Assembly: GCA_026415035.1 (NCBI GenBank) | Contig: JAOAHX010000002.1 | Coordinates: forward strand, 62,001-126,000 | DNA from: Thermodesulfobacteriota bacterium | GTDB taxonomy: Bacteria; Desulfobacterota; BSN033; UBA1163 | Direction of reading: 5' to 3' | Length of the DNA stretch: 64,000 nt | Part shown: piece by piece, positions 1-64,000 of the stretch | How the letters are laid out: each line of letters opens with the position of its first letter | Numbering within the stretch: the first letter of the stretch is position 1 | The notes under the pieces: generated by a model | The model's database searches: none | The model's input: the letters and a program-made list of their open reading frames with translations, nothing else | What the model was told of the DNA's origin: nothing | Program-made: the position numbers and the translations under genes

Positions 1-353
1 GGAAAAGGGGCATCGCTTCCAAGGGGGCCGTCTCCGACCAGGTCCTGGACGATCGAGACTTCCCGATCCTCATGCCAGGGGAAGGTTTTTACCTTGAACC
101 CCTGCTCCTCCAGCCTCTCCTCTTCGATCATCCGGGGCGCCTCGATGTTGTTGGAGATGAGATATTTTGAATCATCCGTGATGAGAAGCGAGGTTGCCCC
201 GAACTCGGTGGTGATCCCTACGAGGTTCAGACCGCCGCAGGTCATCCAGCAGAAATTGGCCTGCCGTTTGAGGAGCAGGCCCTTGAGTCCTCTCGATCTC
301 AGAAATTCCCTTACCCGTCTCTCTTTCTCTAAGATTTCCTCTCTCAATCCCAT
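1..353 (-). CDS. M24/creatinase-family hydrolase, N-terminal part (cut by window edge)
   Basis: An open frame runs from an ATG at 353 leftwards to the edge of the window, giving 117 residues without a stop. The protein starts MGLREEILEKERRVREFL and continues with a segment like the N-terminal, non-catalytic domain of creatinase/prolidase/Xaa-Pro aminopeptidase proteins (short helix, then LLLKRQANFCWMTCGG and a strand-rich region). A GAGG sits about 8 nt before the ATG. The metal-binding pita-bread domain would lie outside the window, so the substrate cannot be judged. It is the last visible gene of the leftward TRAP/TTT cluster and may process the compound imported. Family call moderate, function unknown. 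Confidence 0.6.
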   Translation of the reverse strand, partial: MGLREEILEKERRVREFLRSRGLKGLLLKRQANFCWMTCGGLNLVGITTEFGATSLLITDDSKYLISNNIEAPRMIEEERLEEQGFKVKTFPWHEDREVSIVQDLVGDGPLGSDAPF

Positions 354-455
354 GGGTCGCCTCTTCAGGGTGGAGTCTGAGAACCTCGGGGTTGGGAGAA
401 GAGGGAGCGAGGAAATTGGCTCCCCCTTCCCAGATTTTCCGATCCCTTTTCGCAG

Positions 456-1442
456 TTATTGGGCCAGCACCTCTGCCCAGGTGGTGACGGTCCACTGCGT
501 CTTGAAGAGCTCGTTGACGGCCTCCTTTGCCTTCTCCCGGAAGGAGGCGGCATCGGGAATGATCACCTGCATGCCAAACCTCTGGAGTTCGACCAGGAGG
601 GCGGCCTCGCCTGTCTTGATCTTGTTGAGGGCCCACTCCTCGGCCTCCTTCCCTGCCCTCACGATAAGGTCCTGGTCGGCTTTGGGCAGTTTGTCGAAGA
701 AGGGCTTGTGGATCAGAAGCCCTGCGGTCTGGACCAGGTGATTGGTGATGATCAGATGGCTCTGGACCTCGTAAAGCTTGAAAGAGTGGATCTGGGGGAG
801 GTCTCCCTCGGAGGCCTCGGCTTTCCCTTCCTTCAAGGAATTGTAGAGTTCGGGCAAAGGAATTCCGATCGGATCCGCGCCGATGGCCTTCCAGACCGCC
901 ATCCAGCTCGGGATGGGCGGAAGCCTCAATTTCAGGTTGTAGACGTCGGCCGGCGTATAGATGGGCCGTTTGGCCGTGGTCTGCCTCAGCCCCCTGTAGA
1001 TGGTTCCCAAGAATTTCAGATCGTTCTTTTCGAGCTGGGCCCTGGCCTCTTGTCCGAGCCGGCCGTTCCAGACCCTCATGTAGTGATCGAAATCCCTCAT
1101 GACATAGGGGCCGGTGAAGAAATAGTACGGGGGGGCATAGTATTCGAGAAAGGCGGTGCCGTTGGACTGCATCTCGATTTCGCCGTTTCGGTTCATCCTG
1201 TTGATGTCGATTTCGCTCTTCGTGCCGGCATCGATCTTCACCTCGATCCGGCCCCCAGTTCCTTTCTCCACGATCTCTTTGAACTTTTCAGCCGCCTCGA
1301 CGACGATGCCGCCTTTGAAGGGGCTGGCCAGACGGATCGTCGTCTTCTCCTGAGCCCTGACGATGGGAATCGCCTGGATGGCGAAGAGAAAGGCAAGGAG
1401 AGCGATGGCGAGAAAGACCGAAACCCATTTGATCGCTTTCAT
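456..1442 (-). CDS. TRAP transporter solute-binding protein, DctP family
   Basis: A periplasmic binding protein of 328 residues with a Sec signal peptide (KWVSVFLAIALLAFLFAIQA, cleavage after IVRA). The mature part has DctP-family features: an opening TIRLASPF strand, an EKFKEIVEK helix, a central LKLRLPPIPSWMAVWKAIGADP segment and a following ALPELYNSL-like block with EG in the ligand region. A GAGGAAAGGGGG tract precedes the ATG. It follows tctC by 27 nt on the same strand, so it is in the same transcript, but no DctQ/DctM lies directly beside it; the membrane subunits may be those at 5.3-7.1 kb or elsewhere. Ligand unknown, probably a carboxylate. Confidence 0.85.
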   Translation of the reverse strand: MKAIKWVSVFLAIALLAFLFAIQAIPIVRAQEKTTIRLASPFKGGIVVEAAEKFKEIVEKGTGGRIEVKIDAGTKSEIDINRMNRNGEIEMQSNGTAFLEYYAPPYYFFTGPYVMRDFDHYMRVWNGRLGQEARAQLEKNDLKFLGTIYRGLRQTTAKRPIYTPADVYNLKLRLPPIPSWMAVWKAIGADPIGIPLPELYNSLKEGKAEASEGDLPQIHSFKLYEVQSHLIITNHLVQTAGLLIHKPFFDKLPKADQDLIVRAGKEAEEWALNKIKTGEAALLVELQRFGMQVIIPDAASFREKAKEAVNELFKTQWTVTTWAEVLAQ

Positions 1443-1469
1443 GTCGTTAACCCCCTTTCCTCTAAAAGA

Positions 1470-2417
1470 TTATTTTTTGATCTCCTTGACCAGTTTCCCA
1501 TAGAACTCGTGGTCCTGGGCCATCAGTTTCCCGAAGGCCTCCGGCCCGAGATAGGAGAGGTTGACCGCCATATCCTTGGCCGTCTTCTGGAAGGCAGGGT
1601 CCTCCATCCCGGCTTTGAAGGCGTCATGGAGCTTCTTGATCACATCGGGAGGTGTCCCCTTGGGTGCGGCCAGGCCTCGCCACATCCCCATCGCAAAGTC
1701 GATGCCCTGCTCCTTCACCGTGGGCACATCCGGGAACATTTCCAAGCGCTTCTCTGCAAAGAGGGCGATGATCCGGAGTTTTCCGGCCTTCACGTGCTCG
1801 ATGCCCTCCGGAGGGGAGACCGAGACGGCGTTGATGTGGCCGCCTAAGATGGCCGTCACCGAAGGCCCTCCGCCGGAGAAGGGGATATGGTTGAATTTCA
1901 CTCCCGCCGCCTTTTCAAAGGCGAGGGCGACCAGGTGAACTCCACCACCTGCCCCGGAATTCCCGACGGTGATCATGTTCGGATTCTTCTTCGCATAGTC
2001 CACCAGTTCCCGGACGTTCTTCCAGGGCATATCCGAGCGGATGAGAAACATCGAGGGATCGCTCACCACGTTGAGGATCGGTTCGAAATCCTTATAGGTG
2101 TAGGCCGTCGTCACCTGATGGGGAAGGATGGTCAGGGGAGTGACCGCGGCCGTGAGCGTATAACCATCGGGTTTGGCTTTGGCCCCCTCAGTGTAACCGA
2201 CCGCGCTCCCGCCTCCGGGACGGTTGACGACCACCACTGGCTTTCCCAGATGTTTGGCTGCATAGGGCGCCAGGGCACGGAAGATGAGGTCTGTTGCACC
2301 CCCCGCAGCCCATGGGATGATGATCTGGACCTCTTTTTCAGGAAATCCCGCTGCCTGAAGGGGGAGGATCATCATCAGGGAGAAGGCAAGAATCAGGGTA
2401 AAAAACCTTTTTATCAT
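1470..2417 (-). CDS. tctC: TTT transporter periplasmic binding protein, TctC/Bug family
   Basis: A 315-residue Bug-family receptor. A Sec signal (FFTLILAFSLMMILPLQAAG) is followed by the family opening FPEKEVQIIIPWAAGGATD, then VVVVNRPGGGSAVGYTEGA, which holds the glycine-rich carboxylate-binding loop, and a PDGYTL motif. Length matches the family (about 310-330). It lies 66 nt downstream of tctA in the order B-A-C, so it most likely feeds that permease pair. Bug proteins bind small di- and tricarboxylates and related acids; the specific ligand cannot be told from sequence. Confidence 0.92.
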   Translation of the reverse strand: MIKRFFTLILAFSLMMILPLQAAGFPEKEVQIIIPWAAGGATDLIFRALAPYAAKHLGKPVVVVNRPGGGSAVGYTEGAKAKPDGYTLTAAVTPLTILPHQVTTAYTYKDFEPILNVVSDPSMFLIRSDMPWKNVRELVDYAKKNPNMITVGNSGAGGGVHLVALAFEKAAGVKFNHIPFSGGGPSVTAILGGHINAVSVSPPEGIEHVKAGKLRIIALFAEKRLEMFPDVPTVKEQGIDFAMGMWRGLAAPKGTPPDVIKKLHDAFKAGMEDPAFQKTAKDMAVNLSYLGPEAFGKLMAQDHEFYGKLVKEIKK

Positions 2418-2482
2418 GGCCGCACCTCCTTTTGCTTTGAACGAAAGACTTTCACCTCACAGGATTACCCCAACCAGAGCAC

Positions 2483-4006
2483 TCAGGATTTCAACCTCAC
2501 CTCCTTTCCTTTTCGAAAGGTTCTGAAAAGGGTCTTCACCAATGGAAAGGCGAGGAAAAGGGCCGTTGCGACGAGAAAGACGAGGGAGATCGGCCGCCGG
2601 GTAAAGATGGCGAAATCGCCGTGGGAGATCATCAGGGATTGCCGAAAGGCCACCTCCAGCCTCGGGCCGAGGACCAGGGCAAGCAGAAGGGGCGCTCCCT
2701 CGTAGGCCCATTTTCGCAGCAGAAACCCGATCGCCCCGAACAGGAGCATGACCCAGATGTCGGGGATGGAGTTGTTCACCGTATACATGCCCGTGAAACA
2801 GAAGAGGATGACCAGGGGAAGGAGGATCCTTTTCGGGATCCTCAAGATGTTGGCAAAAAGGGGCACAAAGGGCAGGTTCAGGATGAGGAGGATGAAGTTG
2901 CCGATATACATGCTGGCGACCACCCCCCAGAAGAGCTCCGGATGTTGGCTGAGGAGAAGGGGGCCCGGAGAGACCCCGTGAATCAAGAGGGCTCCGAGAA
3001 GGATGGCGGTCGGTGGAGCAAAGGGGATTCCGAGGACGAAGAGGGGGATGAAGGCCGATTGGCAGGCAGAGTTGTTTGCCGACTCGGGACCCGCCACCCC
3101 TTCGATGGCTCCCTGCCCGAAGGCTTCGGGGTGTTTCGAGAGTTTCCTTTCCACCATATAGGAAGAGTAGGTGGCGATGACGGGCGCGGGTCCCGGAACC
3201 AATCCGACTCCGAATCCGATTCCCGCTCCCCTGAGGATGGAGGCAATCGATTGTTTGAGGTCCTGAAGAGAGGGGTAAAGGTCTCTCAAACGGGGGACGA
3301 TCACCTTCTGATCGAGGAGTTCCTGGGGTTGGTGGACGTTGGTGAGGACCTCGCCAATTCCGAAGAGCCCGATGGCCACGGCCACGAATTCGATCCCGCC
3401 CAAGAGATAGGCCGAACCGAAGGTGAACCTGGCATCTCCGGTGACAGGGTCGAGGCCAATGGTCCCGATGATCAGACCGATGGTGGCCATCATCAGGGCT
3501 TTAAGCAGAGACGTCCCCGTGACGTTGCTCAGGACGATGAAACCGAAGATCATCAGCGAGAAATACTCCGGAGGTCCAAAGGCCAGGGCGGCCTGGGCCA
3601 GGGGAGGGGCCAAAAAGACCAGCCCGAAAAGGCCCAATGTCCCGGCGATGAACGAGCCAATCGCGCAGATGGCCAGGGCAGGACCCGCCCTTCCTTTCTG
3701 GGCCATTTTATATCCATCGATACAGGTGATGACGGAGGCGGTCTCACCCGGCACGTTGAGCAGAATGGAGGTCGTTGACCCTCCATACATGGCCCCGTAA
3801 TAGATGCCGGCCAGCATGATGATGGCAGAGGTGGGATTGAGGCTGAAGGTGGCAGGGATGAGGAGGGCGATCCCCGCGATCGGTCCGATGCCTGGCAGCA
3901 CCCCGATCAGGGTCCCGACCACCGCACCGACCAGGCAGTAGAGGAGGTTATGGAGGGTGCCGGCAATGGTAAACCCCGTAGCGAGATGTTGGAGCGATTC
4001 GAGCAT
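2483..4006 (-). CDS. tctA: TTT transporter large permease, TctA family
   Basis: A 507-residue polytopic membrane protein. Family signatures are GVLPGIGPIAGIALLIP near residue 40, GIYYGAMYGGSTTSILLNVPGE near 70-90, and a second-half repeat GLVPGPAPVIATYSSY followed by GVAGPESANNSACQS. About 12 hydrophobic segments fit the 2x6 arrangement of this family. AGAGGAG lies 5 nt before the ATG at 4006. It sits between tctB (41 nt upstream) and tctC, the usual B-A-C order. It should form the main proton- or sodium-coupled carboxylate channel in the inner membrane. Confidence 0.94.
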   Translation of the reverse strand: MLESLQHLATGFTIAGTLHNLLYCLVGAVVGTLIGVLPGIGPIAGIALLIPATFSLNPTSAIIMLAGIYYGAMYGGSTTSILLNVPGETASVITCIDGYKMAQKGRAGPALAICAIGSFIAGTLGLFGLVFLAPPLAQAALAFGPPEYFSLMIFGFIVLSNVTGTSLLKALMMATIGLIIGTIGLDPVTGDARFTFGSAYLLGGIEFVAVAIGLFGIGEVLTNVHQPQELLDQKVIVPRLRDLYPSLQDLKQSIASILRGAGIGFGVGLVPGPAPVIATYSSYMVERKLSKHPEAFGQGAIEGVAGPESANNSACQSAFIPLFVLGIPFAPPTAILLGALLIHGVSPGPLLLSQHPELFWGVVASMYIGNFILLILNLPFVPLFANILRIPKRILLPLVILFCFTGMYTVNNSIPDIWVMLLFGAIGFLLRKWAYEGAPLLLALVLGPRLEVAFRQSLMISHGDFAIFTRRPISLVFLVATALFLAFPLVKTLFRTFRKGKEVRLKS

Positions 4007-4047
4007 CTATTCTCCTCTGATCCTATGCTATGCCCTGGGCCTCCTCC

Positions 4048-4512
4048 TCATAGTCCGATCCATCCCTTTGGCATGGGGATCTTCAACCATTGGACGAAAA
4101 GAAGATAGGAGACACAGGCCGTCACCAACGACAGGAGGACGTTGAAGGTCCACCGTTTCATCCCGAGGATCCTGAGAAGGGCCATCATCAGAAGGAAGGC
4201 CGTGAGGGGATATCCCAACGGGTCGAAGAGGAGGATGGCCAACGCCATGGCTCCAAGAAAGAGGGTCATCTGCTTTGTGGCTACAGACCCTTTGGGTGGC
4301 GCCCCTTCGGCAGGGGGCGTTTTTCTCTGAAGAAGGATCTGCTTGGCAATGAAAGCCGAGGAGAGGGCCATCAGGAGAAGCCCTAAGCAGAGGGGAAAGA
4401 GACCTGTTCCCGCCATCCGGAAGGTCCCGATCGGCATCCTCAGCGAGAGAATGGTGGTGATGGCTCCGAACAGGAAAATGGCGATCCCTACGAGGATCTC
4501 GTCTTTTTTCAA
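4048..4512 (-). CDS. tctB: TTT transporter small permease, TctB family
   Basis: A 154-residue, four-helix membrane protein typical of TctB. The open frame extends further upstream (to 4722), but that part is arginine/glycine-rich, out of character and antisense-like, and it overlaps the end of the dehydrogenase gene. I place the start at the TTG at 4512 (protein opening LKKDEILVGIAIFL), preceded by AAAGGGGAACGGA. The segment LSLRMPIGTFRMAGTGLFPL matches the first loop of TctB proteins, where a P-G-x-F-P motif is usual. It is the accessory subunit of the adjacent TctA. Confidence 0.85.
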   Translation of the reverse strand: MKKDEILVGIAIFLFGAITTILSLRMPIGTFRMAGTGLFPLCLGLLLMALSSAFIAKQILLQRKTPPAEGAPPKGSVATKQMTLFLGAMALAILLFDPLGYPLTAFLLMMALLRILGMKRWTFNVLLSLVTACVSYLLFVQWLKIPMPKGWIGL

Positions 4513-4559
4513 TCCGTTCCCCTTTCCCCTCTCCCCTTTCCCACCCAGAGGGTGAGAGG

Positions 4560-5309
4560 CTAATCCATCAAGGCTCCCCCATTGACATCGAGGATCTCGC
4601 CCGTGATAAAAGAGGCCTCTTCCGAGACCAAAAAGAGGACCGCCTCGGCCACATCCTCGGGTTTTCCGAGTCGGCCGAGGGGAATGGAGGCAATGATCTC
4701 CTTTCGCCTCTGCTCCGACCACTGGGCACTCATCTCGGTCTCAATGGCATGGGGAGCCACGCCATTGACGTTGATCCCATAGGGGGCCAACTGTCTTGCC
4801 AACGTCTTTGTGAGGGCATCGATGCCGGCCTTTGAGGGGCCATACCCAGGGGCTGAGGTGATGTCTCCCATCTTGCCCGCGATCGAAGAGATGTTGATGA
4901 TCTTTCCACTCCCCTGTTGTTTCATCGTCTCGACGACGGCCTTGGAACAGTTAAACGTCCCCTTGAGATTGACCTCGATGACCCGATCCCAGTCCTCTTC
5001 GGTCACGGTATCGATCGTCCCCCTTCGGATGATCCCCGCATTATTGACGAGGATGTCGATCCGGCCTCCGAAGGCCCTCTTCACCTGCTCGACCATCTCC
5101 TTGACCTGACCACTTTTAGAGACGTCGCAGGGGACGGCGATGGCCTCGCCCCCTTTCTTCTCGATCTCTCCCTTCAGGGCCATGGCTCCGTCTCGGTCGA
5201 AATCGACGATGGCCACCCGGGCCCCCTCTCGGACGAAGGTGAGAACGATAGCCCTTCCGATGCCCCTTGCCCCGCCGGTGACGATCGAGACCCTGCCTTT
5301 CAATCTCAT
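4560..5309 (-). CDS. Short-chain dehydrogenase/reductase (FabG-like, classical SDR)
   Basis: A 249-residue classical SDR. It has the nucleotide-binding TGGARGIG motif (residues 11-18), NNAG near residue 89, and the catalytic Ser, Tyr-x3-Lys in NISSIAGKMG and YGPSKAG. The C-terminus VNGGALMD is typical of FabG-type enzymes. Its position between the TRAP permease genes and tctB argues for a catabolic role, oxidising or reducing a hydroxy/oxo group of the imported acid, rather than fatty-acid synthesis. An Asp (VDFDRDG) at the end of strand 2 favours NAD(H). Fold very sure, substrate unknown. Confidence 0.9.
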   Translation of the reverse strand: MRLKGRVSIVTGGARGIGRAIVLTFVREGARVAIVDFDRDGAMALKGEIEKKGGEAIAVPCDVSKSGQVKEMVEQVKRAFGGRIDILVNNAGIIRRGTIDTVTEEDWDRVIEVNLKGTFNCSKAVVETMKQQGSGKIINISSIAGKMGDITSAPGYGPSKAGIDALTKTLARQLAPYGINVNGVAPHAIETEMSAQWSEQRRKEIIASIPLGRLGKPEDVAEAVLFLVSEEASFITGEILDVNGGALMD

Positions 5310-5319
5310 CTCTCAACCC

Positions 5320-6606
5320 TCAGTAGACCTTCCCGAAGACGAGATTTGGAAGAAAGAGGACAATCTGGGGGAAGAAGATGAGCATCAGATCGACCAGCAA
5401 GATGGCCGCGATGAACGGGATCGACTCTTTGATGTAATCCTCCAGCCGGCAATCGAGGATGGAACAGACCGTGTACATGGATACGCCGACAGGGGGCGTC
5501 ACCAATCCCAAAACGATGACCAGCATAAAAATAATTCCGAAATGGACGGGGTCCACCCCGACCTGTCTCACCAGGGGAAGGAGAATGGCCGTAAAGAGGA
5601 GGATGATGACGACGCTTTCGATGAACATCCCCGCGATGAGAAGAGCGAGGACGATGACGATCAACAATAATTGAGGATGGCTGACGATCCCCAGCATAAA
5701 TCCTGAAAAGAGGTCCCCGATCCTTTCATACGCGAGGCCGTAACCGAATATCCCCGAAAGGGCGATGATGAGCATGATTGAGCCGATGTCCACAATGGTG
5801 TACTCAAGGGTCCTCTTAAACTTCTCCCAGGTGAGCTCTCTGTAAAAGAAGGCGCCGATCAATAAGGCATACACCGCGGCAAAGGCGCCTGCTTCGGTCG
5901 GCGTGAAGAGGCCAAACCGGATCCCTCCGATCAGGGCGATGGGGAAGAGGAAGGCCCAAATGCTGTCGATCAACGCCAAGACCACCTCTTTAAGGGAGGG
6001 AGGCTCCCGTTCGGGGAGATACCCTCTCTTCTTCGAGGTGATCGATACGGTCACCATCAGAAAGGCCATCATCATGAGCCCCGGGATGATCCCGGCCGTA
6101 AAGAGCCGGCCGATGGAGACCTCTCCGATGGTCCCGTATAGGATCAATCCGATGCTGGGCGGGATGATAGGGGTGATACAGGCGGTAATGGTCGTCACGG
6201 CGCTCGTATAGCCTTTGGAAAAGCCCTTTTTGATCATCTCCGTTCCGAGGATGCGGGCCTCCATGGCGGCATCGGCTATGGCGGAACCGGAGACGCCGCC
6301 CATGAGGGTGCTGAGGACGACGTTGGTCTGGGCGAGGCCACCGCGCATATGGCCGGCAAGAACAAGGGCCAGCCTGATCAGTCGGTTCGTCAATCCTGTT
6401 TCGTTCATCAAATTTGCGGCGAAGATGAAGAGGGGGATGGCGAGGAGGGGGAAATTCTGGGTCTGGGAGATGGCAAGCTGGATCGGCATGGTGAAGGGCA
6501 GTTGGGGGTTCTGGAGGAAGAAGACCATTCCTGCGATGCCGATGGCAAAGGCGACGGGCATCCCCATCACCAGTAAAACGATGAACACGATAAAAACCCA
6601 GAGCAT
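5320..6606 (-). CDS. dctM: TRAP transporter large permease, DctM subunit
   Basis: A 428-residue polytopic transporter subunit. It shows the DctM opening FIVFIVLLVMGMPVAFAIG, the segment GGVSGSAIADAAMEARILG and TTITACITPIIPPSIGLILYG, both hallmarks of the family. An upstream TTG at 6663 would overlap the dctQ stop (TTGA) but has no Shine-Dalgarno, so I prefer the ATG at 6606 with GAGG 8 nt before it. DctM carries the Na+-coupled transport path, working with DctQ and the binding protein at 7.2-8.2 kb. Confidence 0.92.
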   Translation of the reverse strand: MLWVFIVFIVLLVMGMPVAFAIGIAGMVFFLQNPQLPFTMPIQLAISQTQNFPLLAIPLFIFAANLMNETGLTNRLIRLALVLAGHMRGGLAQTNVVLSTLMGGVSGSAIADAAMEARILGTEMIKKGFSKGYTSAVTTITACITPIIPPSIGLILYGTIGEVSIGRLFTAGIIPGLMMMAFLMVTVSITSKKRGYLPEREPPSLKEVVLALIDSIWAFLFPIALIGGIRFGLFTPTEAGAFAAVYALLIGAFFYRELTWEKFKRTLEYTIVDIGSIMLIIALSGIFGYGLAYERIGDLFSGFMLGIVSHPQLLLIVIVLALLIAGMFIESVVIILLFTAILLPLVRQVGVDPVHFGIIFMLVIVLGLVTPPVGVSMYTVCSILDCRLEDYIKESIPFIAAILLVDLMLIFFPQIVLFLPNLVFGKVY

Positions 6607-6659
6607 AGGACGGACCTCATCAAGGGGGTTAAAGGGTATTCCGAACCTTTCAGCACCTG

Positions 6660-7145
6660 TCAAGACGAAGGAGACACAGTGGCCTGGCCGGCGATTTTTC
6701 CCCTCAATTTGAGCAGGGTGGTGATTACCATCAACGCACCGCCTACCGGGACGCTGATCGTCACCCAGGTGTAGCTAAATCCGGGGATTCCTTGAAACTG
6801 TCTGAACCGGGTCGTATAGGAAAGCCACGCACCGAAACCGATGAGGGTCAAGAGAAAGAGGAGGATGATCGATAAATTCACCACCTCCATCAGACCTTTA
6901 TACTTCACCGGCAGTTTGTTGATGAAGTAGTCCACGCTCATCAGCTTGTTCTGCCTCATGGCCACATCGGCACCGAGGAAGGTGCACCAGGCAAAGAGGC
7001 AGACTGCCAGATCCACGGACCAGTTGATGGGATACCCCATATACCGGGTGCAGGCGGCCACGAAAATGAGTGCCACGAAGACGATCAGAAAGACCTTGAT
7101 GATAAAGACCTCGCCTTTACAGATGTACTCATAGACTTTTTTCAT
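6660..7145 (-). CDS. dctQ: TRAP transporter small permease, DctQ subunit
   Basis: A 161-residue membrane protein with four hydrophobic helices: FLIVFVALIFVAACTRYMGY, a helix ending in the conserved WCTFLGADVAMR motif, LSIILLFLLTLIGFGAWLSY, and ITISVPVGGALMVITTLL-like final helix. The loop motif with A-x-x-R-Q-N-K-L is diagnostic of DctQ. It overlaps or abuts dctM and lies 99 nt after dctP, with a long hairpin between (7167-7214). Its role is to brace the DctM subunit. Confidence 0.9.
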   Translation of the reverse strand: MKKVYEYICKGEVFIIKVFLIVFVALIFVAACTRYMGYPINWSVDLAVCLFAWCTFLGADVAMRQNKLMSVDYFINKLPVKYKGLMEVVNLSIILLFLLTLIGFGAWLSYTTRFRQFQGIPGFSYTWVTISVPVGGALMVITTLLKLRGKIAGQATVSPSS

Positions 7146-7166
7146 AGAACGTTCTCGCCGACAGGG

Positions 7167-7214
7167 AGCGCATGAACCGATTCTCCCGCATGGGGAGATT
7201 CCGGTCCATGCGCT
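7167..7214 (-). other. Imperfect long hairpin between dctP and dctQ
   Basis: The arms 7167-7187 and 7193-7214 are complementary over about 20 bp with a one-base bulge and two mismatches, closing a 5-nt loop (GCATG). No T-run follows it in the minus direction, so it is not a clear intrinsic terminator. Such hairpins between a binding-protein gene and its permease genes often protect the upstream mRNA and lower permease expression; that function is inferred. Confidence 0.6.
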
Positions 7215-7244
7215 TTGGAAGTCCTCTTTTACATCGTGGGGCCT

Positions 7245-8246
7245 TTACTTCCTGAATCCCATCTCCTTATGGACTTTCTCCTTGACATCGGCGATCTTCA
7301 AAACCTCGTAGGCCTTCTCTCCAGCCCTCCGGAAAGCGGCGATATCGACTTTATCCGATAGAACCATTCCTCGCTTGAGGAGATCCTCCTTCACGTTCTT
7401 TTCGTTATCGAGGATCGCCCTGGAGGTCTCCATCCCGGCCTTGTCACATTCTTCGACCAGGATTTTCTGGTAATCCGGGGGCAGCGCGTTGAACCACTTG
7501 GCGCTGACGACCTCGAAGTTGACCAGCATGATATGCCCGGTCTCGGTGATGTATTTGAGGACCTCATAGAACCTTCCGGCCGGGATGTTGTGATAGACCA
7601 ACTCGACGCCATCGATCACCTTTTGCTGAAGGGCCGGATACATTTCCCGGAAGGGAAGGGCCACAGGGGTCGCACCGAGGGCGCGGACAGATTCCTGCCA
7701 GATGGGCGCAGGGGGAGTGCGGATACGGAGCCCTTTTAGATCTTCTGGGGAGCGAACGGGCTTGTTGGTGAAGAAGTGTCGGTAGCCCTGAACCCAGCTG
7801 AAGGATAAGACCTTTATGCCGAATTTATTGGCAAGCTCGTCCAGCCAGGCCTGGACCGTCGGCATCTTCCTCAACCTTTCCACCCCTCCGAGGGTTTCAA
7901 CAAAATAGGGGCCGTTCATGACCGCGATTCCGGGGACGTACATGCCCATCCTCGCCGAGTCGGTATTCTGACCGATGTTGGCCCCGGCCCTGATCTGCTC
8001 CAGGATGTCTTCTTCCACGCCGAGTTGAGCGCTGTGAAAGACCTCGATTTTGAGACCGCCCTTGGTTTTCTCCTCCACGGCCTTTGCCCACTTCTGAAAT
8101 CCTAAGTGATACGGTTCGGTCGGTCCAAGGACATGGTTAAATTTTAATGTGTATTTGGCCTGGCCGAGCGCAGGTGTTCCGGAACACATCACTCCCAGCA
8201 CCAGACCCATCACCATCATCATGGATAACTTTTGAAGGCATTTCAT
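7245..8246 (-). CDS. dctP: TRAP transporter solute-binding protein, DctP family
   Basis: A 333-residue periplasmic receptor. The start is the ATG at 8246 because AGGAGG lies 8 nt before it and a normal signal peptide follows (LSMMMVMGLVLGVMCSGTPALG); the 15 residues that an earlier start would add are charged. The mature protein opens KYTLKFNHVLGPTEPYHLG and carries the central DLKGLRIRTPPAPIWQ block, where the Arg usually forms the salt bridge with the substrate carboxylate. It is the first transport gene after iclR and precedes dctQ and dctM, making a complete TRAP system. Confidence 0.92.
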   Translation of the reverse strand: MKCLQKLSMMMVMGLVLGVMCSGTPALGQAKYTLKFNHVLGPTEPYHLGFQKWAKAVEEKTKGGLKIEVFHSAQLGVEEDILEQIRAGANIGQNTDSARMGMYVPGIAVMNGPYFVETLGGVERLRKMPTVQAWLDELANKFGIKVLSFSWVQGYRHFFTNKPVRSPEDLKGLRIRTPPAPIWQESVRALGATPVALPFREMYPALQQKVIDGVELVYHNIPAGRFYEVLKYITETGHIMLVNFEVVSAKWFNALPPDYQKILVEECDKAGMETSRAILDNEKNVKEDLLKRGMVLSDKVDIAAFRRAGEKAYEVLKIADVKEKVHKEMGFRK

Positions 8247-8327
8247 CTCTCTTTCCTCCTTACGCTTAAAAAATCTTCTTCCCTCGCTCATCCTTCGGCT
8301 TTCTACCTGTCAATGGCCTATGGCACT

Positions 8328-9137
8328 TCATCTCCCTTCCCGATAACCCAGACGCTGGGAGATCTTCGATGCCGTTTCCATCACCTCCTTTTTTAGGACT
8401 TCCTGGGCCAGTTTTTTGGTGATCCGAAAGGCAGGCCCAGAGATGCTGATGGCGGCCACGGGGCGGCCGGTCCGGTCATAGATCGGAGCGCCGATACATC
8501 GCACCCCTTTTTCGTTTTCTTCGTTATCAATGGCGTATCCCTGACTCCGGACTATCTTCAGGTGATCCTTGAGCTGGGCGACATCGGTGATCGTGTTTTC
8601 AGTCCTCTTCTGGAGCTCTTTTCCCTTCAAGAACTGGTTCAGCTCTTCCTCGGAGAAGTGGGCGAGGAGGACTTTTCCAACGGCGCTGCTATGGGCCGGA
8701 TTGCGAAGGCCGATGCGGGAGGCCATTTTCAAGCCGCTGGGATTGTGATCCCCTTCGACCTTTTCGATATAGACGACCTCGTTATGATCGAGGATCACCA
8801 TGTGGATGGTCTCCTTGGTCTTTTCGGCCAGCTCTTTTAAAAAGGGTTCGGCCTCTTTTCTAAGGTCCAGTTGGTTTAAGAGGATATTTCCAAGTTCCAC
8901 CAGTTTGAATCCCAGCAAGTAATATCGGGTCTTTTCGTCCTGACGGACATATCCGAGATAGGCCAGAGAGGAGAGGAGACGGTGGGTCGTCCCTTTGGGA
9001 AGGTTGACCTTCGAGGAGAGTTCTCCGAGGCTGATGCCTTGAGGATTCTGTCCCAAGATATCGAGGATCAGAGACATCCGTTCGATGCTCTGGACGAGAT
9101 TGTTGGGCCGGGAACTTGGCTGGGATGCCATGGTCAT
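8328..9137 (-). CDS. IclR-family transcriptional regulator
   Basis: A 269-residue regulator with an N-terminal winged helix (SIERMSLILDILGQNPQGIS, then LPKGTTHRLLSSLAYLGYV as the recognition segment) and a C-terminal IclR ligand domain containing RIGLRNPAHSSAVGKVLLA and GVRCIGAPIYDRTGRPVAAISISGPA. It leads the leftward TRAP/TTT cluster and lies 182 nt from the divergent dehydrogenase gene, so it may control both. A near-repeat over its own promoter suggests autoregulation. An ATG at 9131 is an equally possible start. Confidence 0.92.
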   Translation of the reverse strand: MTMASQPSSRPNNLVQSIERMSLILDILGQNPQGISLGELSSKVNLPKGTTHRLLSSLAYLGYVRQDEKTRYYLLGFKLVELGNILLNQLDLRKEAEPFLKELAEKTKETIHMVILDHNEVVYIEKVEGDHNPSGLKMASRIGLRNPAHSSAVGKVLLAHFSEEELNQFLKGKELQKRTENTITDVAQLKDHLKIVRSQGYAIDNEENEKGVRCIGAPIYDRTGRPVAAISISGPAFRITKKLAQEVLKKEVMETASKISQRLGYREGR

Positions 9138-9168
9138 TCCGTATTATGAAACTTAATTCCAAATTATG
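9137..9168 (-). promoter_or_regulatory. Candidate IclR operator: two 12-bp direct repeats
   Basis: On the minus strand CATAATTTGGAA (9168-9157) and CATAATACGGAA (9148-9137) match at 10 of 12 positions and start exactly 20 bp apart, about two helical turns. They cover the -10 region and the start codon of the iclR gene, a place where binding would block transcription. That IclR is the protein that binds is inference. Confidence 0.45.
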
Positions 9169-9194
9169 GTAACAGGCTTGCTTAGGGATGTCAA
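9166..9194 (-). promoter_or_regulatory. Sigma-70-type promoter of the iclR gene
   Basis: Perfect TTGACA at 9194-9189, 17-nt spacer, then TACCAT (4 of 6) at 9171-9166, reading leftwards. The predicted start is near 9159, giving a leader of about 22 nt. Confidence 0.5.
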
Positions 9195-9319
9195 GCCCCC
9201 GATTGCGGAAGCTTCTCTTCGCTGCGGTTTTGATTTATTTTCGGGGAATGTGTTAGGAAAAGGGAGCGGAAGGAGATCGGGGTTTCAGGAATGAAAATAC
9301 CTAAAGAGGAGGAAGGAGG

Positions 9320-10279
9320 ATGAAGGCCTATAAGGTCCTGCTCTATGAGGATATGCGTGAAGAAGGCAAGGAAGTCCTGAGGGAGAAGGCCGAGATCGTC
9401 TTTGCCAAAAACCTCGACGAAGCTACCCTGGTCGAACAGGTCAAAGAGGTGGACGGGATCGTCATCCGGGCCAATGGGAAGGTGACCCGAACGATGATGG
9501 AGGCAGCTCCAAGGCTCAAGGTGATCGGAAGGCACGGCGTCGGTGTGGAGAATATCGATGTGGAGGCGGCCACTGAGAAGGGCATCTGGGTGGTGAACAC
9601 GCCCGATGCCAACGACCTCTCTGTCGCAGAACACTTTTTCGGTCTGGCCCTGATGCTTTCGAAGATGCTGAAGAAAGGGGATCTCGCCTTGCGGGAAGGC
9701 CGGTGGGAGGCCCGCTATCAATATATCGGCCGAGAGCTCCACGGAAAGACGCTCGGAATCCTCGGCTTCGGGCGTATCGGAAAGTCGATCGGCCGCATCG
9801 CCTCCCAGGGGTTCAAGATGCGAGTCCTCTATTACGATGCCTTTCGGTTTGAGGAGGTGGAGCGGGAGATCGGGGCGGTGAAGGCCTCTCTGGAGGAGGT
9901 CATGTCCCGGTCGGATTTTATCTCCATCAACCTCCCCCTCGTCCCGGCGACGAGAGGCCTCGTCGGGGAGAAGGAATTGAGGATGATGAAACCCACCGCT
10001 TATATCCTCAATCTCGCCCGAGGCCCCATTTGGGATGAAAAGGCCCTCTATCGGGTCTTAAAAGAGGGGGCGATCGCGGGAGCCGCGGCCGATGTCTTCG
10101 AGGTCGAGCCCGCCTCGAAAGACCACCCCCTGCTCGAACTGGAGAATTTCATCGGAACGCCCCATATGGCCGCCCATACCGAAGAGGCCCTGAAGAAGAT
10201 GAGCCTGGTGACAGAAGACATTTTGAGGGTTTTCGAAGGGAAAGAGCCCCTCCATCCGGTGAATCGTCCAAGACGATAG
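9320..10279 (+). CDS. D-isomer-specific 2-hydroxyacid dehydrogenase (SerA-like)
   Basis: A 319-residue NAD-dependent dehydrogenase. It has the Rossmann motif GILGFGRIGKSIG, and the catalytic triad Arg (NLARGP), Glu (FEVEP) and His (GTPHMAAHT). It has no C-terminal ACT domain, so it is the short form, which includes 3-phosphoglycerate dehydrogenases as well as glyoxylate/hydroxypyruvate and other hydroxyacid enzymes. AGGAGGAAGGAGG just before the ATG is a very strong ribosome site. It is divergent from the iclR-led cluster, so a role in the same hydroxyacid pathway is plausible, but serine synthesis cannot be excluded. Confidence 0.88.
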   Translation: MKAYKVLLYEDMREEGKEVLREKAEIVFAKNLDEATLVEQVKEVDGIVIRANGKVTRTMMEAAPRLKVIGRHGVGVENIDVEAATEKGIWVVNTPDANDLSVAEHFFGLALMLSKMLKKGDLALREGRWEARYQYIGRELHGKTLGILGFGRIGKSIGRIASQGFKMRVLYYDAFRFEEVEREIGAVKASLEEVMSRSDFISINLPLVPATRGLVGEKELRMMKPTAYILNLARGPIWDEKALYRVLKEGAIAGAAADVFEVEPASKDHPLLELENFIGTPHMAAHTEEALKKMSLVTEDILRVFEGKEPLHPVNRPRR

Positions 10280-10282
10280 GCG

Positions 10283-11452
10283 ATGTCCAGGCAGGATCGT
10301 CCGGGCCCCCTGTTTCGGCATCTCAAAAAGGCCTGCTTCATCCGCCGCCCCAACCGTTTCTTGGTCGAATGCCGCCTCGGAGGCCGGCCCGTCCGTGCCT
10401 TTCTGCCCAATCCAGGACGGCTCCAGGAGTTGCTCCTACCCGGACGCACGATCTACCTCACCGCAGATCCTAAAACCCCGCATCGAAGGACCCGTTATAC
10501 CGCCGTGGCCGTCCTCAGGGAAGGCCATCCCATCCTCCTTCACACCCACAAGACGAACGAGGCGGCTCGCTTTCTTATCGAGGAAGGAAGGATTCCTGGC
10601 CTGAAGGGAGCCCGAATCCTCCGGTCTGAAGTACGGATGGGCCATAGCCGATTCGACTTTCTCCTGAAAAGGGGCCGGCAAGATATCCTCCTGGAGGTGA
10701 AATCCTGTACCCTCGTCGGAGAGAAGGTCGCCATGTTTCCGGACGCGGTGACCGAAAGGGGAGCCCGGCATCTCAAGGAGCTTGCGGCCCTTGCTGAGAG
10801 GGGGGCGGAGACGATCCTCCTCTTTCTCGTCCACTGGCCCTTTGCCAAACTCTTCCTGCCCGACTACCACACCGATCTCGAGTTTTCGAAGGTCTTGCTC
10901 GAGGTCCGCAGAAAGGTAAAGGTGATCCCTCTCTCGATCGGATGGCGGAGGGACCTCTCGTTATCGCCTGAAGTCCATCGGCTTCGAATTCCCTGGAGTC
11001 TCATCGAGCAGGAGGCCCAAGACCGAGGGAGTTATCTGCTCCTCCTTAAACTCAGGCGAGATAGAAAACTCTCGGTCGGGAGTCTCGGTCGCCTTCCTTT
11101 CAAAAAGGGTTTTTATCTCTATGTGGGCTCTGCGATGTCCCAGCTCAGCCGTAGGATCGAGAGGCATCGCCGTTTGCGGAAGAGGCACCGCTGGCATATC
11201 GACTTCCTCAGGGAAAAGGCCCATTTCTGTTCGGCCTTACCCATCCGGTCCTCGGCCCGCCTGGAGTGTGAGATCGCGCAAGCCTTGGGTAAGGTCTCCG
11301 AATGGACGGTTGAACGTTTTGGATGTAGCGACTGCTCCTGCCGGAGCCATCTCTTCGGGATGTCGGAGGATCCTCTCCGATCCGAGGCCTTCCAAAAAGT
11401 CCTCCAGCATTTCAGAATGGATCGCCTTTTTGCCCGATCTCGTGGCGCCTAA
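10283..11452 (+). CDS. sfsA: SfsA nuclease fused to a GIY-YIG (DUF123-type) domain
   Basis: A 389-residue protein of two parts. Residues 1 to about 235 are SfsA: an OB-like start with FLPNPGRLQELLLPGR, then the PD-(D/E)XK-like core SRFDFLL...DILLEVKSCTL and FPDAVTERGARHL. Residues about 240-389 form a DUF123-like GIY-YIG domain with GFYLYVGSAMSQLSRRIERH, HWHIDFL-like histidines and a C-terminal FGCSDCSCRSHLFG cluster. SfsA alone is about 230-240 residues, so the tail is a true fusion. It starts 3 nt after the dehydrogenase stop. The combination suggests a two-headed nucleic-acid nuclease; substrate unknown. Confidence 0.88.
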   Translation: MSRQDRPGPLFRHLKKACFIRRPNRFLVECRLGGRPVRAFLPNPGRLQELLLPGRTIYLTADPKTPHRRTRYTAVAVLREGHPILLHTHKTNEAARFLIEEGRIPGLKGARILRSEVRMGHSRFDFLLKRGRQDILLEVKSCTLVGEKVAMFPDAVTERGARHLKELAALAERGAETILLFLVHWPFAKLFLPDYHTDLEFSKVLLEVRRKVKVIPLSIGWRRDLSLSPEVHRLRIPWSLIEQEAQDRGSYLLLLKLRRDRKLSVGSLGRLPFKKGFYLYVGSAMSQLSRRIERHRRLRKRHRWHIDFLREKAHFCSALPIRSSARLECEIAQALGKVSEWTVERFGCSDCSCRSHLFGMSEDPLRSEAFQKVLQHFRMDRLFARSRGA

Positions 11453-11489
11453 ATCCACGCCTACATCCAAAGCAGGAGGGCCGAGAGGG

Positions 11490-12089
11490 TTAAATCAGCG
11501 GCAGGGGATCGGTCCAGGCGAGGCCTCGGAGGTCGCCCATCGAATCCCAATCGAGTTGGGGATAGGAGATCTCAGGTTCGATCCACAAGGTCGAGAGATG
11601 GAGATGCGGGGGAAGGCCACGGCGCGGATCGGTTGGGGCCAAGGTGGCGATGGGTTCTCCTGCCCTGAGGATCTGTCCCACCTTTAAAGAGGGGGACGGG
11701 ATCGTGTGGCCATAGAGGGTGATCCATCTCAAACGGTCCGTCCTGAAACCGTGATGTTCCACGACCACGGTCCTTCCGATGAAATCGTCCATCACTTTCA
11801 CGACGATCCCGTCATAGAGGACCGGTATCTTCGTGTTTTCCCGTAACGCGTGAAGGGATCCCTCACGATCCGTAAAGAGGCAAAGATCGATTCCCTCATG
11901 AGGCCTCTGGCGTCTGCCCCGGTCGCCCCACCATTTCTCCGTTGCCCTGAATAACATGCCGGGATAAAAGAACCACCTTTTAAAACCCAGGGCATCGAGT
12001 CCGTTCTCCCGGATCAGGCAAGCCGTAAAGGGCGATCTCTCGATCGCTCCTTTTGCGAGGGGATCACAAGAGATATCCTGATTTCTCAC
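11490..12089 (-). CDS. M23-like (LytM) metallopeptidase without signal peptide
   Basis: A 199-residue protein beginning at the GTG at 12089, which overlaps the stop of the methyltransferase gene as GTGA. The open frame continues upstream, but there it is only antisense-like Arg/Pro/Gly sequence inside the methyltransferase gene. The M23 zinc site is readable: HEGID (HxGxD) near residue 73 and HLH near 168, with the beta-strand pattern YGHTIPSPSLKVGQILRAG and APTDPRRGLPPHLHL between and around. No signal peptide or membrane segment is visible, which is odd for an enzyme family acting on peptidoglycan outside the cytoplasm. Confidence 0.75.
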   Translation of the reverse strand: MRNQDISCDPLAKGAIERSPFTACLIRENGLDALGFKRWFFYPGMLFRATEKWWGDRGRRQRPHEGIDLCLFTDREGSLHALRENTKIPVLYDGIVVKVMDDFIGRTVVVEHHGFRTDRLRWITLYGHTIPSPSLKVGQILRAGEPIATLAPTDPRRGLPPHLHLSTLWIEPEISYPQLDWDSMGDLRGLAWTDPLPLI

Positions 12090-12931
12090 CGCTTTATACG
12101 TTCCCCTTTCCAGGGGATTGTTCCTCTCCAGGGCTCTTCTTCGCTCTCCACCGTTCCTTCGAGACGATCCCCTATCACCCGACCGACGAAGGTCATCAGG
12201 ACATCGCTTCCTTGGAGCCTGGGTCGAATTCCGAAGGTCAGTCGGTCTCCCAGGAGATGGGGGTTCATCATGGGGAGCCTCTGCCCCAGGATCGTCAGGG
12301 TCCCGCCGATTTTTTGATATTTCTGATGGATGGTCAACAGGCCTTGGGCCTCTCCCCCGGGGAGGGGGAGGTTCAACCGCCATTCTCCTTTCACCGTGGC
12401 TGGGATGACCCAGTAGAAGACGAATCGGTCCCGGATCTGGAACCGGTCGTCCGGTTCCCAGTCGGCCATGTCAAAGGTGTAGGAGACGACCCGCGCGCCT
12501 GGCCGGAGTTCACGAAACAGTTTGGGCCGAAGCTGGTAATTCAGATCGTTGAGCAAATAAAGGGTGACGACGGTCGCCTCCCGGATATCGGCCTGGAAGA
12601 GGTCTCCCTCGATAAACCTGGTCCGCTCGGCTACCCCGGCAAACTCGGCATTCTCTCTGCTCTCCTTGATGCGCGCGGGGTCGATATCGATTCCGACTCC
12701 CCGGGCGCCGAATTTTTTGGCCGCCATGATCACGAAACGACCATCGCCGCATCCGAGGTCATAGACCACATCCTCCGGGGTCACCCCTGCCCTCCAAAGC
12801 ATGGCCTCCACCACGTCCATGGGCGTCGGATCGAAGTGGACATCGGGTGGCCGGCTCTGGGAGGAAGCGGAGCATGGTAAGAAGCTGATCGCCAGTAGGA
12901 GAAAGAGGGATCCGTACCTCCAAAAGGCCAT
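12086..12931 (-). CDS. SAM-dependent methyltransferase with N-terminal signal/anchor
   Basis: A 281-residue class I methyltransferase. The SAM-binding motif VVYDLGCGDGRF lies near residue 58, followed by acidic GVGIDIDP and FIEGDLFQAD. It opens with a hydrophobic segment, YGSLFLLLAISFLPCSASS, with Arg before it, predicted to place the catalytic domain outside the inner membrane; the site is not a good lipobox (Pro at -1). The C-terminal 120 residues form a beta-rich domain (GEWRLNLPLPGG ... VLMTFVGRVIGDRLEG). It starts 9 nt after the aldolase gene and is coupled by a GTGA overlap to the M23-like gene. Target unknown. Confidence 0.78.
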   Translation of the reverse strand: MAFWRYGSLFLLLAISFLPCSASSQSRPPDVHFDPTPMDVVEAMLWRAGVTPEDVVYDLGCGDGRFVIMAAKKFGARGVGIDIDPARIKESRENAEFAGVAERTRFIEGDLFQADIREATVVTLYLLNDLNYQLRPKLFRELRPGARVVSYTFDMADWEPDDRFQIRDRFVFYWVIPATVKGEWRLNLPLPGGEAQGLLTIHQKYQKIGGTLTILGQRLPMMNPHLLGDRLTFGIRPRLQGSDVLMTFVGRVIGDRLEGTVESEEEPWRGTIPWKGERIKR

Positions 12932-12940
12932 GGCTCTTCC

Positions 12941-13711
12941 TCAAGCTCTCTTCATCTCCTCTAAAACCGATTTGGAGGCGTTGTACATGAAACCGATGTC
13001 CGTGGAGCAGGCGAGTACGGTCATGCCCCTGGCTCGCCACTTCCTCACCAGTTCGGTGTTTCCGATGTGGATGCCCGAGGCCTTTCCCCTCTTTTTGGCA
13101 ACATCGATCACCTTCTCGATGGCTTGCGAGATCGCCTCGGATCCCAGTTGATCGGGGATGCCCAAGGAGATGGAGAGGTCATTGGGACCGATCAACCCCA
13201 CATCGATCCCCTCCGTACCGAGGATGGCCTCGACGTTCTCGATCGCCTCGCGGGTTTCGATCTGGGCGATGATGAGGGTATGTTCGTTGGCCTCCTTCAT
13301 GAACTCGACCGCCTTGAGGGGCTTGTAATCGGTCTGTCCGGTCTGGGTGCCGAATCCCCTCTGGCCGATGGGCGTATATTTGCTGTACCGGACGATGGCC
13401 TCTGCCTGCTCTTTCGTCGAGGTCATCGGGACCATGATCCCTTCGGCTCCGGCATCGAGGACCCTGGAGATGAAGAACGACTCGAGGTGGGGAACACGGA
13501 TAATGGGAGCGATCCTTGCGGATTTGGCCCCCCGGATGAGGTCGGCCACCGTTTCCATACCGTAGTTGCCGTGTTCCATATCGATGAGGACGAAGTCATA
13601 ACCCACCGAAGCGAAGACCACTGGCGCCCCCGGGTCACGGGCCTGCCGGATCATCGTCCCGTAGACGCATTCTCCTGCCAATACCCTTTTTCTCAGACCT
13701 GCCCAGCTCAT
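12941..13711 (-). CDS. HpcH/HpaI-family aldolase
   Basis: A 256-residue class II (metal-dependent) aldolase of the HpcH/HpaI family. The start is the ATG at 13711 (GGAGGGACTT just before it); the frame is open further upstream but only through repeat-like DNA. Motifs: FVLIDMEHGNYG, IIRVPHLE, VPMTSTKEQAE, YTPIGQRGFG, QIETREAIENVEAI (metal Glu) and DVGLIGPNDLSISLG (metal Asp). Relatives cleave 4-hydroxy-2-oxo acids such as 2-keto-3-deoxy sugar acids or HHED to pyruvate plus an aldehyde. Nearby DapA- and LarA-family genes support sugar- or hydroxy-acid breakdown. Confidence 0.88.
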   Translation of the reverse strand: MSWAGLRKRVLAGECVYGTMIRQARDPGAPVVFASVGYDFVLIDMEHGNYGMETVADLIRGAKSARIAPIIRVPHLESFFISRVLDAGAEGIMVPMTSTKEQAEAIVRYSKYTPIGQRGFGTQTGQTDYKPLKAVEFMKEANEHTLIIAQIETREAIENVEAILGTEGIDVGLIGPNDLSISLGIPDQLGSEAISQAIEKVIDVAKKRGKASGIHIGNTELVRKWRARGMTVLACSTDIGFMYNASKSVLEEMKRA

Positions 13712-13773
13712 AAGTCCCTCCGGAAAGAAGTTCGAAATTGGAATATCGAAATTGGAAACGACATTGATGTTGT

Positions 13774-13844
13774 GTCCTTGCGAGGAGCATTGCGACGAAG
13801 CCATCTCAAGACAGGATTGCCACACCCTTCGGGTTCGCAATGAC
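13774..13844. repeat. REP-like dispersed palindromic element
   Basis: A 71-bp sequence bounded by inverted ends, GTCCTTGCGA (13774-13783) and TCGCAATGAC (13835-13844), matching at 9 of 10 positions. Inside are GAGGAGCATTGCGACGAAG and CCATCTC. From memory this resembles the GTCATTGCGAGGAGCGAAGCG...-type repeats scattered through many uncultured and deltaproteobacterial genomes. It sits in the 218-nt gap between the aldolase and DapA-family genes, flanked by TTCGAAATTGG-like and TTCGAATTTGTTTCG stretches that also look repetitive. Confidence 0.55.
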
Positions 13845-13929
13845 TAAAATCACGGTGATTTGGTTTGTATCGTCTCGGTCCTTCGAATTTGTTTCGCCAT
13901 TCGGATTTCGTGCCTCCGAGTTCACTCCT

Positions 13930-14814
13930 TCAGAGGAGCCCCATCTTCTTTAAGATCTCCTTCAATTCCTCCTTGGCCTTGGGGCTGATCTCTCCCACAG
14001 GTGGGATGCCCACCCCGGCCTCGATCCCGATGAGGTTGAGGGCCTCTTTGATGACCACGGGAAAGGTGCCGAGGTCGAAGGCCAGCCTGAGAGGGGCGAG
14101 GCGGTACTGGGCGGCCAGGGCTCTTCGATGGTCCCCCGCCAGAAAGGCCTCGTAGATTTCCACGATGATCTTGGGGGCCACATTGGCGGTGGCCGCAATG
14201 GCGCCTTTCCCCCCATAACAGAGGGTTCCGTAGATCAGGGTATCCCGCCCGGCAAGGACCGAAAATTTCTCGTCGGTCCGCCGGATATATTCGGCCGTCA
14301 GGGTGAGATCGCCGGAGGAATCCTTGATGCCGACGATATTTTCGATCTGGGAGGCCCGGACCACAAAATCGGCAGAGAGGTTCACATTGGTTCGAGCCGG
14401 GTTGTTATAGAGCAAAACCGGAAGGCGGGTGGATTTTGCGATGGAGGAATAAAAATCCATCAATTCTGCCTCATTGGGTTTGATGAAGAAGGGGGTCAGG
14501 ACAGAGACGGCCTGGACTCCTGCGGCCTCGGCCATCTGGGTCAAGGCCACCGCCTCACGGGTCGTGATCGCTCCGGTTCCGGCATAGACAGGGACGCGGC
14601 CCCGGGTTTCATCGACCACGATCTCGATGATCCTCTTCTTCTCTTCGAAGGTGAGGGCGTAGAACTCTCCCTGACTTCCCACGGGAAAGAGGCCGTGGAC
14701 GCCCCCCTCGATCAGATAGTTGGTGAGTCTCCGGAGAGCCGATTCGTTGAGTTTTCCATCTTTAGTGATGGGTGTCACCATGGCTGGGATGATCCCTTTG
14801 GGTTGAAAGTCCAT
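13930..14814 (-). CDS. DapA-family Schiff-base lyase/synthase
   Basis: A 294-residue member of the dihydrodipicolinate synthase/N-acetylneuraminate lyase family. The start is the ATG at 14814 (GGAGG 5 nt upstream), giving the usual opening FQPKGIIPAMVTPIT. Motifs: GLFPVGSQGEFYALT, YAGTGAITTREAVALTQ, VLLYNNPARTN with the catalytic Tyr, and VGIKDSSGDL with the Schiff-base Lys. The family opening GxxGE is altered to GSQGEF. In this setting (LarA and HpcH/HpaI aldolase next door, TTT transporter upstream) a sugar-acid or hydroxy-acid lyase is more likely than lysine biosynthesis. Confidence 0.88.
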   Translation of the reverse strand: MDFQPKGIIPAMVTPITKDGKLNESALRRLTNYLIEGGVHGLFPVGSQGEFYALTFEEKKRIIEIVVDETRGRVPVYAGTGAITTREAVALTQMAEAAGVQAVSVLTPFFIKPNEAELMDFYSSIAKSTRLPVLLYNNPARTNVNLSADFVVRASQIENIVGIKDSSGDLTLTAEYIRRTDEKFSVLAGRDTLIYGTLCYGGKGAIAATANVAPKIIVEIYEAFLAGDHRRALAAQYRLAPLRLAFDLGTFPVVIKEALNLIGIEAGVGIPPVGEISPKAKEELKEILKKMGLL

Positions 14815-14828
14815 GTCTTCCTCCATCG

Positions 14829-16127
14829 TTAGGGTCCGAGTTCCGTCCCAGCCCCGACCTTTTTGAGGATGGGGAGGGTTAAAAGCCCGTCCGGTATTAA
14901 AACCACCCTCGCCTGGGGATTCTTCTTCAGTTCCCGGTCGAAAGCCTCCTGGAGGGTGGGAGCCGATTCGAGATACAACTCTTTTAACGTCTCCTCCGGA
15001 AGAAGGCAATCGGTCATCACGATCCTGGCCTGTTTCAGAATCCACGCCAAGATGAGGGCCTTCTGTTCACCAGGGGCGAAACCTTCCTCGCGGGAGATGG
15101 CGATGATGTCCTCTACGTCCTCAGCCCTTCTCATGATCTCGCAGTATCCTGGATGTCCGCAGCCGTCTTCACAGGGGGCCGGGATCAGGATGGCCCCTCC
15201 TTGGGTGACCACTGGTTCGGGACCGAAGACGACCACATTGGCGGCACGGGTGGCCTGGTAGAGGTCGAGCGATTTCGGGTAACTGACCCCGCTCACGACG
15301 ATCTCGCCGGGATGTTCGATCTCGACCTCGTAGAGTCGGCGGGCCACCTTCACCCCTTCGTTAAAGGCCTCCACTGGATCTCCGGCCACGACCTTCACCA
15401 CCTCTTTCTTCCCCGTCTGAACCACATTGACGATGAAGTGGAGCCCAAGGGCGTGGGCCGCTTCGGTGAGAAATCTTCGGAAGAGGTTTCCCTCGGTCAC
15501 CCCGAGGCGGGTCTGCTCGAGCATCGGGTAATTGTGGGTGGCAGCGATGGTCTCCTCACCTGCCACGCCCACCGCGAGGCTCTTGACCCCCCCACTGTAA
15601 CCGGCGAAGAGGTGCGTCTCGATGACGCCGGTAGAGATGCGGAGGTCGGCCTCGGCCACGATCCGATTGAAGAGGAGCGGAATTCCGCTCGGCGTTTTAC
15701 CCAGGTGAACCAGGGCGTTAGGGTCGTAAGGGTTATGATTGACGAAGGGAATCTTATCGACGATCTCTCCGAACTTGTTGCGTAGCTCCTCGGGGGTGTT
15801 CGGACGATGCGTGCCCGTGGCGACGACCGCGGTGATATCCCTTCTTCGGATGCCCCCTCGTTCGAGTTCATGGAGGAGCAGGGGGAGGATCGTCTCTTCT
15901 GGAAGCTTGCGGGTGATGTCGGTGACGATGAGCGCGACCTTCTGCCCTGGCCTGGCCAGGTCCCGCAGGCCCGGAGTTCCGATCGGGCGGGAGAGGGCCT
16001 CCTCGACGGCCTTTTTGACATCGGCTACCGGCGTCATGGGCTTGGATTCCACCCATTGAACCGGGACGAAGTCCGGGATCTTCAGGTCAATGATCTTCTT
16101 CCCGCAGGGGATCGGGTAGCGTCTCAT
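14829..16127 (-). CDS. larA: LarA-type nickel-pincer racemase/epimerase
   Basis: A 432-residue LarA-superfamily protein. It carries the residues that in lactate racemase hold the nickel-pincer nucleotide: His in VVATGTHRP, His in THLFAGYSGG with the Lys of SGGVKSLAVG nearby, and His in AATHNYP. Relatives racemise lactate, malate, phenyllactate or sugar-acid carbons; the exact substrate is not readable. It starts at the ATG at 16127 and is followed 14 nt later by the DapA-family gene. The cofactor-making genes larB, larC and larE are not in this window and would have to be elsewhere in the genome. Confidence 0.9.
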   Translation of the reverse strand: MRRYPIPCGKKIIDLKIPDFVPVQWVESKPMTPVADVKKAVEEALSRPIGTPGLRDLARPGQKVALIVTDITRKLPEETILPLLLHELERGGIRRRDITAVVATGTHRPNTPEELRNKFGEIVDKIPFVNHNPYDPNALVHLGKTPSGIPLLFNRIVAEADLRISTGVIETHLFAGYSGGVKSLAVGVAGEETIAATHNYPMLEQTRLGVTEGNLFRRFLTEAAHALGLHFIVNVVQTGKKEVVKVVAGDPVEAFNEGVKVARRLYEVEIEHPGEIVVSGVSYPKSLDLYQATRAANVVVFGPEPVVTQGGAILIPAPCEDGCGHPGYCEIMRRAEDVEDIIAISREEGFAPGEQKALILAWILKQARIVMTDCLLPEETLKELYLESAPTLQEAFDRELKKNPQARVVLIPDGLLTLPILKKVGAGTELGP

Positions 16128-16181
16128 GCCTATTCCTTCTTAGGGAGAGGTGGGTCATGTTCGGTCAACTATGGGGCCCCT

Positions 16182-16597
16182 TTAGAGAAGGCCGGCGATG
16201 GCTTTGGAGAATTGACGGAGGTCCTCAAGGTCTTTTTGAATCGTCTCATCAAGGACCTGGTAATCGACCTTCCAGTACATGTGGACGAGTAAATTTCGGA
16301 AAACGGGCCATCTTTTGTAACTTCTCTGATAATTCCGAGGGAGGAGGCCAGCCTCTCCTAAGATCGCAAAGCAATCGGCGTAATCCTCTGGCACCCTTTT
16401 GAGATGCTTTGCGGCGATGTGGAAACACAAACCAAGGGCAGCTTCCATGGCCACCAGAAGACGATAAGCCCCGATATCCTTCAGGTCCTGGTCCTTCAAA
16501 AATTCTTCTTTCGATATTTTTTAATTCTTTCAAGACGGTCTAAGGACTCTTCGATTTCTTGACAACGGGTTTTCACCAACCCTACGTTCAGTTTCAT
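16182..16597 (-). pseudogene. hepT: HepT toxin (DUF86) with a -1 frameshift in an A6 run
   Basis: A HepT-family RNase-type toxin of about 138 residues, split over two frames. The ATG at 16597 overlaps the mntA stop as ATGA and gives MKLNVGLVKTRCQEIEE up to LERIKK; the frame then ends, but a -1 shift at the A6 run (16522-16517) continues as ISKEEFLKDQDLKDIG, the exact family continuation. The second part holds the catalytic R-x4-H-x-Y motif (RNLLVHMY). The span is 416 nt, 2 modulo 3, as a -1 shift needs. It may be a mutation, a sequencing error or a programmed shift. Alone, the second frame could start at a TTG at 16499. Confidence 0.75.
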
Positions 16598-17013
16598 GAC
16601 CCAAAGGCCTCTTTGATTCCCCTATGAAGGAGGGGTTTGATATCGAGGTACTTCCGGATGGCGTCCTCCACGATGGAAACGCGGAGCGCCTCGTTTCGTT
16701 CCAACATCAAGATTCCCCGGACCACCTGGTAAACAAATGAGATGGGGGCGAAGTTTAAAACTCGGACATCCAAGGGGACCTTCACCTCCTTGCTCAGGGT
16801 CTGGCTCAACGCAAGACCGAAAGAGGTCGCCTCTTCCTGCCCAATCTCCGAAAGATAGATGCCGATATCGACGTCATGGAAAGGGAGATTTTCCGCAAAA
16901 GACCCATAGAGATAGGCAAAGGCAATTTCGGGGTAGCCGATCAGCAACTCCCTGAGCTGTTCGGTCATCCTTTCTCTTTGAATCGGGTTCGGGGAGAAGA
17001 CTTTTCGTCCCAT
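16594..17013 (-). CDS. mntA: MntA antitoxin, minimal nucleotidyltransferase
   Basis: A 139-residue nucleotidyltransferase-fold protein. The polymerase-beta motif is GSFAEN (Gly37-Ser38) with the metal aspartates at HDVDIG (Asp47, Asp49). The rest (LSQTLSKEVKVPLDVRVLNFAP) follows the MntA pattern. MntA antitoxins AMPylate the HepT toxin on a tyrosine near its active site and so silence it. The stop codon overlaps the hepT start (ATGA), the usual antitoxin-toxin arrangement of this module. The N-terminus may start later, at the ATG of residue 16. Confidence 0.88.
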   Translation of the reverse strand: MGRKVFSPNPIQRERMTEQLRELLIGYPEIAFAYLYGSFAENLPFHDVDIGIYLSEIGQEEATSFGLALSQTLSKEVKVPLDVRVLNFAPISFVYQVVRGILMLERNEALRVSIVEDAIRKYLDIKPLLHRGIKEAFGS

Positions 17014-17075
17014 GTCCTCATCTCAATCCCCTCCATCCTCCTATCACAAAGGAGGACACTTGACAACGTAGGCAT

Positions 17076-17690
17076 TCAAACCTTCATCGGCAGCTGCCCT
17101 CTCTCATTTACCATCTCCCTGATCCGTAGGAGGCGCTCGAATTTGGCATCGGGAGGGGTCGTGTCGCTCACGCTCAGGATGAACCGGTCTCCCGGGGCGA
17201 TCTCCTCGAAGAGCCTGGCCATGAAATTCTCAAACGCTTCGTCCGACATCGCCGATTCGAGGAGGGCGATGGAGGGGATGCCGCCAAAGATCGTGACCTT
17301 TCCCTGAAAGGCCTTGCGTGCCTCCGAGAGCGTCACCTTGGTCATGGGGTGAGGGCAGAAGGCCTCTGCGACGTCGATGCCGCTTTCGCGGATCAGGTCA
17401 AGGAGCCCCTGATTCTCGCCGTCGCAATGAGAGAGAAGGAACTTCCCATGCCGGTGCAACACTTCGGAACATCGTTGAAGCGTGGGCAGAAGATGCTCCC
17501 GGAAGAAGGGCGGATAGGTGATCATCTCGTCGTAGTTGGCTCCGAAGTGGACGACCTCGGCTGGAGAGAGGGCATGGATCCGGATGAGCTGCTCGAAGTA
17601 GGGTTCCATGTCCTCGCTGAGCTGTCTCAACTCTTTCGGGTGATCGTAGAGTTCGAGAAAGAAGGCGGCGGGCTCGAAAAAATGTTTCAA
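17076..17690 (-). CDS. UROD-like protein, C-terminal half (frameshifted from the next entry)
   Basis: A 204-residue frame that carries the second half of a uroporphyrinogen-decarboxylase-superfamily TIM barrel: FFLELYDHPKELRQL, VVHFGANYDEMITYPPFFREHL, KFLLSHCDGENQG, CPHPMTKVTLSEARKAF and IFGGIPSI. These features recall the corrinoid methyltransferase (MtaA/CmuA-like) or O-demethylase branch rather than haem synthesis. Its only nearby start is a TTG that overlaps the stop of the N-terminal half as TTGA, with no Shine-Dalgarno. A single -1 shift would join both halves into about 398 residues, normal for the family. The simplest reading is one broken gene. Confidence 0.75.
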   Translation of the reverse strand: MKHFFEPAAFFLELYDHPKELRQLSEDMEPYFEQLIRIHALSPAEVVHFGANYDEMITYPPFFREHLLPTLQRCSEVLHRHGKFLLSHCDGENQGLLDLIRESGIDVAEAFCPHPMTKVTLSEARKAFQGKVTIFGGIPSIALLESAMSDEAFENFMARLFEEIAPGDRFILSVSDTTPPDAKFERLLRIREMVNERGQLPMKV

Positions 17691-18271
17691 GATAGGTGCA
17701 TCGGAGAGGCCGAGGGGCTTGCCCAGGCCACGACGAGCCCCTTCTCTCCCACCTCTCTCTGATATTGGGAGAAGGATTCATAGGCGGGATGGACCTTGAT
17801 GTTCTTGAAGATATATCCCACCACCTTGTAGTCCTCTGGACGCCTGATCACGTGCTTTGCGATCCAGGTCTGGGAGATGCCGTCCCGTCGCATCTTCTCG
17901 GTATAGACCATCTCGCAGGAGACCGATCCCAGCGGGGTGTGATAGAGGACGGTGATGGTTTCTCCCTCCCGTTTGACCTCGCGATCGACCCCTACGAGTT
18001 CGGGTCGGCAGGCCATCTCTCGCAACCGGTAGATTCCGAGTCCCCGGTCGATCGTATCCTCCGGTGAGCGGGTGTTTTGAAAATCTGGGATCACCTTATG
18101 ATGGCCTCCGCCGATGTAATCGGCCACCTCCTCGAGGGAGGTCTCTTTTCCAAAAGGGGGGGGCAGGGTCCCTCGATAACGATGGGCATTAAACCAGAGA
18201 TCGATCCTCGGCACCCAGGGGAGATGGTCGCTCCACTCGCCCCGGATGGCCCTTAGCATCCGCTCTCTCAT
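17687..18271 (-). CDS. UROD-like protein, N-terminal half
   Basis: A 194-residue frame starting at the ATG at 18271 (MRERMLRAIRGEWSDHLPW). The frame is open upstream, but that part runs across the terminator of the tctC gene, so it is unlikely to be translated. The sequence has the opening of the UROD superfamily, with the usual R-A-I-x-G helix, then PRIDLWFNAHRYRGTLP and YHTPLGSVSCEMVYTEKM. It ends in SASPMHLS where the family should run on into the helix found at the start of the next frame. The neighbouring TTT genes suggest a methyl- or carboxyl-transfer step in catabolism. Confidence 0.7.
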   Translation of the reverse strand: MRERMLRAIRGEWSDHLPWVPRIDLWFNAHRYRGTLPPPFGKETSLEEVADYIGGGHHKVIPDFQNTRSPEDTIDRGLGIYRLREMACRPELVGVDREVKREGETITVLYHTPLGSVSCEMVYTEKMRRDGISQTWIAKHVIRRPEDYKVVGYIFKNIKVHPAYESFSQYQREVGEKGLVVAWASPSASPMHLS

Positions 18272-18307
18272 GGTTAGCGGTTCTTTCCCTGCCAATGGTT
18301 TACCTTT

Positions 18308-18349
18308 AAAAAGAGGCGAGTCGTTCCCTTTCTCGGGGAACGACTCGCC
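18308..18349 (-). terminator. Intrinsic terminator after tctC
   Basis: A perfect 14-bp stem, GGCGAGTCGTTCCC (18315-18328) with GGGAACGACTCGCC (18336-18349), closing a 7-nt loop. Read leftwards it is followed at once by TCTTTTT. It lies about 24 nt past the tctC stop and ends the TctB-A-C transcript before the UROD-like gene. Confidence 0.9.
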
Positions 18350-18372
18350 CTCTTTCCTTCCTTCCGTCAATC

Positions 18373-19341
18373 TCATTCCAATTTGATATTGAATTCCTTG
18401 ATCAACCTCCCGTAGTGCTCAAACCCTTCCTGGAGGAATTTGGCGAAGGCCTCGGGTCCTTGGTACAAGACCGGTTGTCCGATCTCCTGCATGCTCTTGA
18501 TGAACTCCGGATCCTCGCAGACCTTCTTGAACCGCTCGGCAAGGTACCGGATGACCTCGGAAGGCGTCCCTTTGGGAGCGGCGACACCCTTCACCGAGCC
18601 GGCGGTGACGACGTTATACCCCAGTTCCTTCAGTGTCGGGGTTTCGGGAAGGGCGGGATCCCTCTCCTCCAATGCCACGGCGATCGGGATCAACCGTTTC
18701 GCCTTGATGTGGCTGATGATTTCAGAGGGATGGTTTCCTCCGGTATCGGTCTGCCCTCCGACGATGGCCGTCACCGCCTCGGCCCCACCCCTGAAGGGGA
18801 CGGTCACGATTTTTAGGCCGGTGGCCTTCCCGATGGCCTGAAAGGTGATATCCACGGACCCGGCCCTTGTGGAGACCGAGGCCGTGACCTGATCCCTCTT
18901 CTTCCCCCACTCGACCAACTCTTTAAAGGTCTTGTATGGGGCGTCCCCCCGGACGACGACGACTACCGAGTGGATGGAGAGGCGGCAGACCGCGATCAGA
19001 TCTTTGAAGGTGTCGTAAGGGAGTTTCTGAAAATGGGGGGTGACCAGATCGTGTCCGGACCCGTACCCGAGGTAGAGGGTATATCCATCGGGTTTGGAAC
19101 GGACCACCCCTTCCGTTCCCGTGACCCCACCTCCACCGGGTTTGTTGACGACCACGAGGGGTTGATCGAAATATTTGGGGGCATATTTGGCCACCAGACG
19201 GGCCAATACGTCTGTAGAGCCGCCCGCTGCAAACGGAACGACCAGCTCGATCGGCTTGGAGGGAAATTTTTCCGCTGCCGATCCTACGCTGGAGAAGGCC
19301 AAAAGCGACGTTAACAAAAGGCTTAGAAAAATCTTCTTCAT
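18373..19341 (-). CDS. tctC: TTT transporter periplasmic binding protein, TctC/Bug family
   Basis: A 322-residue Bug-family receptor, second copy. A Sec signal (IFLSLLLTSLLAFSSVGSAA) precedes FPSKPIELVVPFAAGGSTD, the VVNKPGGGGVTGTEG loop and KPDGYTLYLGYGSG. It differs a good deal from the copy at 1.5-2.4 kb, so the two systems should have different ligands. It is the last gene of the second B-A-C operon, 76 nt after tctA, and is followed by a strong terminator. Confidence 0.93.
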   Translation of the reverse strand: MKKIFLSLLLTSLLAFSSVGSAAEKFPSKPIELVVPFAAGGSTDVLARLVAKYAPKYFDQPLVVVNKPGGGGVTGTEGVVRSKPDGYTLYLGYGSGHDLVTPHFQKLPYDTFKDLIAVCRLSIHSVVVVVRGDAPYKTFKELVEWGKKRDQVTASVSTRAGSVDITFQAIGKATGLKIVTVPFRGGAEAVTAIVGGQTDTGGNHPSEIISHIKAKRLIPIAVALEERDPALPETPTLKELGYNVVTAGSVKGVAAPKGTPSEVIRYLAERFKKVCEDPEFIKSMQEIGQPVLYQGPEAFAKFLQEGFEHYGRLIKEFNIKLE

Positions 19342-19417
19342 CTTCTTCCTCCTCCTCTTTTAAAAAATTGGATGTCTCATCCCTTGCCAAAGAAAACCTC
19401 TGATCCCTTCACCTCCT

Positions 19418-20953
19418 TTATTGGCCCGGATCCGTTTTCCCCTGGATCCTCCCTTTGGTCCATCTCCGACGCAAGACCCACCCGATCTGAAGCAGGATGA
19501 AGAGAATGAGAAAGCCCATCATGGCCCCCGAGATCGGACGCTTGAAGAAAATCCCGGGATTTCCGGCGGACATGAGCAGGGCTTGGCGGAGCGACCGCTC
19601 GAGGATTGGCCCCAAGACAAAGGCGAGGATGAGCGGTCCGGGTTCGAGCTCCACCTTCCTGAAGAAGTAGCCGATGACCCCGAAGAGGCCCATGACCCAG
19701 ATATCGAAGACGGAGTTTCGGATGCTGTAGACCCCCACACAGCAGAAGAGGACGATGATGGGGGCAAGGATGGCATAGGGAACCCGCAGAAGCTGGGCCC
19801 ACATTCCTACGAGGGGAAGGTTGAGGATGAGGAGCATCCCGTTCCCGATATACATCGAGGCCACCACGCCCCAGAAGACATCGGGCCTCTCGGTGATGAG
19901 AAAAGGCCCGGGTTGAACCCCCTGGATGAGGAGCGCGGCGAAGATCATGGCGATGGCCGCATTGCCGGGGATGCCGAGGGTGAGCAGGGGGATGAAGGAG
20001 GCGCTCGCTGCGGAGTTGTTTGCCGATTCAGGCCCAGCCACCCCTTGAATGGCACCCTTGCCAAACTCTTCGGGATGCTTGGAGACCTTCTTCTCCACCG
20101 CATAGGAGACGAGGGAGGAGATGACTGCGCCGCCTCCAGGCAGGATCCCGATGAAGAATCCGATCAACGATCCTCGAACGATGGCCCATTTCGATTCGGC
20201 CCAATCCTTGAGGCTCGGCCAGAGATGGGTGATCTTCTGGGTGACGACCTCTGTTTTCAGCTTCCGTTCGAGATTATAAAGGATCTCTCCGATGCCGAAG
20301 AGCCCCATGGCCAGCGTGACGAAGTCGATCCCCTCCTGGAGCATGAAGAGGCCGAAGGTGAACCGGATGGCCCCCGAAATGGGATCCAGTCCGATCGACC
20401 CGAGGAGCAGGCCCAAGACGATCATGATCAGCCCCTTCAGGACGGAACTTCCTCCGAGGAGGGTGGCGAGGAGAAGCCCTAAAAGGGTGAGGGAGAAATA
20501 TTCGGGCGGTCCAAACTTCAAAGCAAACTCGGCCAAAGGCGGGGCGACGAAGGTGATCCCGATCACCCCGACCGTGCCCGCGATAAAGGAGCCGATGGCG
20601 GCGATCCCAAGGGCAGGACCTGCACGGCCTTTCTGGGCCATCTTGTAGCCGTCGATGCAGGTGACGACAGAGGCCGCCTCTCCCGGGATGTTGACCAGGA
20701 TGGAGGTGGTCGATCCTCCGTACATGGCGCCGTAGAAGATCCCGGCCATCAGGATGATGGAGGTGACGGGAGAACCTATTTTGAAACTGAGGGGGAGGAG
20801 GAGGGAGATGGTGGCTGCAGGGCCAAGTCCTGGGAGGATCCCCACCACCGTCCCCAGGAAGGCTCCCAGGAAGGCAAAAGTGAGATTGGTGAGCGTGAGG
20901 GCGATTCCAAAGCCGTTGAACAATCCCTGAAAGGTTTCAAGAATCTCATTCAT
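19418..20953 (-). CDS. tctA: TTT transporter large permease, TctA family
   Basis: A 511-residue polytopic membrane protein, second TctA of the window. Signatures: GILPGLGPAATISLLLPLS, GIFYGAMYGGSTTSILVNIPGEA, GILPGGGAVISSLVSYAVEKK and GVAGPESANNSAASASFIPL. It follows tctB by 11 nt. The two TctA proteins are clearly related along their length but not near-identical, which argues for old paralogues or separate acquisition rather than recent duplication. Confidence 0.94.
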   Translation of the reverse strand: MNEILETFQGLFNGFGIALTLTNLTFAFLGAFLGTVVGILPGLGPAATISLLLPLSFKIGSPVTSIILMAGIFYGAMYGGSTTSILVNIPGEAASVVTCIDGYKMAQKGRAGPALGIAAIGSFIAGTVGVIGITFVAPPLAEFALKFGPPEYFSLTLLGLLLATLLGGSSVLKGLIMIVLGLLLGSIGLDPISGAIRFTFGLFMLQEGIDFVTLAMGLFGIGEILYNLERKLKTEVVTQKITHLWPSLKDWAESKWAIVRGSLIGFFIGILPGGGAVISSLVSYAVEKKVSKHPEEFGKGAIQGVAGPESANNSAASASFIPLLTLGIPGNAAIAMIFAALLIQGVQPGPFLITERPDVFWGVVASMYIGNGMLLILNLPLVGMWAQLLRVPYAILAPIIVLFCCVGVYSIRNSVFDIWVMGLFGVIGYFFRKVELEPGPLILAFVLGPILERSLRQALLMSAGNPGIFFKRPISGAMMGFLILFILLQIGWVLRRRWTKGRIQGKTDPGQ

Positions 20954-20964
20954 CCAACGGATCC

Positions 20965-21423
20965 TTAACCCGAAAAGAAACCCATGGGGAGTGGGACTTC
21001 CAGGAGCTTCCCGAAGATCAGGTAGAGAGAGGCGGTCACGGCGAACGATAACCCGATCACTCGAAACCAGCCGAGTTGTTCGATCACCTTCATCCAGGCC
21101 AGCAGAAAGAGGAAGGTCGTCAGGGGAAACCCCAGCCGTCCGATGGCCAAGGCATAGGAAAAGAGGATGAGGACGGCGAGCAAGGGCCGAAGCCAGGTCC
21201 GTTCCGGCCAGAAGGGCTTGGACCCCTTCCCCTTCCCGAGGCGGGTGAGGATCAAGATCGCGGAGAGGACGATCAAGGCGATGGAAAGACTGAAGGGAAG
21301 AAACCCCGAACCGGGATGCCGGAGGCTTCCCATCTTGAGTCCCACCGAGCTTAAGGCGGTCACCACGCCGATGACGAAGAGGACCGCGCCGGTCAGCCTA
21401 TCCCACTTTTCGATCGTGCTCAC
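20965..21423 (-). CDS. tctB: TTT transporter small permease, TctB family (start uncertain)
   Basis: A membrane protein of about 150 residues with four hydrophobic helices and the TctB loop SLRHPGSGFLPFSLS. The start is unusual. A perfect Shine-Dalgarno, GGAGGTGA (21427-21420), is followed 5 nt later by ATC (21414) exactly where the family's first Met is expected (xEKWDRLTGAVLF). The GTG at 21423 used here lies inside that Shine-Dalgarno; a TTG at 21489 lies upstream of a good promoter and would not be transcribed from it. Either an AUC start or a G-to-C change at this codon fits best. Confidence 0.8.
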   Translation of the reverse strand: MSTIEKWDRLTGAVLFVIGVVTALSSVGLKMGSLRHPGSGFLPFSLSIALIVLSAILILTRLGKGKGSKPFWPERTWLRPLLAVLILFSYALAIGRLGFPLTTFLFLLAWMKVIEQLGWFRVIGLSFAVTASLYLIFGKLLEVPLPMGFFSG

Positions 21424-21443
21424 CTCCCCGGTCAGGTGACGGT

Positions 21444-21473
21444 ATTGTAAATTAAATTCGGAAGGGGCGTCAA
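21444..21473 (-). promoter_or_regulatory. Promoter of the second tctBAC operon
   Basis: TTGACG (5 of 6) at 21473-21468, 18-nt spacer, TACAAT (5 of 6) at 21449-21444, reading leftwards. The predicted start, near 21437, leaves a leader of about 22 nt that holds the perfect GGAGGTGA ribosome site. Confidence 0.6.
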
Positions 21474-21489
21474 TATCGATGAAGTCCAA

Positions 21490-21749
21490 TAAGATTGCTT
21501 TCGGGGATGAGGAAAAGTTGGAACAAGGGGGTCTATTCTAAGCGTAATTTAAGAGAAACATGGGGTTCAATCTTTCAGGGAAAAGAAGGGAATCCTAAGA
21601 CCCATCAAATGGACCGGGCCAGCTCCCCTTCCCTTTTCCCCTTTTCCGTGTTACAAATCATTTCATCTCTGTAGGGGTACTGGAGGACCCAGTTAGGCTT
21701 ACTTACTCCGAAATATCTTTGCCCCCGCCTTTGCTTCATTTCAACCCCC
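21490..21749. other. Divergent intergenic region
   Basis: A 260-nt gap between the leftward tctB operon and the rightward polysaccharide operon. It is AT-richer than its surroundings (ATTTAAGAG, TTACAAATC) and should hold the promoter of the rightward operon, but I see no convincing -35/-10 pair or known riboswitch in it. Confidence 0.5.
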
Positions 21750-23015
21750 ATGGCGACCATCACGATATTTATCCTTTTATTCTTCCTCCTCATATTGATG
21801 ATTCTTTCCTTCATCGCATGGAGGAGGTGGCGCAGAGGGGTCTATTTTAAAAGGCTCGATCAAGAGGTGGAGCGGATGCGCCCCCTGATCGGGAAATTTA
21901 TAGAAGAGCCGAATTTGCCCGTCCCGGTCGAATGGAAATCTTCGCCAAACACGGTGAAGTGGCAGGCCATTGAGAGAGTGCTTTTGCGTTTGAGAAACAC
22001 GGCCCCGGCGGACCGACAGGCCTCGGTCGAAAGACTTTTTCATCATTTGGGGTATGCCGAATTTTATCAATCCCTTCTCAGCAAGGGAAACCGGTGGAAG
22101 CGCGCCCTTGCCGCGGAGCGATTGGGAGCCATGGGAGCCTCTGCGGCTTCCATCGAAGCCTTAATCCAAGCGTTGAGGGACCCTTCCAAAGAGGTACGGT
22201 CCATCGCCTTACGCTCTCTCGCCCAGATGGCTGATGAACGGTCGATCTCCTTTCTGGTGAAGGAACTTCCCCGGATGGTTCATCCTGAGACAGGGGTTTA
22301 TCTGGCGACGCTCAAAAATGCTATGATTCGCATGGGTGAGTCGCTCCTTCCCGTCCTTTTGCCCCACCTGGAGACCGATGATCCCCACGTGCTCTGTTTG
22401 GTGGCGGATGGTTTGGGAGAGATCGGATCGAAGGAGGCGACTCCCTATCTGATCCGCCTCTTAACCCATCCTGACCCCGAAGTGAGGGCCAAAACGGCCA
22501 AGGCCATTGGAAAAATCCATGATCCTTCTGCCGTCCCTGCCCTCCTGGCGATGGACCGGGAACCGGTCTGGTACGTTCGGCTTCAGGTGTGCCATTCTCT
22601 TGGCCTCTTAGGAGATGAAAGGGGAATTGATTTCCTGAAGGATCGGCTCGTTGATGAGAGCTGGCAGGTCAGGGCTGCGGCTGCCGAGGCCCTCATTAAA
22701 ATCGGTCCGCCCGCCCTTCCCTCCGTTGTCAGGATGCTCCAAGAAAACAAGGATCGCTATGCGAGAGAGCAGATCGCTGAGGAACTGCAGCGGTCCGGCA
22801 TGGTTGAGGAGTTGATCCACTCCTTGGGGGATCCTGACGATCCTCTGTTAGATTTAAAACGAAGCCTGTTCATGGCTCTGGTCTCCTTGGGGATGACGAA
22901 TTTCTTAAGATGGGTCAAGGAGAACCATCCTTCGGTGGGGGTTCGAAGGGAAGTCTCCCTTCTCTTAGAATCCGCTGAGTCTTCGGAGGGAAGCTCCCAC
23001 AGGAGGACCGAATGA
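21750..23015 (+). CDS. Membrane-anchored HEAT-repeat protein
   Basis: A 421-residue protein. One N-terminal membrane helix (ITIFILLFFLLILMILSFIAW) is followed by RRWRRG, which should keep the C-terminal part in the cytoplasm. Residues about 115-390 are HEAT/PBS-lyase-type repeats of about 31 residues, for example GAMGASAASIEALIQALRDP, GLGEIGSKEATPYLIRLL and AIGKIHDPSAVPALLAM. Such repeats bind proteins, so a scaffold for the synthase encoded next is likely. First of five genes, each overlapping the next by 4 nt (here ATGA at 23012). No clear Shine-Dalgarno precedes the ATG at 21750. Confidence 0.82.
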   Translation: MATITIFILLFFLLILMILSFIAWRRWRRGVYFKRLDQEVERMRPLIGKFIEEPNLPVPVEWKSSPNTVKWQAIERVLLRLRNTAPADRQASVERLFHHLGYAEFYQSLLSKGNRWKRALAAERLGAMGASAASIEALIQALRDPSKEVRSIALRSLAQMADERSISFLVKELPRMVHPETGVYLATLKNAMIRMGESLLPVLLPHLETDDPHVLCLVADGLGEIGSKEATPYLIRLLTHPDPEVRAKTAKAIGKIHDPSAVPALLAMDREPVWYVRLQVCHSLGLLGDERGIDFLKDRLVDESWQVRAAAAEALIKIGPPALPSVVRMLQENKDRYAREQIAEELQRSGMVEELIHSLGDPDDPLLDLKRSLFMALVSLGMTNFLRWVKENHPSVGVRREVSLLLESAESSEGSSHRRTE

Positions 23016-24457
23016 ACCTCTCCACCCCTGACCTCTTCATCCCGATCCTCCTTGGGTTCAACTATTTTGTGATCTTCTATTTTGGGTTCGTCAACACCAT
23101 CTATTTTGCCCTGCTCCTCCTCTCCCTCTTCACCGCTCTTCAACAATTGAGGAGGAGCCTCTTTGCGGGATATCAAGAAATGGCTTCCTCCCCGGTGACT
23201 CCTCCGGTCACCATTCTCGTGCCCGCCCACAATGAAGAGTTGACCATTGTGGATACGGTTCGTTCCCTGTTAAAATTAGATTATCCATCCTACGAAGTGA
23301 TCGTCATCGACGATGGCTCGACCGATAAGACGTTGGAGCAACTCATCCGACATTACCATCTCTATCCTGTCGATCTGATCTACCGACCTGTCATTCCCAC
23401 CGGGCCCGTCAGCGGTTTCTATATCAACCCGAGATATCCAAACCTCACCGTGATCCAGAAATCTTGGGGGGGGAAATCAGACGCCCTCAACGTGGGGATC
23501 AATCTGGCTCGAAGCCCCTACTTCTGTTCGATCGATGCGGATACGATTCTCGAGGGAGACGCTTTGCTAAAAATTATGAAGCCTTTTCTCGAATCGGAAA
23601 CCTTGGTGGCCAGCGGGGGGATCATCCGCATCCTGGATGGATGCACCGTGGAGGATGGGAGAATTGTCACCATCGATCTGCCTCGGAAGGATATCTTGAT
23701 TTTCCAGGTGGTGGAGTATCTTCGCTCCTTTCTCTTTGGGCGAACGGGGTGGAGCACCTTGGGCTGTCTCCTTGTGCTTTCGGGCGCTTTTTCGGTGTTT
23801 CAAAAAAAGGCGGTCCAAGAGGTGGGGGGGTATGCCAGGGACACCGTCACCGAGGACTTTGAATTAATCGTCCGCCTTCATCGGAGGCTGAGAGAGCGAA
23901 AACAGCCTTATCAGATCTCCTTTATTCCGGAACCGGCTGCCTGGACCCAAGTTCCGGATCGATATAGGATCCTGGCCCGGCAGCGACGGCGATGGCAGAG
24001 GGGGTTGGCGACGACCCTGTTCTCCAATCTGCGGATGTTCTTCAATCCCCGGTATGGAAAAATTGGACTGGTGGCCTTTCCGACGACTTTTTTCATAGAG
24101 CTTCTGGGCCCCGGGATCGAATTGCTGGGCTATGGCGTAGTCGCTCTCTCCTTCTATTTCAATTTGATCAATCTTCGGATGTTCTGGCTCTTCCTCCTTT
24201 TTGCCCTCCTTTATGGGGTGTTTCTCTCGGTGGGGGCCATCTTGATCGAAGAGATGACCTACCGAAGGTATCCCAAATGGAGCTCCCTCTTGAAATTGTT
24301 GGTCTATGCCGTGCTGGAGAATTTTGGGTATCGACAGCTCAACGCCTGGTGGCGGGTCCAGGCCCTCTTTCAACTTTTGTCCGGAAAGAATGGCTGGGGG
24401 AGAATCACCCGACGTCGATTTGCCAGGATTCGGTCGAGGAGGCCTGGGGGAAGATGA
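23012..24457 (+). CDS. Processive GT2 glycosyltransferase (polysaccharide synthase)
   Basis: A 481-residue inner-membrane synthase of the BcsA/PgaC type. One or two N-terminal helices precede a cytoplasmic GT-A domain with all the processive-enzyme motifs: VIDDGSTDKT, SIDADT (DxD), TEDFEL (catalytic Asp) and RQRRRWQRG (QxxRW). Four C-terminal hydrophobic segments (FFIELLGPGIELLGYGVVAL onward) should make the polymer channel. Presence of a deacetylase downstream suggests a polymer of N-acetylated hexosamine, as in poly-GlcNAc, but the sugar is not readable. No PilZ domain is present. Overlaps its neighbours as ATGA on both sides. Confidence 0.9.
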   Translation: MNLSTPDLFIPILLGFNYFVIFYFGFVNTIYFALLLLSLFTALQQLRRSLFAGYQEMASSPVTPPVTILVPAHNEELTIVDTVRSLLKLDYPSYEVIVIDDGSTDKTLEQLIRHYHLYPVDLIYRPVIPTGPVSGFYINPRYPNLTVIQKSWGGKSDALNVGINLARSPYFCSIDADTILEGDALLKIMKPFLESETLVASGGIIRILDGCTVEDGRIVTIDLPRKDILIFQVVEYLRSFLFGRTGWSTLGCLLVLSGAFSVFQKKAVQEVGGYARDTVTEDFELIVRLHRRLRERKQPYQISFIPEPAAWTQVPDRYRILARQRRRWQRGLATTLFSNLRMFFNPRYGKIGLVAFPTTFFIELLGPGIELLGYGVVALSFYFNLINLRMFWLFLLFALLYGVFLSVGAILIEEMTYRRYPKWSSLLKLLVYAVLENFGYRQLNAWWRVQALFQLLSGKNGWGRITRRRFARIRSRRPGGR

Positions 24458-26874
24458 AGGCTCGGCAGGAAGACCTCGGGTTTTTGGCCCTGCGAAATGG
24501 GGATCATCAGGAGGCGATCAACCTCTTCCTGAGGGCCCTTGAAAGGGGGCCGAGCGCCGAGGCCTATTATGGACTGGGGATGGCCTATCGCCAATTGGAC
24601 AATCGCCCCAAGGCCCTTTGGGCTTTTCACAAGGCCATCGAAATCGATCCCCATCATGCCAAGGCCTCCCATGCCCTCGAGCTTCTTGAGATCGGATCAG
24701 AGGAAGGGATCGAGCCCCCCGTTCCTCTCAAGGCGTTCAACGTCAGGACGTCTTCCGATTACCTTGAGAGGGAGGAGGGAGGACATTGGGAGAAGTTCTT
24801 CATCAAGGGGATCAACCTTGGGTTGGGGCTGCCCGGTTATTTCCCCGGCGAGTTTCCCATTGAAAAAGGCACCTACCTCAAGTGGTTCGAGAAGATTTAC
24901 GAACTCGGCATCAACTCGATTCGCCTCTACACGCTCCACCCCCCTTCGTTCTACGAGGCCCTCTACCAATTTAACCGTCCCCTTCCGAAACTCCGTTTAA
25001 TTCAAGGGATCTGGGTTGAATTGCCCCCTAAGAACGATTTTTTCGAGTCCTCGTATCTGGAGGAAGTCCAGGAGAACGTTCGGCACACGGTGGATGCCAT
25101 TTATGGGAAGCTGACCCTTCCGGAGAAGAAGGGAAGGCCTTCCGGTCGTTATCGCTACGATGTCTCTTCTTTAACCCTTGCCTTTTTGTTTGGCCGAGAA
25201 TGGGAACCCTGCGCGGTCAAGGGCTTTAACGAGAGACAAAAGAGGAGGTTCAAAAGCTATCGGGGGAGTTTTTTGGCCATTGAAGAGGGGACCCCCTTCG
25301 AGGCTTGGATCACCGAGATGGTGGATTATGTGCAGCATTATGAGAAGGAGAGACATGGCCTCTCCCATCCAGTCAGCGTAATCAACTGGCCTACCCTCGA
25401 CCCCCTAATTCATCCGGCGGAATCCACTTATGAAGAGAACCTGGAATTTCAGGGGATCAAGGTCAATCGGGCCCTCTGCAACGAAAATGAAGACGAAGAG
25501 ACCCTGGATCTGACGAAGATCAAGACGCTTCGGGGACCCGGGTTCTTCGCCACCTATCACATCTACCCCTATTACCCCGATTTCATGGTCAATGGATATC
25601 TCCAGGAAGGACATCCCTTTTTGGCCTACCTCCAACAGCTCAAAGCCTACCACGGCCGCCAACCCGTTCTCGTTGGAGAATTCGGCGTCCCGAGCAGCCG
25701 GATCAACGCCCATTGGCATCCCAGGGGATGGCATCAGGGGGGACACTCTGAAAGGCAACAGGGAGAGATCAACGGGACATTGATGAGGGCCATTTATCAG
25801 GCCAAGATGGCAGGGGGGATCCTGTTTTCCTGGTTTGACGAATGGTTTAAGAAAAATTGGCTTTTTCTCCCTTATTACGATCCTTCGGATCGAAAACCCT
25901 ATTGGTACAACCTTCAGGACGCCGAAGAGAACTATGGCCTCCTCTCCGCCTATCCTGGTTACCCGAGAAAAAGGGTCCATCTCTCGGGGGATCGCGCAGA
26001 TTGGCTTGAAGGCCTCCTGCTTTACGAAAAGCAGACGGACCAGATGGTGTTTAAATTTCATGACGGGTTTGACGAGGCCCGATATTTAAAGAGGGTGATG
26101 GCTCAACACGACGAAGGCTTCTTCTACCTCTTTATCGAGACCCAAGGCCCCGTCGATTTTACGAAGGCCCATTATCTGGTGGGGCTCGATACGATCGAGC
26201 CTGATCGAGGAGAATTTGGCCTCCCCCTTAACACCCTTGTGAGGCTTCCCATCGGACTGGAGTTTCTCATTCACCTTGCCGGCAAGGAGAAGAGCCGGAT
26301 GCTCATCTCCAAAGATTACGATAAGTATCTCAACGAAGATCGAGGGGAGATTCTTCCTCAGAGATCCGACCAGGGAGAATGGGTCCTCATGCTTCATAAG
26401 AGCAACGCCCGGAGAATCAGCAAAGACGGGAAGAGGTTCTTCCCTGCCCGGGTCCATTTGACCTCTCTGTTGCGATACGGGAGTTTGGATCCCAAACACC
26501 CAGACTATGACTCCCTGGCGGATTTCTACTTCGTGGACAACAGGATCGAAATTCGTCTCCCCTGGAGCCTTCTCCTCTTCACGGATCCCAGTTCGCGTAG
26601 GGTGCTTTGGAAAGATGGAAATTCCCAATCGAAAAAGACGGAGGGCATCCATGTCCTGGTCTTTTCCTATCGGCCCCAGGGGGGTCACCTCTTCGCCCAA
26701 CCTACCGGGCAGAGAACGAATCTCACCGATTCTTTGCCGGAACGGCTCCGGCGGGATGCGATGAAGGCCTATACGTGGGAGGAATGGGATAAGCCAACCT
26801 ATCATACCGCCCTGAAGCCGGCTTACCATCAATATCAAAAATATTTGCTCAATATCCCAGAGAGGATCGAATGA
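24454..26874 (+). CDS. TPR protein with glycoside-hydrolase-like TIM barrel
   Basis: An 806-residue protein starting at the ATG at 24454 (GGGGGAAG before it), which overlaps the synthase stop as ATGA. Residues 1-75 hold two TPRs (RNGDHQEAINLFLRALERGP; YRQLDNRPKALWAFHKAIEI). Residues about 110-500 resemble a clan GH-A barrel: FFIKGINLGLGLPGYFPGEF, LGINSIRLYTLHPP, FGREWEP (possible acid/base Glu near 249) and PVLVGEFGVPSS (possible nucleophile Glu near 408), with SWFDEWF at the end. The last 300 residues are strand-rich. No signal peptide is visible, so it should be cytoplasmic, which is unexpected for a polymer-trimming enzyme. I do not know a named family for it. Confidence 0.72.
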   Translation: MKARQEDLGFLALRNGDHQEAINLFLRALERGPSAEAYYGLGMAYRQLDNRPKALWAFHKAIEIDPHHAKASHALELLEIGSEEGIEPPVPLKAFNVRTSSDYLEREEGGHWEKFFIKGINLGLGLPGYFPGEFPIEKGTYLKWFEKIYELGINSIRLYTLHPPSFYEALYQFNRPLPKLRLIQGIWVELPPKNDFFESSYLEEVQENVRHTVDAIYGKLTLPEKKGRPSGRYRYDVSSLTLAFLFGREWEPCAVKGFNERQKRRFKSYRGSFLAIEEGTPFEAWITEMVDYVQHYEKERHGLSHPVSVINWPTLDPLIHPAESTYEENLEFQGIKVNRALCNENEDEETLDLTKIKTLRGPGFFATYHIYPYYPDFMVNGYLQEGHPFLAYLQQLKAYHGRQPVLVGEFGVPSSRINAHWHPRGWHQGGHSERQQGEINGTLMRAIYQAKMAGGILFSWFDEWFKKNWLFLPYYDPSDRKPYWYNLQDAEENYGLLSAYPGYPRKRVHLSGDRADWLEGLLLYEKQTDQMVFKFHDGFDEARYLKRVMAQHDEGFFYLFIETQGPVDFTKAHYLVGLDTIEPDRGEFGLPLNTLVRLPIGLEFLIHLAGKEKSRMLISKDYDKYLNEDRGEILPQRSDQGEWVLMLHKSNARRISKDGKRFFPARVHLTSLLRYGSLDPKHPDYDSLADFYFVDNRIEIRLPWSLLLFTDPSSRRVLWKDGNSQSKKTEGIHVLVFSYRPQGGHLFAQPTGQRTNLTDSLPERLRRDAMKAYTWEEWDKPTYHTALKPAYHQYQKYLLNIPERIE

Positions 26875-27647
26875 CCCTCACACGAAGAGACTTTCTGAAA
26901 GGAACCTTGGGGGCCTTCCTGATCTCTCCCGGGAGGGGACGGGACAGGGAGGTGCCTACGAAGAGGATCCCTGTTCTGCTCTATCACGACATCTCCAACT
27001 CGGTCAAAGACGACTACACCCTCTCCCCCGCTCAATTCGCTGCCCAGATGGAATGGCTCTATTCCGAGGGGTACCAGGCCCTCCTGTTTCGTGAGGTTCC
27101 CTCCCTGCCCGAAGAGCAGCTGGAGAGGAAGGTCGTGATCACCTTTGATGACGGATACGCCTCTTTTATCGATTACGCCTTCCCTTTGCTCCAGAGCTAT
27201 CAGTTCAAAGCCATTTTGAACCCCATCGGCGCCCACGTAGGGACCTTTATTCCTATGGGAACCAACCGGCCCCTTCTCAGCTGGGATGAGTACCGATATC
27301 TCTTGAAAACCGGGCTGGTGGAACTGGGATGCCACACTTATGAACTCCATCATTCGAAAGGGGCCCTATCTGTATCGGCATCGAGGTTGGAGAGCGACCT
27401 GCAGCGATTCCAGGAGGTGGCCCAGCGGGAGACCGGCCGGAGGGTTCAAATCTTGGCCTGGCCTTACGGATATTTTGATCGACAGAGTGTCCGGGTCGCC
27501 AAGAAGGTGGGATTTCAGTATCTCCTAACCTCGGAGGAAGGGCTCTTTGAGAGGGCTTCAGGATGGGATCGGATTCCAAGATTAAATATAAATTATAAGC
27601 TCGACCTGGTCTCCTTTAAGCAATATCTTGGGAGGAAAGAACAGTGA
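26871..27647 (+). CDS. Polysaccharide deacetylase (NodB-like), Tat-exported
   Basis: A 258-residue NodB-homology protein. It opens with TRRDFLKG, a good twin-arginine signal, and then VLLYHDISNSV as in PgaB-type enzymes. The metal-site motifs are TFDDGYASF (motif 1, catalytic Asp and metal Asp) and GCHTYELHH (metal histidines). WPYGYFD matches a later conserved motif. It should remove N-acetyl groups from the nascent polymer in the periplasm. Start and stop overlap both neighbours by 4 nt (ATGA and GTGA). Confidence 0.88.
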   Translation: MTLTRRDFLKGTLGAFLISPGRGRDREVPTKRIPVLLYHDISNSVKDDYTLSPAQFAAQMEWLYSEGYQALLFREVPSLPEEQLERKVVITFDDGYASFIDYAFPLLQSYQFKAILNPIGAHVGTFIPMGTNRPLLSWDEYRYLLKTGLVELGCHTYELHHSKGALSVSASRLESDLQRFQEVAQRETGRRVQILAWPYGYFDRQSVRVAKKVGFQYLLTSEEGLFERASGWDRIPRLNINYKLDLVSFKQYLGRKEQ

Positions 27648-29224
27648 AGAATAAAGGGTGGGTCATCGGGCTCCTCCTTCTCTGGAAGACCTCCCTCTGC
27701 GGGGCTGACACACCGGGGGAGGTGTCCGGGGAAGGACCCTACGGAAAAGGGATCGAAACCCATCCCCCGGTCCTAAGATCGTCCCAGGAGGACAGGGAAG
27801 GGGCGAGGCGCCATTACGAGTTGGGCCGGGCATGGGCAATTCGGGAAGATTTTAGAAAGGCAGGAGAAGAGTATCTCAAAGCCCTCTCCCTCCATCGGAT
27901 GGGTTTCACGGAGGAGGAGAGATTCCAGATGGCCCTTCACCTCTCCTGGGGGGGGTATCTTAAAGAAGCGATGGATCTGCTCTCCGAGATCCTCCGAGCC
28001 AATCCCGACCATCTCGATGCAAGGATTCATTTGGCCCGCTGCCTCTCCTGGGCAGGACGATTCCGAGACGCCTTAAGAGAAGCCGATTCCGTCTTACAAA
28101 AATACCCTGCCCATCGAGAGGCCCGATTCATTCAGGCCAATGTGTGGAGATGGAGGGGAGAGTTTCGAAGGGCCATTTCTCTTTACCACGAGTTGTTGAG
28201 AGAGAAAGAGGACTTCGATATCCGCCTGGGGTTGACCTACGCCCTGCTGCTCCGGGGGGATCGGAAGGGAGCTCAAGAGAGCGCGTCCCTGTTGAGGCCC
28301 AATTACCCTTACCAGGAGAGGGAATTAGCAAAGATTCGGGAGGAGATCAGGAAAAGAACGGCTCCTTTCTTAGAAGGACGTTCTCAATTCTATAGCGATT
28401 CGGATCACAACCGACTGCTACGATTCGCCCTCTCCGGAGGGGGATGGATCGATTCTTGGGAGGTGGCCCTCCATCTGACGGAAACCCATGCCCGAGACAA
28501 GTTCAGGGACCACCAGAGCGAGGAGGTTTCTTTTAGCGTCTATTCGAAGCCCTTTGAATCCCTGAGGGTAGGAGGGGGAATGGGGGTTACGCAACTCCGT
28601 CATCGGGAGTCGGATCATTACTTGGCCGGCGGTCTCAACGTCGATGTGGATCTTTTCCGCGGGACGATCGGGGCGAGGGTTTCTCGTGCCGTATTGGTGG
28701 ATACCGCCCAGTTAATCGAGAATCGAATCCGGGTCACTCAAGGGAGCTTACAATGCTCCCAGAACCTGGGAGAGGGTATTTCCTTCTATGGTAGCTACAC
28801 TTATCGGGATTATTCGGACCGCAACCATTCCCACGATGTTCAGTTGATTCCCCGGTATATCCTCCTGCAGAAAGACCCGAGGTTTGTCCTGGGTTATCGC
28901 TTCAGGTATCTCGATTTCGAGAGGCAGACCCGAAGGGGGTACTTCGATCCGGATCGTTTCCTTTCCCATCAACTCTTGGTCACTTTGGGGTTTGAGGGAG
29001 ATCGCTATGCCCTCCTTCTCGAACCATATGTGGGGTATCAATCCTTTCGGCGATACGGGACCCCGCATCACGATCTTATCGTTGGCGGAGCAGGGAACTT
29101 CCAGTATCGTATCGGAAAGAGGTTCGACCTCCTTTTGGCCACCGAGGCCGGAAACGACGCTTTGGGGGCCGCCTCGGGTTTCAAATATTATCAATTCACT
29201 TTAGGGTTAAAGGCTCATTTTTAG
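27644..29224 (+). CDS. TPR plus outer-membrane beta-barrel protein (YaiO-like exporter)
   Basis: A 526-residue protein starting at a GTG that overlaps the deacetylase stop. A short signal peptide (WVIGLLLLWKTSLCGAD) leads to TPR-like repeats at about residues 50-230 (RAWAIREDFRKAGEEYLKAL, HLARCLSWAGRFRDALREAD). From about 245 to the end the sequence alternates as amphipathic strands with aromatic ends and finishes in LGLKAHF, the C-terminal Phe used for beta-barrel assembly. The architecture matches YaiO-type and PgaA-type proteins: periplasmic TPRs plus an outer-membrane pore through which the polymer leaves. Confidence 0.82.
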   Translation: MKNKGWVIGLLLLWKTSLCGADTPGEVSGEGPYGKGIETHPPVLRSSQEDREGARRHYELGRAWAIREDFRKAGEEYLKALSLHRMGFTEEERFQMALHLSWGGYLKEAMDLLSEILRANPDHLDARIHLARCLSWAGRFRDALREADSVLQKYPAHREARFIQANVWRWRGEFRRAISLYHELLREKEDFDIRLGLTYALLLRGDRKGAQESASLLRPNYPYQERELAKIREEIRKRTAPFLEGRSQFYSDSDHNRLLRFALSGGGWIDSWEVALHLTETHARDKFRDHQSEEVSFSVYSKPFESLRVGGGMGVTQLRHRESDHYLAGGLNVDVDLFRGTIGARVSRAVLVDTAQLIENRIRVTQGSLQCSQNLGEGISFYGSYTYRDYSDRNHSHDVQLIPRYILLQKDPRFVLGYRFRYLDFERQTRRGYFDPDRFLSHQLLVTLGFEGDRYALLLEPYVGYQSFRRYGTPHHDLIVGGAGNFQYRIGKRFDLLLATEAGNDALGAASGFKYYQFTLGLKAHF

Positions 29225-29274
29225 AGCCCAGGGCCTTTTCCTCCCTCTCCCAGATGATTTTAAAGGAAAGAAGG

Positions 29275-30195
29275 TCACGGACCTTTGATAAAAGCCTCGA
29301 GCTCTTTTCTCGAGGGCAAGGAGGGTTGGGCGCCCAGTTTGGTGGTGGCGAGGGCGCCAGCGGCGTTGGCAAACCTCAATGCCTCTCGGATCGATTCCCC
29401 TTCCGAGAGGGCGCAAGAGAGGCCTCCCAAGAAGGCATCGCCTGCGGCCGTCGTATCGACCGCCTTCACCTTGAAGGCCTTCATCCGGATTTCCTCTTTA
29501 TCGTTCTTGAAGTAAAGGCCTTTTTGGCCCAGCGTGACCACCACATTCTTCACACCCATCCTCAATAATCTCTCGGCGATCTTCGGCAGGTCCTGATCGC
29601 TCCTCATCCTCATTCCAGCCAGGGCCTGGGCCTCCAGCTCGTTGGGCACGAGGTAGTCGATCTTGGCGAGGACCTCCCCTGAAAGCGGGTGGGCGGGGGA
29701 GGGGTTGAGTAGCGTGAGGAGGCCGTGAGTTTTGGCTATGTCCAGGCTCAGGGATACGACATCGAGAGGGACCTCCAGCTGAAGGACGAGGAGGCGTGCC
29801 TTCGGAAAAAAGGGGGTGCATCGCCTGATGTCTTCCACCGAGAGTTGGGCATTGGATCCCTGAAAGACGACGATCCTGTTCTCCCCTTTCGGGTCAAGCT
29901 CGATGAAGGCCATCCCCGTGGGGACCTTCCGGTCCAGAAAGATCGTCTTCGGGTCGAGACCCTTTTCGACCAGGTAGCGGCGATAGGCTTTTCCGTAATG
30001 GTCGTTGCCCAAGCGGGTGATCAGGGCGACCTCGGCGCCCAGCAGTTTTGCGGCGATGGCCTGATTGGCGCCCTTTCCGCCGAAGACGGTCGCAAGGCCC
30101 TCGGCCCGGAGGGTCTCTCCGGGGCGGTTAAAGCGGGGGACCCTCAGGATGAAGTCCACGTTCGAACTGCCGACGACGAGAACGAGGTTCGACAT
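29275..30195 (-). CDS. rbsK: Ribokinase
   Basis: A 306-residue PfkB-family sugar kinase with ribokinase features: GSSNVDFILRVPRFNRPGET at the start, FGGKGANQAIAAKLLG, VPTGMAFIELD, and the anion-hole/catalytic motif DTTAAGDAF, in which the first Gly of the usual DTxGAGD is Ala. It lies directly after a nucleoside hydrolase gene on the same strand, so together they would salvage ribose from nucleosides as ribose 5-phosphate. It is convergent with the polysaccharide operon. Confidence 0.88.
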   Translation of the reverse strand: MSNLVLVVGSSNVDFILRVPRFNRPGETLRAEGLATVFGGKGANQAIAAKLLGAEVALITRLGNDHYGKAYRRYLVEKGLDPKTIFLDRKVPTGMAFIELDPKGENRIVVFQGSNAQLSVEDIRRCTPFFPKARLLVLQLEVPLDVVSLSLDIAKTHGLLTLLNPSPAHPLSGEVLAKIDYLVPNELEAQALAGMRMRSDQDLPKIAERLLRMGVKNVVVTLGQKGLYFKNDKEEIRMKAFKVKAVDTTAAGDAFLGGLSCALSEGESIREALRFANAAGALATTKLGAQPSLPSRKELEAFIKGP

Positions 30196-30214
30196 CCTCC
30201 CGCCTCCAAGGGGA

Positions 30215-31144
30215 TCAAGGGTTCAACCTTGAGATGAAAAGGCTTAAAAACCGCTCTCTCTCCACTCCGAGACAGACCCCAAGCTCCGGCCCCTGTCTCC
30301 CTTCCGTGATCCTTCCCCAACCCTCTCCTTCTTCGGTTTGGACGCAGAGGCGGAGTTTTTCCTTTGTGGCCAGTCCGGGATCGATCACGACGCCGACCGC
30401 GAGGGGGTCGTGAAGGAAGACCCTCTCCCTGTTTCGGAACCTCCTGGCCTTGGGGTCGTAGCCCGTGGCCTCCATGAGGAACTGGGAGAAGGGAGTTCCA
30501 ATGGGTCGGATCCTTTCCTCCATCGCCTCGGGGGTGAGAAAGACCTGGTGCGTGACATCGAGGGGAACCAACGTGGTCGGAATTCCCGATTCGAAAACAA
30601 TTTGAGCGGCTACTGGATCGGAGTAGATATTGAATTCAGCAAAAGGGGTCACATTGCCCCGCGTCCGGACCGCCCCTCCCATGAGGACGATCTCTCGGAG
30701 AAGTTTCATCCCCTCCGGGTCCTTCTCCATTGCCAAAGCTAGGTTGGTGGGCGGTCCGATGGCGATGAGGGTCACTTCTCGAGGATGTCGCCGGGCCATA
30801 CGGGTGAAGAGTTCGTCTGCAGGTCCGGGAAAGAGGCTCCACCACGTCTCGTCCCCTTTGAAGTCGAGCGTGGCCTCGCCCAATCCCGTCTTCCCGTGAA
30901 CCGAATGGGCGTATAGGGCCCTGCCTTTCAGGGGGCGGTCCGCCCCCTTAGCGATGAGCGGTTTGTGATCCGGTCGGATCAGGGCGAGGACCTTCTGGAT
31001 GTTTTCAAAGACCGCCTCCAGCGGGACGTTCCCGTTCACGCCGCTCACCGCTAAGACCTCCAGCTCAGGGGAATGGAAGGCGAGGATCAGGGCGAGGGCA
31101 TCGTCCACGCCGACGTCACAGTCGATGATCACTTTCTTGGCCAT
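30215..31144 (-). CDS. Inosine-uridine-preferring nucleoside hydrolase
   Basis: A 309-residue nucleoside N-ribohydrolase. The calcium-binding N-terminus is IIDCDVGVDDALAL (the DxDxxxDD signature), followed by LEVLAVSGVNGN and, near 150-175, IVLMGGAVRTRGNVTPFAEFNIYSDP, where a conserved Asn-x-x-x-D block contacts ribose. HDPLAV near residue 245 supplies the usual active-site His and Asp. It should cleave nucleosides to base and ribose, feeding the ribokinase 20 nt downstream. Confidence 0.9.
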   Translation of the reverse strand: MAKKVIIDCDVGVDDALALILAFHSPELEVLAVSGVNGNVPLEAVFENIQKVLALIRPDHKPLIAKGADRPLKGRALYAHSVHGKTGLGEATLDFKGDETWWSLFPGPADELFTRMARRHPREVTLIAIGPPTNLALAMEKDPEGMKLLREIVLMGGAVRTRGNVTPFAEFNIYSDPVAAQIVFESGIPTTLVPLDVTHQVFLTPEAMEERIRPIGTPFSQFLMEATGYDPKARRFRNRERVFLHDPLAVGVVIDPGLATKEKLRLCVQTEEGEGWGRITEGRQGPELGVCLGVERERFLSLFISRLNP

Positions 31145-31185
31145 CGGGCCTCCTCTGAAAAAAATTCCGGTCTCGGGCCCGCCCT

Positions 31186-32376
31186 TCAGGGATGGGGGGA
31201 GACCGAAATCTCCATGGGCTTTCCCTCCCGGAGGATCAAGAAGAGGATCCCTTTTCCCGATCCGGTCCGGGTCACGGCGTCATGGAGGTCCTGCAATCTC
31301 AGGATTTCCTGTTCATTCACCCGGAGGATCCTATCGCCAGGAAGCAGCCCTGCCTTTTCTGCGGGGCTATCGGGCAAGATCCGTTCGATGAGCACGCCCG
31401 GGGTTTCCGAGGCCTTAAGAACGAGGCCGATCCGCGGCCTCCTCTTCTCAGGTGCAGAAGGGTGGGTGAGCCAGAGATAGTCAGCCGGGGGGCGGGAGAT
31501 TTGGGAGAACATCGGGTCCTTCTGGATCTCTTTGCCCCATTCTCTTAAGAGGATCGTCTTGTAGGGAAGAGGGGACCTCCGGAAGAACCGCTCGGGGATC
31601 CCGAACCGATAGATGATATGGCCGGCGCCAGCGATCACGACGATCGTCTTTCCCTCTCCCTCGGGAGAGCTTAGAAAGTTCGAGAGGGTTTCGGCCATCC
31701 CTTCATCCCAGAGGACCTGGGCAAGATAGAACCGTTCGAAATCTTTCGCCAGTCCGCCTTCGTGACCCCGGTAGATGGATTCGATGTAGCTGCGGTGGAG
31801 CGGGTGGCCAAGGTCCATCTCCGGAAGGCCCTTCCTCTCTTCTTCCGAAAGGCTATCGATTCCTCCCTGGGCGGCTTTCCTCACCAGTTCCCTCGGGACA
31901 TTGAGGGCAAGGACCTTGAGACCCCGGTCCCTCGCCTCGTCGAGGAGGCCTTTGTAGAGCCGATAATCCATCCCCCACGTGGTCTCCCACTCTATCTGGC
32001 GGAGAAACTCCTCCTCGCTGAGAAGCCCCTTGGTCCACCGATCGAGGAGGGGTTGTTGGGGCCTCTGGAACATCTCCATGGCGATGACGACCGCTTTTCC
32101 CTGGTCCACAAGCGCCCGGATGATCCTCCTCTGGATCTGGTGATGCTCCATCTGATCGTGGGATTCTCCGGTGAAGATCACCCTTGCCCCTCGCAACTCT
32201 TCCATCAATTGCGGAAAGGAGAGCCTCCCGCCATCCGAGAGCCTGAAGATCTCCTCCGCATGAGGGGGAGGGGGGTTAAGCGAGATCTTCGCAACCCAGG
32301 AAGGGGGAGAGGGTTTCAAACAACTGAGAAAGAGGAGGGGAAGAAAGGCGGTGAGGAGAAGGCCCGGGGATTTCAT
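31186..32376 (-). CDS. ChaN-family lipoprotein fused to a PDZ domain
   Basis: A 396-residue lipoprotein: signal peptide with lipobox LFLSC. Residues about 45-295 are a ChaN/EreA-like domain with IFTGESHDQMEHHQ, AVVIAMEMFQRP, and VIAGAGHIIYRFGIP; ChaN binds haem and relatives are iron-regulated. Residues about 310-396 are a PDZ domain (GVLIERILPDSPAEKAGLLPG). The fusion suggests docking to a C-terminal peptide of an envelope protein. The second ATG at 32376 is chosen because a TATAAT lies only 7 nt before it, so the mRNA may be leaderless; the first ATG (32385) overlaps that -10 box. Confidence 0.85.
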   Translation of the reverse strand: MKSPGLLLTAFLPLLFLSCLKPSPPSWVAKISLNPPPPHAEEIFRLSDGGRLSFPQLMEELRGARVIFTGESHDQMEHHQIQRRIIRALVDQGKAVVIAMEMFQRPQQPLLDRWTKGLLSEEEFLRQIEWETTWGMDYRLYKGLLDEARDRGLKVLALNVPRELVRKAAQGGIDSLSEEERKGLPEMDLGHPLHRSYIESIYRGHEGGLAKDFERFYLAQVLWDEGMAETLSNFLSSPEGEGKTIVVIAGAGHIIYRFGIPERFFRRSPLPYKTILLREWGKEIQKDPMFSQISRPPADYLWLTHPSAPEKRRPRIGLVLKASETPGVLIERILPDSPAEKAGLLPGDRILRVNEQEILRLQDLHDAVTRTGSGKGILFLILREGKPMEISVSPHP

Positions 32377-32383
32377 TAAATTC

Positions 32384-32389
32384 ATTATA
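32384..32389 (-). promoter_or_regulatory. -10 box of the chaN-like gene (leaderless transcript)
   Basis: A perfect TATAAT at 32389-32384 (minus) ends 7 nt before the ATG at 32376, so transcription should start at or within a base or two of the A of that codon. No good -35 is visible at normal spacing. Confidence 0.5.
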
Positions 32390-32496
32390 ACATCCTCGGA
32401 TAGACCACGGGTAGTCGAAGGAGGAGGCCTCTCCTTGAAGGCCGAGGGGAATTATGATATCCATCTTTTGAAGTCGCCCTCGGAGGAGAGAAGGAT

Positions 32497-33570
32497 ATGA
32501 GAAAGGGGCTGTTCGTGATCGGATGGGTTTGCTTCATCCTCTTGGGAGGGGGGAGCTTTGCGATCGGTCAGACCCCTCCGGGCCCATCTGAAGGGGTTTC
32601 CCTACAGAGATCCCAGGAAACCGTCAGGGCTTTGACCGAGAGGATCGCGACCCTTGAAGCCACCCTCTCCCAACTTTACACCGAGGTGGAGGCGCTTCGC
32701 AACGCCTTGCGGAGCCTCCAGATCCGACCTCCCCTGACCTCTTATAAACTACCGCGGGAGGTGACCCTATGCGGGGAGAGGATCCCTCTCGAAGAGCGAT
32801 CGGTCTGGGAAAATCTCGACCGGGAATTCCTCATCGCCCTCGACAACCACGCCCAGATCCTCCTTTGGATGAAACGGGCCAGGCGGTACTTCCCGTTGAT
32901 CGAAAAACGGCTCAAGGAGATGAATCTTCCCAGCGATCTCAAGTATGTCACCATCGTTGAGAGCGCTCTCAGACCCTATGCGGTCTCCTCCGCCGGAGCG
33001 GCTGGGATTTGGCAATTCATTCCAACGACAGGGGAGAAGTATGGGATGAGAAGGACCAAGGGGCTTGACGAGCGATTCGATTTTTTCAAGGCCACCGAAG
33101 GGGCCTTGAATTATCTGAAGGCGCTCTATGAGGAGTTCGGAAGCTGGTCCCTAGCCTTGGCGGCCTACAATGCCGGGGAAAAACGGATACGACAGGAGAT
33201 CGACCTTCAGAAAACCACCCGTTACTACTCTCTCGATCTCCCCCTTGAGACCGAACGATATGTCTACAAGATTGCGGTAGCCAAGCTGATCCTCTCCGAT
33301 CCCGGAAGGTTCGGTTTCCATCTGGACGAGGAGGACCTCTATGAGCCTCTCCGTCTGGAGCGGGTCCAGATCGAGCTATCGCAACCTCTCCCCCTGATCG
33401 AAGTGGCCAAGGCCATCGGAGCTTCCTACAAAGAGGTCAAGGAGATGAACCTCCACTTTTCGGCGGAGTCCATTCCCACGGGTCACCACTTTCTCAATCT
33501 GCCCCAAGGGACCTCGGAGCGGTTCCTGGGCTTCTTCTCCCAGTGGCAAAAGGAGGTTCAAAGGAAATAG
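32497..33570 (+). CDS. Membrane-bound lytic murein transglycosylase (MltD-like)
   Basis: A 357-residue secreted protein with signal peptide (LFVIGWVCFILLGGGSFAIG), a short coiled-coil (VRALTERIATLEATLSQLY) and an SLT domain: VTIVESALRPYAVSSAGAAG holds the catalytic Glu, followed by GIWQFIPTTGEKYG, ALNYLKALYEEFGSWSLALA and AYNAGE. The C-terminal LPLIEVAKAIGASYKEVKEMN looks like a single LysM-like or DUF-type peptidoglycan-binding unit. It cleaves glycan strands with anhydromuramyl formation. Ribosome site GGAGAGAAGG is close to the ATG. Confidence 0.88.
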   Translation: MRKGLFVIGWVCFILLGGGSFAIGQTPPGPSEGVSLQRSQETVRALTERIATLEATLSQLYTEVEALRNALRSLQIRPPLTSYKLPREVTLCGERIPLEERSVWENLDREFLIALDNHAQILLWMKRARRYFPLIEKRLKEMNLPSDLKYVTIVESALRPYAVSSAGAAGIWQFIPTTGEKYGMRRTKGLDERFDFFKATEGALNYLKALYEEFGSWSLALAAYNAGEKRIRQEIDLQKTTRYYSLDLPLETERYVYKIAVAKLILSDPGRFGFHLDEEDLYEPLRLERVQIELSQPLPLIEVAKAIGASYKEVKEMNLHFSAESIPTGHHFLNLPQGTSERFLGFFSQWQKEVQRK

Positions 33571-33635
33571 GCCCGTTGGTCGGGTTGAATTTCTTGGCGA
33601 AAAGGCCTATCCTTGTTTCCGGAGGTTGTCGTTCC

Positions 33636-35165
33636 GTGCCAGAGAAGGAGAAGATCCTGATCGTCGAAGACGAATCCCTCGTTCGGGATATGGTGGCCTC
33701 CTATGTGACCCAGTTGGGATTCGAAGCCGTTACGGTTCAAAACGGCCTGGAGGCATTGGAACGATTGAGACAGGAGGCCTTCACCATCTTGCTCACCGAC
33801 ATCAAGATGCCGGGGATGGACGGTTTTGGGTTGATGAGGGAGGTCCGATCGGAATTTCCGGAGATTCCCATCGTTGCCATGACAGGCCATGGGGCCTCCT
33901 ACACCTTTACCGATGTGGTCGAAGCAGGGGCGACGGATTACCTGACCAAGCCCTTCACCCTGGATGAGCTCAGGGCCAAGTTGAATCGGTTGCTCCGGGA
34001 GAAGGGCCTTCTCCGAGAGTTGCGACAGAAGTCGATGGAATTGGAGAGGGCGAACGAAGACCTCAAGCGGCTTGACAACCTGAAATCCCTTTTTGTCTCG
34101 AGCGTCTCTCACGAGCTCCGGACCCCCCTCACCGTCATCAAGGAATTTATCTCCCTGATGCTCGAAGGACACGGGGGCCCCTTGACGGAGGACCAGAAGG
34201 AATATTTGGGGATCGCCCACAAGAATATATTGCGGCTGACGAACCTCATCGATACCCTCCTCGATTTTTCGAGAATCGAATCCGGCAAAGGCCTCCAGTT
34301 GAAATTTGAACCCGCCCGGCTGATCGAGGTGGTGGAAGATGCCTCGATGACGCTCGCCCATACCCTCGAAGAGAAGCGGATTGCCCTCGAGAACCGGATC
34401 GATCCGGAAATCCCCCTGGTGTTGATCGATCGGAACCGTCTGGTGGAGGTCTTCATCAACCTTCTCAACAACGGGATCAAGTTCACCCCGGCCGGGGGGA
34501 AGATCACGATCGATACGCGAGGGGTCACCGAAAGGCGGGACTATCTGAAGGTGGTGGTGAGCGATACGGGGATCGGGATTCCCCCGGAGGATCTGCCGCG
34601 GATCTTCGACCGATTTTACCAGGGCCAGACCGGGGTCTCCATGGGGTCGGGTCTGGGTCTGGCGATTACCAAAGAGATCATCGAGGGACATCGGGGGGCC
34701 ATCCATGCGGAGAGCCGTCTGGGGAGCGGGACCAACATCGTCTTCACCCTTCCTCTCCTTCAGGTGGGCAACATTTTTCGGCTCTTGATCGAGCCGATGT
34801 TGAACGAGGCCGAGCGAGACGGGCTCTCCTTTTCGGTCATCCAGATCCGATTGTGGGATCCGAGGCTCAAGCGGGAGCTCCTGTTGAGTCACGAGGTCTT
34901 GGGGAGCGTCAAGTATGCCATCCAGAAGATGGTCCGGACGGTCGACATCGTCGTTCCCTTCTCAGGCCATCTCATCTACCTCTTCAGCTTCATCGACGAT
35001 CGTCTGGCCAGGGAGATCGGTGAAAGGATCCAAGTCAAACTGACCCAAGGGGGATATCTCCCCAAGGGGGCGGAGGTCCAGTTTAAAACCTATTCTTTCC
35101 CCCAGGATGCCCTTTCGAAGGAGGACTTCCTCAAGGGCTGTCGGCACCTCATCAAGGCGGAGTGA
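33636..35165 (+). CDS. REC-histidine kinase with C-terminal degenerate GGDEF-like domain
   Basis: A 509-residue hybrid protein starting at the GTG at 33636 (GGAGG about 10 nt before); the frame is open upstream but uncharacteristic. Domains: receiver at 1-125 (ILIVEDES, phospho-acceptor Asp55 in LLTDIKMPG, Lys in TKPF); HisKA near 150-215 with His in SVSHELRTPL; HATPase at 260-365 (NLLNNGIKFTPAGG, VSDTGIGIPPEDL, GSGLGLAITKEI). Residues 380-509 have the helix-strand order of a GGDEF domain (VLGSVKYAIQKMVRTVDIVV...IGERIQVKL) but the GGDEF loop itself is missing (PFSGHLIYLF). Confidence 0.85.
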   Translation: MPEKEKILIVEDESLVRDMVASYVTQLGFEAVTVQNGLEALERLRQEAFTILLTDIKMPGMDGFGLMREVRSEFPEIPIVAMTGHGASYTFTDVVEAGATDYLTKPFTLDELRAKLNRLLREKGLLRELRQKSMELERANEDLKRLDNLKSLFVSSVSHELRTPLTVIKEFISLMLEGHGGPLTEDQKEYLGIAHKNILRLTNLIDTLLDFSRIESGKGLQLKFEPARLIEVVEDASMTLAHTLEEKRIALENRIDPEIPLVLIDRNRLVEVFINLLNNGIKFTPAGGKITIDTRGVTERRDYLKVVVSDTGIGIPPEDLPRIFDRFYQGQTGVSMGSGLGLAITKEIIEGHRGAIHAESRLGSGTNIVFTLPLLQVGNIFRLLIEPMLNEAERDGLSFSVIQIRLWDPRLKRELLLSHEVLGSVKYAIQKMVRTVDIVVPFSGHLIYLFSFIDDRLAREIGERIQVKLTQGGYLPKGAEVQFKTYSFPQDALSKEDFLKGCRHLIKAE

Positions 35166-35233
35166 CCGGAGAGGTGAGCCTGGGGAAAGGGAACGAGGGA
35201 TGCCACTCATCCCCAAGTCTTGAGGGGGCGACG

Positions 35234-35518
35234 ATGCGGAACTTACTTTTGTGCTTGGGTTTCCTCTTCCTTCTCCTGTCCTGCGAGGGGAGGCCCTCCT
35301 CTGCCCCGAAGGAGCCGCCCGCCGGACCCCCGCCCAAGGTGGTGGTGGAGAAGGAGAAGGTGGAGAAGATCGAGCCGCTTCCTCCTGAGGTGAAGATCCG
35401 ATTGAAGCGGGACGGTAAGGAGAATTACTCTTGGGAGATCACCGGCTCGGATGTCAACGAGATCCTCAAGATCAACGAGAGGCTGAAGAAGAGCTTGGGT
35501 GGGGAATCCCAGCGGTGA
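35234..35518 (+). CDS. Small lipoprotein of unknown function
   Basis: A 94-residue lipoprotein: signal peptide NLLLCLGFLFLLLSC with the lipobox cysteine at position 17, then a Pro-rich linker (SSAPKEPPAGPPPKV) and a charged EKEKVEKIEPLPPEVKIRLK segment. The last part, YSWEITGSDVNEILKINERL, could form one strand and one helix. The ATG at 35234 has GAGGGGGC about 5 nt upstream. It follows the kinase gene by 68 nt. I do not recognise a family. Confidence 0.7.
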   Translation: MRNLLLCLGFLFLLLSCEGRPSSAPKEPPAGPPPKVVVEKEKVEKIEPLPPEVKIRLKRDGKENYSWEITGSDVNEILKINERLKKSLGGESQR

Positions 35519-35615
35519 AGGTCGGACGGCGTCGAGGCCCACCCCTTGGCGTGATCCAACGGCCGTCGAAGGGCTTTCGATCCTCCACTCCCATAGAAGG
35601 AGGCGCTGAAGAAGG

Positions 35616-35846
35616 ATGGATGCATTTTTGGATCAGTTCTTTAAAGATCTCCCTTTCGGGCTCGGGGTCGCATTGCTCGTCTTTCTCGGGATCCTGCTGG
35701 TCATCTGGCTGCTCCTCCCGCTCTGGGTCCTCTTCATTCAGTGGAATACCGCCAAAATCCGCGACGAGATTCGAAGGCTGGCCGATCTGATGGAAGAAGG
35801 AGCTTGGGATGTGCAGAGGAAACCTCTCTCGGGGCCGAAGGATTAG
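35616..35846 (+). CDS. Small single-pass membrane protein
   Basis: A 76-residue protein with one long hydrophobic helix (GLGVALLVFLGILLVIWLLL) followed by a hydrophilic amphipathic tail (TAKIRDEIRRLADLMEEG). AAGAAGG precedes the ATG directly. It overlaps the start of the DUF192 gene by 38 nt, so both are probably translated from one message. Family not recognised; the tail could pair with a partner as a short coiled coil. Confidence 0.65.
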   Translation: MDAFLDQFFKDLPFGLGVALLVFLGILLVIWLLLPLWVLFIQWNTAKIRDEIRRLADLMEEGAWDVQRKPLSGPKD

Positions 35847-36258
35847 TCTCTGCCTCTGTTTGGGATGGCTTTTTTCAACCTCCCTCTCTTTTTCCGAGTC
35901 CCTTCCGAAGGTCCCTTTATACATCCATGGATGGGAAATATGGGTGGAAGTCGCCCGAAGGCCGGAAGAAAGGGCGAAGGGGTTGATGGGAAGAAGGCAT
36001 CTGGGAGAGGATGAGGGGATGCTCTTCGTCTTTGAAGAAGAGGGGTACCATAGCTTCTGGATGAAGAATACGCTCATCCCGCTCAGCATCGCCTTCATCG
36101 ACAAAGACGGGCGGGTCGTCAAGATCGCGGACATGGAACCCCTGACCCTGACGTCCCATACCCCGCCCAAGCCGATCCTCTATGCCCTTGAGATGAATCG
36201 GGGATGGTTCAAAAAGAGAGGGGTGAGGGTGGGGGATGTGGTGAGATTTTCGAATTAA
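35809..36258 (+). CDS. Secreted DUF192-family protein
   Basis: A 149-residue protein with a signal peptide (ISLCLCLGWLFSTSLSFSES) and a complete DUF192 domain: EVARRPEERAKGLMGRRHLG, GMLFVFEEEGYHSFWMKNTL, PLSIAFIDKDGRVV and the C-terminal ALEMNRGWFKKRGVRVGD. The F-W-M-K-N-T motif is diagnostic. Function of the family is not established. Its stop and the purF stop share the sequence TTAA, so the two genes are convergent with a 4-nt overlap. Confidence 0.88.
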   Translation: MCRGNLSRGRRISLCLCLGWLFSTSLSFSESLPKVPLYIHGWEIWVEVARRPEERAKGLMGRRHLGEDEGMLFVFEEEGYHSFWMKNTLIPLSIAFIDKDGRVVKIADMEPLTLTSHTPPKPILYALEMNRGWFKKRGVRVGDVVRFSN

Positions 36259-37646
36259 TCTTCCCCCAACCAGCAATAGAGGCAGAGCTTCTCCCGCGGG
36301 AGGCCGATGGCCTCCACCATGTCTTCGATCCTCTGGTATCTCAGCGTCGTGGCCCCGAGTTCCTTACGAATCCATTCGACCATCCGTTCATAGCTTTTCG
36401 ATCGGGGGTCGGTGTACTCCCTCACGTCTTCCACCTCCCGGCCTTCGATCGCCTCAATGGCCTTCCGGGCGACCAGTTCTTTGGTGGAACGGGTCGACAG
36501 GGCGAACCGGCAGGGGAAGAGCAGGGGCGGACAGGCCGGTCGCACGTGGACCTCCCTGGCCCCCGAATCCCAGAGCTTTTTAATCGTATAGTTTTTCAGC
36601 TGGGTCCCCCTCACGATGGAGTCTTCGCAGAGGACGATCCGGTTTCCCTCGATCACCGACCGGACGGGGATGAGTTTCATCGTGGCGACCAGATCGCGGA
36701 TCTCCTGGGAGGGAGGGGTGTAACTCCGTCCGTAACCGGGGGTGTATTTTACCAAAGGTCTGCGGAAGGGGAGACCCGATTCCATGGCATATCCGATGGC
36801 ATGGCCCACCCCGGAATCGGGAACCCCTGCCACAAGGTCGGCCTCGATCTCGTCCCTTCGGGCCAGCGCCCTTCCACACCGCTCCCGGACGAGCTCCACG
36901 CTGATGCCTTCGTAAGCCGAAGCCGGATACCCGGTATAGATCCAAAGAAAGGCACAGACCCGCTGCCTCTTCTGGCCTTTCGATACCTCCTCGAGCCCAG
37001 ATTTTCCGACGAAGACGACCTCCCCGGGGTCAAGATATTTTTTGATTTGAAACCCCAAGTTGAGGAAGGAGCAAGTTTCGGTGGCGATGGCATATTCCCC
37101 CTCCCTCTCTCCCACCACCAGAGGGGTGCGACCCAGCCGGTCGCGGGCCGCATAAATCCCCTCCCTCTTCAGGAGGAGGAGGGAGGCGGAGCCTTCGATC
37201 CGGTCATAGACGGCCTCGATCCCTTCCAGGAGGGTGCGCCCCCGAGTGATGAGCTTGGCAATCAATTCCACCGAATTGATGCCACCGCTTGACATCTCGC
37301 CGAAGGTCTCTCCCTCTTTCAGGAGTTCGGAGGCCAAATCCTTTACATTTTCGATGAGCCCTGCCATGACGATGGCGAAATGGCCAAATTTGGATCCGAT
37401 GATCAGGGGCTGTGGATCTCGATCGCTGATCACCCCGATCCCCATGGTGCCCCTCATCTGTTTATAATCGTCATAAAATTTGGATTTGAACTGGCTCTTT
37501 CGGATATCGTGGATGGAACGATAGAACCGCCTGCCCAGGACGGCCATCCCCCCATATTCGGTTCCCATATGGGAATGATAATCGGTCCCGTAAAGGAGGG
37601 TGTCCGCGCAATGCCTCTTCATGATCACCCCGAAAACCCCGCTCAT
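36255..37646 (-). CDS. purF: Amidophosphoribosyltransferase-like protein (PurF) with Ser2
   Basis: A 463-residue PurF homologue with an N-terminal Ntn-type glutaminase domain and a C-terminal phosphoribosyltransferase domain. The PRPP motif is clear: IVLCEDSIVRGTQLKN. GVPDSGVGHAIGYA and KYTPGYGRSYTPPSQEIRD match PurF regions around the interdomain channel. The N-terminal nucleophile, Cys in classical PurF (MCGVxG), is Ser here: MSGVFGVI, and the usual LxHRGxxxAG segment is GTDYHSHMGTEYGGM. GAGGGAAAGGC before the ATG fixes the start. Either Ser serves as nucleophile, or the protein uses free ammonia or does something else. Confidence 0.82.
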   Translation of the reverse strand: MSGVFGVIMKRHCADTLLYGTDYHSHMGTEYGGMAVLGRRFYRSIHDIRKSQFKSKFYDDYKQMRGTMGIGVISDRDPQPLIIGSKFGHFAIVMAGLIENVKDLASELLKEGETFGEMSSGGINSVELIAKLITRGRTLLEGIEAVYDRIEGSASLLLLKREGIYAARDRLGRTPLVVGEREGEYAIATETCSFLNLGFQIKKYLDPGEVVFVGKSGLEEVSKGQKRQRVCAFLWIYTGYPASAYEGISVELVRERCGRALARRDEIEADLVAGVPDSGVGHAIGYAMESGLPFRRPLVKYTPGYGRSYTPPSQEIRDLVATMKLIPVRSVIEGNRIVLCEDSIVRGTQLKNYTIKKLWDSGAREVHVRPACPPLLFPCRFALSTRSTKELVARKAIEAIEGREVEDVREYTDPRSKSYERMVEWIRKELGATTLRYQRIEDMVEAIGLPREKLCLYCWLGED

Positions 37647-37764
37647 GCCTTTCCCTCAGAAGAAGGCCTCTTGAAGCTCCATGAAGCCCATAACCGAACC
37701 TTTTTCCGTTGTCAATGAGCGGAGACCCTCCGCCAATTCCCATCGCTCCGTTTCCAGATCCGAT

Positions 37765-37792
37765 TTGATTTTTTCTCCGGAGAGATTAAAAT
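37765..37792 (+). promoter_or_regulatory. Promoter of selD
   Basis: TTGATT (37765-37770), 16-nt spacer, TAAAAT (37787-37792). Each box matches at 4-5 of 6 positions. Predicted start near 37799, about 39 nt before the ATG. Confidence 0.45.
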
Positions 37793-37837
37793 GGGTCTTA
37801 TAGGGAGGTTCACGGTTTCCAAGAGGGATGGACGAGG

Positions 37838-38878
37838 ATGAGCGAGGTGCGTTTGACGGCCACGGTGAAGAAGGCGGGCTGAGCGGCCAAGATCGGTCCA
37901 GAGGATCTGGATCAGATCCTAAAGGCCTTGCCCCTTCCGAAGGATCCGAGGGTGCTCGTCGGATTGGAGACCTCGGACGATGCGGGGGTGTTCCAGTTGA
38001 CCGAGGAGATCGCGCTGGTCCAGACCGCGGATTTCTTCACCCCCATTGTCGATGATCCCTTTGCCTTTGGCCAGATCGCCGTGGCCAATGCCTTGAGCGA
38101 TGTCTATGCCATGGGCGGCACGCCTCTGACCGGGATGAACCTGGTGGCGTTTCCGATCAAAACGATGCCCTCTTCCGTTTTGAGAGAGATCCTCCTCGGG
38201 GGGCTATCCAAGATGAACGAGGCGGGTGTGGCCTTGGTGGGGGGGCATTCCATCGAGGACCCGGAGATCAAATACGGCCTGGCCGTTACGGGAACGATCG
38301 ACCCCAGAAAGATTCTCACCAACGCCAAGGCCGAGGTCGGGGACCGTTTGGTCTTGACCAAACCCCTCGGCACAGGCATCATCGCCACGGCCCTCAAAGG
38401 GGGGATGGCCTCTGAGGAGGCGGTGAGGAAGATCATCCGGAGCATGAGCACGCTGAATCGAGAGGCTTCCGAAAGGATGATCCAGTTCGGGGCCCACGCC
38501 TGTACCGATATCACGGGGTTCGGTCTGATCGGCCATGCCCTCGAGATGGCCACCGCCAGCCGGGTCGGCCTCGTCCTCCGGTCCGAGGCGATCCCGGTCT
38601 TTCCGGAGGCCCTCGAATATGCCCGGTGTGGCCTCGTCCCTGGTGGGGCCCAAGCGAATCGGCAGTTCTTCTCTTGCAAGGTCGAAAAAGCAAGGGGTGT
38701 CTCGGAAATCCTCTTGGACCTCCTTTATGATCCCCAAACCTCCGGAGGGCTTCTCATCTCCCTCCCAGGGGATCAAGCAGAGGGGCTCATAAACGCATTG
38801 AAGACGCAAGGACACCTCGAGACGGCTCTCATCGGGGAGGTCGTGGCCGAGCCCGAGGGGAGGATCCTCCTCGTCTGA
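37838..38878 (+). CDS. selD: Selenide, water dikinase, selenocysteine-containing
   Basis: SelD makes selenophosphate from selenide and ATP, the selenium donor for selenocysteine. Read from the ATG at 37838, codon 15 is TGA (37880-37882), in the context KKAG-Sec-AAKIGP, exactly where SelD proteins carry their catalytic Cys or Sec with the essential Lys three residues on. After the TGA the frame is open to 38878, total 346 residues. Motifs: LETSDDAGVFQL, QTADFFTPIVDDPFAFG, NALSDVYAMGG, TDITGFGLIGHALEM, DPQTSGGLL. Gene finders will wrongly start it at about 37928. A SECIS-like hairpin follows the TGA. Confidence 0.93.
37903..37919 (+). promoter_or_regulatory. SECIS-like hairpin in selD
   Basis: GGATCTG (37903-37909) and CAGATCC (37913-37919) form a perfect 7-bp stem with the loop GAT. 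The loop begins 27 nt after the UGA codon and contains a G, as bacterial SECIS elements require for SelB binding. Confidence 0.65.
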
Positions 38879-39001
38879 TCTTGTGGAACCGCCCCTTTCC
38901 GCCTTATATTGAATTTAAACGGGCATTGAAAGGGAAGCCAAAAAGGGGAGTCGGTCGAGCCGAGTAACCCAAGAGGCGAAGCCCAGGGGGACGTGAGGAT
39001 T

Positions 39002-39241
39002 ATGGAAATCGAAGTCAAACTCTTCGCGACCTTGAGGGATTACCTTCCGAAGGGAAGCGGCAGGTTTTCGTGCCGGCTGGAGATCGACGGGCAGACGACG
39101 GTTCAGGACGTTTTGGATCGGTTGAAGATCCCCGAGGAGATTCCCAAAATCATCCTGGTCAATGGGGTCCACGGCAAGAAAGGGCAACTGTTGAAGGCAG
39201 GGGATGTGGTTTCGATCTTCCCTCCGGTGGCGGGCGGGTGA
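39002..39241 (+). CDS. MoaD/ThiS-family sulfur-carrier protein
   Basis: A 79-residue ubiquitin-fold protein: MEIEVKLFATLRDYLP at the start, LDRLKIPEEIPKIILVNG in the middle and the obligatory Gly-Gly end (VSIFPPVAGG), which is adenylated and thiocarboxylated. The ATG at 39002 has GAGG 5 nt before it. Features fit MoaD (molybdopterin) or a tungsten-enzyme-type paralogue more than ThiS. No MoaE, MoeB or ThiF gene is beside it. It lies 123 nt after selD on the same strand. Confidence 0.85.
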   Translation: MEIEVKLFATLRDYLPKGSGRFSCRLEIDGQTTVQDVLDRLKIPEEIPKIILVNGVHGKKGQLLKAGDVVSIFPPVAGG

Positions 39242-39294
39242 TTTCTTCGGGGGAATCGGCCGGGAAGCCCTCAGCCCAGCCTTTCGAAACGACG

Positions 39295-41043
39295 TTATTG
39301 GCTGCCCTTTCCTTTAAGCTCCTCGATCTTCTTCTTCAGGCGTTCGGCCTGGTCCGCCTTGGGATTCAAGGTCAGCGCCTTCTCGTAGAACTGTCGCGCC
39401 TTTTCCCATCGACCCAATTTGAAATATCCATCTGCCAGATGTTCGGTGATGATGGGATCGTCCGGAGACAACTGGTTGGCCTTTTCCAACTCCATCACCG
39501 CACGTTCGTAATCCCCGAGCTTGAAATAGACCCACCCTAAACTGTCCGTGATGTAGCCGGTATTGGGTTTCAGGACCATGGCCCTTTCGATCATCCGAAG
39601 GGCCTCTTCCAGATGGATCTCCTTTTCGGCATAAGAATAGCCGAGGTAGTTGAGGGCATCGGCATGGTCGGGATCGAGGCGCAACACCTCCTTCATCTGG
39701 GCGACCATCTTCTCAAACTCTCCCATCTTGTCGTATAGGGCGCCCAGCTGATAGAGGAGGTCGATGTTCTCTGGATGATGGGAGAGCCCCCGTCGGATCG
39801 TTTCGAGGGCCTTGGTGAGCTGCTCCTCCTTTTCGTAAAGGGCGGAGAGGAGGAGATAGAGCTCCACGGCCTTGGGCTTGGCCTGGAGGGCCTCCTCCAC
39901 CACCTGGATGGCCTCTTCCCCTCGCTTCTGTTTATTCAGGGCGTGGACGATGCTTCGCCGGGCGTCGACGAAGAATTCCGATTCGGGGGGGATCTTCTTG
40001 AGTTCTTGGACCGCAAGGTCGGTCATCCCCTGCTCTCCGTAGGCCACCCCCAAATAGTAACGGACCCGATCGTCCCCCGGGGTGGCGCCGAGGACGAATT
40101 GGAATTCGAGGATGGCCTGGTCCGGTTTTCCCTGTTCGAGATGGATGAGGCCGATCTTGGTCCGGAGATTGAGATCCCCCGCGCTCGATCTCTTGAGTTC
40201 TTGAAATTGGCTTAAGGCTTCGTCCAGTCTCCTCTCTTTAAGGTAGGTTTGGGCCAGCCGGTTCCTTGCCGGCTTGTGATCGGGGTGGAGGGCGAGGATC
40301 TTCTGGTAAACCTCTTGGGCCTTGGCGATTTCGTTACGGATCTCATAAACGATCCCGAGGTCCATCAGGGCGGGCAGGTATTGGGGGTCGACGGCCAGGG
40401 CCTTCAAGAGATACTCTTCTGCCTTTTCGAAGGATTTGACCTCGGCGTAGAGCCTGCCGAGAGAATAAAGCGCCATCAGGGAATTGGGTTCGAACGTGAG
40501 AAACTGGAGAAGCGAGTGGATCGCCTGGGGATAGTCCTGCTTCTCGGCATAGAGGGAGCTGAGGTAGAGATAACTTTCGCGATGGTGGGGGGCAAGCTCG
40601 GTTGCTTTTCGATAGGCCTCAATGGCAAGGTCCGTCTTCTTCATGGAGGCATAGACCCCGCCCAAGAGGAGATAGGCGGAGAGCTCTGAGGGGTTGAATC
40701 GGAGAGCGGCCTGACACTCTTCGATCGCCTCCTGCATCCATCCCTTGTAGATGTAGAGGGAGGCGAGCTCCACCCGGAGCGCGGGCTCCCTCTCATCATA
40801 GGCGATCGCCTTGCGGATCTCCTCGATGGCCTCCTCCAGTTTTCCCTCCTTGAACCTGAGCTGGGAAAGCAGAAAATGGTAGTAGGCGCGTGGCTTGGGA
40901 GAAATCGGTCGGGGTTGGGGAAGAACCTGTCCTTGAGGAGGGGAGGTGGGCTGAAGGGAGATCGCTTCCCTGCCGCCCGCACAGGACGAGAAGAAGACCA
41001 TCCAGAGGGTCACGAGGACCCATTTGGCCGTCCCAGCTCTCAT
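39295..41043 (-). CDS. TPR-repeat lipoprotein
   Basis: A 582-residue protein starting at the ATG at 41043 (GAAGGGACT before it) with a lipobox ending FFSSC, then a Pro-rich stretch. From about residue 45 to the end it is almost all tetratricopeptide repeats, I count at least twelve, for example EEIRKAIAYDEREPALRVEL, ELAPHHRESYLYLSSLYAEK and MVLKPNTGYITDSLGWVYFK. Such lipoproteins often act in outer-membrane assembly, secretion or gliding machinery; the partner cannot be told. It is followed on the same strand upstream by the NtrC-type regulator gene, with 31 nt between. Confidence 0.85.
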   Translation of the reverse strand: MRAGTAKWVLVTLWMVFFSSCAGGREAISLQPTSPPQGQVLPQPRPISPKPRAYYHFLLSQLRFKEGKLEEAIEEIRKAIAYDEREPALRVELASLYIYKGWMQEAIEECQAALRFNPSELSAYLLLGGVYASMKKTDLAIEAYRKATELAPHHRESYLYLSSLYAEKQDYPQAIHSLLQFLTFEPNSLMALYSLGRLYAEVKSFEKAEEYLLKALAVDPQYLPALMDLGIVYEIRNEIAKAQEVYQKILALHPDHKPARNRLAQTYLKERRLDEALSQFQELKRSSAGDLNLRTKIGLIHLEQGKPDQAILEFQFVLGATPGDDRVRYYLGVAYGEQGMTDLAVQELKKIPPESEFFVDARRSIVHALNKQKRGEEAIQVVEEALQAKPKAVELYLLLSALYEKEEQLTKALETIRRGLSHHPENIDLLYQLGALYDKMGEFEKMVAQMKEVLRLDPDHADALNYLGYSYAEKEIHLEEALRMIERAMVLKPNTGYITDSLGWVYFKLGDYERAVMELEKANQLSPDDPIITEHLADGYFKLGRWEKARQFYEKALTLNPKADQAERLKKKIEELKGKGSQ

Positions 41044-41074
41044 AGTCCCTTCATAACACCGTTTCGATAAGGCG

Positions 41075-42478
41075 TCAATCGGGCGGGGCCGAGGCATTCA
41101 GCCGGGGGCGTCGCTTCCGGGGGGACTTCAAGGGATCTCTCTTTTCAAATCGGTAGAGGGTCCGGGGGTTGACCTTCAAGATCTCCGCGGCCATCTTTTT
41201 GTTCCCTTGGGTTTGCTTCAGCACCTGGGTGATATACTCGGATTTGATCTCCTCGAGCGATTTCTGATGCTGGATCCCCCGGCGGATGAGACGGGAGGTC
41301 CCTTGGATGAGATCCGCGGGGAGATCTTGAGGGGTCAACACCTCCCCCTCCGCCATGATGACCGCCCTCTCGATCGCATTCTCGAGTTCCCGGACATTTC
41401 CAGGCCAGTCATGGTCCATGAGGAGGGCCATCGCTTCTTTCGAAATGCCTTTGAGGCCCTTTCCGGCCTCCTTCGCATAGCGTTCGAGAAAGTGATAGGC
41501 GAGCAGCGGGATGTCCTCCTTCCGGTCCTTCAAGTCAGGGAGGAAGATGGGGAAGACATGGAGACGGTAGAAGAGGTCTTCCCTGAACTCGCCCCGCTTC
41601 ATTTTGGCCTCGAGGTTTTCGTTGGTGGCGGCGATGACGCGCACATCGACCTTGATCCTCTCGGCGCTTCCGATCTTCATCACCTCTTTTTCTTGGAGGA
41701 CCCTCAACAGTTTCACCTGAACCGAAGGCAGGATCGTCGAGATCTCATCGAGAAAGAGGGTTCCTCCGTTGGCCTCCTCAAAAAGCCCCTTTTTGGTCTG
41801 GACCGCACCGGTGAAGGCCCCCTTGACGTGGCCGAAGAGCTCGCTCTCCACCAGGGTCTCGGGGATGGCCCCGCAGTTGAACGGGATCATGGGGCCTTGG
41901 GCCCTCGGACTGTTATAATGGATGGCTTTGGCCACCAGTTCTTTTCCGGTCCCGCTACCTCCGTAGAGGATCACCGTGCTGTTGCTCGGGGCCACTTTTT
42001 CGATGAGGGAGAAGACCTTCTGCATATTGGGGCTCTTCCCGATGATCTGGGAAAACTCAAACTTCTTTCTCACCTCCAATCGCAGGAGGCGGTTCTCTTG
42101 GAGGAGGCGGTTTTCCTGAAGGACTTTGGCGATGCGGAGCTGGAGGTCCCTCAGATCCACAGGCTTGGTGATGTAGTCGTTGGCGCCGGTTTTCATCGCC
42201 TCGACCGCCGTTTCGATCGATCCGTAAGCCGTCATCATGATGATGGGGATTTCGGGCCGGATCCCTTTGAGGACCCGGAGAAGTTCCATCCCGTCCATCT
42301 CTGGCATCATCAGGTCGGTGAGGATGAGGTCGAAGATTTCTTTGTCGACCTTTTCGAGGGCCTCCTGACCGTCTTTGGCCACCTCGACGGTGTATCCCGC
42401 CATCTGGGTTAAGCCCCTCTGAATGATCTCCCGGAGGAAGGCCTCGTCATCGACGACCAAGATCTTTAAGGGCTCCAT
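41075..42478 (-). CDS. Sigma-54-dependent response regulator (NtrC family)
   Basis: A 467-residue activator. Receiver domain 1-120 with acceptor Asp in [13 protein letters not shown] and Lys in ITKPVDL; a linker coiled coil ([18 protein letters not shown]); AAA+ domain about 145-385 with Walker A GGSGTGKE, the sigma-54 contact loop GAFTGA, Walker [11 protein letters not shown] and an R-finger region [17 protein letters not shown]-terminal Fis-type helix-turn-helix near 415-455 ([20 protein letters not shown]). No histidine kinase is adjacent on the strand; the REC-kinase at 33.6 kb or a distant kinase may be its partner. Confidence 0.94.
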
Positions 42479-42560
42479 GGTGTGTCTCTCACAAGATCCT
42501 TTTTAGCAAAAAAAGGAGGGGGAATCAACTGTTCCGGAGGCCCTTCCCTCCGACGAAGGG

Positions 42561-42588
42561 TTGACTCCCGCCGATTTTCTTATAAAAT
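42561..42588 (+). promoter_or_regulatory. Promoter of the HD-GYP regulator gene
   Basis: TTGACT (5 of 6) at 42561-42566, 16-nt spacer, TAAAAT (5 of 6) at 42583-42588. The message would start near 42595, only a few bases before the ATG at 42599, just at the AGGA that could serve as ribosome site. Confidence 0.5.
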
Positions 42589-42598
42589 AAAAGGACAT

Positions 42599-43621
42599 AT
42601 GAAGGAAGAGCGGATCCTGATCGTAGACGATGAAGAGGTCATCTGCAACGTATTGGAGCGAAGGCTGATCAAGGAGGGCTACCTCTGTGTCACCGCCCAT
42701 AACGGAAAGGAGGCCCTCAGCCGTTTCTATAAAGAGAATTTCTCCCTGATCATCTCCGACATCAAGATGCCCGAGATGAACGGGATCGAGCTGTTGCAGA
42801 AGGTGAAGGCCATCGATCCCAAGATGAAGATGATCATGGTGACGGCCTATCCGGAGATCGATCTGGCCGTCAATGCGATGAAATTAGGGGCCTACGATTT
42901 CATCATCAAGCCGGCCGACCTCGATTTGATCGTGATGAGCGTGAGAAAGGCCCTTGAAAGCAAGCGGCTCGAAGAGGAGATCGAGGCCTATCAGAACCGA
43001 CTGGAAGAACTGGTCGAGGAGCGGACCCTCAAGCTCCAGCAGGCCTACCGGACCCTGAAAAAGGCCCATCTCGATTCGGTCAAGGTCCTGGCCGAGGCGA
43101 TCGATGCCAAAGACCCCTACACCCGGGGCCATTCCGACCGCGTGAAACGGATGAGCCTCGCCATTGCCCGGCACTTGGGATTTTCAGAGGTCCGTCTCGA
43201 AGCCCTGGAGTACGGCGCCCTGCTTCACGATATCGGGAAGATCGGGATCAAGGACGAGGTCCTTCAGAAACAGGGGCCCCTCACCGAGGAGGAATACGAG
43301 TATATCCGGGAGCATCCGCTGATCGGGGTGAAGATCGTCGAGGGCGTCGAATTCTTCAAGGACAAGATCCCCATGATCCGGCACCACCATGAATTTTACG
43401 ACGGGAGCGGGTATCCGGATGGACTTCGGGGAGAAGAGATCCCTCTCGAGGCGAGGATCATCAGCCTGCCGGATGCCTTCGACGCCATGACCAGCGTTCG
43501 CCCCCATCGCGGGGTGATGCCCCTCCAGGATGTCCTTGCGGAGCTGGAACGCTGGAAGGGCAAACAGTTCGACCCCCTGGTTCTGGAGATCTTCCTCTGC
43601 GAGAAGATCTACAAGATTTGA
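42599..43621 (+). CDS. Response regulator with HD-GYP domain (c-di-GMP phosphodiesterase)
   Basis: A 340-residue RpfG-like protein. Receiver domain 1-120 with Asp54 in IISDIKMPEMNG and Lys in IIKPADL; a coiled-coil linker (EEEIEAYQNRLEELVEE); HD-GYP domain about 155-340 with TRGHSDRV, LLHDIGKIGI, HHHEFYDGSGYPDGLRGEEIP and DAFDAMTSVRP. All metal-ligand His/Asp and the GYP signature are intact, so it should hydrolyse c-di-GMP. The ATG at 42599 is used because the promoter lies just before it. It is divergent from the sigma-54 regulator gene. Confidence 0.92.
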   Translation: MKEERILIVDDEEVICNVLERRLIKEGYLCVTAHNGKEALSRFYKENFSLIISDIKMPEMNGIELLQKVKAIDPKMKMIMVTAYPEIDLAVNAMKLGAYDFIIKPADLDLIVMSVRKALESKRLEEEIEAYQNRLEELVEERTLKLQQAYRTLKKAHLDSVKVLAEAIDAKDPYTRGHSDRVKRMSLAIARHLGFSEVRLEALEYGALLHDIGKIGIKDEVLQKQGPLTEEEYEYIREHPLIGVKIVEGVEFFKDKIPMIRHHHEFYDGSGYPDGLRGEEIPLEARIISLPDAFDAMTSVRPHRGVMPLQDVLAELERWKGKQFDPLVLEIFLCEKIYKI

Positions 43622-43643
43622 GAGCCTTTTCCGCGACCGGAAG

Positions 43644-44630
43644 ATGCCAGCCAATCTCACCCCTCAATATTTGGAAGCCGAGGCCAAGTTCAAGCAGGCC
43701 AAGTCGATCCCGGAGAAGATTAAGGCCCTTGAGGTGATGCTGGCGGTCATCCCAAAGCACAAGGGGACGGAGAAGCTTCGGGGACAACTCCGGGCGAAGA
43801 TGGCCAAGCTTAAAGAGGAGCTCCACAAGAAACCCGCCGTCAGCAGGGCCGAGCAGGCCTTTAACGTGAAGAAGGAAGGGGCGGCCCAGGTCGTCCTGCT
43901 CGGCCTGCCCAATGCGGGAAAATCGACCCTCTTCACCCATCTCACCCACGCCCCCTCCGAGGTCGCCGATTATCCCTTCACGACCCAGAGACCGATCCCA
44001 GGGATGATGCGGTTTGAGAACATCCAGATTCAGTTGGTCGACACCCCGCCTCTTCAGCTCGACCGGGTGGAGCCGGGATTCCCCAACCTCGTTCGGAGCG
44101 CGGATGGCCTCCTCTTTGTCCTCGACCTGACCGATGATCCGGTCTTCCAGATGGAGGTGATCCTCGAGGAGCTCGGCCGGATGCGGGTCGTGGCGGCCGA
44201 CCGGCAACCCCCAAGCCCCCTGGAGTTAGGTTGGGTGTTCAAGCGGGGGATCCTCATCGGAAACAAGGCCGATCTCGGGGCCGCCGCCGAGGGATACCGC
44301 TCGCTCCGAGACCGTTTCGAACGGGACTGGCTGATCCTTCCGGTCTCGGCCAAGATGGAGATGAATTTCGAGGAGCTGAAGAAGGAGCTCTATCGCCGCC
44401 TCGACATCCTCCGAGTCTACACCAAGGCCCCGGGCAAGGATCCCGACCTGACCGAACCCGTCATCCTGAAAAAGGGGAGCACGATCGAAGACGTCGCCCT
44501 TTCCATCCACAAGGATTTTGCAGCCAAACTGAGGTATGCCCGGGTCTGGGGATCGGGGAAATTCGATGGCCAGATGGTGAAACGGGACTATGAGGTGTGC
44601 GAGGGCGATGTGATCGAGTTACACATCTAA
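43644..44630 (+). CDS. DRG/Obg-like GTPase with TGS domain
   Basis: A 328-residue GTPase resembling the DRG group, usual in archaea and eukaryotes, more than bacterial Obg. An N-terminal helical part (YLEAEAKFKQAKSIPEKIKAL) precedes the G domain: G1 GLPNAGKSTL, G2 region ADYPFTTQRPIPGMM, G3 VDTPPL, G4 NKADL, G5 VSAKM. It ends with a TGS domain (LKKGSTIEDVALSIHKDFAAKLRYA...VCEGDVIELHI), which in DRG proteins binds the ribosome or RNA. The start is the ATG at 43644. Likely translation- or stress-linked. Confidence 0.85.
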   Translation: MPANLTPQYLEAEAKFKQAKSIPEKIKALEVMLAVIPKHKGTEKLRGQLRAKMAKLKEELHKKPAVSRAEQAFNVKKEGAAQVVLLGLPNAGKSTLFTHLTHAPSEVADYPFTTQRPIPGMMRFENIQIQLVDTPPLQLDRVEPGFPNLVRSADGLLFVLDLTDDPVFQMEVILEELGRMRVVAADRQPPSPLELGWVFKRGILIGNKADLGAAAEGYRSLRDRFERDWLILPVSAKMEMNFEELKKELYRRLDILRVYTKAPGKDPDLTEPVILKKGSTIEDVALSIHKDFAAKLRYARVWGSGKFDGQMVKRDYEVCEGDVIELHI

Positions 44631-44679
44631 ACTCCAAGGTCTCCTCCCGAGGGGGAATCCGGAGGAAGAAGACCATTTG

Positions 44680-45528
44680 ATGACGAGAAGAGATCTTTTA
44701 AGATGGATGAGAGGGCTTCCTCTCTTCCTTGGTTTTCCCTTTTCTCTCCAGAAGGTCGTGGCCTCCTCGGCCTTTCCAGAGAAGGAGAAGAGGGTTTCCA
44801 TCGCAGAACATTTCTCCGGAGAGGAGCTTTATTATGAAATCGGGTTCTGGCTCTTTAAAAAGGCGGCCTGGGGGAGGTTGAGCTTCAGAGAGACGGAGAA
44901 GAAAGGGCGCTATCTGGCCACCCTTCAGGGGGAGACCATGGGGGTGATGGGGTTGGCCACCGGGTACAGGGTCGATACCTACCGTTCCCTGATGGAGGAG
45001 GTGGAGGGCGGGAGACGCCTTCGGGCGATCTCTTTCGAGGAGGACGTTCGGATCGGAGAGAGGTTGAGAAGGCGAACCCACCTTTTCGATTATCAGAGGA
45101 GGAAATGGATCCGGATCAGGAGGAAGAAGGACGGGACCCTTGTCAAAACGGAAGAGGAAATCCCTCAGGGGCAACACTATGATGACTTTTTGACCGCCTC
45201 TTATAATTTCAGATTCGGGGTTTACGGAGAGATTGAGAGGGGCAAAAGGTTCACCGTCCCGACCTTTCCGAAAAAGGGGGCCTCCCGTTATGAGGTGGTG
45301 GTCGCCGGTCGAGAGGAGGAGGAGAGGCGGAGGAAGGCTGAAAAGAACAGGGAGGGGAAGGAGTACTATGTGACCCTTGCCCTCGATCCTGAAATCACCC
45401 ATTCGAAGGAAGGGATCGTCGAGGGGTGGCTCTCGAAAGACCTCTATCCGGTCGAGGGGAAGATCCGGGATGTGATCCTCTTTGGAGACGTTACGGGGAG
45501 GCTCACCCACAAAACGCGGGTCCCTTGA
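44680..45528 (+). CDS. Exported DUF3108-like protein
   Basis: A 282-residue protein. The start TRRDLLRWMRGLPLFLGFPF resembles a twin-arginine signal. The body is strand-rich and follows the DUF3108 pattern: ELYYEIGFWLFKKAAWGRLSF near the start, a stretch of K/R-rich strands (RRKWIRIRRKKDG), DDFLTASYNFRFG, and YVTLALDPEITHSKEGIVEGW near the end. Members are periplasmic or outer-membrane-associated with unknown function. It follows the GTPase gene by 49 nt and precedes the DUF4911 gene. Confidence 0.7.
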   Translation: MTRRDLLRWMRGLPLFLGFPFSLQKVVASSAFPEKEKRVSIAEHFSGEELYYEIGFWLFKKAAWGRLSFRETEKKGRYLATLQGETMGVMGLATGYRVDTYRSLMEEVEGGRRLRAISFEEDVRIGERLRRRTHLFDYQRRKWIRIRRKKDGTLVKTEEEIPQGQHYDDFLTASYNFRFGVYGEIERGKRFTVPTFPKKGASRYEVVVAGREEEERRRKAEKNREGKEYYVTLALDPEITHSKEGIVEGWLSKDLYPVEGKIRDVILFGDVTGRLTHKTRVP

Positions 45529-45591
45529 GGGTTTCTGGGGAGGAGAGCCCCGAGGCCTTCAGGCCCGCCCTTCGAACTGGGAAACAGGGCC

Positions 45592-45870
45592 ATGGATACT
45601 TCGTCACGCTACTTCCGGATTCGGAGAAAAGACATTGCCTATTTTAAATTCATCATCGAATCACACGAGGGGATGGCCGTCGTGAGGACCCTCGATCCCG
45701 GGCAGGCGATCGTGGAATTGATGATCGCCCCGGGTTGGGAAGAGGACGTCGAGAGGGTCCTGGGAGGTTTGGCCAAGGAGATAGCGATCGAACCTCTGCC
45801 TCCCTTTATCGAGACTCGAACCTTTTCGGAACGTAAGGTTGGAGGTGGCCTGGAGGGGAACGATGCTTAG
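45592..45870 (+). CDS. DUF4911-family protein
   Basis: A 92-residue soluble protein with a conserved central segment YFKFIIESHEGMAVVRTLDP and IVELMIAPGWEEDVERVLGG, which I recognise as DUF4911, a small family common in Deltaproteobacteria. It may be an ACT-like sensor or a regulator; function is unknown. Its last codons overlap the tldD start by 8 nt, which implies co-translation. Confidence 0.75.
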   Translation: MDTSSRYFRIRRKDIAYFKFIIESHEGMAVVRTLDPGQAIVELMIAPGWEEDVERVLGGLAKEIAIEPLPPFIETRTFSERKVGGGLEGNDA

Positions 45871-47296
45871 CCCTGACCTTCCCTTTGAAAAAATCTTGAA
45901 AGAGTCGCTGAGGCATGGAGGGGACTTTGCCGACCTCTATTACGAACAGACTTATTCAGTGGCCATCATCTGCGAGGAGGACCGGATTGAGAAGATGATC
46001 TCGGGACATGACGTCGGGGTCGGGCTTCGGGTCCTCTTCGACCAAAGGACCTTTTACGGTTTTACCAACCGCCTTCAAGAGGAGGACCTCCTCCATCTGG
46101 CCCGGGTGGTCCACCGGGCCATTCAGGAAGACCGGGCAGGGGGCCTCTACCCCCTGCTCCATCCCGCAGGGCCCTCCCTCTCGGCCCCCTCTTTTCCTCC
46201 CTCCGTTTCAACCGTTCAAAAGGACCCGAGGTCGGTGGTCGTGGAAGAGAAGGTGGCGATGGTCAACCGGGCCAACGCCCTTGCCCGGCGGCTCGATCCG
46301 AGGGTGAAGCAGGTCAGGGTCCTCTACCGGGATGTGAGCCAGCGAATTTCGATCGCCAATTCCGAAGGCTCATGGATAGAGGGGGAGAGAATCGGGACGG
46401 TCTTCTCCGTTCAAGTGGTCGCCTCCCAAGACGGTCTCCTCCAGACCGGATACGAGCCGGTGGGCGGCACGAAGGGTTTTGAACTTTTCGACGAAATCCC
46501 ACCCGAAACCGTGGCGGAGGTGGCGGCCAGGAGGGCCTTGAGGATGCTCTCCGCCAGGAAGGCCCCCATGGGAAAGATGACGGTCGTTCTTTCGAGCGAG
46601 GCCGGGGGAACCATGATCCATGAAGCGGTCGGCCACGGACTGGAGGCCGACCTTGCGCAGCAGGGCCTCTCCGTCTATTCGGGCAAGTTGGGGGAGAAGA
46701 TCGCCTCCTCCCTGATCACGGTCGTGGACGATCCCACCCTGCCCCACCGAAGAGGTTCTTATGCCTTCGACGACGAGGGGGTTCTCTCCCGGCGGACCGT
46801 CCTGGTGGAGGAGGGGGTATTGAAAAATTATCTTTACGATCGTCTCAGTGCCCTCCGGGACGGAAAGACCTCGACCGGAAATGGCCGAAGGGAATCCTAT
46901 CAGGCGAAGCCGATCCCGAGGATGAGCAACACCCTCATCCTGCCCGGGAAGACCAAACCCGAAGCGATCATCCGGTCCGTGGAGCGCGGGCTTTTCGTGA
47001 AGAAGATGGGAGGGGGGCAGGTGAACACGGTCAATGGCGATTTCGTTTTCGAGGTGAGCGAGGGCTACCTGATCGAAAAAGGCAGTCTCGGTGAGCCCGT
47101 TCGGGGGGCGATCCTCATCGGCAATGGCCCTCAGATCTTAAAAGAGATCGATATGGTGGGAGACGATTTGGGATTCGGGATCGGCACCTGTGGAAAGGAT
47201 GGCCAGGGGGTGCCGGTGGCCGATGGCCAGCCCACGCTTCGGATTCCAGAGATCGTTGTCGGGGGGAGGGAGGAACCGGCCTCGAGGGAAAGATAG
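45863..47296 (+). CDS. tldD: TldD/PmbA-family metalloprotease (TldD)
   Basis: A 477-residue zinc protease. The start is the ATG at 45863 (GGAGGGGAACG upstream) inside the end of the DUF4911 gene. The TldD zinc motif HEAVGHGLEAD (HExxxH) lies near residue 252, and further TldD blocks are DDEGVLSRRTVLVEEGVLKN, GNGRRESYQAKPIPRMSNT and GGGQVNTVNGDFVFEVSEGYLI. TldD works with TldE (PmbA) to break down peptides and in some organisms to mature modified peptides; no tldE gene is beside it in this window. Confidence 0.93.
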   Translation: MLSPDLPFEKILKESLRHGGDFADLYYEQTYSVAIICEEDRIEKMISGHDVGVGLRVLFDQRTFYGFTNRLQEEDLLHLARVVHRAIQEDRAGGLYPLLHPAGPSLSAPSFPPSVSTVQKDPRSVVVEEKVAMVNRANALARRLDPRVKQVRVLYRDVSQRISIANSEGSWIEGERIGTVFSVQVVASQDGLLQTGYEPVGGTKGFELFDEIPPETVAEVAARRALRMLSARKAPMGKMTVVLSSEAGGTMIHEAVGHGLEADLAQQGLSVYSGKLGEKIASSLITVVDDPTLPHRRGSYAFDDEGVLSRRTVLVEEGVLKNYLYDRLSALRDGKTSTGNGRRESYQAKPIPRMSNTLILPGKTKPEAIIRSVERGLFVKKMGGGQVNTVNGDFVFEVSEGYLIEKGSLGEPVRGAILIGNGPQILKEIDMVGDDLGFGIGTCGKDGQGVPVADGQPTLRIPEIVVGGREEPASRER

Positions 47297-47323
47297 GGAG
47301 GTGCAAGACGTGGAAGGCCTCGG

Positions 47324-48652
47324 CTAACTCTCCGACCCGGGGCCCGGTAGCCTCTCCATTTTGACCTTGGAGATCCGCTGACCCACCATTTCAACGATGC
47401 GAAACCGTTTTCCTTCCACCTCGAGGGCCTCTCCAACGCTCGGTATTTTTTGCAGGGCAGACATGAGAAATCCACCCAAGGTTTCATACTCCGGAGATTC
47501 AGGCAAGACGATCTGATAGTCTTCTTTCAAATCCCTGAGGGTGATGGAGGGATCGATCAGGAAGGTCCCGTCTTTCAACGGGATCACCGGGCTTTCAGTG
47601 TCATGTTCGTCCCGGATCTCCCCCACGATCTCCTCCAGGAGGTCTTCGATCGTCACCAACCCGGAGATCCCCCCATATTCGTCCACGACCAGCGCCATGT
47701 GAGTCCTCCGCTTCTGCATCTCTTTTAAAAGGAGGCTGATGTTCATCGTCTCCGGCACGAAAAAAGGGGGCCTCAGAATTTTTCGGAGGTCGACCTCGCC
47801 GGTCTTGCCGTAGAGGGTGAGGAAGTCTTTCGCGTTGAGGATCCCTCGGATGTCGTTGAGCTCCTTCCCGTAAACGGGATAGCGGGAGAATTGTTCTTCC
47901 TCGATAAGGGCGAGGATCTCGCTGGGGGATCGGTCGATTTGGATGGCCACCATCTGGGTGTCCGGGACCATCACCTCTTTGACAGACATGTCGGCGAACT
48001 CGAAGACGCTCTGGAGGATCTTTTCTTCGGTGGGTTCGAAGATCCCGTGTTTGCCGGCCTCTTTGATCAAGAGTTTCACCTCCTCTTCCGTGATGTAGGC
48101 CCTCTCGCTGAAAGGTTTTCTGCCGAACGGGGCAAGGACCAGGGAGGTGCTGAAGGTGAGGACCCTGACGAAGAGGGAGGCGACCTTCGAGAAGGCCTCG
48201 ATGGGCCTTGCGGTCCACAGGCCGATCGTCTCGGGATGGGCGAGGGCGACCGATTTCGGGACGAGCTCTCCCAGGATGACCGAGACGTAGGTGATGAGGA
48301 TCACCACGATCCCGATGGCGATGGGTTCGGCCGCCAGAGAGATCGTCCCGATCGGAACCATCTGGAGGGCAGGTTTGATCACCTCGACGGCAGCCACCCC
48401 CCCGACCGCCGAAGCAAGGGCGCTCACCCCGGTGATGCCGATCTGAATCGTGGCCAGAAATCGGTCGGGATTTTCCTTCAGTTTGAGCAGGATATGGGCA
48501 TTTTTCTTCCCGCTGGCCGCCAATTCCTGAACCTTGCTTTTTCGGGCGGTGACGACAGCGATTTCAGTGCCCGCAAGGTAGCCGTTGAGGAGGATCAAGA
48601 AGAGGATCAGGAGCCCTTCTCCGAGGAGTTCTTGCATAGCGACCCCCATCAT
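47324..48652 (-). CDS. CNNM/CorC-type transporter with CBS pair (HlyC/CorC family)
   Basis: A 442-residue membrane protein. N-terminal CNNM (DUF21) domain with three or four helices ([60 protein letters not shown]), two CBS domains ([17 protein letters not shown] and [20 protein letters not shown]) and a CorC_HlyC domain at the end ([20 protein letters not shown]). Members move Mg2+/Na+ or act as cation-linked regulators. It is convergent with tldD. Confidence 0.9.
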
Positions 48653-48747
48653 GAAGTTGGAATGCGAAGGAGGAGGAAGCGTGGGAGAGAATTCCTTGGT
48701 GAGGTTCCATCGAGAGCGTCCAACCCCTTAGGAAGAGGAGACATCTT

Positions 48748-49914
48748 TCAAAAGCGGACCCGTTTGAGACGTTCGATGGCTTCTTGAAGCCTTGGCTCCG
48801 CTACGGTCAAGGCCATACGGATGTAACCCTCTCCAGCCTCCCCAAAGCCATTTCCCGGCGTGGCGACGATCCCGGCCTGTTCGATCAAGAGGGTTGCAAA
48901 CTGGGAGGAGGTATATCCCCGAGGGACTTTGATCCAGAGGTAGAAGGTGGCCTTGGGAGGGTCCACCTCCAGGCCGATCTCCTGAAGGCCCTTGACCATG
49001 AGGTCCCTTCGGCCTTCGTAAATTCGCATGAGCTCGGGGATGGGTGTCTCATAGCGACTCAAGGCTTCGATCCCGGCCTCTTGGATGGCCTGAAAGAGGC
49101 CTGAATCGATATTGGTCTTGACCCGTCCCAACCCCGAGACAATGTCCGGGTTGCCCACGGCAAAGCCGATCCTCCAGCCGGTCATATTGAATGTTTTGGA
49201 GAGGCTGTGAAACTCGATTCCCACCTCTCTGGCTCCATCGATCTGGAAGAAGCTGAGGGGGCGGTACCCATCGAAGGCCAGTTCCGAGTAGGCGGCATCG
49301 TGGCAGACGATGATCCCGTATCGTTTGGCAAAGGCCACCACCTCCTCGAAGAAAGGTTTCTCGGCGATGGCGGCGGTCGGGTTGTTGGGATAGTTGAGGA
49401 AGAGGAGTTTGGCCCGCCCGGCCACCTCTTCTGGAATTTCGGAGAGTTTGGGGAGGAACCCGTTCTCTTTGAGGAGGGGCATGAAATAGGGGGTGCCCCC
49501 CGCAAAGAGGGTGGCCACCCGATAGACCGGATAACCCGGGCTTGGAACGAGGACGTAATCTCCTGGATCGACGAAGGCCAAGGGGAGATGGGCGATGCCC
49601 TCTTTGGTGCCGATGAGGGTGAGCACTTCGGTCGTGGGATCGAATCGGACGCCGAACCTCCTTTCGAACCACCGGGCCGCTGCGGTTCTGAACTCGATCA
49701 TCCCCTCATAAGAGGGATAGTGGTGGTTTTTAGGATCCTGGATCGCTTCTTTCATGCGTTCGATGATGGGCTGCGGGGTTGAAAGATCGGGGTCTCCCAC
49801 GCCCAGGTCGATTAAATCCATTCCCTTCTGCTTCATCTCCGCTTTCTTCTGGTCGATCTGGGCGAAGAGATAAGGGGGGATCTGTTGGATCCGTTTCGCC
49901 TTTTCGATTTTCAT
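48748..49914 (-). CDS. dapL: LL-diaminopimelate aminotransferase
   Basis: A 388-residue fold-type I PLP aminotransferase matching the DapL group: opening IQQIPPYLFAQIDQKKAEMK, IDLGVGDPDLSTP, then HHYPSYEGMIEFRTAAARWF, NYPNNPTAA, and the PLP lysine in SLSKTFNMTGWRIGFAVG. DapL converts tetrahydrodipicolinate directly to LL-diaminopimelate with glutamate as donor, a lysine/peptidoglycan route used by Desulfobacterota, chlamydiae and others. No other dap gene is beside it. A broader class I aminotransferase is the alternative. Confidence 0.85.
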   Translation of the reverse strand: MKIEKAKRIQQIPPYLFAQIDQKKAEMKQKGMDLIDLGVGDPDLSTPQPIIERMKEAIQDPKNHHYPSYEGMIEFRTAAARWFERRFGVRFDPTTEVLTLIGTKEGIAHLPLAFVDPGDYVLVPSPGYPVYRVATLFAGGTPYFMPLLKENGFLPKLSEIPEEVAGRAKLLFLNYPNNPTAAIAEKPFFEEVVAFAKRYGIIVCHDAAYSELAFDGYRPLSFFQIDGAREVGIEFHSLSKTFNMTGWRIGFAVGNPDIVSGLGRVKTNIDSGLFQAIQEAGIEALSRYETPIPELMRIYEGRRDLMVKGLQEIGLEVDPPKATFYLWIKVPRGYTSSQFATLLIEQAGIVATPGNGFGEAGEGYIRMALTVAEPRLQEAIERLKRVRF

Positions 49915-50010
49915 CCGCCGCCCTCCTTCCGATCCGGTTTCGATAGATGTATCCTAAGTTCCCTCGAAATTCAAGACGATCGGGACAGGCCTTTTGAGGG
50001 GGTCGTTATA

Positions 50011-50040
50011 TTGACATCTTCCCCTTCGACCTATCATAAT
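50011..50040 (+). promoter_or_regulatory. Promoter of the bamD-lptA fusion gene
   Basis: Perfect TTGACA (50011-50016), 18-nt spacer, CATAAT (5 of 6) at 50035-50040. Transcription would start near 50047, about 5 nt before the ATG, so the leader is almost absent. Confidence 0.6.
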
Positions 50041-50051
50041 AGTTGTTTATC

Positions 50052-51659
50052 ATGGTCGAAATCTTGCGATCCAGAAAACGGGTTCGTTCGCAACCCATCG
50101 CTCCGCCGATCGCCCTTCTCTTTCTCCTCCTCCTCAGCCTTTGGACCGGTTGCGCGAGCCAGGGAAAAGATCTTAAGACGATCAAGGGGGACCCCGAACT
50201 CCTCTATCGACAGGGGCTGGAGCGTTTCAACAAGAGGGATTACGCCGCAGCCCTGGAGATCTTCAATCAGATCAAATCGACCTTTCCCGACAGCCCGCCC
50301 TACACCCAATGGGCGGAGATCAAAGTCGGGGATTGCCACTTTTTCAAAAAGGAGTATGTGGAGGCCATCGCCGCCTACGAAGAGTTTAAAAAGACTCGTC
50401 CAACCCACGAAGACATCCCCTACGTCCTTTTTCAGATCGGGATGTCCTATTTCCACCAGATGCGGAGCCACGATCGGGATCAAACGTTCACCAAGAAGGC
50501 CCTTGCCAATTTCGAATATTTAGTGGCCAACACCCCCCCCAGCCTCTTCACCGAAAAGGCCCTCGAGAAGATCGAGCTCTGCAAGAAGCAGCTGGCCGAT
50601 CATGAATTCTACATCGGTTCGTTCTATTTCAAGCAAGGGAGATTTCAGGCCGCGGCCTCCCGTTTCGAAGGCCTTTTGGAGAACTATCCCAAGTGGGTGG
50701 AGGCGGAAAAGACCCTCTACCTCCTCGGAAGATGTTATCTCGAACTCGACCAGTGGGAGAAGGCGAGGGTGATTTTTACAAGGCTCGTGGAGGAATATCC
50801 TAAAAGCCCCCACGCCAAAGAGGCCAGGACCTTTCTGAATCAATCGGAGGAGAGAGGCCGCCTCCTTCAAAAAGGAAAGGCGAAAGAGGCAAAGAGGAAG
50901 GAGAAGATCGAATCTTTCTCCCTCGTCAAGTACGAAGAAGAGGGAAGGCGACCCCTTGCCTTCGAAAGAACCCCGGTGGCTGTCTCCAAAAAGGAGACTT
51001 CTCCTCCCCCTTCCAAGCGACGAACCGAACGGACGGTTCCCCGAGGGGAGGAGAGGGAGCTCGCCCCGCCTAAAAAAGAGGAAGACGGAAAGGGGACGAA
51101 AGAGGCTTTGAAGATAGACCTTAAGCCCGAGGAGGAAAGGCGGGTGGCTGCCCTTCCACCTCCCGGGTTGCGGCCCGAACCGAAAGAGACGAGCCTGCCG
51201 GAGAGGGAGGCTAAACCGGGGTCAAGAGAGCTTCCCTTGGAGGGGATGGGAGAGCCCATCGACATCACCTCGGACCGCGTCGAGAGCTTTTCGAAGGAGA
51301 ATCGGATCCTCTTCAAGGGGAATGTCGTCGCCCGGCAGAAGGACGTGGTGATCTATTCCGATTCGCTCGAAGCCCTGATCCTCGACGGTGGAAAGGGGAT
51401 CGACAAGGTGATTGCCGGTGGGAACGTTAAGATTCAGCAGGGAGCCCGGATGGCCAGCTCGGAGAAGGCCGTTTTTCACAATCGAGATCAGAAGATCTTT
51501 CTCTCGGGAGATCCGAAGATGTGGGAAGGAGAGAATATGGTCACGGGCGAGGAGATCGTCTTCGATCTCGCCAAGAATCGGGTCGAGGTCCGGGGTGGGC
51601 CGGGGGGCAGGGGAAAGGTGAGGGTCCTGCCGGGTGGCGAAATGCCCATTCCCAAATAA
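50052..51659 (+). CDS. BamD-LptA fusion lipoprotein
   Basis: A 535-residue lipoprotein. The signal peptide (IALLFLLLLSLWTGC) ends in a good lipobox. Residues about 45-270 are a BamD-like TPR domain (YRQGLERFNKRDYAAALEIF, YPKWVEAEKTLYLLGRCYLE, LVEEYPKSPHAKEARTFL). A charged, Pro-rich linker of about 130 residues leads to an LptA/OstA domain at about 400-530 (ITSDRVESFSKENRILFKGN, VVIYSDSLEALI, KVIAGGNVKIQQGARMASSE). BamD belongs to the outer-membrane protein assembly machine and LptA to the LPS bridge, so the fusion would join both on one lipoprotein. The ATG at 50052 has no Shine-Dalgarno; a TTG at 50043 is possible. Confidence 0.82.
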   Translation: MVEILRSRKRVRSQPIAPPIALLFLLLLSLWTGCASQGKDLKTIKGDPELLYRQGLERFNKRDYAAALEIFNQIKSTFPDSPPYTQWAEIKVGDCHFFKKEYVEAIAAYEEFKKTRPTHEDIPYVLFQIGMSYFHQMRSHDRDQTFTKKALANFEYLVANTPPSLFTEKALEKIELCKKQLADHEFYIGSFYFKQGRFQAAASRFEGLLENYPKWVEAEKTLYLLGRCYLELDQWEKARVIFTRLVEEYPKSPHAKEARTFLNQSEERGRLLQKGKAKEAKRKEKIESFSLVKYEEEGRRPLAFERTPVAVSKKETSPPPSKRRTERTVPRGEERELAPPKKEEDGKGTKEALKIDLKPEEERRVAALPPPGLRPEPKETSLPEREAKPGSRELPLEGMGEPIDITSDRVESFSKENRILFKGNVVARQKDVVIYSDSLEALILDGGKGIDKVIAGGNVKIQQGARMASSEKAVFHNRDQKIFLSGDPKMWEGENMVTGEEIVFDLAKNRVEVRGGPGGRGKVRVLPGGEMPIPK

Positions 51660-51686
51660 AAATGAAAAGGCCGCGGGTGACCGACG

Positions 51687-53027
51687 ATGTTCGATAGTCT
51701 CTCGTCAAAATTGGAGTCCATTTTTAAGAAGCTCCGGGGCCACGGAAAATTGACGGAGCAGAATATTCAGGAGGCCCTCAAAGAGGTGAGGGTCGCCCTT
51801 CTCGAAGCCGATGTAAATTTTAAGGTGGTGAAAGACTTCATCCAGTCCGTCCAGGCCAGGGCGATCGGCCAGGAGGTGATGGAGAGCCTGACGCCCGCAC
51901 AGCAGATGATCAAGATCGTCAAGGAGGAATTGACCCATTTGATGGGCGGCCAGGAGCAGAGGATTCAGCTTTCCGGAAGCCCGCCCGTGCCGATCCTGCT
52001 GGTCGGACTGCACGGTTGCGGCAAGACGACCACTGCGGCCAAACTGGCCCGCTACTTCCAACAGATGAAGAAACGGCCCTACCTCGTCCCCGCAGATGTC
52101 TATCGGCCCGCAGCGATCGAGCAGCTTCAGAGATTGGGCGAGGAACTCAAGGTCGATTTTTACCGGCCGGGGCCCTCCCAAACCCCCGTCGAGATCTGCC
52201 TCAAGGCGAGGGAGGCAGCCCTTAAAGGTGGGTACGATCTGATGCTGGTCGATACGGCTGGGAGACTCCACATCGATGAAGCCCTCATGCTCGAATTGAA
52301 GGAGATCAAGACCCAACTCAAACCGAGGGAGGTCCTCCTCGTCGCCGATGCCATGACCGGGCAGGATGCCGTCAATGTGGCCAAAAGTTTCAATGAACGG
52401 CTGGGGATCGACGGGATCATCCTTACCAAAATGGACGGGGATGCCCGGGGAGGGGCCGCCCTTTCGATCAAGGCCGTGACCCAGAAGCCGATCAAATTTG
52501 TCGGGGTGGGCGAGAAGCTCGATGCCCTTGAGATCTTCCACCCCGACCGGATGGCCTCCAGGATCTTGGGGATGGGAGATATCCTCACCCTGATCGAGAA
52601 GGCCGAGGCCGCCTTCGATGAAAAGCAGGCCAAAGAGATAGAGAGGAAGATTCGAAAGGATGCCTTCACCCTCGAGGACTTTCGGGACCAGTTGCGGCAG
52701 ATTCGCAAGATGGGCTCTCTCGAATCGATCCTAAGCATGATCCCGGGCCTGCCTAAGAGGATGAAAGGGCTGGCCGGCCTCGAGATCGACGAAAAAGAGC
52801 TGGGGAGAGTGGAGGCGATCATCAACTCGATGACCCCCGAGGAGAGGGCCAATTACACGATTATTAACGGGAGCAGGCGTCTCAGGATCGCGGCCGGCAG
52901 TGGAACGAGCGTCCAGGAGGTCAACCGCCTCCTCAAACAGTACGCCCAGGCCCGTAAGATGATGAAACAATTCACCAAGCTTAGCGGGAAGGGGATGGGA
53001 AGAGGACGCATGCCCTTCTTCTCATAG
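51687..53027 (+). CDS. ffh: Signal recognition particle protein Ffh
   Basis: A 446-residue SRP54 GTPase: N domain (LESIFKKLRGHGKLTEQNIQ), G domain with GLHGCGKTTTAAKLA, DTAGRLH and TKMDGDARGGA, and a methionine-containing M domain (LKQYAQARKMMKQFTKLSG). The Walker A has His-Gly-Cys in place of the usual GSGKTT spacer residues, within family variation. It binds signal peptides and 4.5S RNA and delivers ribosomes to FtsY. First of an ffh-rpsP-khpA-rimM-trmD run on the plus strand. Confidence 0.97.
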   Translation: MFDSLSSKLESIFKKLRGHGKLTEQNIQEALKEVRVALLEADVNFKVVKDFIQSVQARAIGQEVMESLTPAQQMIKIVKEELTHLMGGQEQRIQLSGSPPVPILLVGLHGCGKTTTAAKLARYFQQMKKRPYLVPADVYRPAAIEQLQRLGEELKVDFYRPGPSQTPVEICLKAREAALKGGYDLMLVDTAGRLHIDEALMLELKEIKTQLKPREVLLVADAMTGQDAVNVAKSFNERLGIDGIILTKMDGDARGGAALSIKAVTQKPIKFVGVGEKLDALEIFHPDRMASRILGMGDILTLIEKAEAAFDEKQAKEIERKIRKDAFTLEDFRDQLRQIRKMGSLESILSMIPGLPKRMKGLAGLEIDEKELGRVEAIINSMTPEERANYTIINGSRRLRIAAGSGTSVQEVNRLLKQYAQARKMMKQFTKLSGKGMGRGRMPFFS

Positions 53028-53105
53028 ATCCCTCGGTTCAACACGGGTTGAAGCTCTGATGGTTTTTTAAGGACAATCCTTCGGAAGGAGGTGGGATCAA
53101 ACCGC

Positions 53106-53375
53106 ATGGCGACATCGATGAGATTGATGAGGTTTGGCAGCAAGAAGAGACCCTATTACCGGATTGTGGTGGCAGACCGCCGCTCCCCGAGAGATGGGCG
53201 TTTCATTGAACAGATCGGAACTTACGATCCTCGAAAGGACCCAGCGGAAGTCCGGATCAAGGAAGAGAAGGCCATCCAATGGCTGAAGCGAGGGGCTCAG
53301 CCCACTCCGACCGTCCGTCAGCTTCTGCTCCGCTCAGGGGTCACGAGCAGGCTGGGAGGGGAAAAAGCGGCTTAA
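53106..53375 (+). CDS. rpsP: 30S ribosomal protein bS16
   Basis: An 89-residue S16: [31 protein letters not shown]-type core with the family's K-R-x-Y-R-I-V segment, then GTYDP and [12 protein letters not shown]. The ATG at 53106 gives the family start; a GTG five codons earlier lies within the GGAGGTG ribosome site and is unlikely. Confidence 0.96.
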
Positions 53376-53446
53376 AAAGGCTCTTCGCCTCGGCCTGACT
53401 CGGTAGGGATCTCTCCGGGAAGGAAGCAACGATAGGAGGTGGAAGG

Positions 53447-53683
53447 ATGACGGGAAAAGAGCTGATCGAGTTTATCGCAAAGGCGTTGGTCGACCATCCG
53501 GAGCAGGTCAAGGTTTCTGAAGTGGAGGGCGAGAAGACCTCGGTGATCGAGCTTTCGGTCGCCAAGGAGGATTTGGGGAAGATCATCGGCAAGCAGGGCC
53601 GGACGGCGAGGGCGATCCGGGTGATCCTGGGGGCGGCCTCGGCCAATCTGGGGAAACGCTTCGTCCTCGAAATTATCGAATAG
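53447..53683 (+). CDS. khpA: KH-domain RNA-binding protein KhpA
   Basis: A 78-residue single KH domain protein: [18 protein letters not shown], then the KH motif [16 protein letters not shown] and a final strand FVLEIIE. It binds RNA, often as a KhpA/KhpB pair that affects cell-envelope and division genes. Position between rpsP and rimM is the usual one. GGAGGTGGAAGG precedes the ATG. Confidence 0.93.
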
Positions 53684-53689
53684 GCACCC

Positions 53690-54214
53690 ATGGAGGAGGA
53701 GTTCCATCCCATCGGGAGGGTGATCAAACCCCATGGTGTGAGAGGCAAGGTCAAGATCGACTACTACGGGGAGACGGCCTCTCGTTTTCCTTATCGAAGG
53801 ATCTTCATCCGAGACCTCACCGGAAAGCCGACCCCCTTCGAAGTCCTGGAGGTCATCCCTCACCCACCCCGGTTCATCCTGAAGCTGAAAGGGATCGAAA
53901 CGATCGAGGAGGCCGAGCCGCTGCTCGGGAGGGAGGTCCTCCTCCCCCGCAGAGATTTTCCGCCGCTTCAAGAGGATGAATTTTACTGGTTCGAGATCAT
54001 CGGAATGGCGGTGGAGACCGAAACAGGCAGAAGGATCGGAAGGGTGAAGGGAATCTTCCCGACCGGTGCCAACGACGTCTACATCGTCCAGGGAAAGAGG
54101 AGGGAGATCTTCCTGCCGGCCATCGAACCCGTCATCCGAGAGATCGATCGTCAGAAGAAGGTGATCCGGGTGGCATGGATGGAGGGGTTGTGGGAGGAAG
54201 AAGATGAGGTTTGA
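53690..54214 (+). CDS. rimM: Ribosome maturation factor RimM
   Basis: A 174-residue RimM: N-terminal barrel ([20 protein letters not shown]) and C-terminal PRC barrel ([40 protein letters not shown]). It helps mature the 16S 3' domain with S19. It overlaps trmD by 11 nt. Confidence 0.95.
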
Positions 54215-54947
54215 CCTCCTCACCCTCTTCCCGGAGATGTTCACCTCGGTCTTCCAGGTCTCCATCTTGGGCAAGGCGATCGAAAGGGGAAGGATCCAGG
54301 TTCGAACGATCAACCTCCGGGATTTTGCCCAGGACAAACATCGCACGGTCGATGACACCCCCTACGGGGGAGGCCAAGGGATGGTGATGAAGGTCGAACC
54401 CATCGCCCGAGCGATCGAACAGGTCAAGGCCGAGGACCCTTCCACATGGGTGATCTACCTCACCCCTGAAGGAAAGGTGCTGACTCAGGAAAAGGTGAGG
54501 GAGCTGGCCTCCCGGAGCCACCTCCTTCTGCTCTGCGGGAGATACGAAGGAGTGGATGAGCGGGTCAGAGCGTTGTTCATCGATGAGGAGATCTCCATCG
54601 GAGATTATGTCCTTACCGGGGGAGAATTGGCTGCGATGGTGCTGATCGATGCCGTGGCCCGTCTGATACCCGGCGTTCTGGGATCAGCCCGTTCCGCCGA
54701 AGAGGACTCCTTCTCCCATTCTCTGTTGGAGTATCCCCAATATACCCGACCCCCGGACTTTAGGGGGCATCGAGTGCCCGAAGTCCTTCTTTCGGGGGAT
54801 CACCAAGCGATCGCCCTCTGGCGAAGAAGGGAGGCCCTGAGGAGGACTTGGAGGCGGAGGCCGGACCTCCTGGGGAAGGCCACCCTGTCCGAGGCCGACC
54901 GGAAATTATTGGAGGAGATCAAGCTCGAAGAAGGAGGTCAACGGTAG
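54204..54947 (+). CDS. trmD: tRNA (guanine37-N1)-methyltransferase
   Basis: A 247-residue SPOUT methyltransferase: [11 protein letters not shown] at the start, [33 protein letters not shown] and [18 protein letters not shown] (trefoil-knot SAM site), then the C-terminal helical domain. It methylates G37 next to the anticodon to prevent frameshifting. Confidence 0.97.
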
Positions 54948-54962
54948 GGGGGAAACGAGGCG

Positions 54963-55568
54963 ATGGCGTCAAACCTCTACATCGGGTTGGTCCATTACCC
55001 GGTCTACGGGAAGAGGCGAGAGGTGATCGCGACCGCCGTCACCTCCTTTGACATCCATGACATTTCTCGGTGCGCCCGGACCTTTGGACTGGGAGGGTAT
55101 TTTATCATCACTCCCCTTGAAAGCCAGATCGAATTGGTCCAAAGGATCCTCCGTCACTGGGACCAGGGCGAGGGGGCGCTCTATAATCCGACCCGAAAGG
55201 AGTCGCTCTCCCTCGTCAGGGTCTCTCGGAGTATCGAGGAGGCAGAGGAGGAGATTTATCGATGTCATCGGATGAGGGCGAGGACGGTTGCGACGGGGGC
55301 AAAACCCTATCCGGGGGCCGTTCCATTTGAGGCCCTGAAAGAGCTCCTCAAGCAAGGGGAGATCCCCTATCTTCTCCTCTTCGGAACGGGGTGGGGGTTG
55401 ACCCAGGAGGTGAAGGAGCGGTGCGACTTGGTATTGGCACCCATCGAAGGGAAAGGTTATAATCACCTCTCGGTTCGATCCGCGGTGGCCATCATCTTGG
55501 ATCGACTCCTGGGCGATCGTCCCAACCCTGACAGGGCTTCGCCTTCTGGAATCGGACCCAGGGGATGA
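54963..55568 (+). CDS. SPOUT-type RNA methyltransferase (Methyltrn_RNA_4 family)
   Basis: A 201-residue protein of the family usually found between trmD and rplS in Deltaproteobacteria and Aquificae. Conserved parts: YIGLVHYPVYGKRREVIATA, SFDIHDISRCARTFGLGGYF, ITPLESQ and the knot-like LLLFGTGWGLTQEV...APIEGKGYNHLSVRSA. The last pieces resemble SAM-binding loops of SPOUT enzymes. Substrate RNA unknown. Confidence 0.82.
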   Translation: MASNLYIGLVHYPVYGKRREVIATAVTSFDIHDISRCARTFGLGGYFIITPLESQIELVQRILRHWDQGEGALYNPTRKESLSLVRVSRSIEEAEEEIYRCHRMRARTVATGAKPYPGAVPFEALKELLKQGEIPYLLLFGTGWGLTQEVKERCDLVLAPIEGKGYNHLSVRSAVAIILDRLLGDRPNPDRASPSGIGPRG

Positions 55569-55640
55569 TCCCAGGCTAAACCCTATTCCCTCGCGAAGGT
55601 CGCCTTCGCGTTTTGCAGGAGATTGGAAGGGAGAGTCGTC

Positions 55641-55994
55641 ATGAACACGATCGAGCTTATCGAAAGGGAACAGTTGAGGACGGACCTGATGCCCTTCAAG
55701 GTGGGCGACACGGTCAGGGTCCACGTGAAGATTGTCGAGGGAGACAAAGAGAGGATCCAGCCTTTTGAGGGTGTGGTCATTCGGAAAAAGGCCGGTGGGG
55801 TTCGGGCCAGCTTCACCGTACGAAAAGTCTCCTACGGCATCGGGGTCGAGAGGATCTTCCCCCTCCACTCCCCGAGAATCGACCGGATCGATGTGATCAA
55901 CAGGGGCAAGGTGAGGCGGGCCAAGCTCTTTTATCTCAGAAAGCTGAAGGGCAAGGCCGCCAGGATACGGGGAGAAAAGAAGCAGGAGGGTTGA
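55641..55994 (+). CDS. rplS: 50S ribosomal protein bL19
   Basis: A 117-residue L19: [55 protein letters not shown] and the basic end [18 protein letters not shown]. The ATG at 55641 follows GGAAGGGAGA. Confidence 0.97.
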
Positions 55995-56005
55995 CGACCT
56001 CATCC

Positions 56006-56641
56006 ATGCTCTTCCCTGACCTTTCGAGGCAACCCACGGATTATTTCGAAAAGCTCTATCACGGTCGGGGATACCGCCGGATCGCAGGGATCGATGAGGC
56101 GGGCCGGGGCCCTCTGGCCGGTCCCGTCGTGGCCGCCGCGGTCGTCCTTCCAGAGGAGGGTCTCGATTTGAAACTCTTCGATTCGAAACAGATCCCCTCC
56201 AAAAAGAGGGATGAACTCTACCAGCACATCCTCGAGAGGGCCTTGGGAATCGGCATCGGGATTGTATCCCCTCACGAGATCGACCGGTTGAATATCCTCC
56301 AGGCGACGCTCAAGGCCATGGTCCAGGCGGTCGAGACGCTGCCCTTCGAACCCGACCTCCTCCTGATCGATGGCCGACACAGGCTCCCCCTCTCCATGCC
56401 GCAGCAGCCCCTCTGTAAAGGAGACAGGACGTGCAACTCCATTGCCGCCGCCTCCATCGTGGCCAAGGTGACCCGGGATGGTCTCATGATGGAAGGACAT
56501 CGTAGGTACCCCCAGTATAATTTTGCCAAACACAAAGGCTACGGGACCGCCGAACACCGGAAGGCGATCGAACGATACGGGGTCTGTGAGCTTCACCGGA
56601 AAACCTTTCGGGGGGTCAAGGAATATCTGCGAGAGGCATAA
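56006..56641 (+). CDS. rnhB: Ribonuclease HII
   Basis: A 211-residue RNase HII: IAGIDEAGRGPLAGPVVAAA (two of the catalytic carboxylates), FDSKQIPSKKR, LLIDGRH-type strand with the third Asp, and NSIAAASIVAKVTRD. It removes ribonucleotides from DNA. The ATG at 56006 is used; a TTG at 55991 overlapping the rplS stop also keeps the frame and would add five residues. Confidence 0.95.
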   Translation: MLFPDLSRQPTDYFEKLYHGRGYRRIAGIDEAGRGPLAGPVVAAAVVLPEEGLDLKLFDSKQIPSKKRDELYQHILERALGIGIGIVSPHEIDRLNILQATLKAMVQAVETLPFEPDLLLIDGRHRLPLSMPQQPLCKGDRTCNSIAAASIVAKVTRDGLMMEGHRRYPQYNFAKHKGYGTAEHRKAIERYGVCELHRKTFRGVKEYLREA

Positions 56642-56659
56642 GCCGAAAGATTTAAGGAG

Positions 56660-57025
56660 ATGGAAAAGAAGGCACTGGGGGCGAAGGGCGAGGAGATCGC
56701 CCTTCGTTTTTTAAAAAAGAGGGGGTACCGCATCCTCGAGAGGAATTACGTTTGCAAAATGGGAGAGATCGATCTCATCGCCAAGGAGAAGGACACCCTC
56801 GCCTTCGTCGAGGTCAAGACGAGACGGTCCAGCCGATTTGGCCCTCCAGAGGAGGCCGTCGACCGGAGAAAACAGGAGCAACTCTCCAGGGCAGCCCTTT
56901 TTTATCTGAAGGAGAGGGGGCTTGAACAGGAGAAGGCCCGCTTCGATGTGGTGGCCGTCCAATGGGGGCCCGAGGGCCCTCAGGTCGAGCTGATCCGCAA
57001 TGCCTTCGAGTTACAATACCTTTAA
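56660..57025 (+). CDS. YraN/UPF0102-family nuclease-like protein
   Basis: A 121-residue protein: GAKGEEIALRFLKKRGYRIL, NYVCKMGEIDLIAKEKDTLAFVEVK with a PD-(D/E)xK-like EID...FVEVK core, and QEQLSRAALFYLKER. The family is predicted to be a small endonuclease linked to DNA uptake or repair. Downstream of rnhB is the usual position. Confidence 0.9.
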   Translation: MEKKALGAKGEEIALRFLKKRGYRILERNYVCKMGEIDLIAKEKDTLAFVEVKTRRSSRFGPPEEAVDRRKQEQLSRAALFYLKERGLEQEKARFDVVAVQWGPEGPQVELIRNAFELQYL

Positions 57026-57061
57026 AAAAAGGGCGACGGTCGAGGTTTGGGCTTCTCCTAT

Positions 57062-57090
57062 TTGACAATTGGTGGCCGTTCTGTAACAAT
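57062..57090 (+). promoter_or_regulatory. Promoter of the thiamine operon
   Basis: Perfect TTGACA (57062-57067), 17-nt spacer, AACAAT (4 of 6) at 57085-57090, about 12-15 nt before the riboswitch aptamer. Confidence 0.6.
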
Positions 57091-57101
57091 AAGACCGAAC
57101 A

Positions 57102-57200
57102 TGCTAGGGGAGCTCGTTTGGGCTGAGAGTCCTTGTCCCTTCTAAAAAGGGCGGGAGACCCTTTGAACCTGTTTGGGTAATTCCAGCGAAGGGAAGCGGT
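57102..57200 (+). ncRNA. TPP riboswitch aptamer (THI element)
   Basis: All conserved blocks of the thiamine pyrophosphate aptamer are readable in order: GGGGAGC (57107-57113), CTGAGA (57123-57128) with GAGAGT, GAGACCCTTTGAACCTG (57155-57171) and GGGTAATTCCAGCGAAGGGAA. Between them an extra stem closes over the TTCTAAAAAGG region. It precedes thi4-thiDN-thiC. Confidence 0.95.
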
Positions 57201-57209
57201 GAAAAAAGG

Positions 57210-57249
57210 AAAGGCCGTAAGACCATTCATTGGAATTACGGCCTTTTTT
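57210..57249 (+). terminator. Riboswitch-controlled intrinsic terminator
   Basis: Arms AAAGGCCGTAA (57210-57220) and TTACGGCCTTT (57236-57246), 11 bp, then a T-run through 57249. The aptamer segment GTAATTCC (57177-57184) is the exact complement of GGAATTAC (57232-57239), which overlaps the right arm, so the antiterminator and the TPP-bound aptamer compete for it. Confidence 0.9.
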
Positions 57250-57325
57250 AATCTGACGAGAGTTTTCTCTCCCGGCCCATGGGCCGGGGGACAATCAAAC
57301 CTATGGAGGGAGGAGTTGGAGAGAG

Positions 57326-58114
57326 ATGTCCATGATCCTTGAAGAGCGAATCATCACCCAGGCCATCGTCGACCGATATTTCCAGAAGCTCAAAGAGAAT
57401 CTCTCCCTTGATGTCGCCGTCGTGGGAGGCGGGCCTTCGGGGCTGGTCTGTTCCTACTATTTGGCCAGGCAGGGGTGGAAGGTGGCCCTTTTCGAGAGGA
57501 AACTGTCCATCGGGGGCGGGATGTGGGGAGGAGGGATGATGTTCAATGAGATCGTCGTCCAGGAGGAGGGAAAGAGGGTGCTGGACGAATTCGGGATCCG
57601 AACGCTTCCCTATGGGAAGGGATATTACACCGCCGATTCTGTGGAGGCGGTCTCCACGCTCTGTTCGAAGGCCGTCCAATCGGGGGTGACCCTCTTCAAT
57701 CTGATCAGCGTCGAAGATTTGATCATCCGGCAGAACCGCGTCGAGGGGCTGGTGATCAACTGGACTGCGGTCGAGATGGCCCAATTACACGTCGATCCGC
57801 TCACCATCGAGGCCAAGAGGGTGGTGGATGCGACAGGCCATGCGACGGAGGTGGTGGCCATCCTCCAGAAAAAGAACGATGTCCGATTGTTGACCGAGAC
57901 CGGGAAGATCGTCGGGGAGAGGTCTTTATGGGCGGAGGCGGCTGAAAAGGATACCCTGGCCAACACCCGGGAGGTCTTCCCTGGCCTCTATGTCTGCGGG
58001 ATGGCCGCCAACGCCACGTTCGGATCTTACCGCATGGGGCCCATTTTCGGAGGGATGCTCCTTTCGGGTGAAAAGGCGGCCTCCTTGATTGCGGAATCCC
58101 TTCGGAGGACGTGA
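57326..58114 (+). CDS. thi4: Thi4-type thiazole synthase (sulfide-dependent)
   Basis: A 262-residue Thi4-family flavin/NAD-fold protein: [19 protein letters not shown] (dinucleotide motif), [36 protein letters not shown] and the C-terminal [24 protein letters not shown]. Thi4 makes the thiazole of thiamine from NAD+ and glycine; eukaryotic enzymes donate sulfur from their own Cys. At that position (after ATGHxxEVVAI) I read Leu, so this enzyme must take sulfide from outside and can turn over repeatedly. GGAGGGAGGAG precedes the start. First gene after the TPP switch. Confidence 0.88.
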
Positions 58115-59493
58115 TGAAACGAATTCTGACGATCGCAGGTTCTGACTCCGGAGGGGGGGCCGGGATTCAGGCCGACCTGAAGGCGATCACCCTCCTCGGG
58201 GGGTACGGGATGAGCGTGGTGACCGCCCTTACGGCCCAAAATACCACAGGGGTCCAGGCGATCCATCCCGTCCCGGCCTCCTTCGTTAAAAAACAGATCG
58301 ATGCGGTGCTCTCCGATATCGGAGCCGATGTGATCAAAACAGGGATGCTCGCCAACAAAGAGATCGTGGAGGTCGTTGCCAAGAAGATCGGGCAGTATGG
58401 AGTCCGGACGGTGGTGGTCGATCCGGTGATGATCTCCAAAAGCGGGGCCCCTCTGCTCCGGAAGGATGCCCAGAAAGCCCTCATCCAACGGTTGATCCCT
58501 CTGGCCACGGTTCTCACCCCCAACCTCCACGAGGCCTCCGCCCTCACGAACCGCCGGGTCCGGAACCTGGACGAGATGAGGCTTGCGGCGATCGACTTGT
58601 GGGCGATGGGAGCCAAGTTTGTGGTGGTCAAGGGGGGCCACCTGAAGGAGAAGGCGGTTGATCTCCTCTACGACGGGGCCAATTTTATCGAATTCGAACA
58701 TCCCAAGGTCGCCAGCCGTAATACCCACGGAACGGGATGTACCTTTGCCTCGGCCATCGCCACGTTTCTGGCCAGAGGGGAGAGCGTTCCCGGAGCGGTC
58801 AGCCGGGCCAAAGATTTCATCACCTTGGCGATCCGGGCCGGGATCAACCTCGGCAAGGGAACGGGGCCTACCAATCCGACCGCCTATGCCCTCAACGAGA
58901 TGGCCAGGTACGATGTGATTCAGGAACTGAAGGCCTCGATGGAGGTTCTACGGGAGAAGAAATTGGGTCACCTGGTTCCGGAGGTCTCCTCCAACCTGGG
59001 CTATGCCCTACCCTTTGCGGTGAAACGAGAGGATGTGGCCGCCTTTCCGGGGAGGATCGTCAGGTGGAGGGAGTCGATGGCCACCTTCGGGAGCCCCGAG
59101 TTCGGGGCGTCCCGACATGTGGCCAGCATCATTCTGACCGCCATGAGATTCAATCCCTCCTGTCGGTCGGCCATGAATCTCCGCTACTCGAAGGAGAACG
59201 TTTCTCGGATTGAGGAGAAGGGGTTCCTCGTTGGCCATTTCGATCGAAGGCTCGAGCCCAAGGAGGTCAAAGAGGAGGAAGGATCCACCCTGGAATGGGG
59301 GGTGAACGAGGTGATTCGAAGTCTGAATCGGATTCCGGACTTCATCTACGACGAAGGGGATATCGGTAAAGAGCCCATGATCCGCGTTCTCGGCCGGAGC
59401 CCGGCCGAGGTCGTCGAGAAGGTCTTGAAGGTCTTCGAAGAGGAGGCCGTGGAGGGTGGAACCGGGTCGGCTCTCCATCCTTCGCAGCCCTAA
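58114..59493 (+). CDS. thiDN: ThiD-ThiN fusion: HMP-P kinase with thiamine-phosphate synthase
   Basis: A 459-residue two-domain enzyme. ThiD, 1 to about 260: ILTIAGSDSGGGAGIQADLK, VIKTGMLANKEI, VVVDPVMISKSGAPLL, HGTGCTFASAIA. ThiN, about 275-459: VPEVSSNLGYALPFA, VASIILTAMRFNPSCRSAMN, VGHFDRRLEPKEVKEEEGST. ThiD phosphorylates HMP-P, and ThiN joins HMP-PP with thiazole phosphate to make thiamine phosphate, replacing ThiE. The ATG overlaps the thi4 stop as TGATG, with GGAGGAC ahead. Confidence 0.93.
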   Translation: MKRILTIAGSDSGGGAGIQADLKAITLLGGYGMSVVTALTAQNTTGVQAIHPVPASFVKKQIDAVLSDIGADVIKTGMLANKEIVEVVAKKIGQYGVRTVVVDPVMISKSGAPLLRKDAQKALIQRLIPLATVLTPNLHEASALTNRRVRNLDEMRLAAIDLWAMGAKFVVVKGGHLKEKAVDLLYDGANFIEFEHPKVASRNTHGTGCTFASAIATFLARGESVPGAVSRAKDFITLAIRAGINLGKGTGPTNPTAYALNEMARYDVIQELKASMEVLREKKLGHLVPEVSSNLGYALPFAVKREDVAAFPGRIVRWRESMATFGSPEFGASRHVASIILTAMRFNPSCRSAMNLRYSKENVSRIEEKGFLVGHFDRRLEPKEVKEEEGSTLEWGVNEVIRSLNRIPDFIYDEGDIGKEPMIRVLGRSPAEVVEKVLKVFEEEAVEGGTGSALHPSQP

Positions 59494-59513
59494 AAAGTTG
59501 AGGGAGATGTCGA

Positions 59514-60812
59514 ATGACGCAGAGGATTGAAGCCCTCAAGGGCAGGATCACCAAAGAGATGCGGTGGGTAGCGGAGGAAGAAGGGGTCTCCCCGGAGTGG
59601 CTGAGGGAGAAGGTCGCCGCTGGCCGGATCGTGATCCCGATGAACCGAAATCGCCAAGGGGTCAGGCCCGTGGGCATCGGAGAGGGGCTCCGGATCAAGG
59701 TGAATACGAACATCGGCACCTCCTCCGATCACGTCGATCTGGATGTGGAGTTGGAGAAGTTGCGGGTTTCGATCGAGGCGGGCACTGACACGGTCATGGA
59801 TTTAAGCACCGGGGGAGACATCGATGCCATCCGAAGAGAGATCCTCCGGCACACCCCCATTCCGTTGGGAACGGTTCCCATCTACGAGGCGGCCATCGAG
59901 GCGGCCAGAAGGCGGGGGTCTCTGGCCAAGATGGAGGTGGAGGATCTTTTCGAGGTGATCGAGCGTCAGGCCGAAGAAGGGGTCGACTTCATGACGCTTC
60001 ACTGCGGGGTGACCCGGAACGCCCTGGAGCGGTTGAAACAGGCCCGCCGGCTCTTAGGGGTGGTCAGCCGAGGGGGGGCCTTCCTGGTGGAGTGGATGAT
60101 CTACAACGACCGCGAGAATCCCCTCTATGAGCATTTCGATCGGGTCCTTGAGATCGCCAAAAAACATGATGTCACCCTGAGTCTGGGCGACGGGTTGAGG
60201 CCGGGCTGTCTGGTGGACGCCACGGATCGTCCACAGGTCTTGGAGACGATCCTTCTCGGAGAGCTGACCGAGAGGGCCTGGGCGGAGGGAGTGCAGGTCA
60301 TGATCGAAGGTCCGGGACATGTCCCCCTTGACCAGATCGAAGCCAACATCCTCCTGGAAAAGAGACTGTGCAAGGGCGCTCCCTTTTATGTGCTCGGTCC
60401 CCTGGTGACCGACATCGCCCCTGGCTACGATCACATCGCATGCGCCATCGGCGGCGCCATCGCGGGCAAGGCAGGGGCGGACTTCCTCTGTTATGTCACG
60501 CCCTCCGAACATCTCAAACTTCCCACGCCCCAGGATGTCAGGGAAGGGGTCATCGCCACGCGGATCGCAGGCCATGCCGCGGATATCGCCCGGGGCCTTC
60601 GAAGGGCGATCGAGCGGGACATCGAGATGGCCAAAGCCCGAAGGGACTTCGACTGGGAGAGGCAGATCGAACTTGCCATCGATCCGGAGAAGGCGAGGCG
60701 TTACCACGAAGAGGGGAAGTCCCGAACCGAAGATGTCTGCACAATGTGCGGAGAGTTTTGCGCCATCAAGCGGGTGAAGGAGTTCTTCGATGGCGAGGCC
60801 AAGTGCTTTTAA
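59514..60812 (+). CDS. thiC: Phosphomethylpyrimidine synthase ThiC
   Basis: A 432-residue radical-SAM enzyme that makes HMP-P from the purine intermediate AIR. Family blocks: VRPVGIGEGLRIKVNTNIGTS, VMDLSTGGDIDAIRR, GVDFMTLHCGVTRN, ISLGDGLRPGC-type segment, EGPGHVPLDQI and ATRIAGHAADIARG. The cluster-binding cysteines at the end read CTMCGEFC near residue 409. It is the short form (about 430 residues) found in archaea and anaerobes, in contrast to the 600-residue enterobacterial one. Confidence 0.96.
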   Translation: MTQRIEALKGRITKEMRWVAEEEGVSPEWLREKVAAGRIVIPMNRNRQGVRPVGIGEGLRIKVNTNIGTSSDHVDLDVELEKLRVSIEAGTDTVMDLSTGGDIDAIRREILRHTPIPLGTVPIYEAAIEAARRRGSLAKMEVEDLFEVIERQAEEGVDFMTLHCGVTRNALERLKQARRLLGVVSRGGAFLVEWMIYNDRENPLYEHFDRVLEIAKKHDVTLSLGDGLRPGCLVDATDRPQVLETILLGELTERAWAEGVQVMIEGPGHVPLDQIEANILLEKRLCKGAPFYVLGPLVTDIAPGYDHIACAIGGAIAGKAGADFLCYVTPSEHLKLPTPQDVREGVIATRIAGHAADIARGLRRAIERDIEMAKARRDFDWERQIELAIDPEKARRYHEEGKSRTEDVCTMCGEFCAIKRVKEFFDGEAKCF

Positions 60813-60901
60813 ACCTTCTTTAGGATCCCTTTGATCAGAAGGAGGGAGGCGAGTTTCATCTTCAGCACGAGCAGGGCCAGTTGAACCATCCATTTTTCCA
60901 A
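60809..60901 (-). CDS. Candidate 30-residue hydrophobic small protein
   Basis: Read leftwards from the TTG at 60901 the frame gives 30 residues, start EKWMVQLALLVLKMK, ending ILKKV: one predicted amphipathic or membrane helix flanked by Lys. GGAAGGTGAT lies 6 nt before the TTG, a good ribosome site. It ends inside the last codons of thiC on the other strand. Codons look coding-like, but no homology can be checked here; a GTG at 60910 is an alternative start. Confidence 0.35.
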   Translation of the reverse strand: MEKWMVQLALLVLKMKLASLLLIKGILKKV

Positions 60902-60910
60902 GGGGATCAC

Positions 60911-61113
60911 CTTCCTTTCTTATTTCCCGATATTAAAAACCTCTGCAAAAAATATGCCTTTCTTTCGCTCCCTATTCGAAGCCACTAACCCTCTGTTTAA
61001 ATGAGGAAACCGGGCGGATCGGGGGAGAGAAGGAGGGACCTACCGTTCAGTTTTTGACAAAAAAGGTCATCCGAGGAGTCAAGATTGACCCATGGGATGG
61101 GGAGAGGAGTTGT
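60911..61113. other. Intergenic region between thiC and livF
   Basis: About 200 nt, AT-richer, with stretches such as GATATTAAAAACC and GCAAAAAATATGCC. A TTGACA at about 61056 has no matching -10. I see no RNA family or terminator I can name. Confidence 0.5.
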
Positions 61114-61833
61114 TTAGGACTCTCCGAGGTAGGCTTTTCGGACCATATCGTTGTGGCGAAGATTCTCAGCCAGGTCGCTTAAAAGAATCGTCCCGGTCTG
61201 AAGCACATAGCCCCGGTCGGCCACTTGGAGCGCCATCCTGGCATTCTGCTCGACCAGGAGAATGGTCGTTCCTTCTTGGTGAAGCTGACGGATGGTTTGA
61301 AAGATCAGGTCGACCAACACAGGGGCCAACCCCATGGAGGGCTCGTCCATCAACAATACCCGGGGGTTGGTCATGAGGGCCCGACCCGTGGCCAGCATTT
61401 GCTGCTCGCCACCGCTCAGCGTTCCAGCCAGCTGCTTCTCCCGCTCACGGAGCCTTGGAAAGAGGTGGTAGACACGGTCCAGGTTGGCGGAGATGGCCCG
61501 AGGATCGGAAAGGGTAAACGCGCCCATTTCGAGATTTTCCTTCACGGTCAGCCGACCGAAGATCCGCCGTCCCTCAGGGACCTGGACGACCCCTTTGGCC
61601 ACGATCTCGTGGGGGCGATAACGGAGGAGGTTCTCTCCGTTTAAGAGGATGGATCCCTGGGCCGGCTTGAGCAGGCCGCTTGTGGTTTTGAGCAGGGTGC
61701 TTTTTCCCGCGCCGTTGGCTCCGATGAGCGTCACGATCTCTCCCCGATGGACGGTCAAAGAGACCCCCTTGAGCGCGTGGATTTGGCCGTAGTAGGTGTG
61801 GATGTTTTGGATGTCGAGCAGGGGGATTTCCAT
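61114..61833 (-). CDS. livF: Branched-chain amino-acid ABC transporter ATPase LivF
   Basis: A 239-residue ABC ATPase of the LivF type: IHTYYGQIHALKGVSLTVHRGE, Walker A GANGAGKST, signature SGGEQQML, Walker B VLLMDEPSMGLAP and the switch LVEQNARMAL. The start is the ATG at 61833; an earlier alternative at 61857 overlaps livG. It energises uptake of leucine/isoleucine/valine or similar amino acids. Confidence 0.95.
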   Translation of the reverse strand: MEIPLLDIQNIHTYYGQIHALKGVSLTVHRGEIVTLIGANGAGKSTLLKTTSGLLKPAQGSILLNGENLLRYRPHEIVAKGVVQVPEGRRIFGRLTVKENLEMGAFTLSDPRAISANLDRVYHLFPRLREREKQLAGTLSGGEQQMLATGRALMTNPRVLLMDEPSMGLAPVLVDLIFQTIRQLHQEGTTILLVEQNARMALQVADRGYVLQTGTILLSDLAENLRHNDMVRKAYLGES

Positions 61834-61853
61834 ATGGGTTCCTGAGGATCCTC

Positions 61854-62642
61854 TCAATTCTGGGCCGGTCCCGATTCTTGGACCCCTCTGCCTAAATAGG
61901 CTTCGATGACTTTCGGATTTCGTTGAATCTCCGAGGGAGGTCCTTCGGCGATCTTCTCTCCGTAGTCCAGGACCGTTACGACCTCGGAGATGCCCATCAC
62001 CACCCTCATCTGGTGTTCGATGAGGAGGATCGTAATGCCCAGGGCATCTCGGAGATGTTTGATGAAATCCATCATGTCCTGTGTCTCCCTCGGATTCATC
62101 CCAGCGGTGGGCTCGTCGAGGAGGAGCAATTTCGGACGGCAGGCCAGGGCCCGAGCGATTTCAAGGCGGCGCTGATCCCCATAGGGAAGATTCTTGGCCA
62201 AGAAATCGCCTTTTCCAGTCAGGTTGACGAACCGGAGGAGCCGCCTGGCCTCCTCGGCGGCCTCCTTCTCTTCCTGCCGGGTCCCGGGCGTGCCGAGGAC
62301 GATGCTGAAGAAATTGGCCCTGAGATGGCTATGGAGACCGACCAGGACGTTTTCCAAAGCGGTCAGGTTGGGAAAGAGACGGATATTCTGGTAGGTCCTG
62401 GAGATCCCGAGACGGACGATCCGATCCGGAAGGAGGCCCACTAGGGAGCGGTTCTCGAAGAGGATCTCTCCCTCTTCAGGTTTATGGAAACCCGTGACGC
62501 AGTTGAAGAAGGTCGTCTTCCCAGCCCCGTTTGGACCGATGATGCTGTGGATGCTTTTCTCCCGCACGTCGAGGTCGAGGTTGGCCACCGCCACGAGCCC
62601 CCCAAACCTTTTCGTCAGATTACGGGTCGAAAGCAGGGTCAT
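61854..62642 (-). CDS. livG: Branched-chain amino-acid ABC transporter ATPase LivG
   Basis: A 262-residue ATPase: LTKRFGGLVAVANLDLDV, Walker A GPNGAGKTT, the LivG insert with ISRTYQNIRLFPNLTALENV, a signature-like PYGDQRRLEIARALA, Walker B KLLLLDEPTAGMNP and LLIEHQM. It pairs with LivF; 12 nt separate it from livM. Confidence 0.95.
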   Translation of the reverse strand: MTLLSTRNLTKRFGGLVAVANLDLDVREKSIHSIIGPNGAGKTTFFNCVTGFHKPEEGEILFENRSLVGLLPDRIVRLGISRTYQNIRLFPNLTALENVLVGLHSHLRANFFSIVLGTPGTRQEEKEAAEEARRLLRFVNLTGKGDFLAKNLPYGDQRRLEIARALACRPKLLLLDEPTAGMNPRETQDMMDFIKHLRDALGITILLIEHQMRVVMGISEVVTVLDYGEKIAEGPPSEIQRNPKVIEAYLGRGVQESGPAQN

Positions 62643-62654
62643 TTTCCCATCCCC

Positions 62655-64000
62655 TCAGGGAGCCTCCTCCTTGCCTGTCGCTTCCTCATGAAACTCCCGG
62701 CGGTGGACCGCCTCCGGCCAAAGTCCTTCGGGTCTGAGGAGCATCATCGCCACCAGGGCCGCCCCGTAGACCAGGAGCCGATATTCGGCAAATTCTCGCA
62801 ACAGCTCGGGCAGGCCGACCAGGGCCGCTGCCCCCACGATCACGCCCGGGATCGATCCCATGCCGCCCACGATGATCACGCAGAGGATGTTGATGGAGAT
62901 CATCACGTTGAAACTGTGGGGATAGACCGAACCCAATTTGGTTGCGAAGATGGCCCCGCTGATCGCCGAAAAGCCCGCGCCCGTGGCAAACGCCAGAAGC
63001 TTGGTGGCCACCAGGTTAATCCCCATGGCTTGGGCCACGTCCTCGTCCTCCCGCATCGCCATCCAGGCGCGGCCGAGTCTGGAATCCCTCAGTCTTAGGG
63101 AGACGAAGGCGACGAGGAGACATCCGGCCAGGATGAGGTAGTAGATCTGTTCCGGGCCGGAGAATTCGAAACCTCCGATCCTCGCCTTCGGGATCTTCCC
63201 GATGCCCTGGGCCCCGCCCAGCCATGGCCTGAGAAAGTCGGAAAGGACGAGGATGCGGATGATCTCGCCGAACCCGAGGGTGGTGATGGCGAGGTAATCT
63301 CCACGCATCTTTAGGACGGGGATGCCCAGCAAGACGCCGGAGATGATCCCGAGAAGAATGGCGAAGGGGAGGGCCTGCCAGAAGTTGAGGTTGAAGAATC
63401 CCAGTTCAGGAGAGGTCAGGACAGCCACCGTGTAGGAGCCGATGGCGAAGAAGGCGACATAGCCGAGATCGAGGAGGCCGGCATAGCCCACCACGATATT
63501 GAGGCCGAGGCCGAGGAGGACGTAGAGGCCGACGATGGTAAAGACCTCGCTCAGGAAGAGGCCGAGGACCCGTGGAAGGATGAGGAGGACGAAGATCAGA
63601 AGGAGGAGGCCAAAGATCTTCAGGCCCCGTTTCGAGACAGGAGGAAGGTGTCGGAACCGGGCCTGAATGGCACCCCCCTGTTTGTCCCAGAAGAGGACGA
63701 AGAGGGCGATGAGAAGAGGTAACCCGATGGCGCCCTGGATCGTCAAGCCGTTGGCCGTATAGATCCATTCGTTGAGGATCGCGAAGGGCCCCCAGAGGGC
63801 GATGGTCGGCCGGATCAAATCCTGTAGGACCCCTGCGCCGATCAGGCTTCCCAGGGAGGTGAGCAGAACCCTTCGGATGGTCTTGGGCGAGAGGAGGAAG
63901 AGGCCCCCGATCAACCCGGTGGCGGCCCCGAGGCCCAGAAGGAGGAGGATCCCCTGGCTTATCCCCTGGCCAAAGAGGAGGAGCTGGTAAAGGAGAGGCG
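62655..64000 (-). CDS. livM: Branched-chain amino-acid ABC permease LivM (cut by window edge)
   Basis: The frame is open to the right edge; 448 codons are visible without a start that is convincing. The core from about 63560 leftwards matches LivM: YVLLGLGLNIVVGYAGLLDLG, FFAIGSYTVAVL, MRGDYLAITTLGFGEIIRIL, GGAQGIGKIPKAR and a final ANILCVIIVGGMGSIPGVIVG-like region. About 120 extra residues precede the core, with two or three more membrane helices (LLLFGQGISQGILLLLGLG and others), as in the longer LivM forms. A TTG at 63914 is the only start codon near, but has no ribosome site. Confidence 0.88.
   Translation of the reverse strand, partial: PLLYQLLLFGQGISQGILLLLGLGAATGLIGGLFLLSPKTIRRVLLTSLGSLIGAGVLQDLIRPTIALWGPFAILNEWIYTANGLTIQGAIGLPLLIALFVLFWDKQGGAIQARFRHLPPVSKRGLKIFGLLLLIFVLLILPRVLGLFLSEVFTIVGLYVLLGLGLNIVVGYAGLLDLGYVAFFAIGSYTVAVLTSPELGFFNLNFWQALPFAILLGIISGVLLGIPVLKMRGDYLAITTLGFGEIIRILVLSDFLRPWLGGAQGIGKIPKARIGGFEFSGPEQIYYLILAGCLLVAFVSLRLRDSRLGRAWMAMREDEDVAQAMGINLVATKLLAFATGAGFSAISGAIFATKLGSVYPHSFNVMISINILCVIIVGGMGSIPGVIVGAAALVGLPELLREFAEYRLLVYGAALVAMMLLRPEGLWPEAVHRREFHEEATGKEEAP

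Follow-up and report, generated by a model that had tools for sequence, protein, structure and literature searches.

A five-gene operon with a HEAT-repeat protein, a probable synthase-dependent exopolysaccharide system of its own type

Several described exopolysaccharide systems are built from similar parts. The PNAG systems PgaABCD/IcaADBC combine a GT2 synthase, a CE4 deacetylase and an exporter consisting of TPRs and a 16-strand barrel; the second domain of PgaB is assigned to GH153. The cellulose system BcsABZC has an inner-membrane GT2, a glycoside hydrolase (BcsZ, GH8) and a TPR-barrel exporter, and Pel (PelA-G) has deacetylase and hydrolase activities together with a TPR-barrel. In E. 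coli, the yaiO-yaiP-yaiS cluster, by its gene names, unites an outer-membrane barrel, a GT2 and a deacetylase, and NfrA-NfrB joins an exopolysaccharide GT2, annotated as c-di-GMP-activated, to an outer-membrane partner. The operon described here follows the same plan, yet by the features tested it is neither Pga nor Bcs. It lies in a 64,000-nucleotide stretch of Thermodesulfobacteriota DNA, which we call the window, and it encodes five proteins:

21750 to 23015, + strand: P0001, HEAT-repeat membrane protein (HEAT_2, E=2e-42, Pfam)
23012 to 24457, + strand: P0002, GT2 synthase with TM segments (Glycos_transf_2, E=1e-24, Pfam)
24454 to 26874, + strand: P0003, TPRs (by Pfam), followed by a predicted clan GH-A barrel and C-terminal beta domain (by model)
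26871 to 27647, + strand: P0004, NodB/CE4 deacetylase with a twin-arginine leader (Polysacc_deac_1, E=1.3e-21)
27644 to 29224, + strand: P0005, TPR and outer-membrane beta-barrel exporter with a C-terminal Phe (TPR match; 16-strand model)

An earlier note on this DNA had read these five ORFs as one rightward run with a 4-nt overlap at every junction. The ORFs were found exactly there, and an ATGA or GTGA overlap is read at each junction. The domains it had assigned were also matched (HEAT_2, GT2, TPR, Polysacc_deac_1 and TPR-barrel in P0001 to P0005), and the parts of the synthase-dependent machine that it had proposed, a processive-type GT2, a deacetylase and a TPR-barrel exporter, were all recognised. 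Taken with the predicted structures, these assignments make it probable that the five genes specify an exopolysaccharide machine of the synthase-dependent kind, and one of a separate type in which the synthase has a HEAT partner.

PgaC is the best named profile for P0002 (133.7 bits against a cut-off of 422.3), and PgaB is that for P0004, with E=7e-40 (136.8 bits against a cut-off of 321.9). The operon might thus be read as a divergent Pga (PNAG) operon that has PgaC and PgaA, a PgaB divided into two proteins, one deacetylase and one hydrolase, and an unrelated substitute for PgaD. Besides these two profiles, P0004 retains the metal-site residues of E. coli PgaB, and the P0005 barrel is of the PgaA type. 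However, all three scores fall far under the Pga cut-offs. P0002 has the DDGS, DAD, TED and QRRRW motifs, and in our tree it falls in a clade apart from PgaC and NodC, with support of 94/98, slightly under the 95/80 mark, and with NodC and YaiP on very long branches. Moreover, the hydrolase P0003 is predicted to be a separate clan GH-A enzyme with two Glu rather than GH153, the deacetylase is of Tat type and lacks the C-terminal hydrolase half, and the GT2 has a HEAT partner in place of PgaD. Searches of the ORFs, Pfam and NCBIfam gave no PgaD partner among the five proteins, none of which is small and PgaD-like, and the overlapping genes leave no space for one. We therefore consider a divergent Pga operon unlikely.

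Compared with BcsABZC, the operon has a hydrolase of a different clan and an added deacetylase, and neither a BcsB subunit nor a c-di-GMP-binding PilZ domain, on the GT2 or elsewhere, was found in the five proteins with Pfam and NCBIfam. Unlike Pel, its synthase is a GT2; when its five proteins were scanned with Pfam and NCBIfam, no PelD, PelE, PelF or PelG was named, so that PelD/PelF/PelG-type parts are unrecognised in the operon. The E. coli clusters also differ: YaiP is only remotely similar (23% over 224 residues), its cluster is without a HEAT or GH gene, the NfrA-NfrB region is without a HEAT gene, and a HEAT profile found none in the pga, yai, bcs and nfr regions. With the Pga cut-offs missed and the Bcs domains not found, no named system fits. 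The HEAT protein occupies the place expected for PgaD or BcsB, which agrees with the proposal in the earlier note that the scaffold differs.

The alignment of P0004 (258 aa) with E. coli PgaB covers only the first, CE4 half of the latter. The metal-site residues kept are TFDD and the H-x4-H spacing (HTYELH), and most homologues have WPYG or WPFG, whereas the f30 group has SPLG or SPFG. By its sequence, P0004 is a CE4/NodB deacetylase with an Asp-Asp/His-His metal site. Its leader contains RRDFLK, in which the RR is kept in homologues; the Pfam TAT_signal match is weak and under the cut-off, and TatC occurs twice in the genome. With a twin-arginine leader and a TatC in the host, P0004 is a predicted Tat substrate.

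The model of P0005 (pLDDT 87.0) has N-terminal TPR helices followed by a C-terminal 16-strand barrel:

28367 to 29221, + strand: 16-strand barrel domain of P0005, residues 242-526 (predicted model)

A Foldseek search with P0005 placed BcsC best and PelB third, and matched the PgaA barrel 4y25 with a TMt of 0.81; all three were in the top five. The C-terminal residue of P0005 homologues is Phe or Leu. By its modelled fold, P0005 is a TPR and beta-barrel exporter of the PgaA/BcsC/PelB type.

Relatives of P0003 were collected from genome contigs together with same-phylum genomes, and the same five genes were found in the same order in other genomes at 22-87% identity, distant ones included, as the earlier note's claim of a single set would have it. 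The complete order of HEAT, GT2, TPR/GH, Tat-type NodB and barrel genes is present at L008, L010, L023, L025, L026, L027, L094 and L097. At L007 the HEAT protein was too divergent for the initial search and was recovered in later ones; at L024 an additional gene separates HEAT from GT2; one five-gene set is divided between two contigs (L028 and L032); the L029 contig begins within HEAT; and at L009 the HEAT and GT2 genes point the other way from the rest of the set. In one genome (G085; L025, 11532-14402) a 401-aa opposite-strand ORF, which is probably an insertion sequence, interrupts the exporter gene, with a possible loss of export as the result. P0003 relatives are rare, occurring in 12 of 395 phylum genomes. 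In the 297-genome phylum sample searched with P0002, all 10 genomes known to carry P0003 also have the P0002 clade, compared with 6 of the 287 others (Fisher p ~6e-15, for genomes that are not independent). Unrelated genes can also acquire tight overlaps, and the five might be an unrelated run that overlaps by chance; this is very improbable, given the recurrence of the same order in many genomes and the presence of P0003 and the P0002 clade together in 10 of 10. Because the order recurs in other genomes, the linkage of the five genes is not due to chance.

The HEAT-GT2 pair extends well beyond this set. P0001 has a single N-terminal TM (residues 4-22, by hydropathy) followed by RRWRR, and its HEAT array is predicted to face the cytoplasm. 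Wider relatives of P0002 came from a plasmid tblastn, which gave matches at 33-44% in haloarchaea, Deinococcus, Paenibacillus, Planococcus, Mesorhizobium, Erythrobacter, Devosia, Legionella, Emticicia and Bacteroides. A HEAT gene adjoins the GT2 gene in 12 of the 12 plasmid genera of the clade, spanning haloarchaea, Deinococcus, Bacillota, Bacteroidota and Proteobacteria, and a HEAT homologue lies next to each clade GT2 that was checked. Beside the GT2 genes of five more distant genera (Kocuria, Enterococcus, Prevotella, Levilactobacillus and Sphingomonas) there is no HEAT gene. A HEAT profile built from 14 members matched all held-out loci with a clade GT2 and none of the negative loci. The strongest finding of the analysis is that HEAT and GT2 are paired across Bacteria and Archaea.

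The neighbours of the pair differ between loci, and a shorter HEAT-GT2-barrel version stands alone in G137, G275, G294 and G384; the GH and NodB genes are thus an add-on. The five-gene unit of the earlier note accordingly holds in part: its order is conserved, but the general feature is the HEAT-GT2 pair, and GH plus NodB belong to some lineages only. A fusion of HEAT and GT2 in G260, considered as proof of contact, was rejected, the ORF being a 1168-aa HEAT protein beside the GT2 with an N-run between them. This HEAT partner (L085, 7790-11296; ~1168 residues) is roughly three times the usual size. On a Planococcus plasmid (L035, 3069-11423), genes for a CotH kinase, a polyphosphate polymerase-domain protein and a DUF4956 protein precede a GH-HEAT-GT2 set. 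Directly upstream of HEAT-GT2, or one to two genes before it, a CheY-like response regulator is encoded at L045, L046, L050, L052, L053 and L082. At L046, L050 and L082 HEAT comes after both the regulator gene and one for a TPR or YaiO-type barrel protein; at the haloarchaeal L045, L052 and L053 the regulator is present and the barrel absent. The CheY-like regulator is a possible control input.

Outside the TPRs, the ~700-aa region of P0003 has no Pfam, NCBIfam or PDB-sequence match, and a PDB sequence search with the protein returned TPR proteins only. The TIM barrel claimed in the earlier note is nevertheless backed by the predicted structure, in which we distinguish the following features:

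24730 to 25953, + strand: TIM-barrel region of P0003, ~residues 93-500 (AlphaFold2; VIA-align to GH157)
25198 to 25200, + strand: codon of Glu249, putative acid/base, at the end of strand beta4 (FGREWE; homologue alignment and model)
25678 to 25680, + strand: codon of Glu409, putative nucleophile, at the end of strand beta7 (VGEFGVP; homologue alignment and model)
26074 to 26871, + strand: C-terminal beta-sandwich-like domain of P0003, ~residues 541-806 (strand pattern in model)

The AlphaFold2 model has a pLDDT of 77.6 and a pTM of 0.80, with several loops <50. VIA-align superposed it on GH157 with Z=30.0 (rmsd 2.8 over 315 residues, 17% identity) and on GH2 and GH72 enzymes with Z of about 25-27; Foldseek TM-scores were low, at 0.2-0.3 of the query. 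Clan GH-A enzymes have a (beta/alpha)8 barrel with a Glu pair, one where strand 4 ends and the other where strand 7 ends. E249 and E409 are nearly invariant in an alignment of 16 homologues that omits the second, tandem Paenibacillus copy, and invariant in 13 homologues; the sole exception among the aligned rows is Planococcus, the most distant relative, in which both catalytic Glu are lost. According to the model, the barrel of P0003 belongs to clan GH-A, and both of its catalytic glutamates are present. The C-terminal domain may resemble CBM9-type domains. At L034 (8845-14158), the HEAT and GT2 genes of Paenibacillus lie downstream of a tandem pair of P0003-like genes, and the second of these encodes a 1033-aa protein with a long extra N-terminal region. 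The P0003-like protein of G384 (L030, 8004-12074) is secreted, and its 1356 aa include ~450 additional residues at the C-terminus; its gene is far from the HEAT-GT2-barrel set of the same genome.

Where P0003 acts can be approached through its relatives. The earlier note had described a cytoplasmic TPR-glycosidase; indeed, P0003 has no signal peptide, and the 14 homologues of the NodB-linked clade have neither signal nor TM. Outside this clade, however, relatives in G384 and G409 carry a signal, and those of Deinococcus, Paenibacillus (two tandem copies) and Planococcus carry an N-terminal anchor, all in cassettes without NodB; the G260 relative, cut at its start, counts in neither group. The G409 neighbourhood was examined after this signal/NodB pattern had been set down, and signal present with NodB absent is what the pattern expects. 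Because the tree needs one change only (99/99), the link between signal and NodB represents one evolutionary event, not many, and could reflect history rather than mechanism. Tat hitchhiking is known, for example in PaoABC (PMC4273604). As a speculative lead from these sequences, P0003 may leave the cell as a Tat hitchhiker with the NodB protein P0004, and a cytoplasmic role is about as likely. A truly cytoplasmic P0003, priming, trimming or recycling chains at the synthase, with the TPR and HEAT proteins forming a cytoplasmic control complex, would suit the signal-less clade, the N-terminal TPRs and the predicted cytoplasmic HEAT array; the anchored or secreted relatives, owing to which P0003 may not act in the cytoplasm, and a fold like that of secreted polysaccharide enzymes argue the other way, and we place it a little short of an even chance. 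The signal/NodB pattern offers a clear test of Tat hitchhiking beyond the complexes known to use it.

For the HEAT-partnered machine we propose the following course. P0002, which we infer to be processive and part of a complex, would build a chain from a nucleotide sugar that is probably UDP-GlcNAc or related to it, and pass this chain through the inner membrane. That substrate, like the polymer, is inferred, since the GT2 score is far under the PgaC cut-off. P0001, with its one-TM tether, would be an obligate cytoplasmic scaffold or switch of the GT2, in place of PgaD or BcsB/PilZ. The PgaB-type NodB protein P0004 would partly deacetylate the chain in the periplasm, and P0003 would trim or transglycosylate the same chain; more speculatively, lacking a signal, it would leave with P0004 as a Tat hitchhiker or else act in the cytoplasm. 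P0005 would gather the chain on its TPRs and then export it.

The likeliest product, judging from sequence, is a partly deacetylated amino-sugar chain, because PgaC and PgaB are the nearest profiles and glmS lies beside an archaeal member: next after the GT2 in Halosolutus come glmS and a gene for a nucleotidyltransferase. The GH-A fold neighbours in the P0003 model do not point to GlcNAc. They are mostly beta-1,3-glucan and glucuronide enzymes (GH157, GAS2/GH72 and GH2 glucuronidases), and the Legionella cassette includes nucleotide-sugar dehydrogenase and epimerase genes, so that the P0002 clade may make several polymers. Both would accord with a glucan or uronic-acid polymer, from which NodB removes acetyl groups other than those of GlcNAc. 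However, substrate is not given by fold similarity, the nearest named profiles are PgaB and PgaC, and glmS adjoins the archaeal member; a glucan or uronan is, in our judgement, fairly unlikely, and the amino-sugar chain is preferred.

A broader reading, which we put forward tentatively as possible though doubtful, is that HEAT-GT2 constitutes an unrecognised synthase-dependent class in Bacteria and Archaea. HEAT would be its allosteric switch, driven in many lineages by the adjacent CheY-like regulator instead of a c-di-GMP input of PilZ/PgaD type, and the signal-less glycosidase of this lineage would enter the periplasm on the Tat-exported deacetylase. If so, the annotations of a widespread family of synthases are scattered over separate names ('HEAT repeat protein', 'glycosyltransferase', 'YaiO'), and the one machine behind them has gone unseen. 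HEAT would then differ from PgaD, BcsB and Alg44 as the partner of a synthase, and response regulators would be a likely second means of control, archaea included. Searches of the open-access literature for HEAT with GT2, YaiO, CotH/DUF4956, PNAG or exopolysaccharide turned up no paper describing this set or its HEAT-GT2 pair. Environmental bacteria with pga operons without pgaD have been described, with HEAT unmentioned (PMC7112194), and it is possible that those loci overlap some of the HEAT-GT2 loci.

An Rfam scan of 16000-34000 gave no match, hence no riboswitch control was found there, and promoter and terminator scans gave counts close to those of shuffles. The operon is flanked upstream by TTT-type transporter genes and downstream by a ribokinase-like gene; these lie on the opposite strand and were left out of it. 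By sequence look, the window encodes two TctA-like proteins of the tripartite tricarboxylate transporter type (2483-4006 and 19418-20953). At 10283-11452 it encodes a single 389-aa protein in which an SfsA domain is fused to a DUF123 domain.
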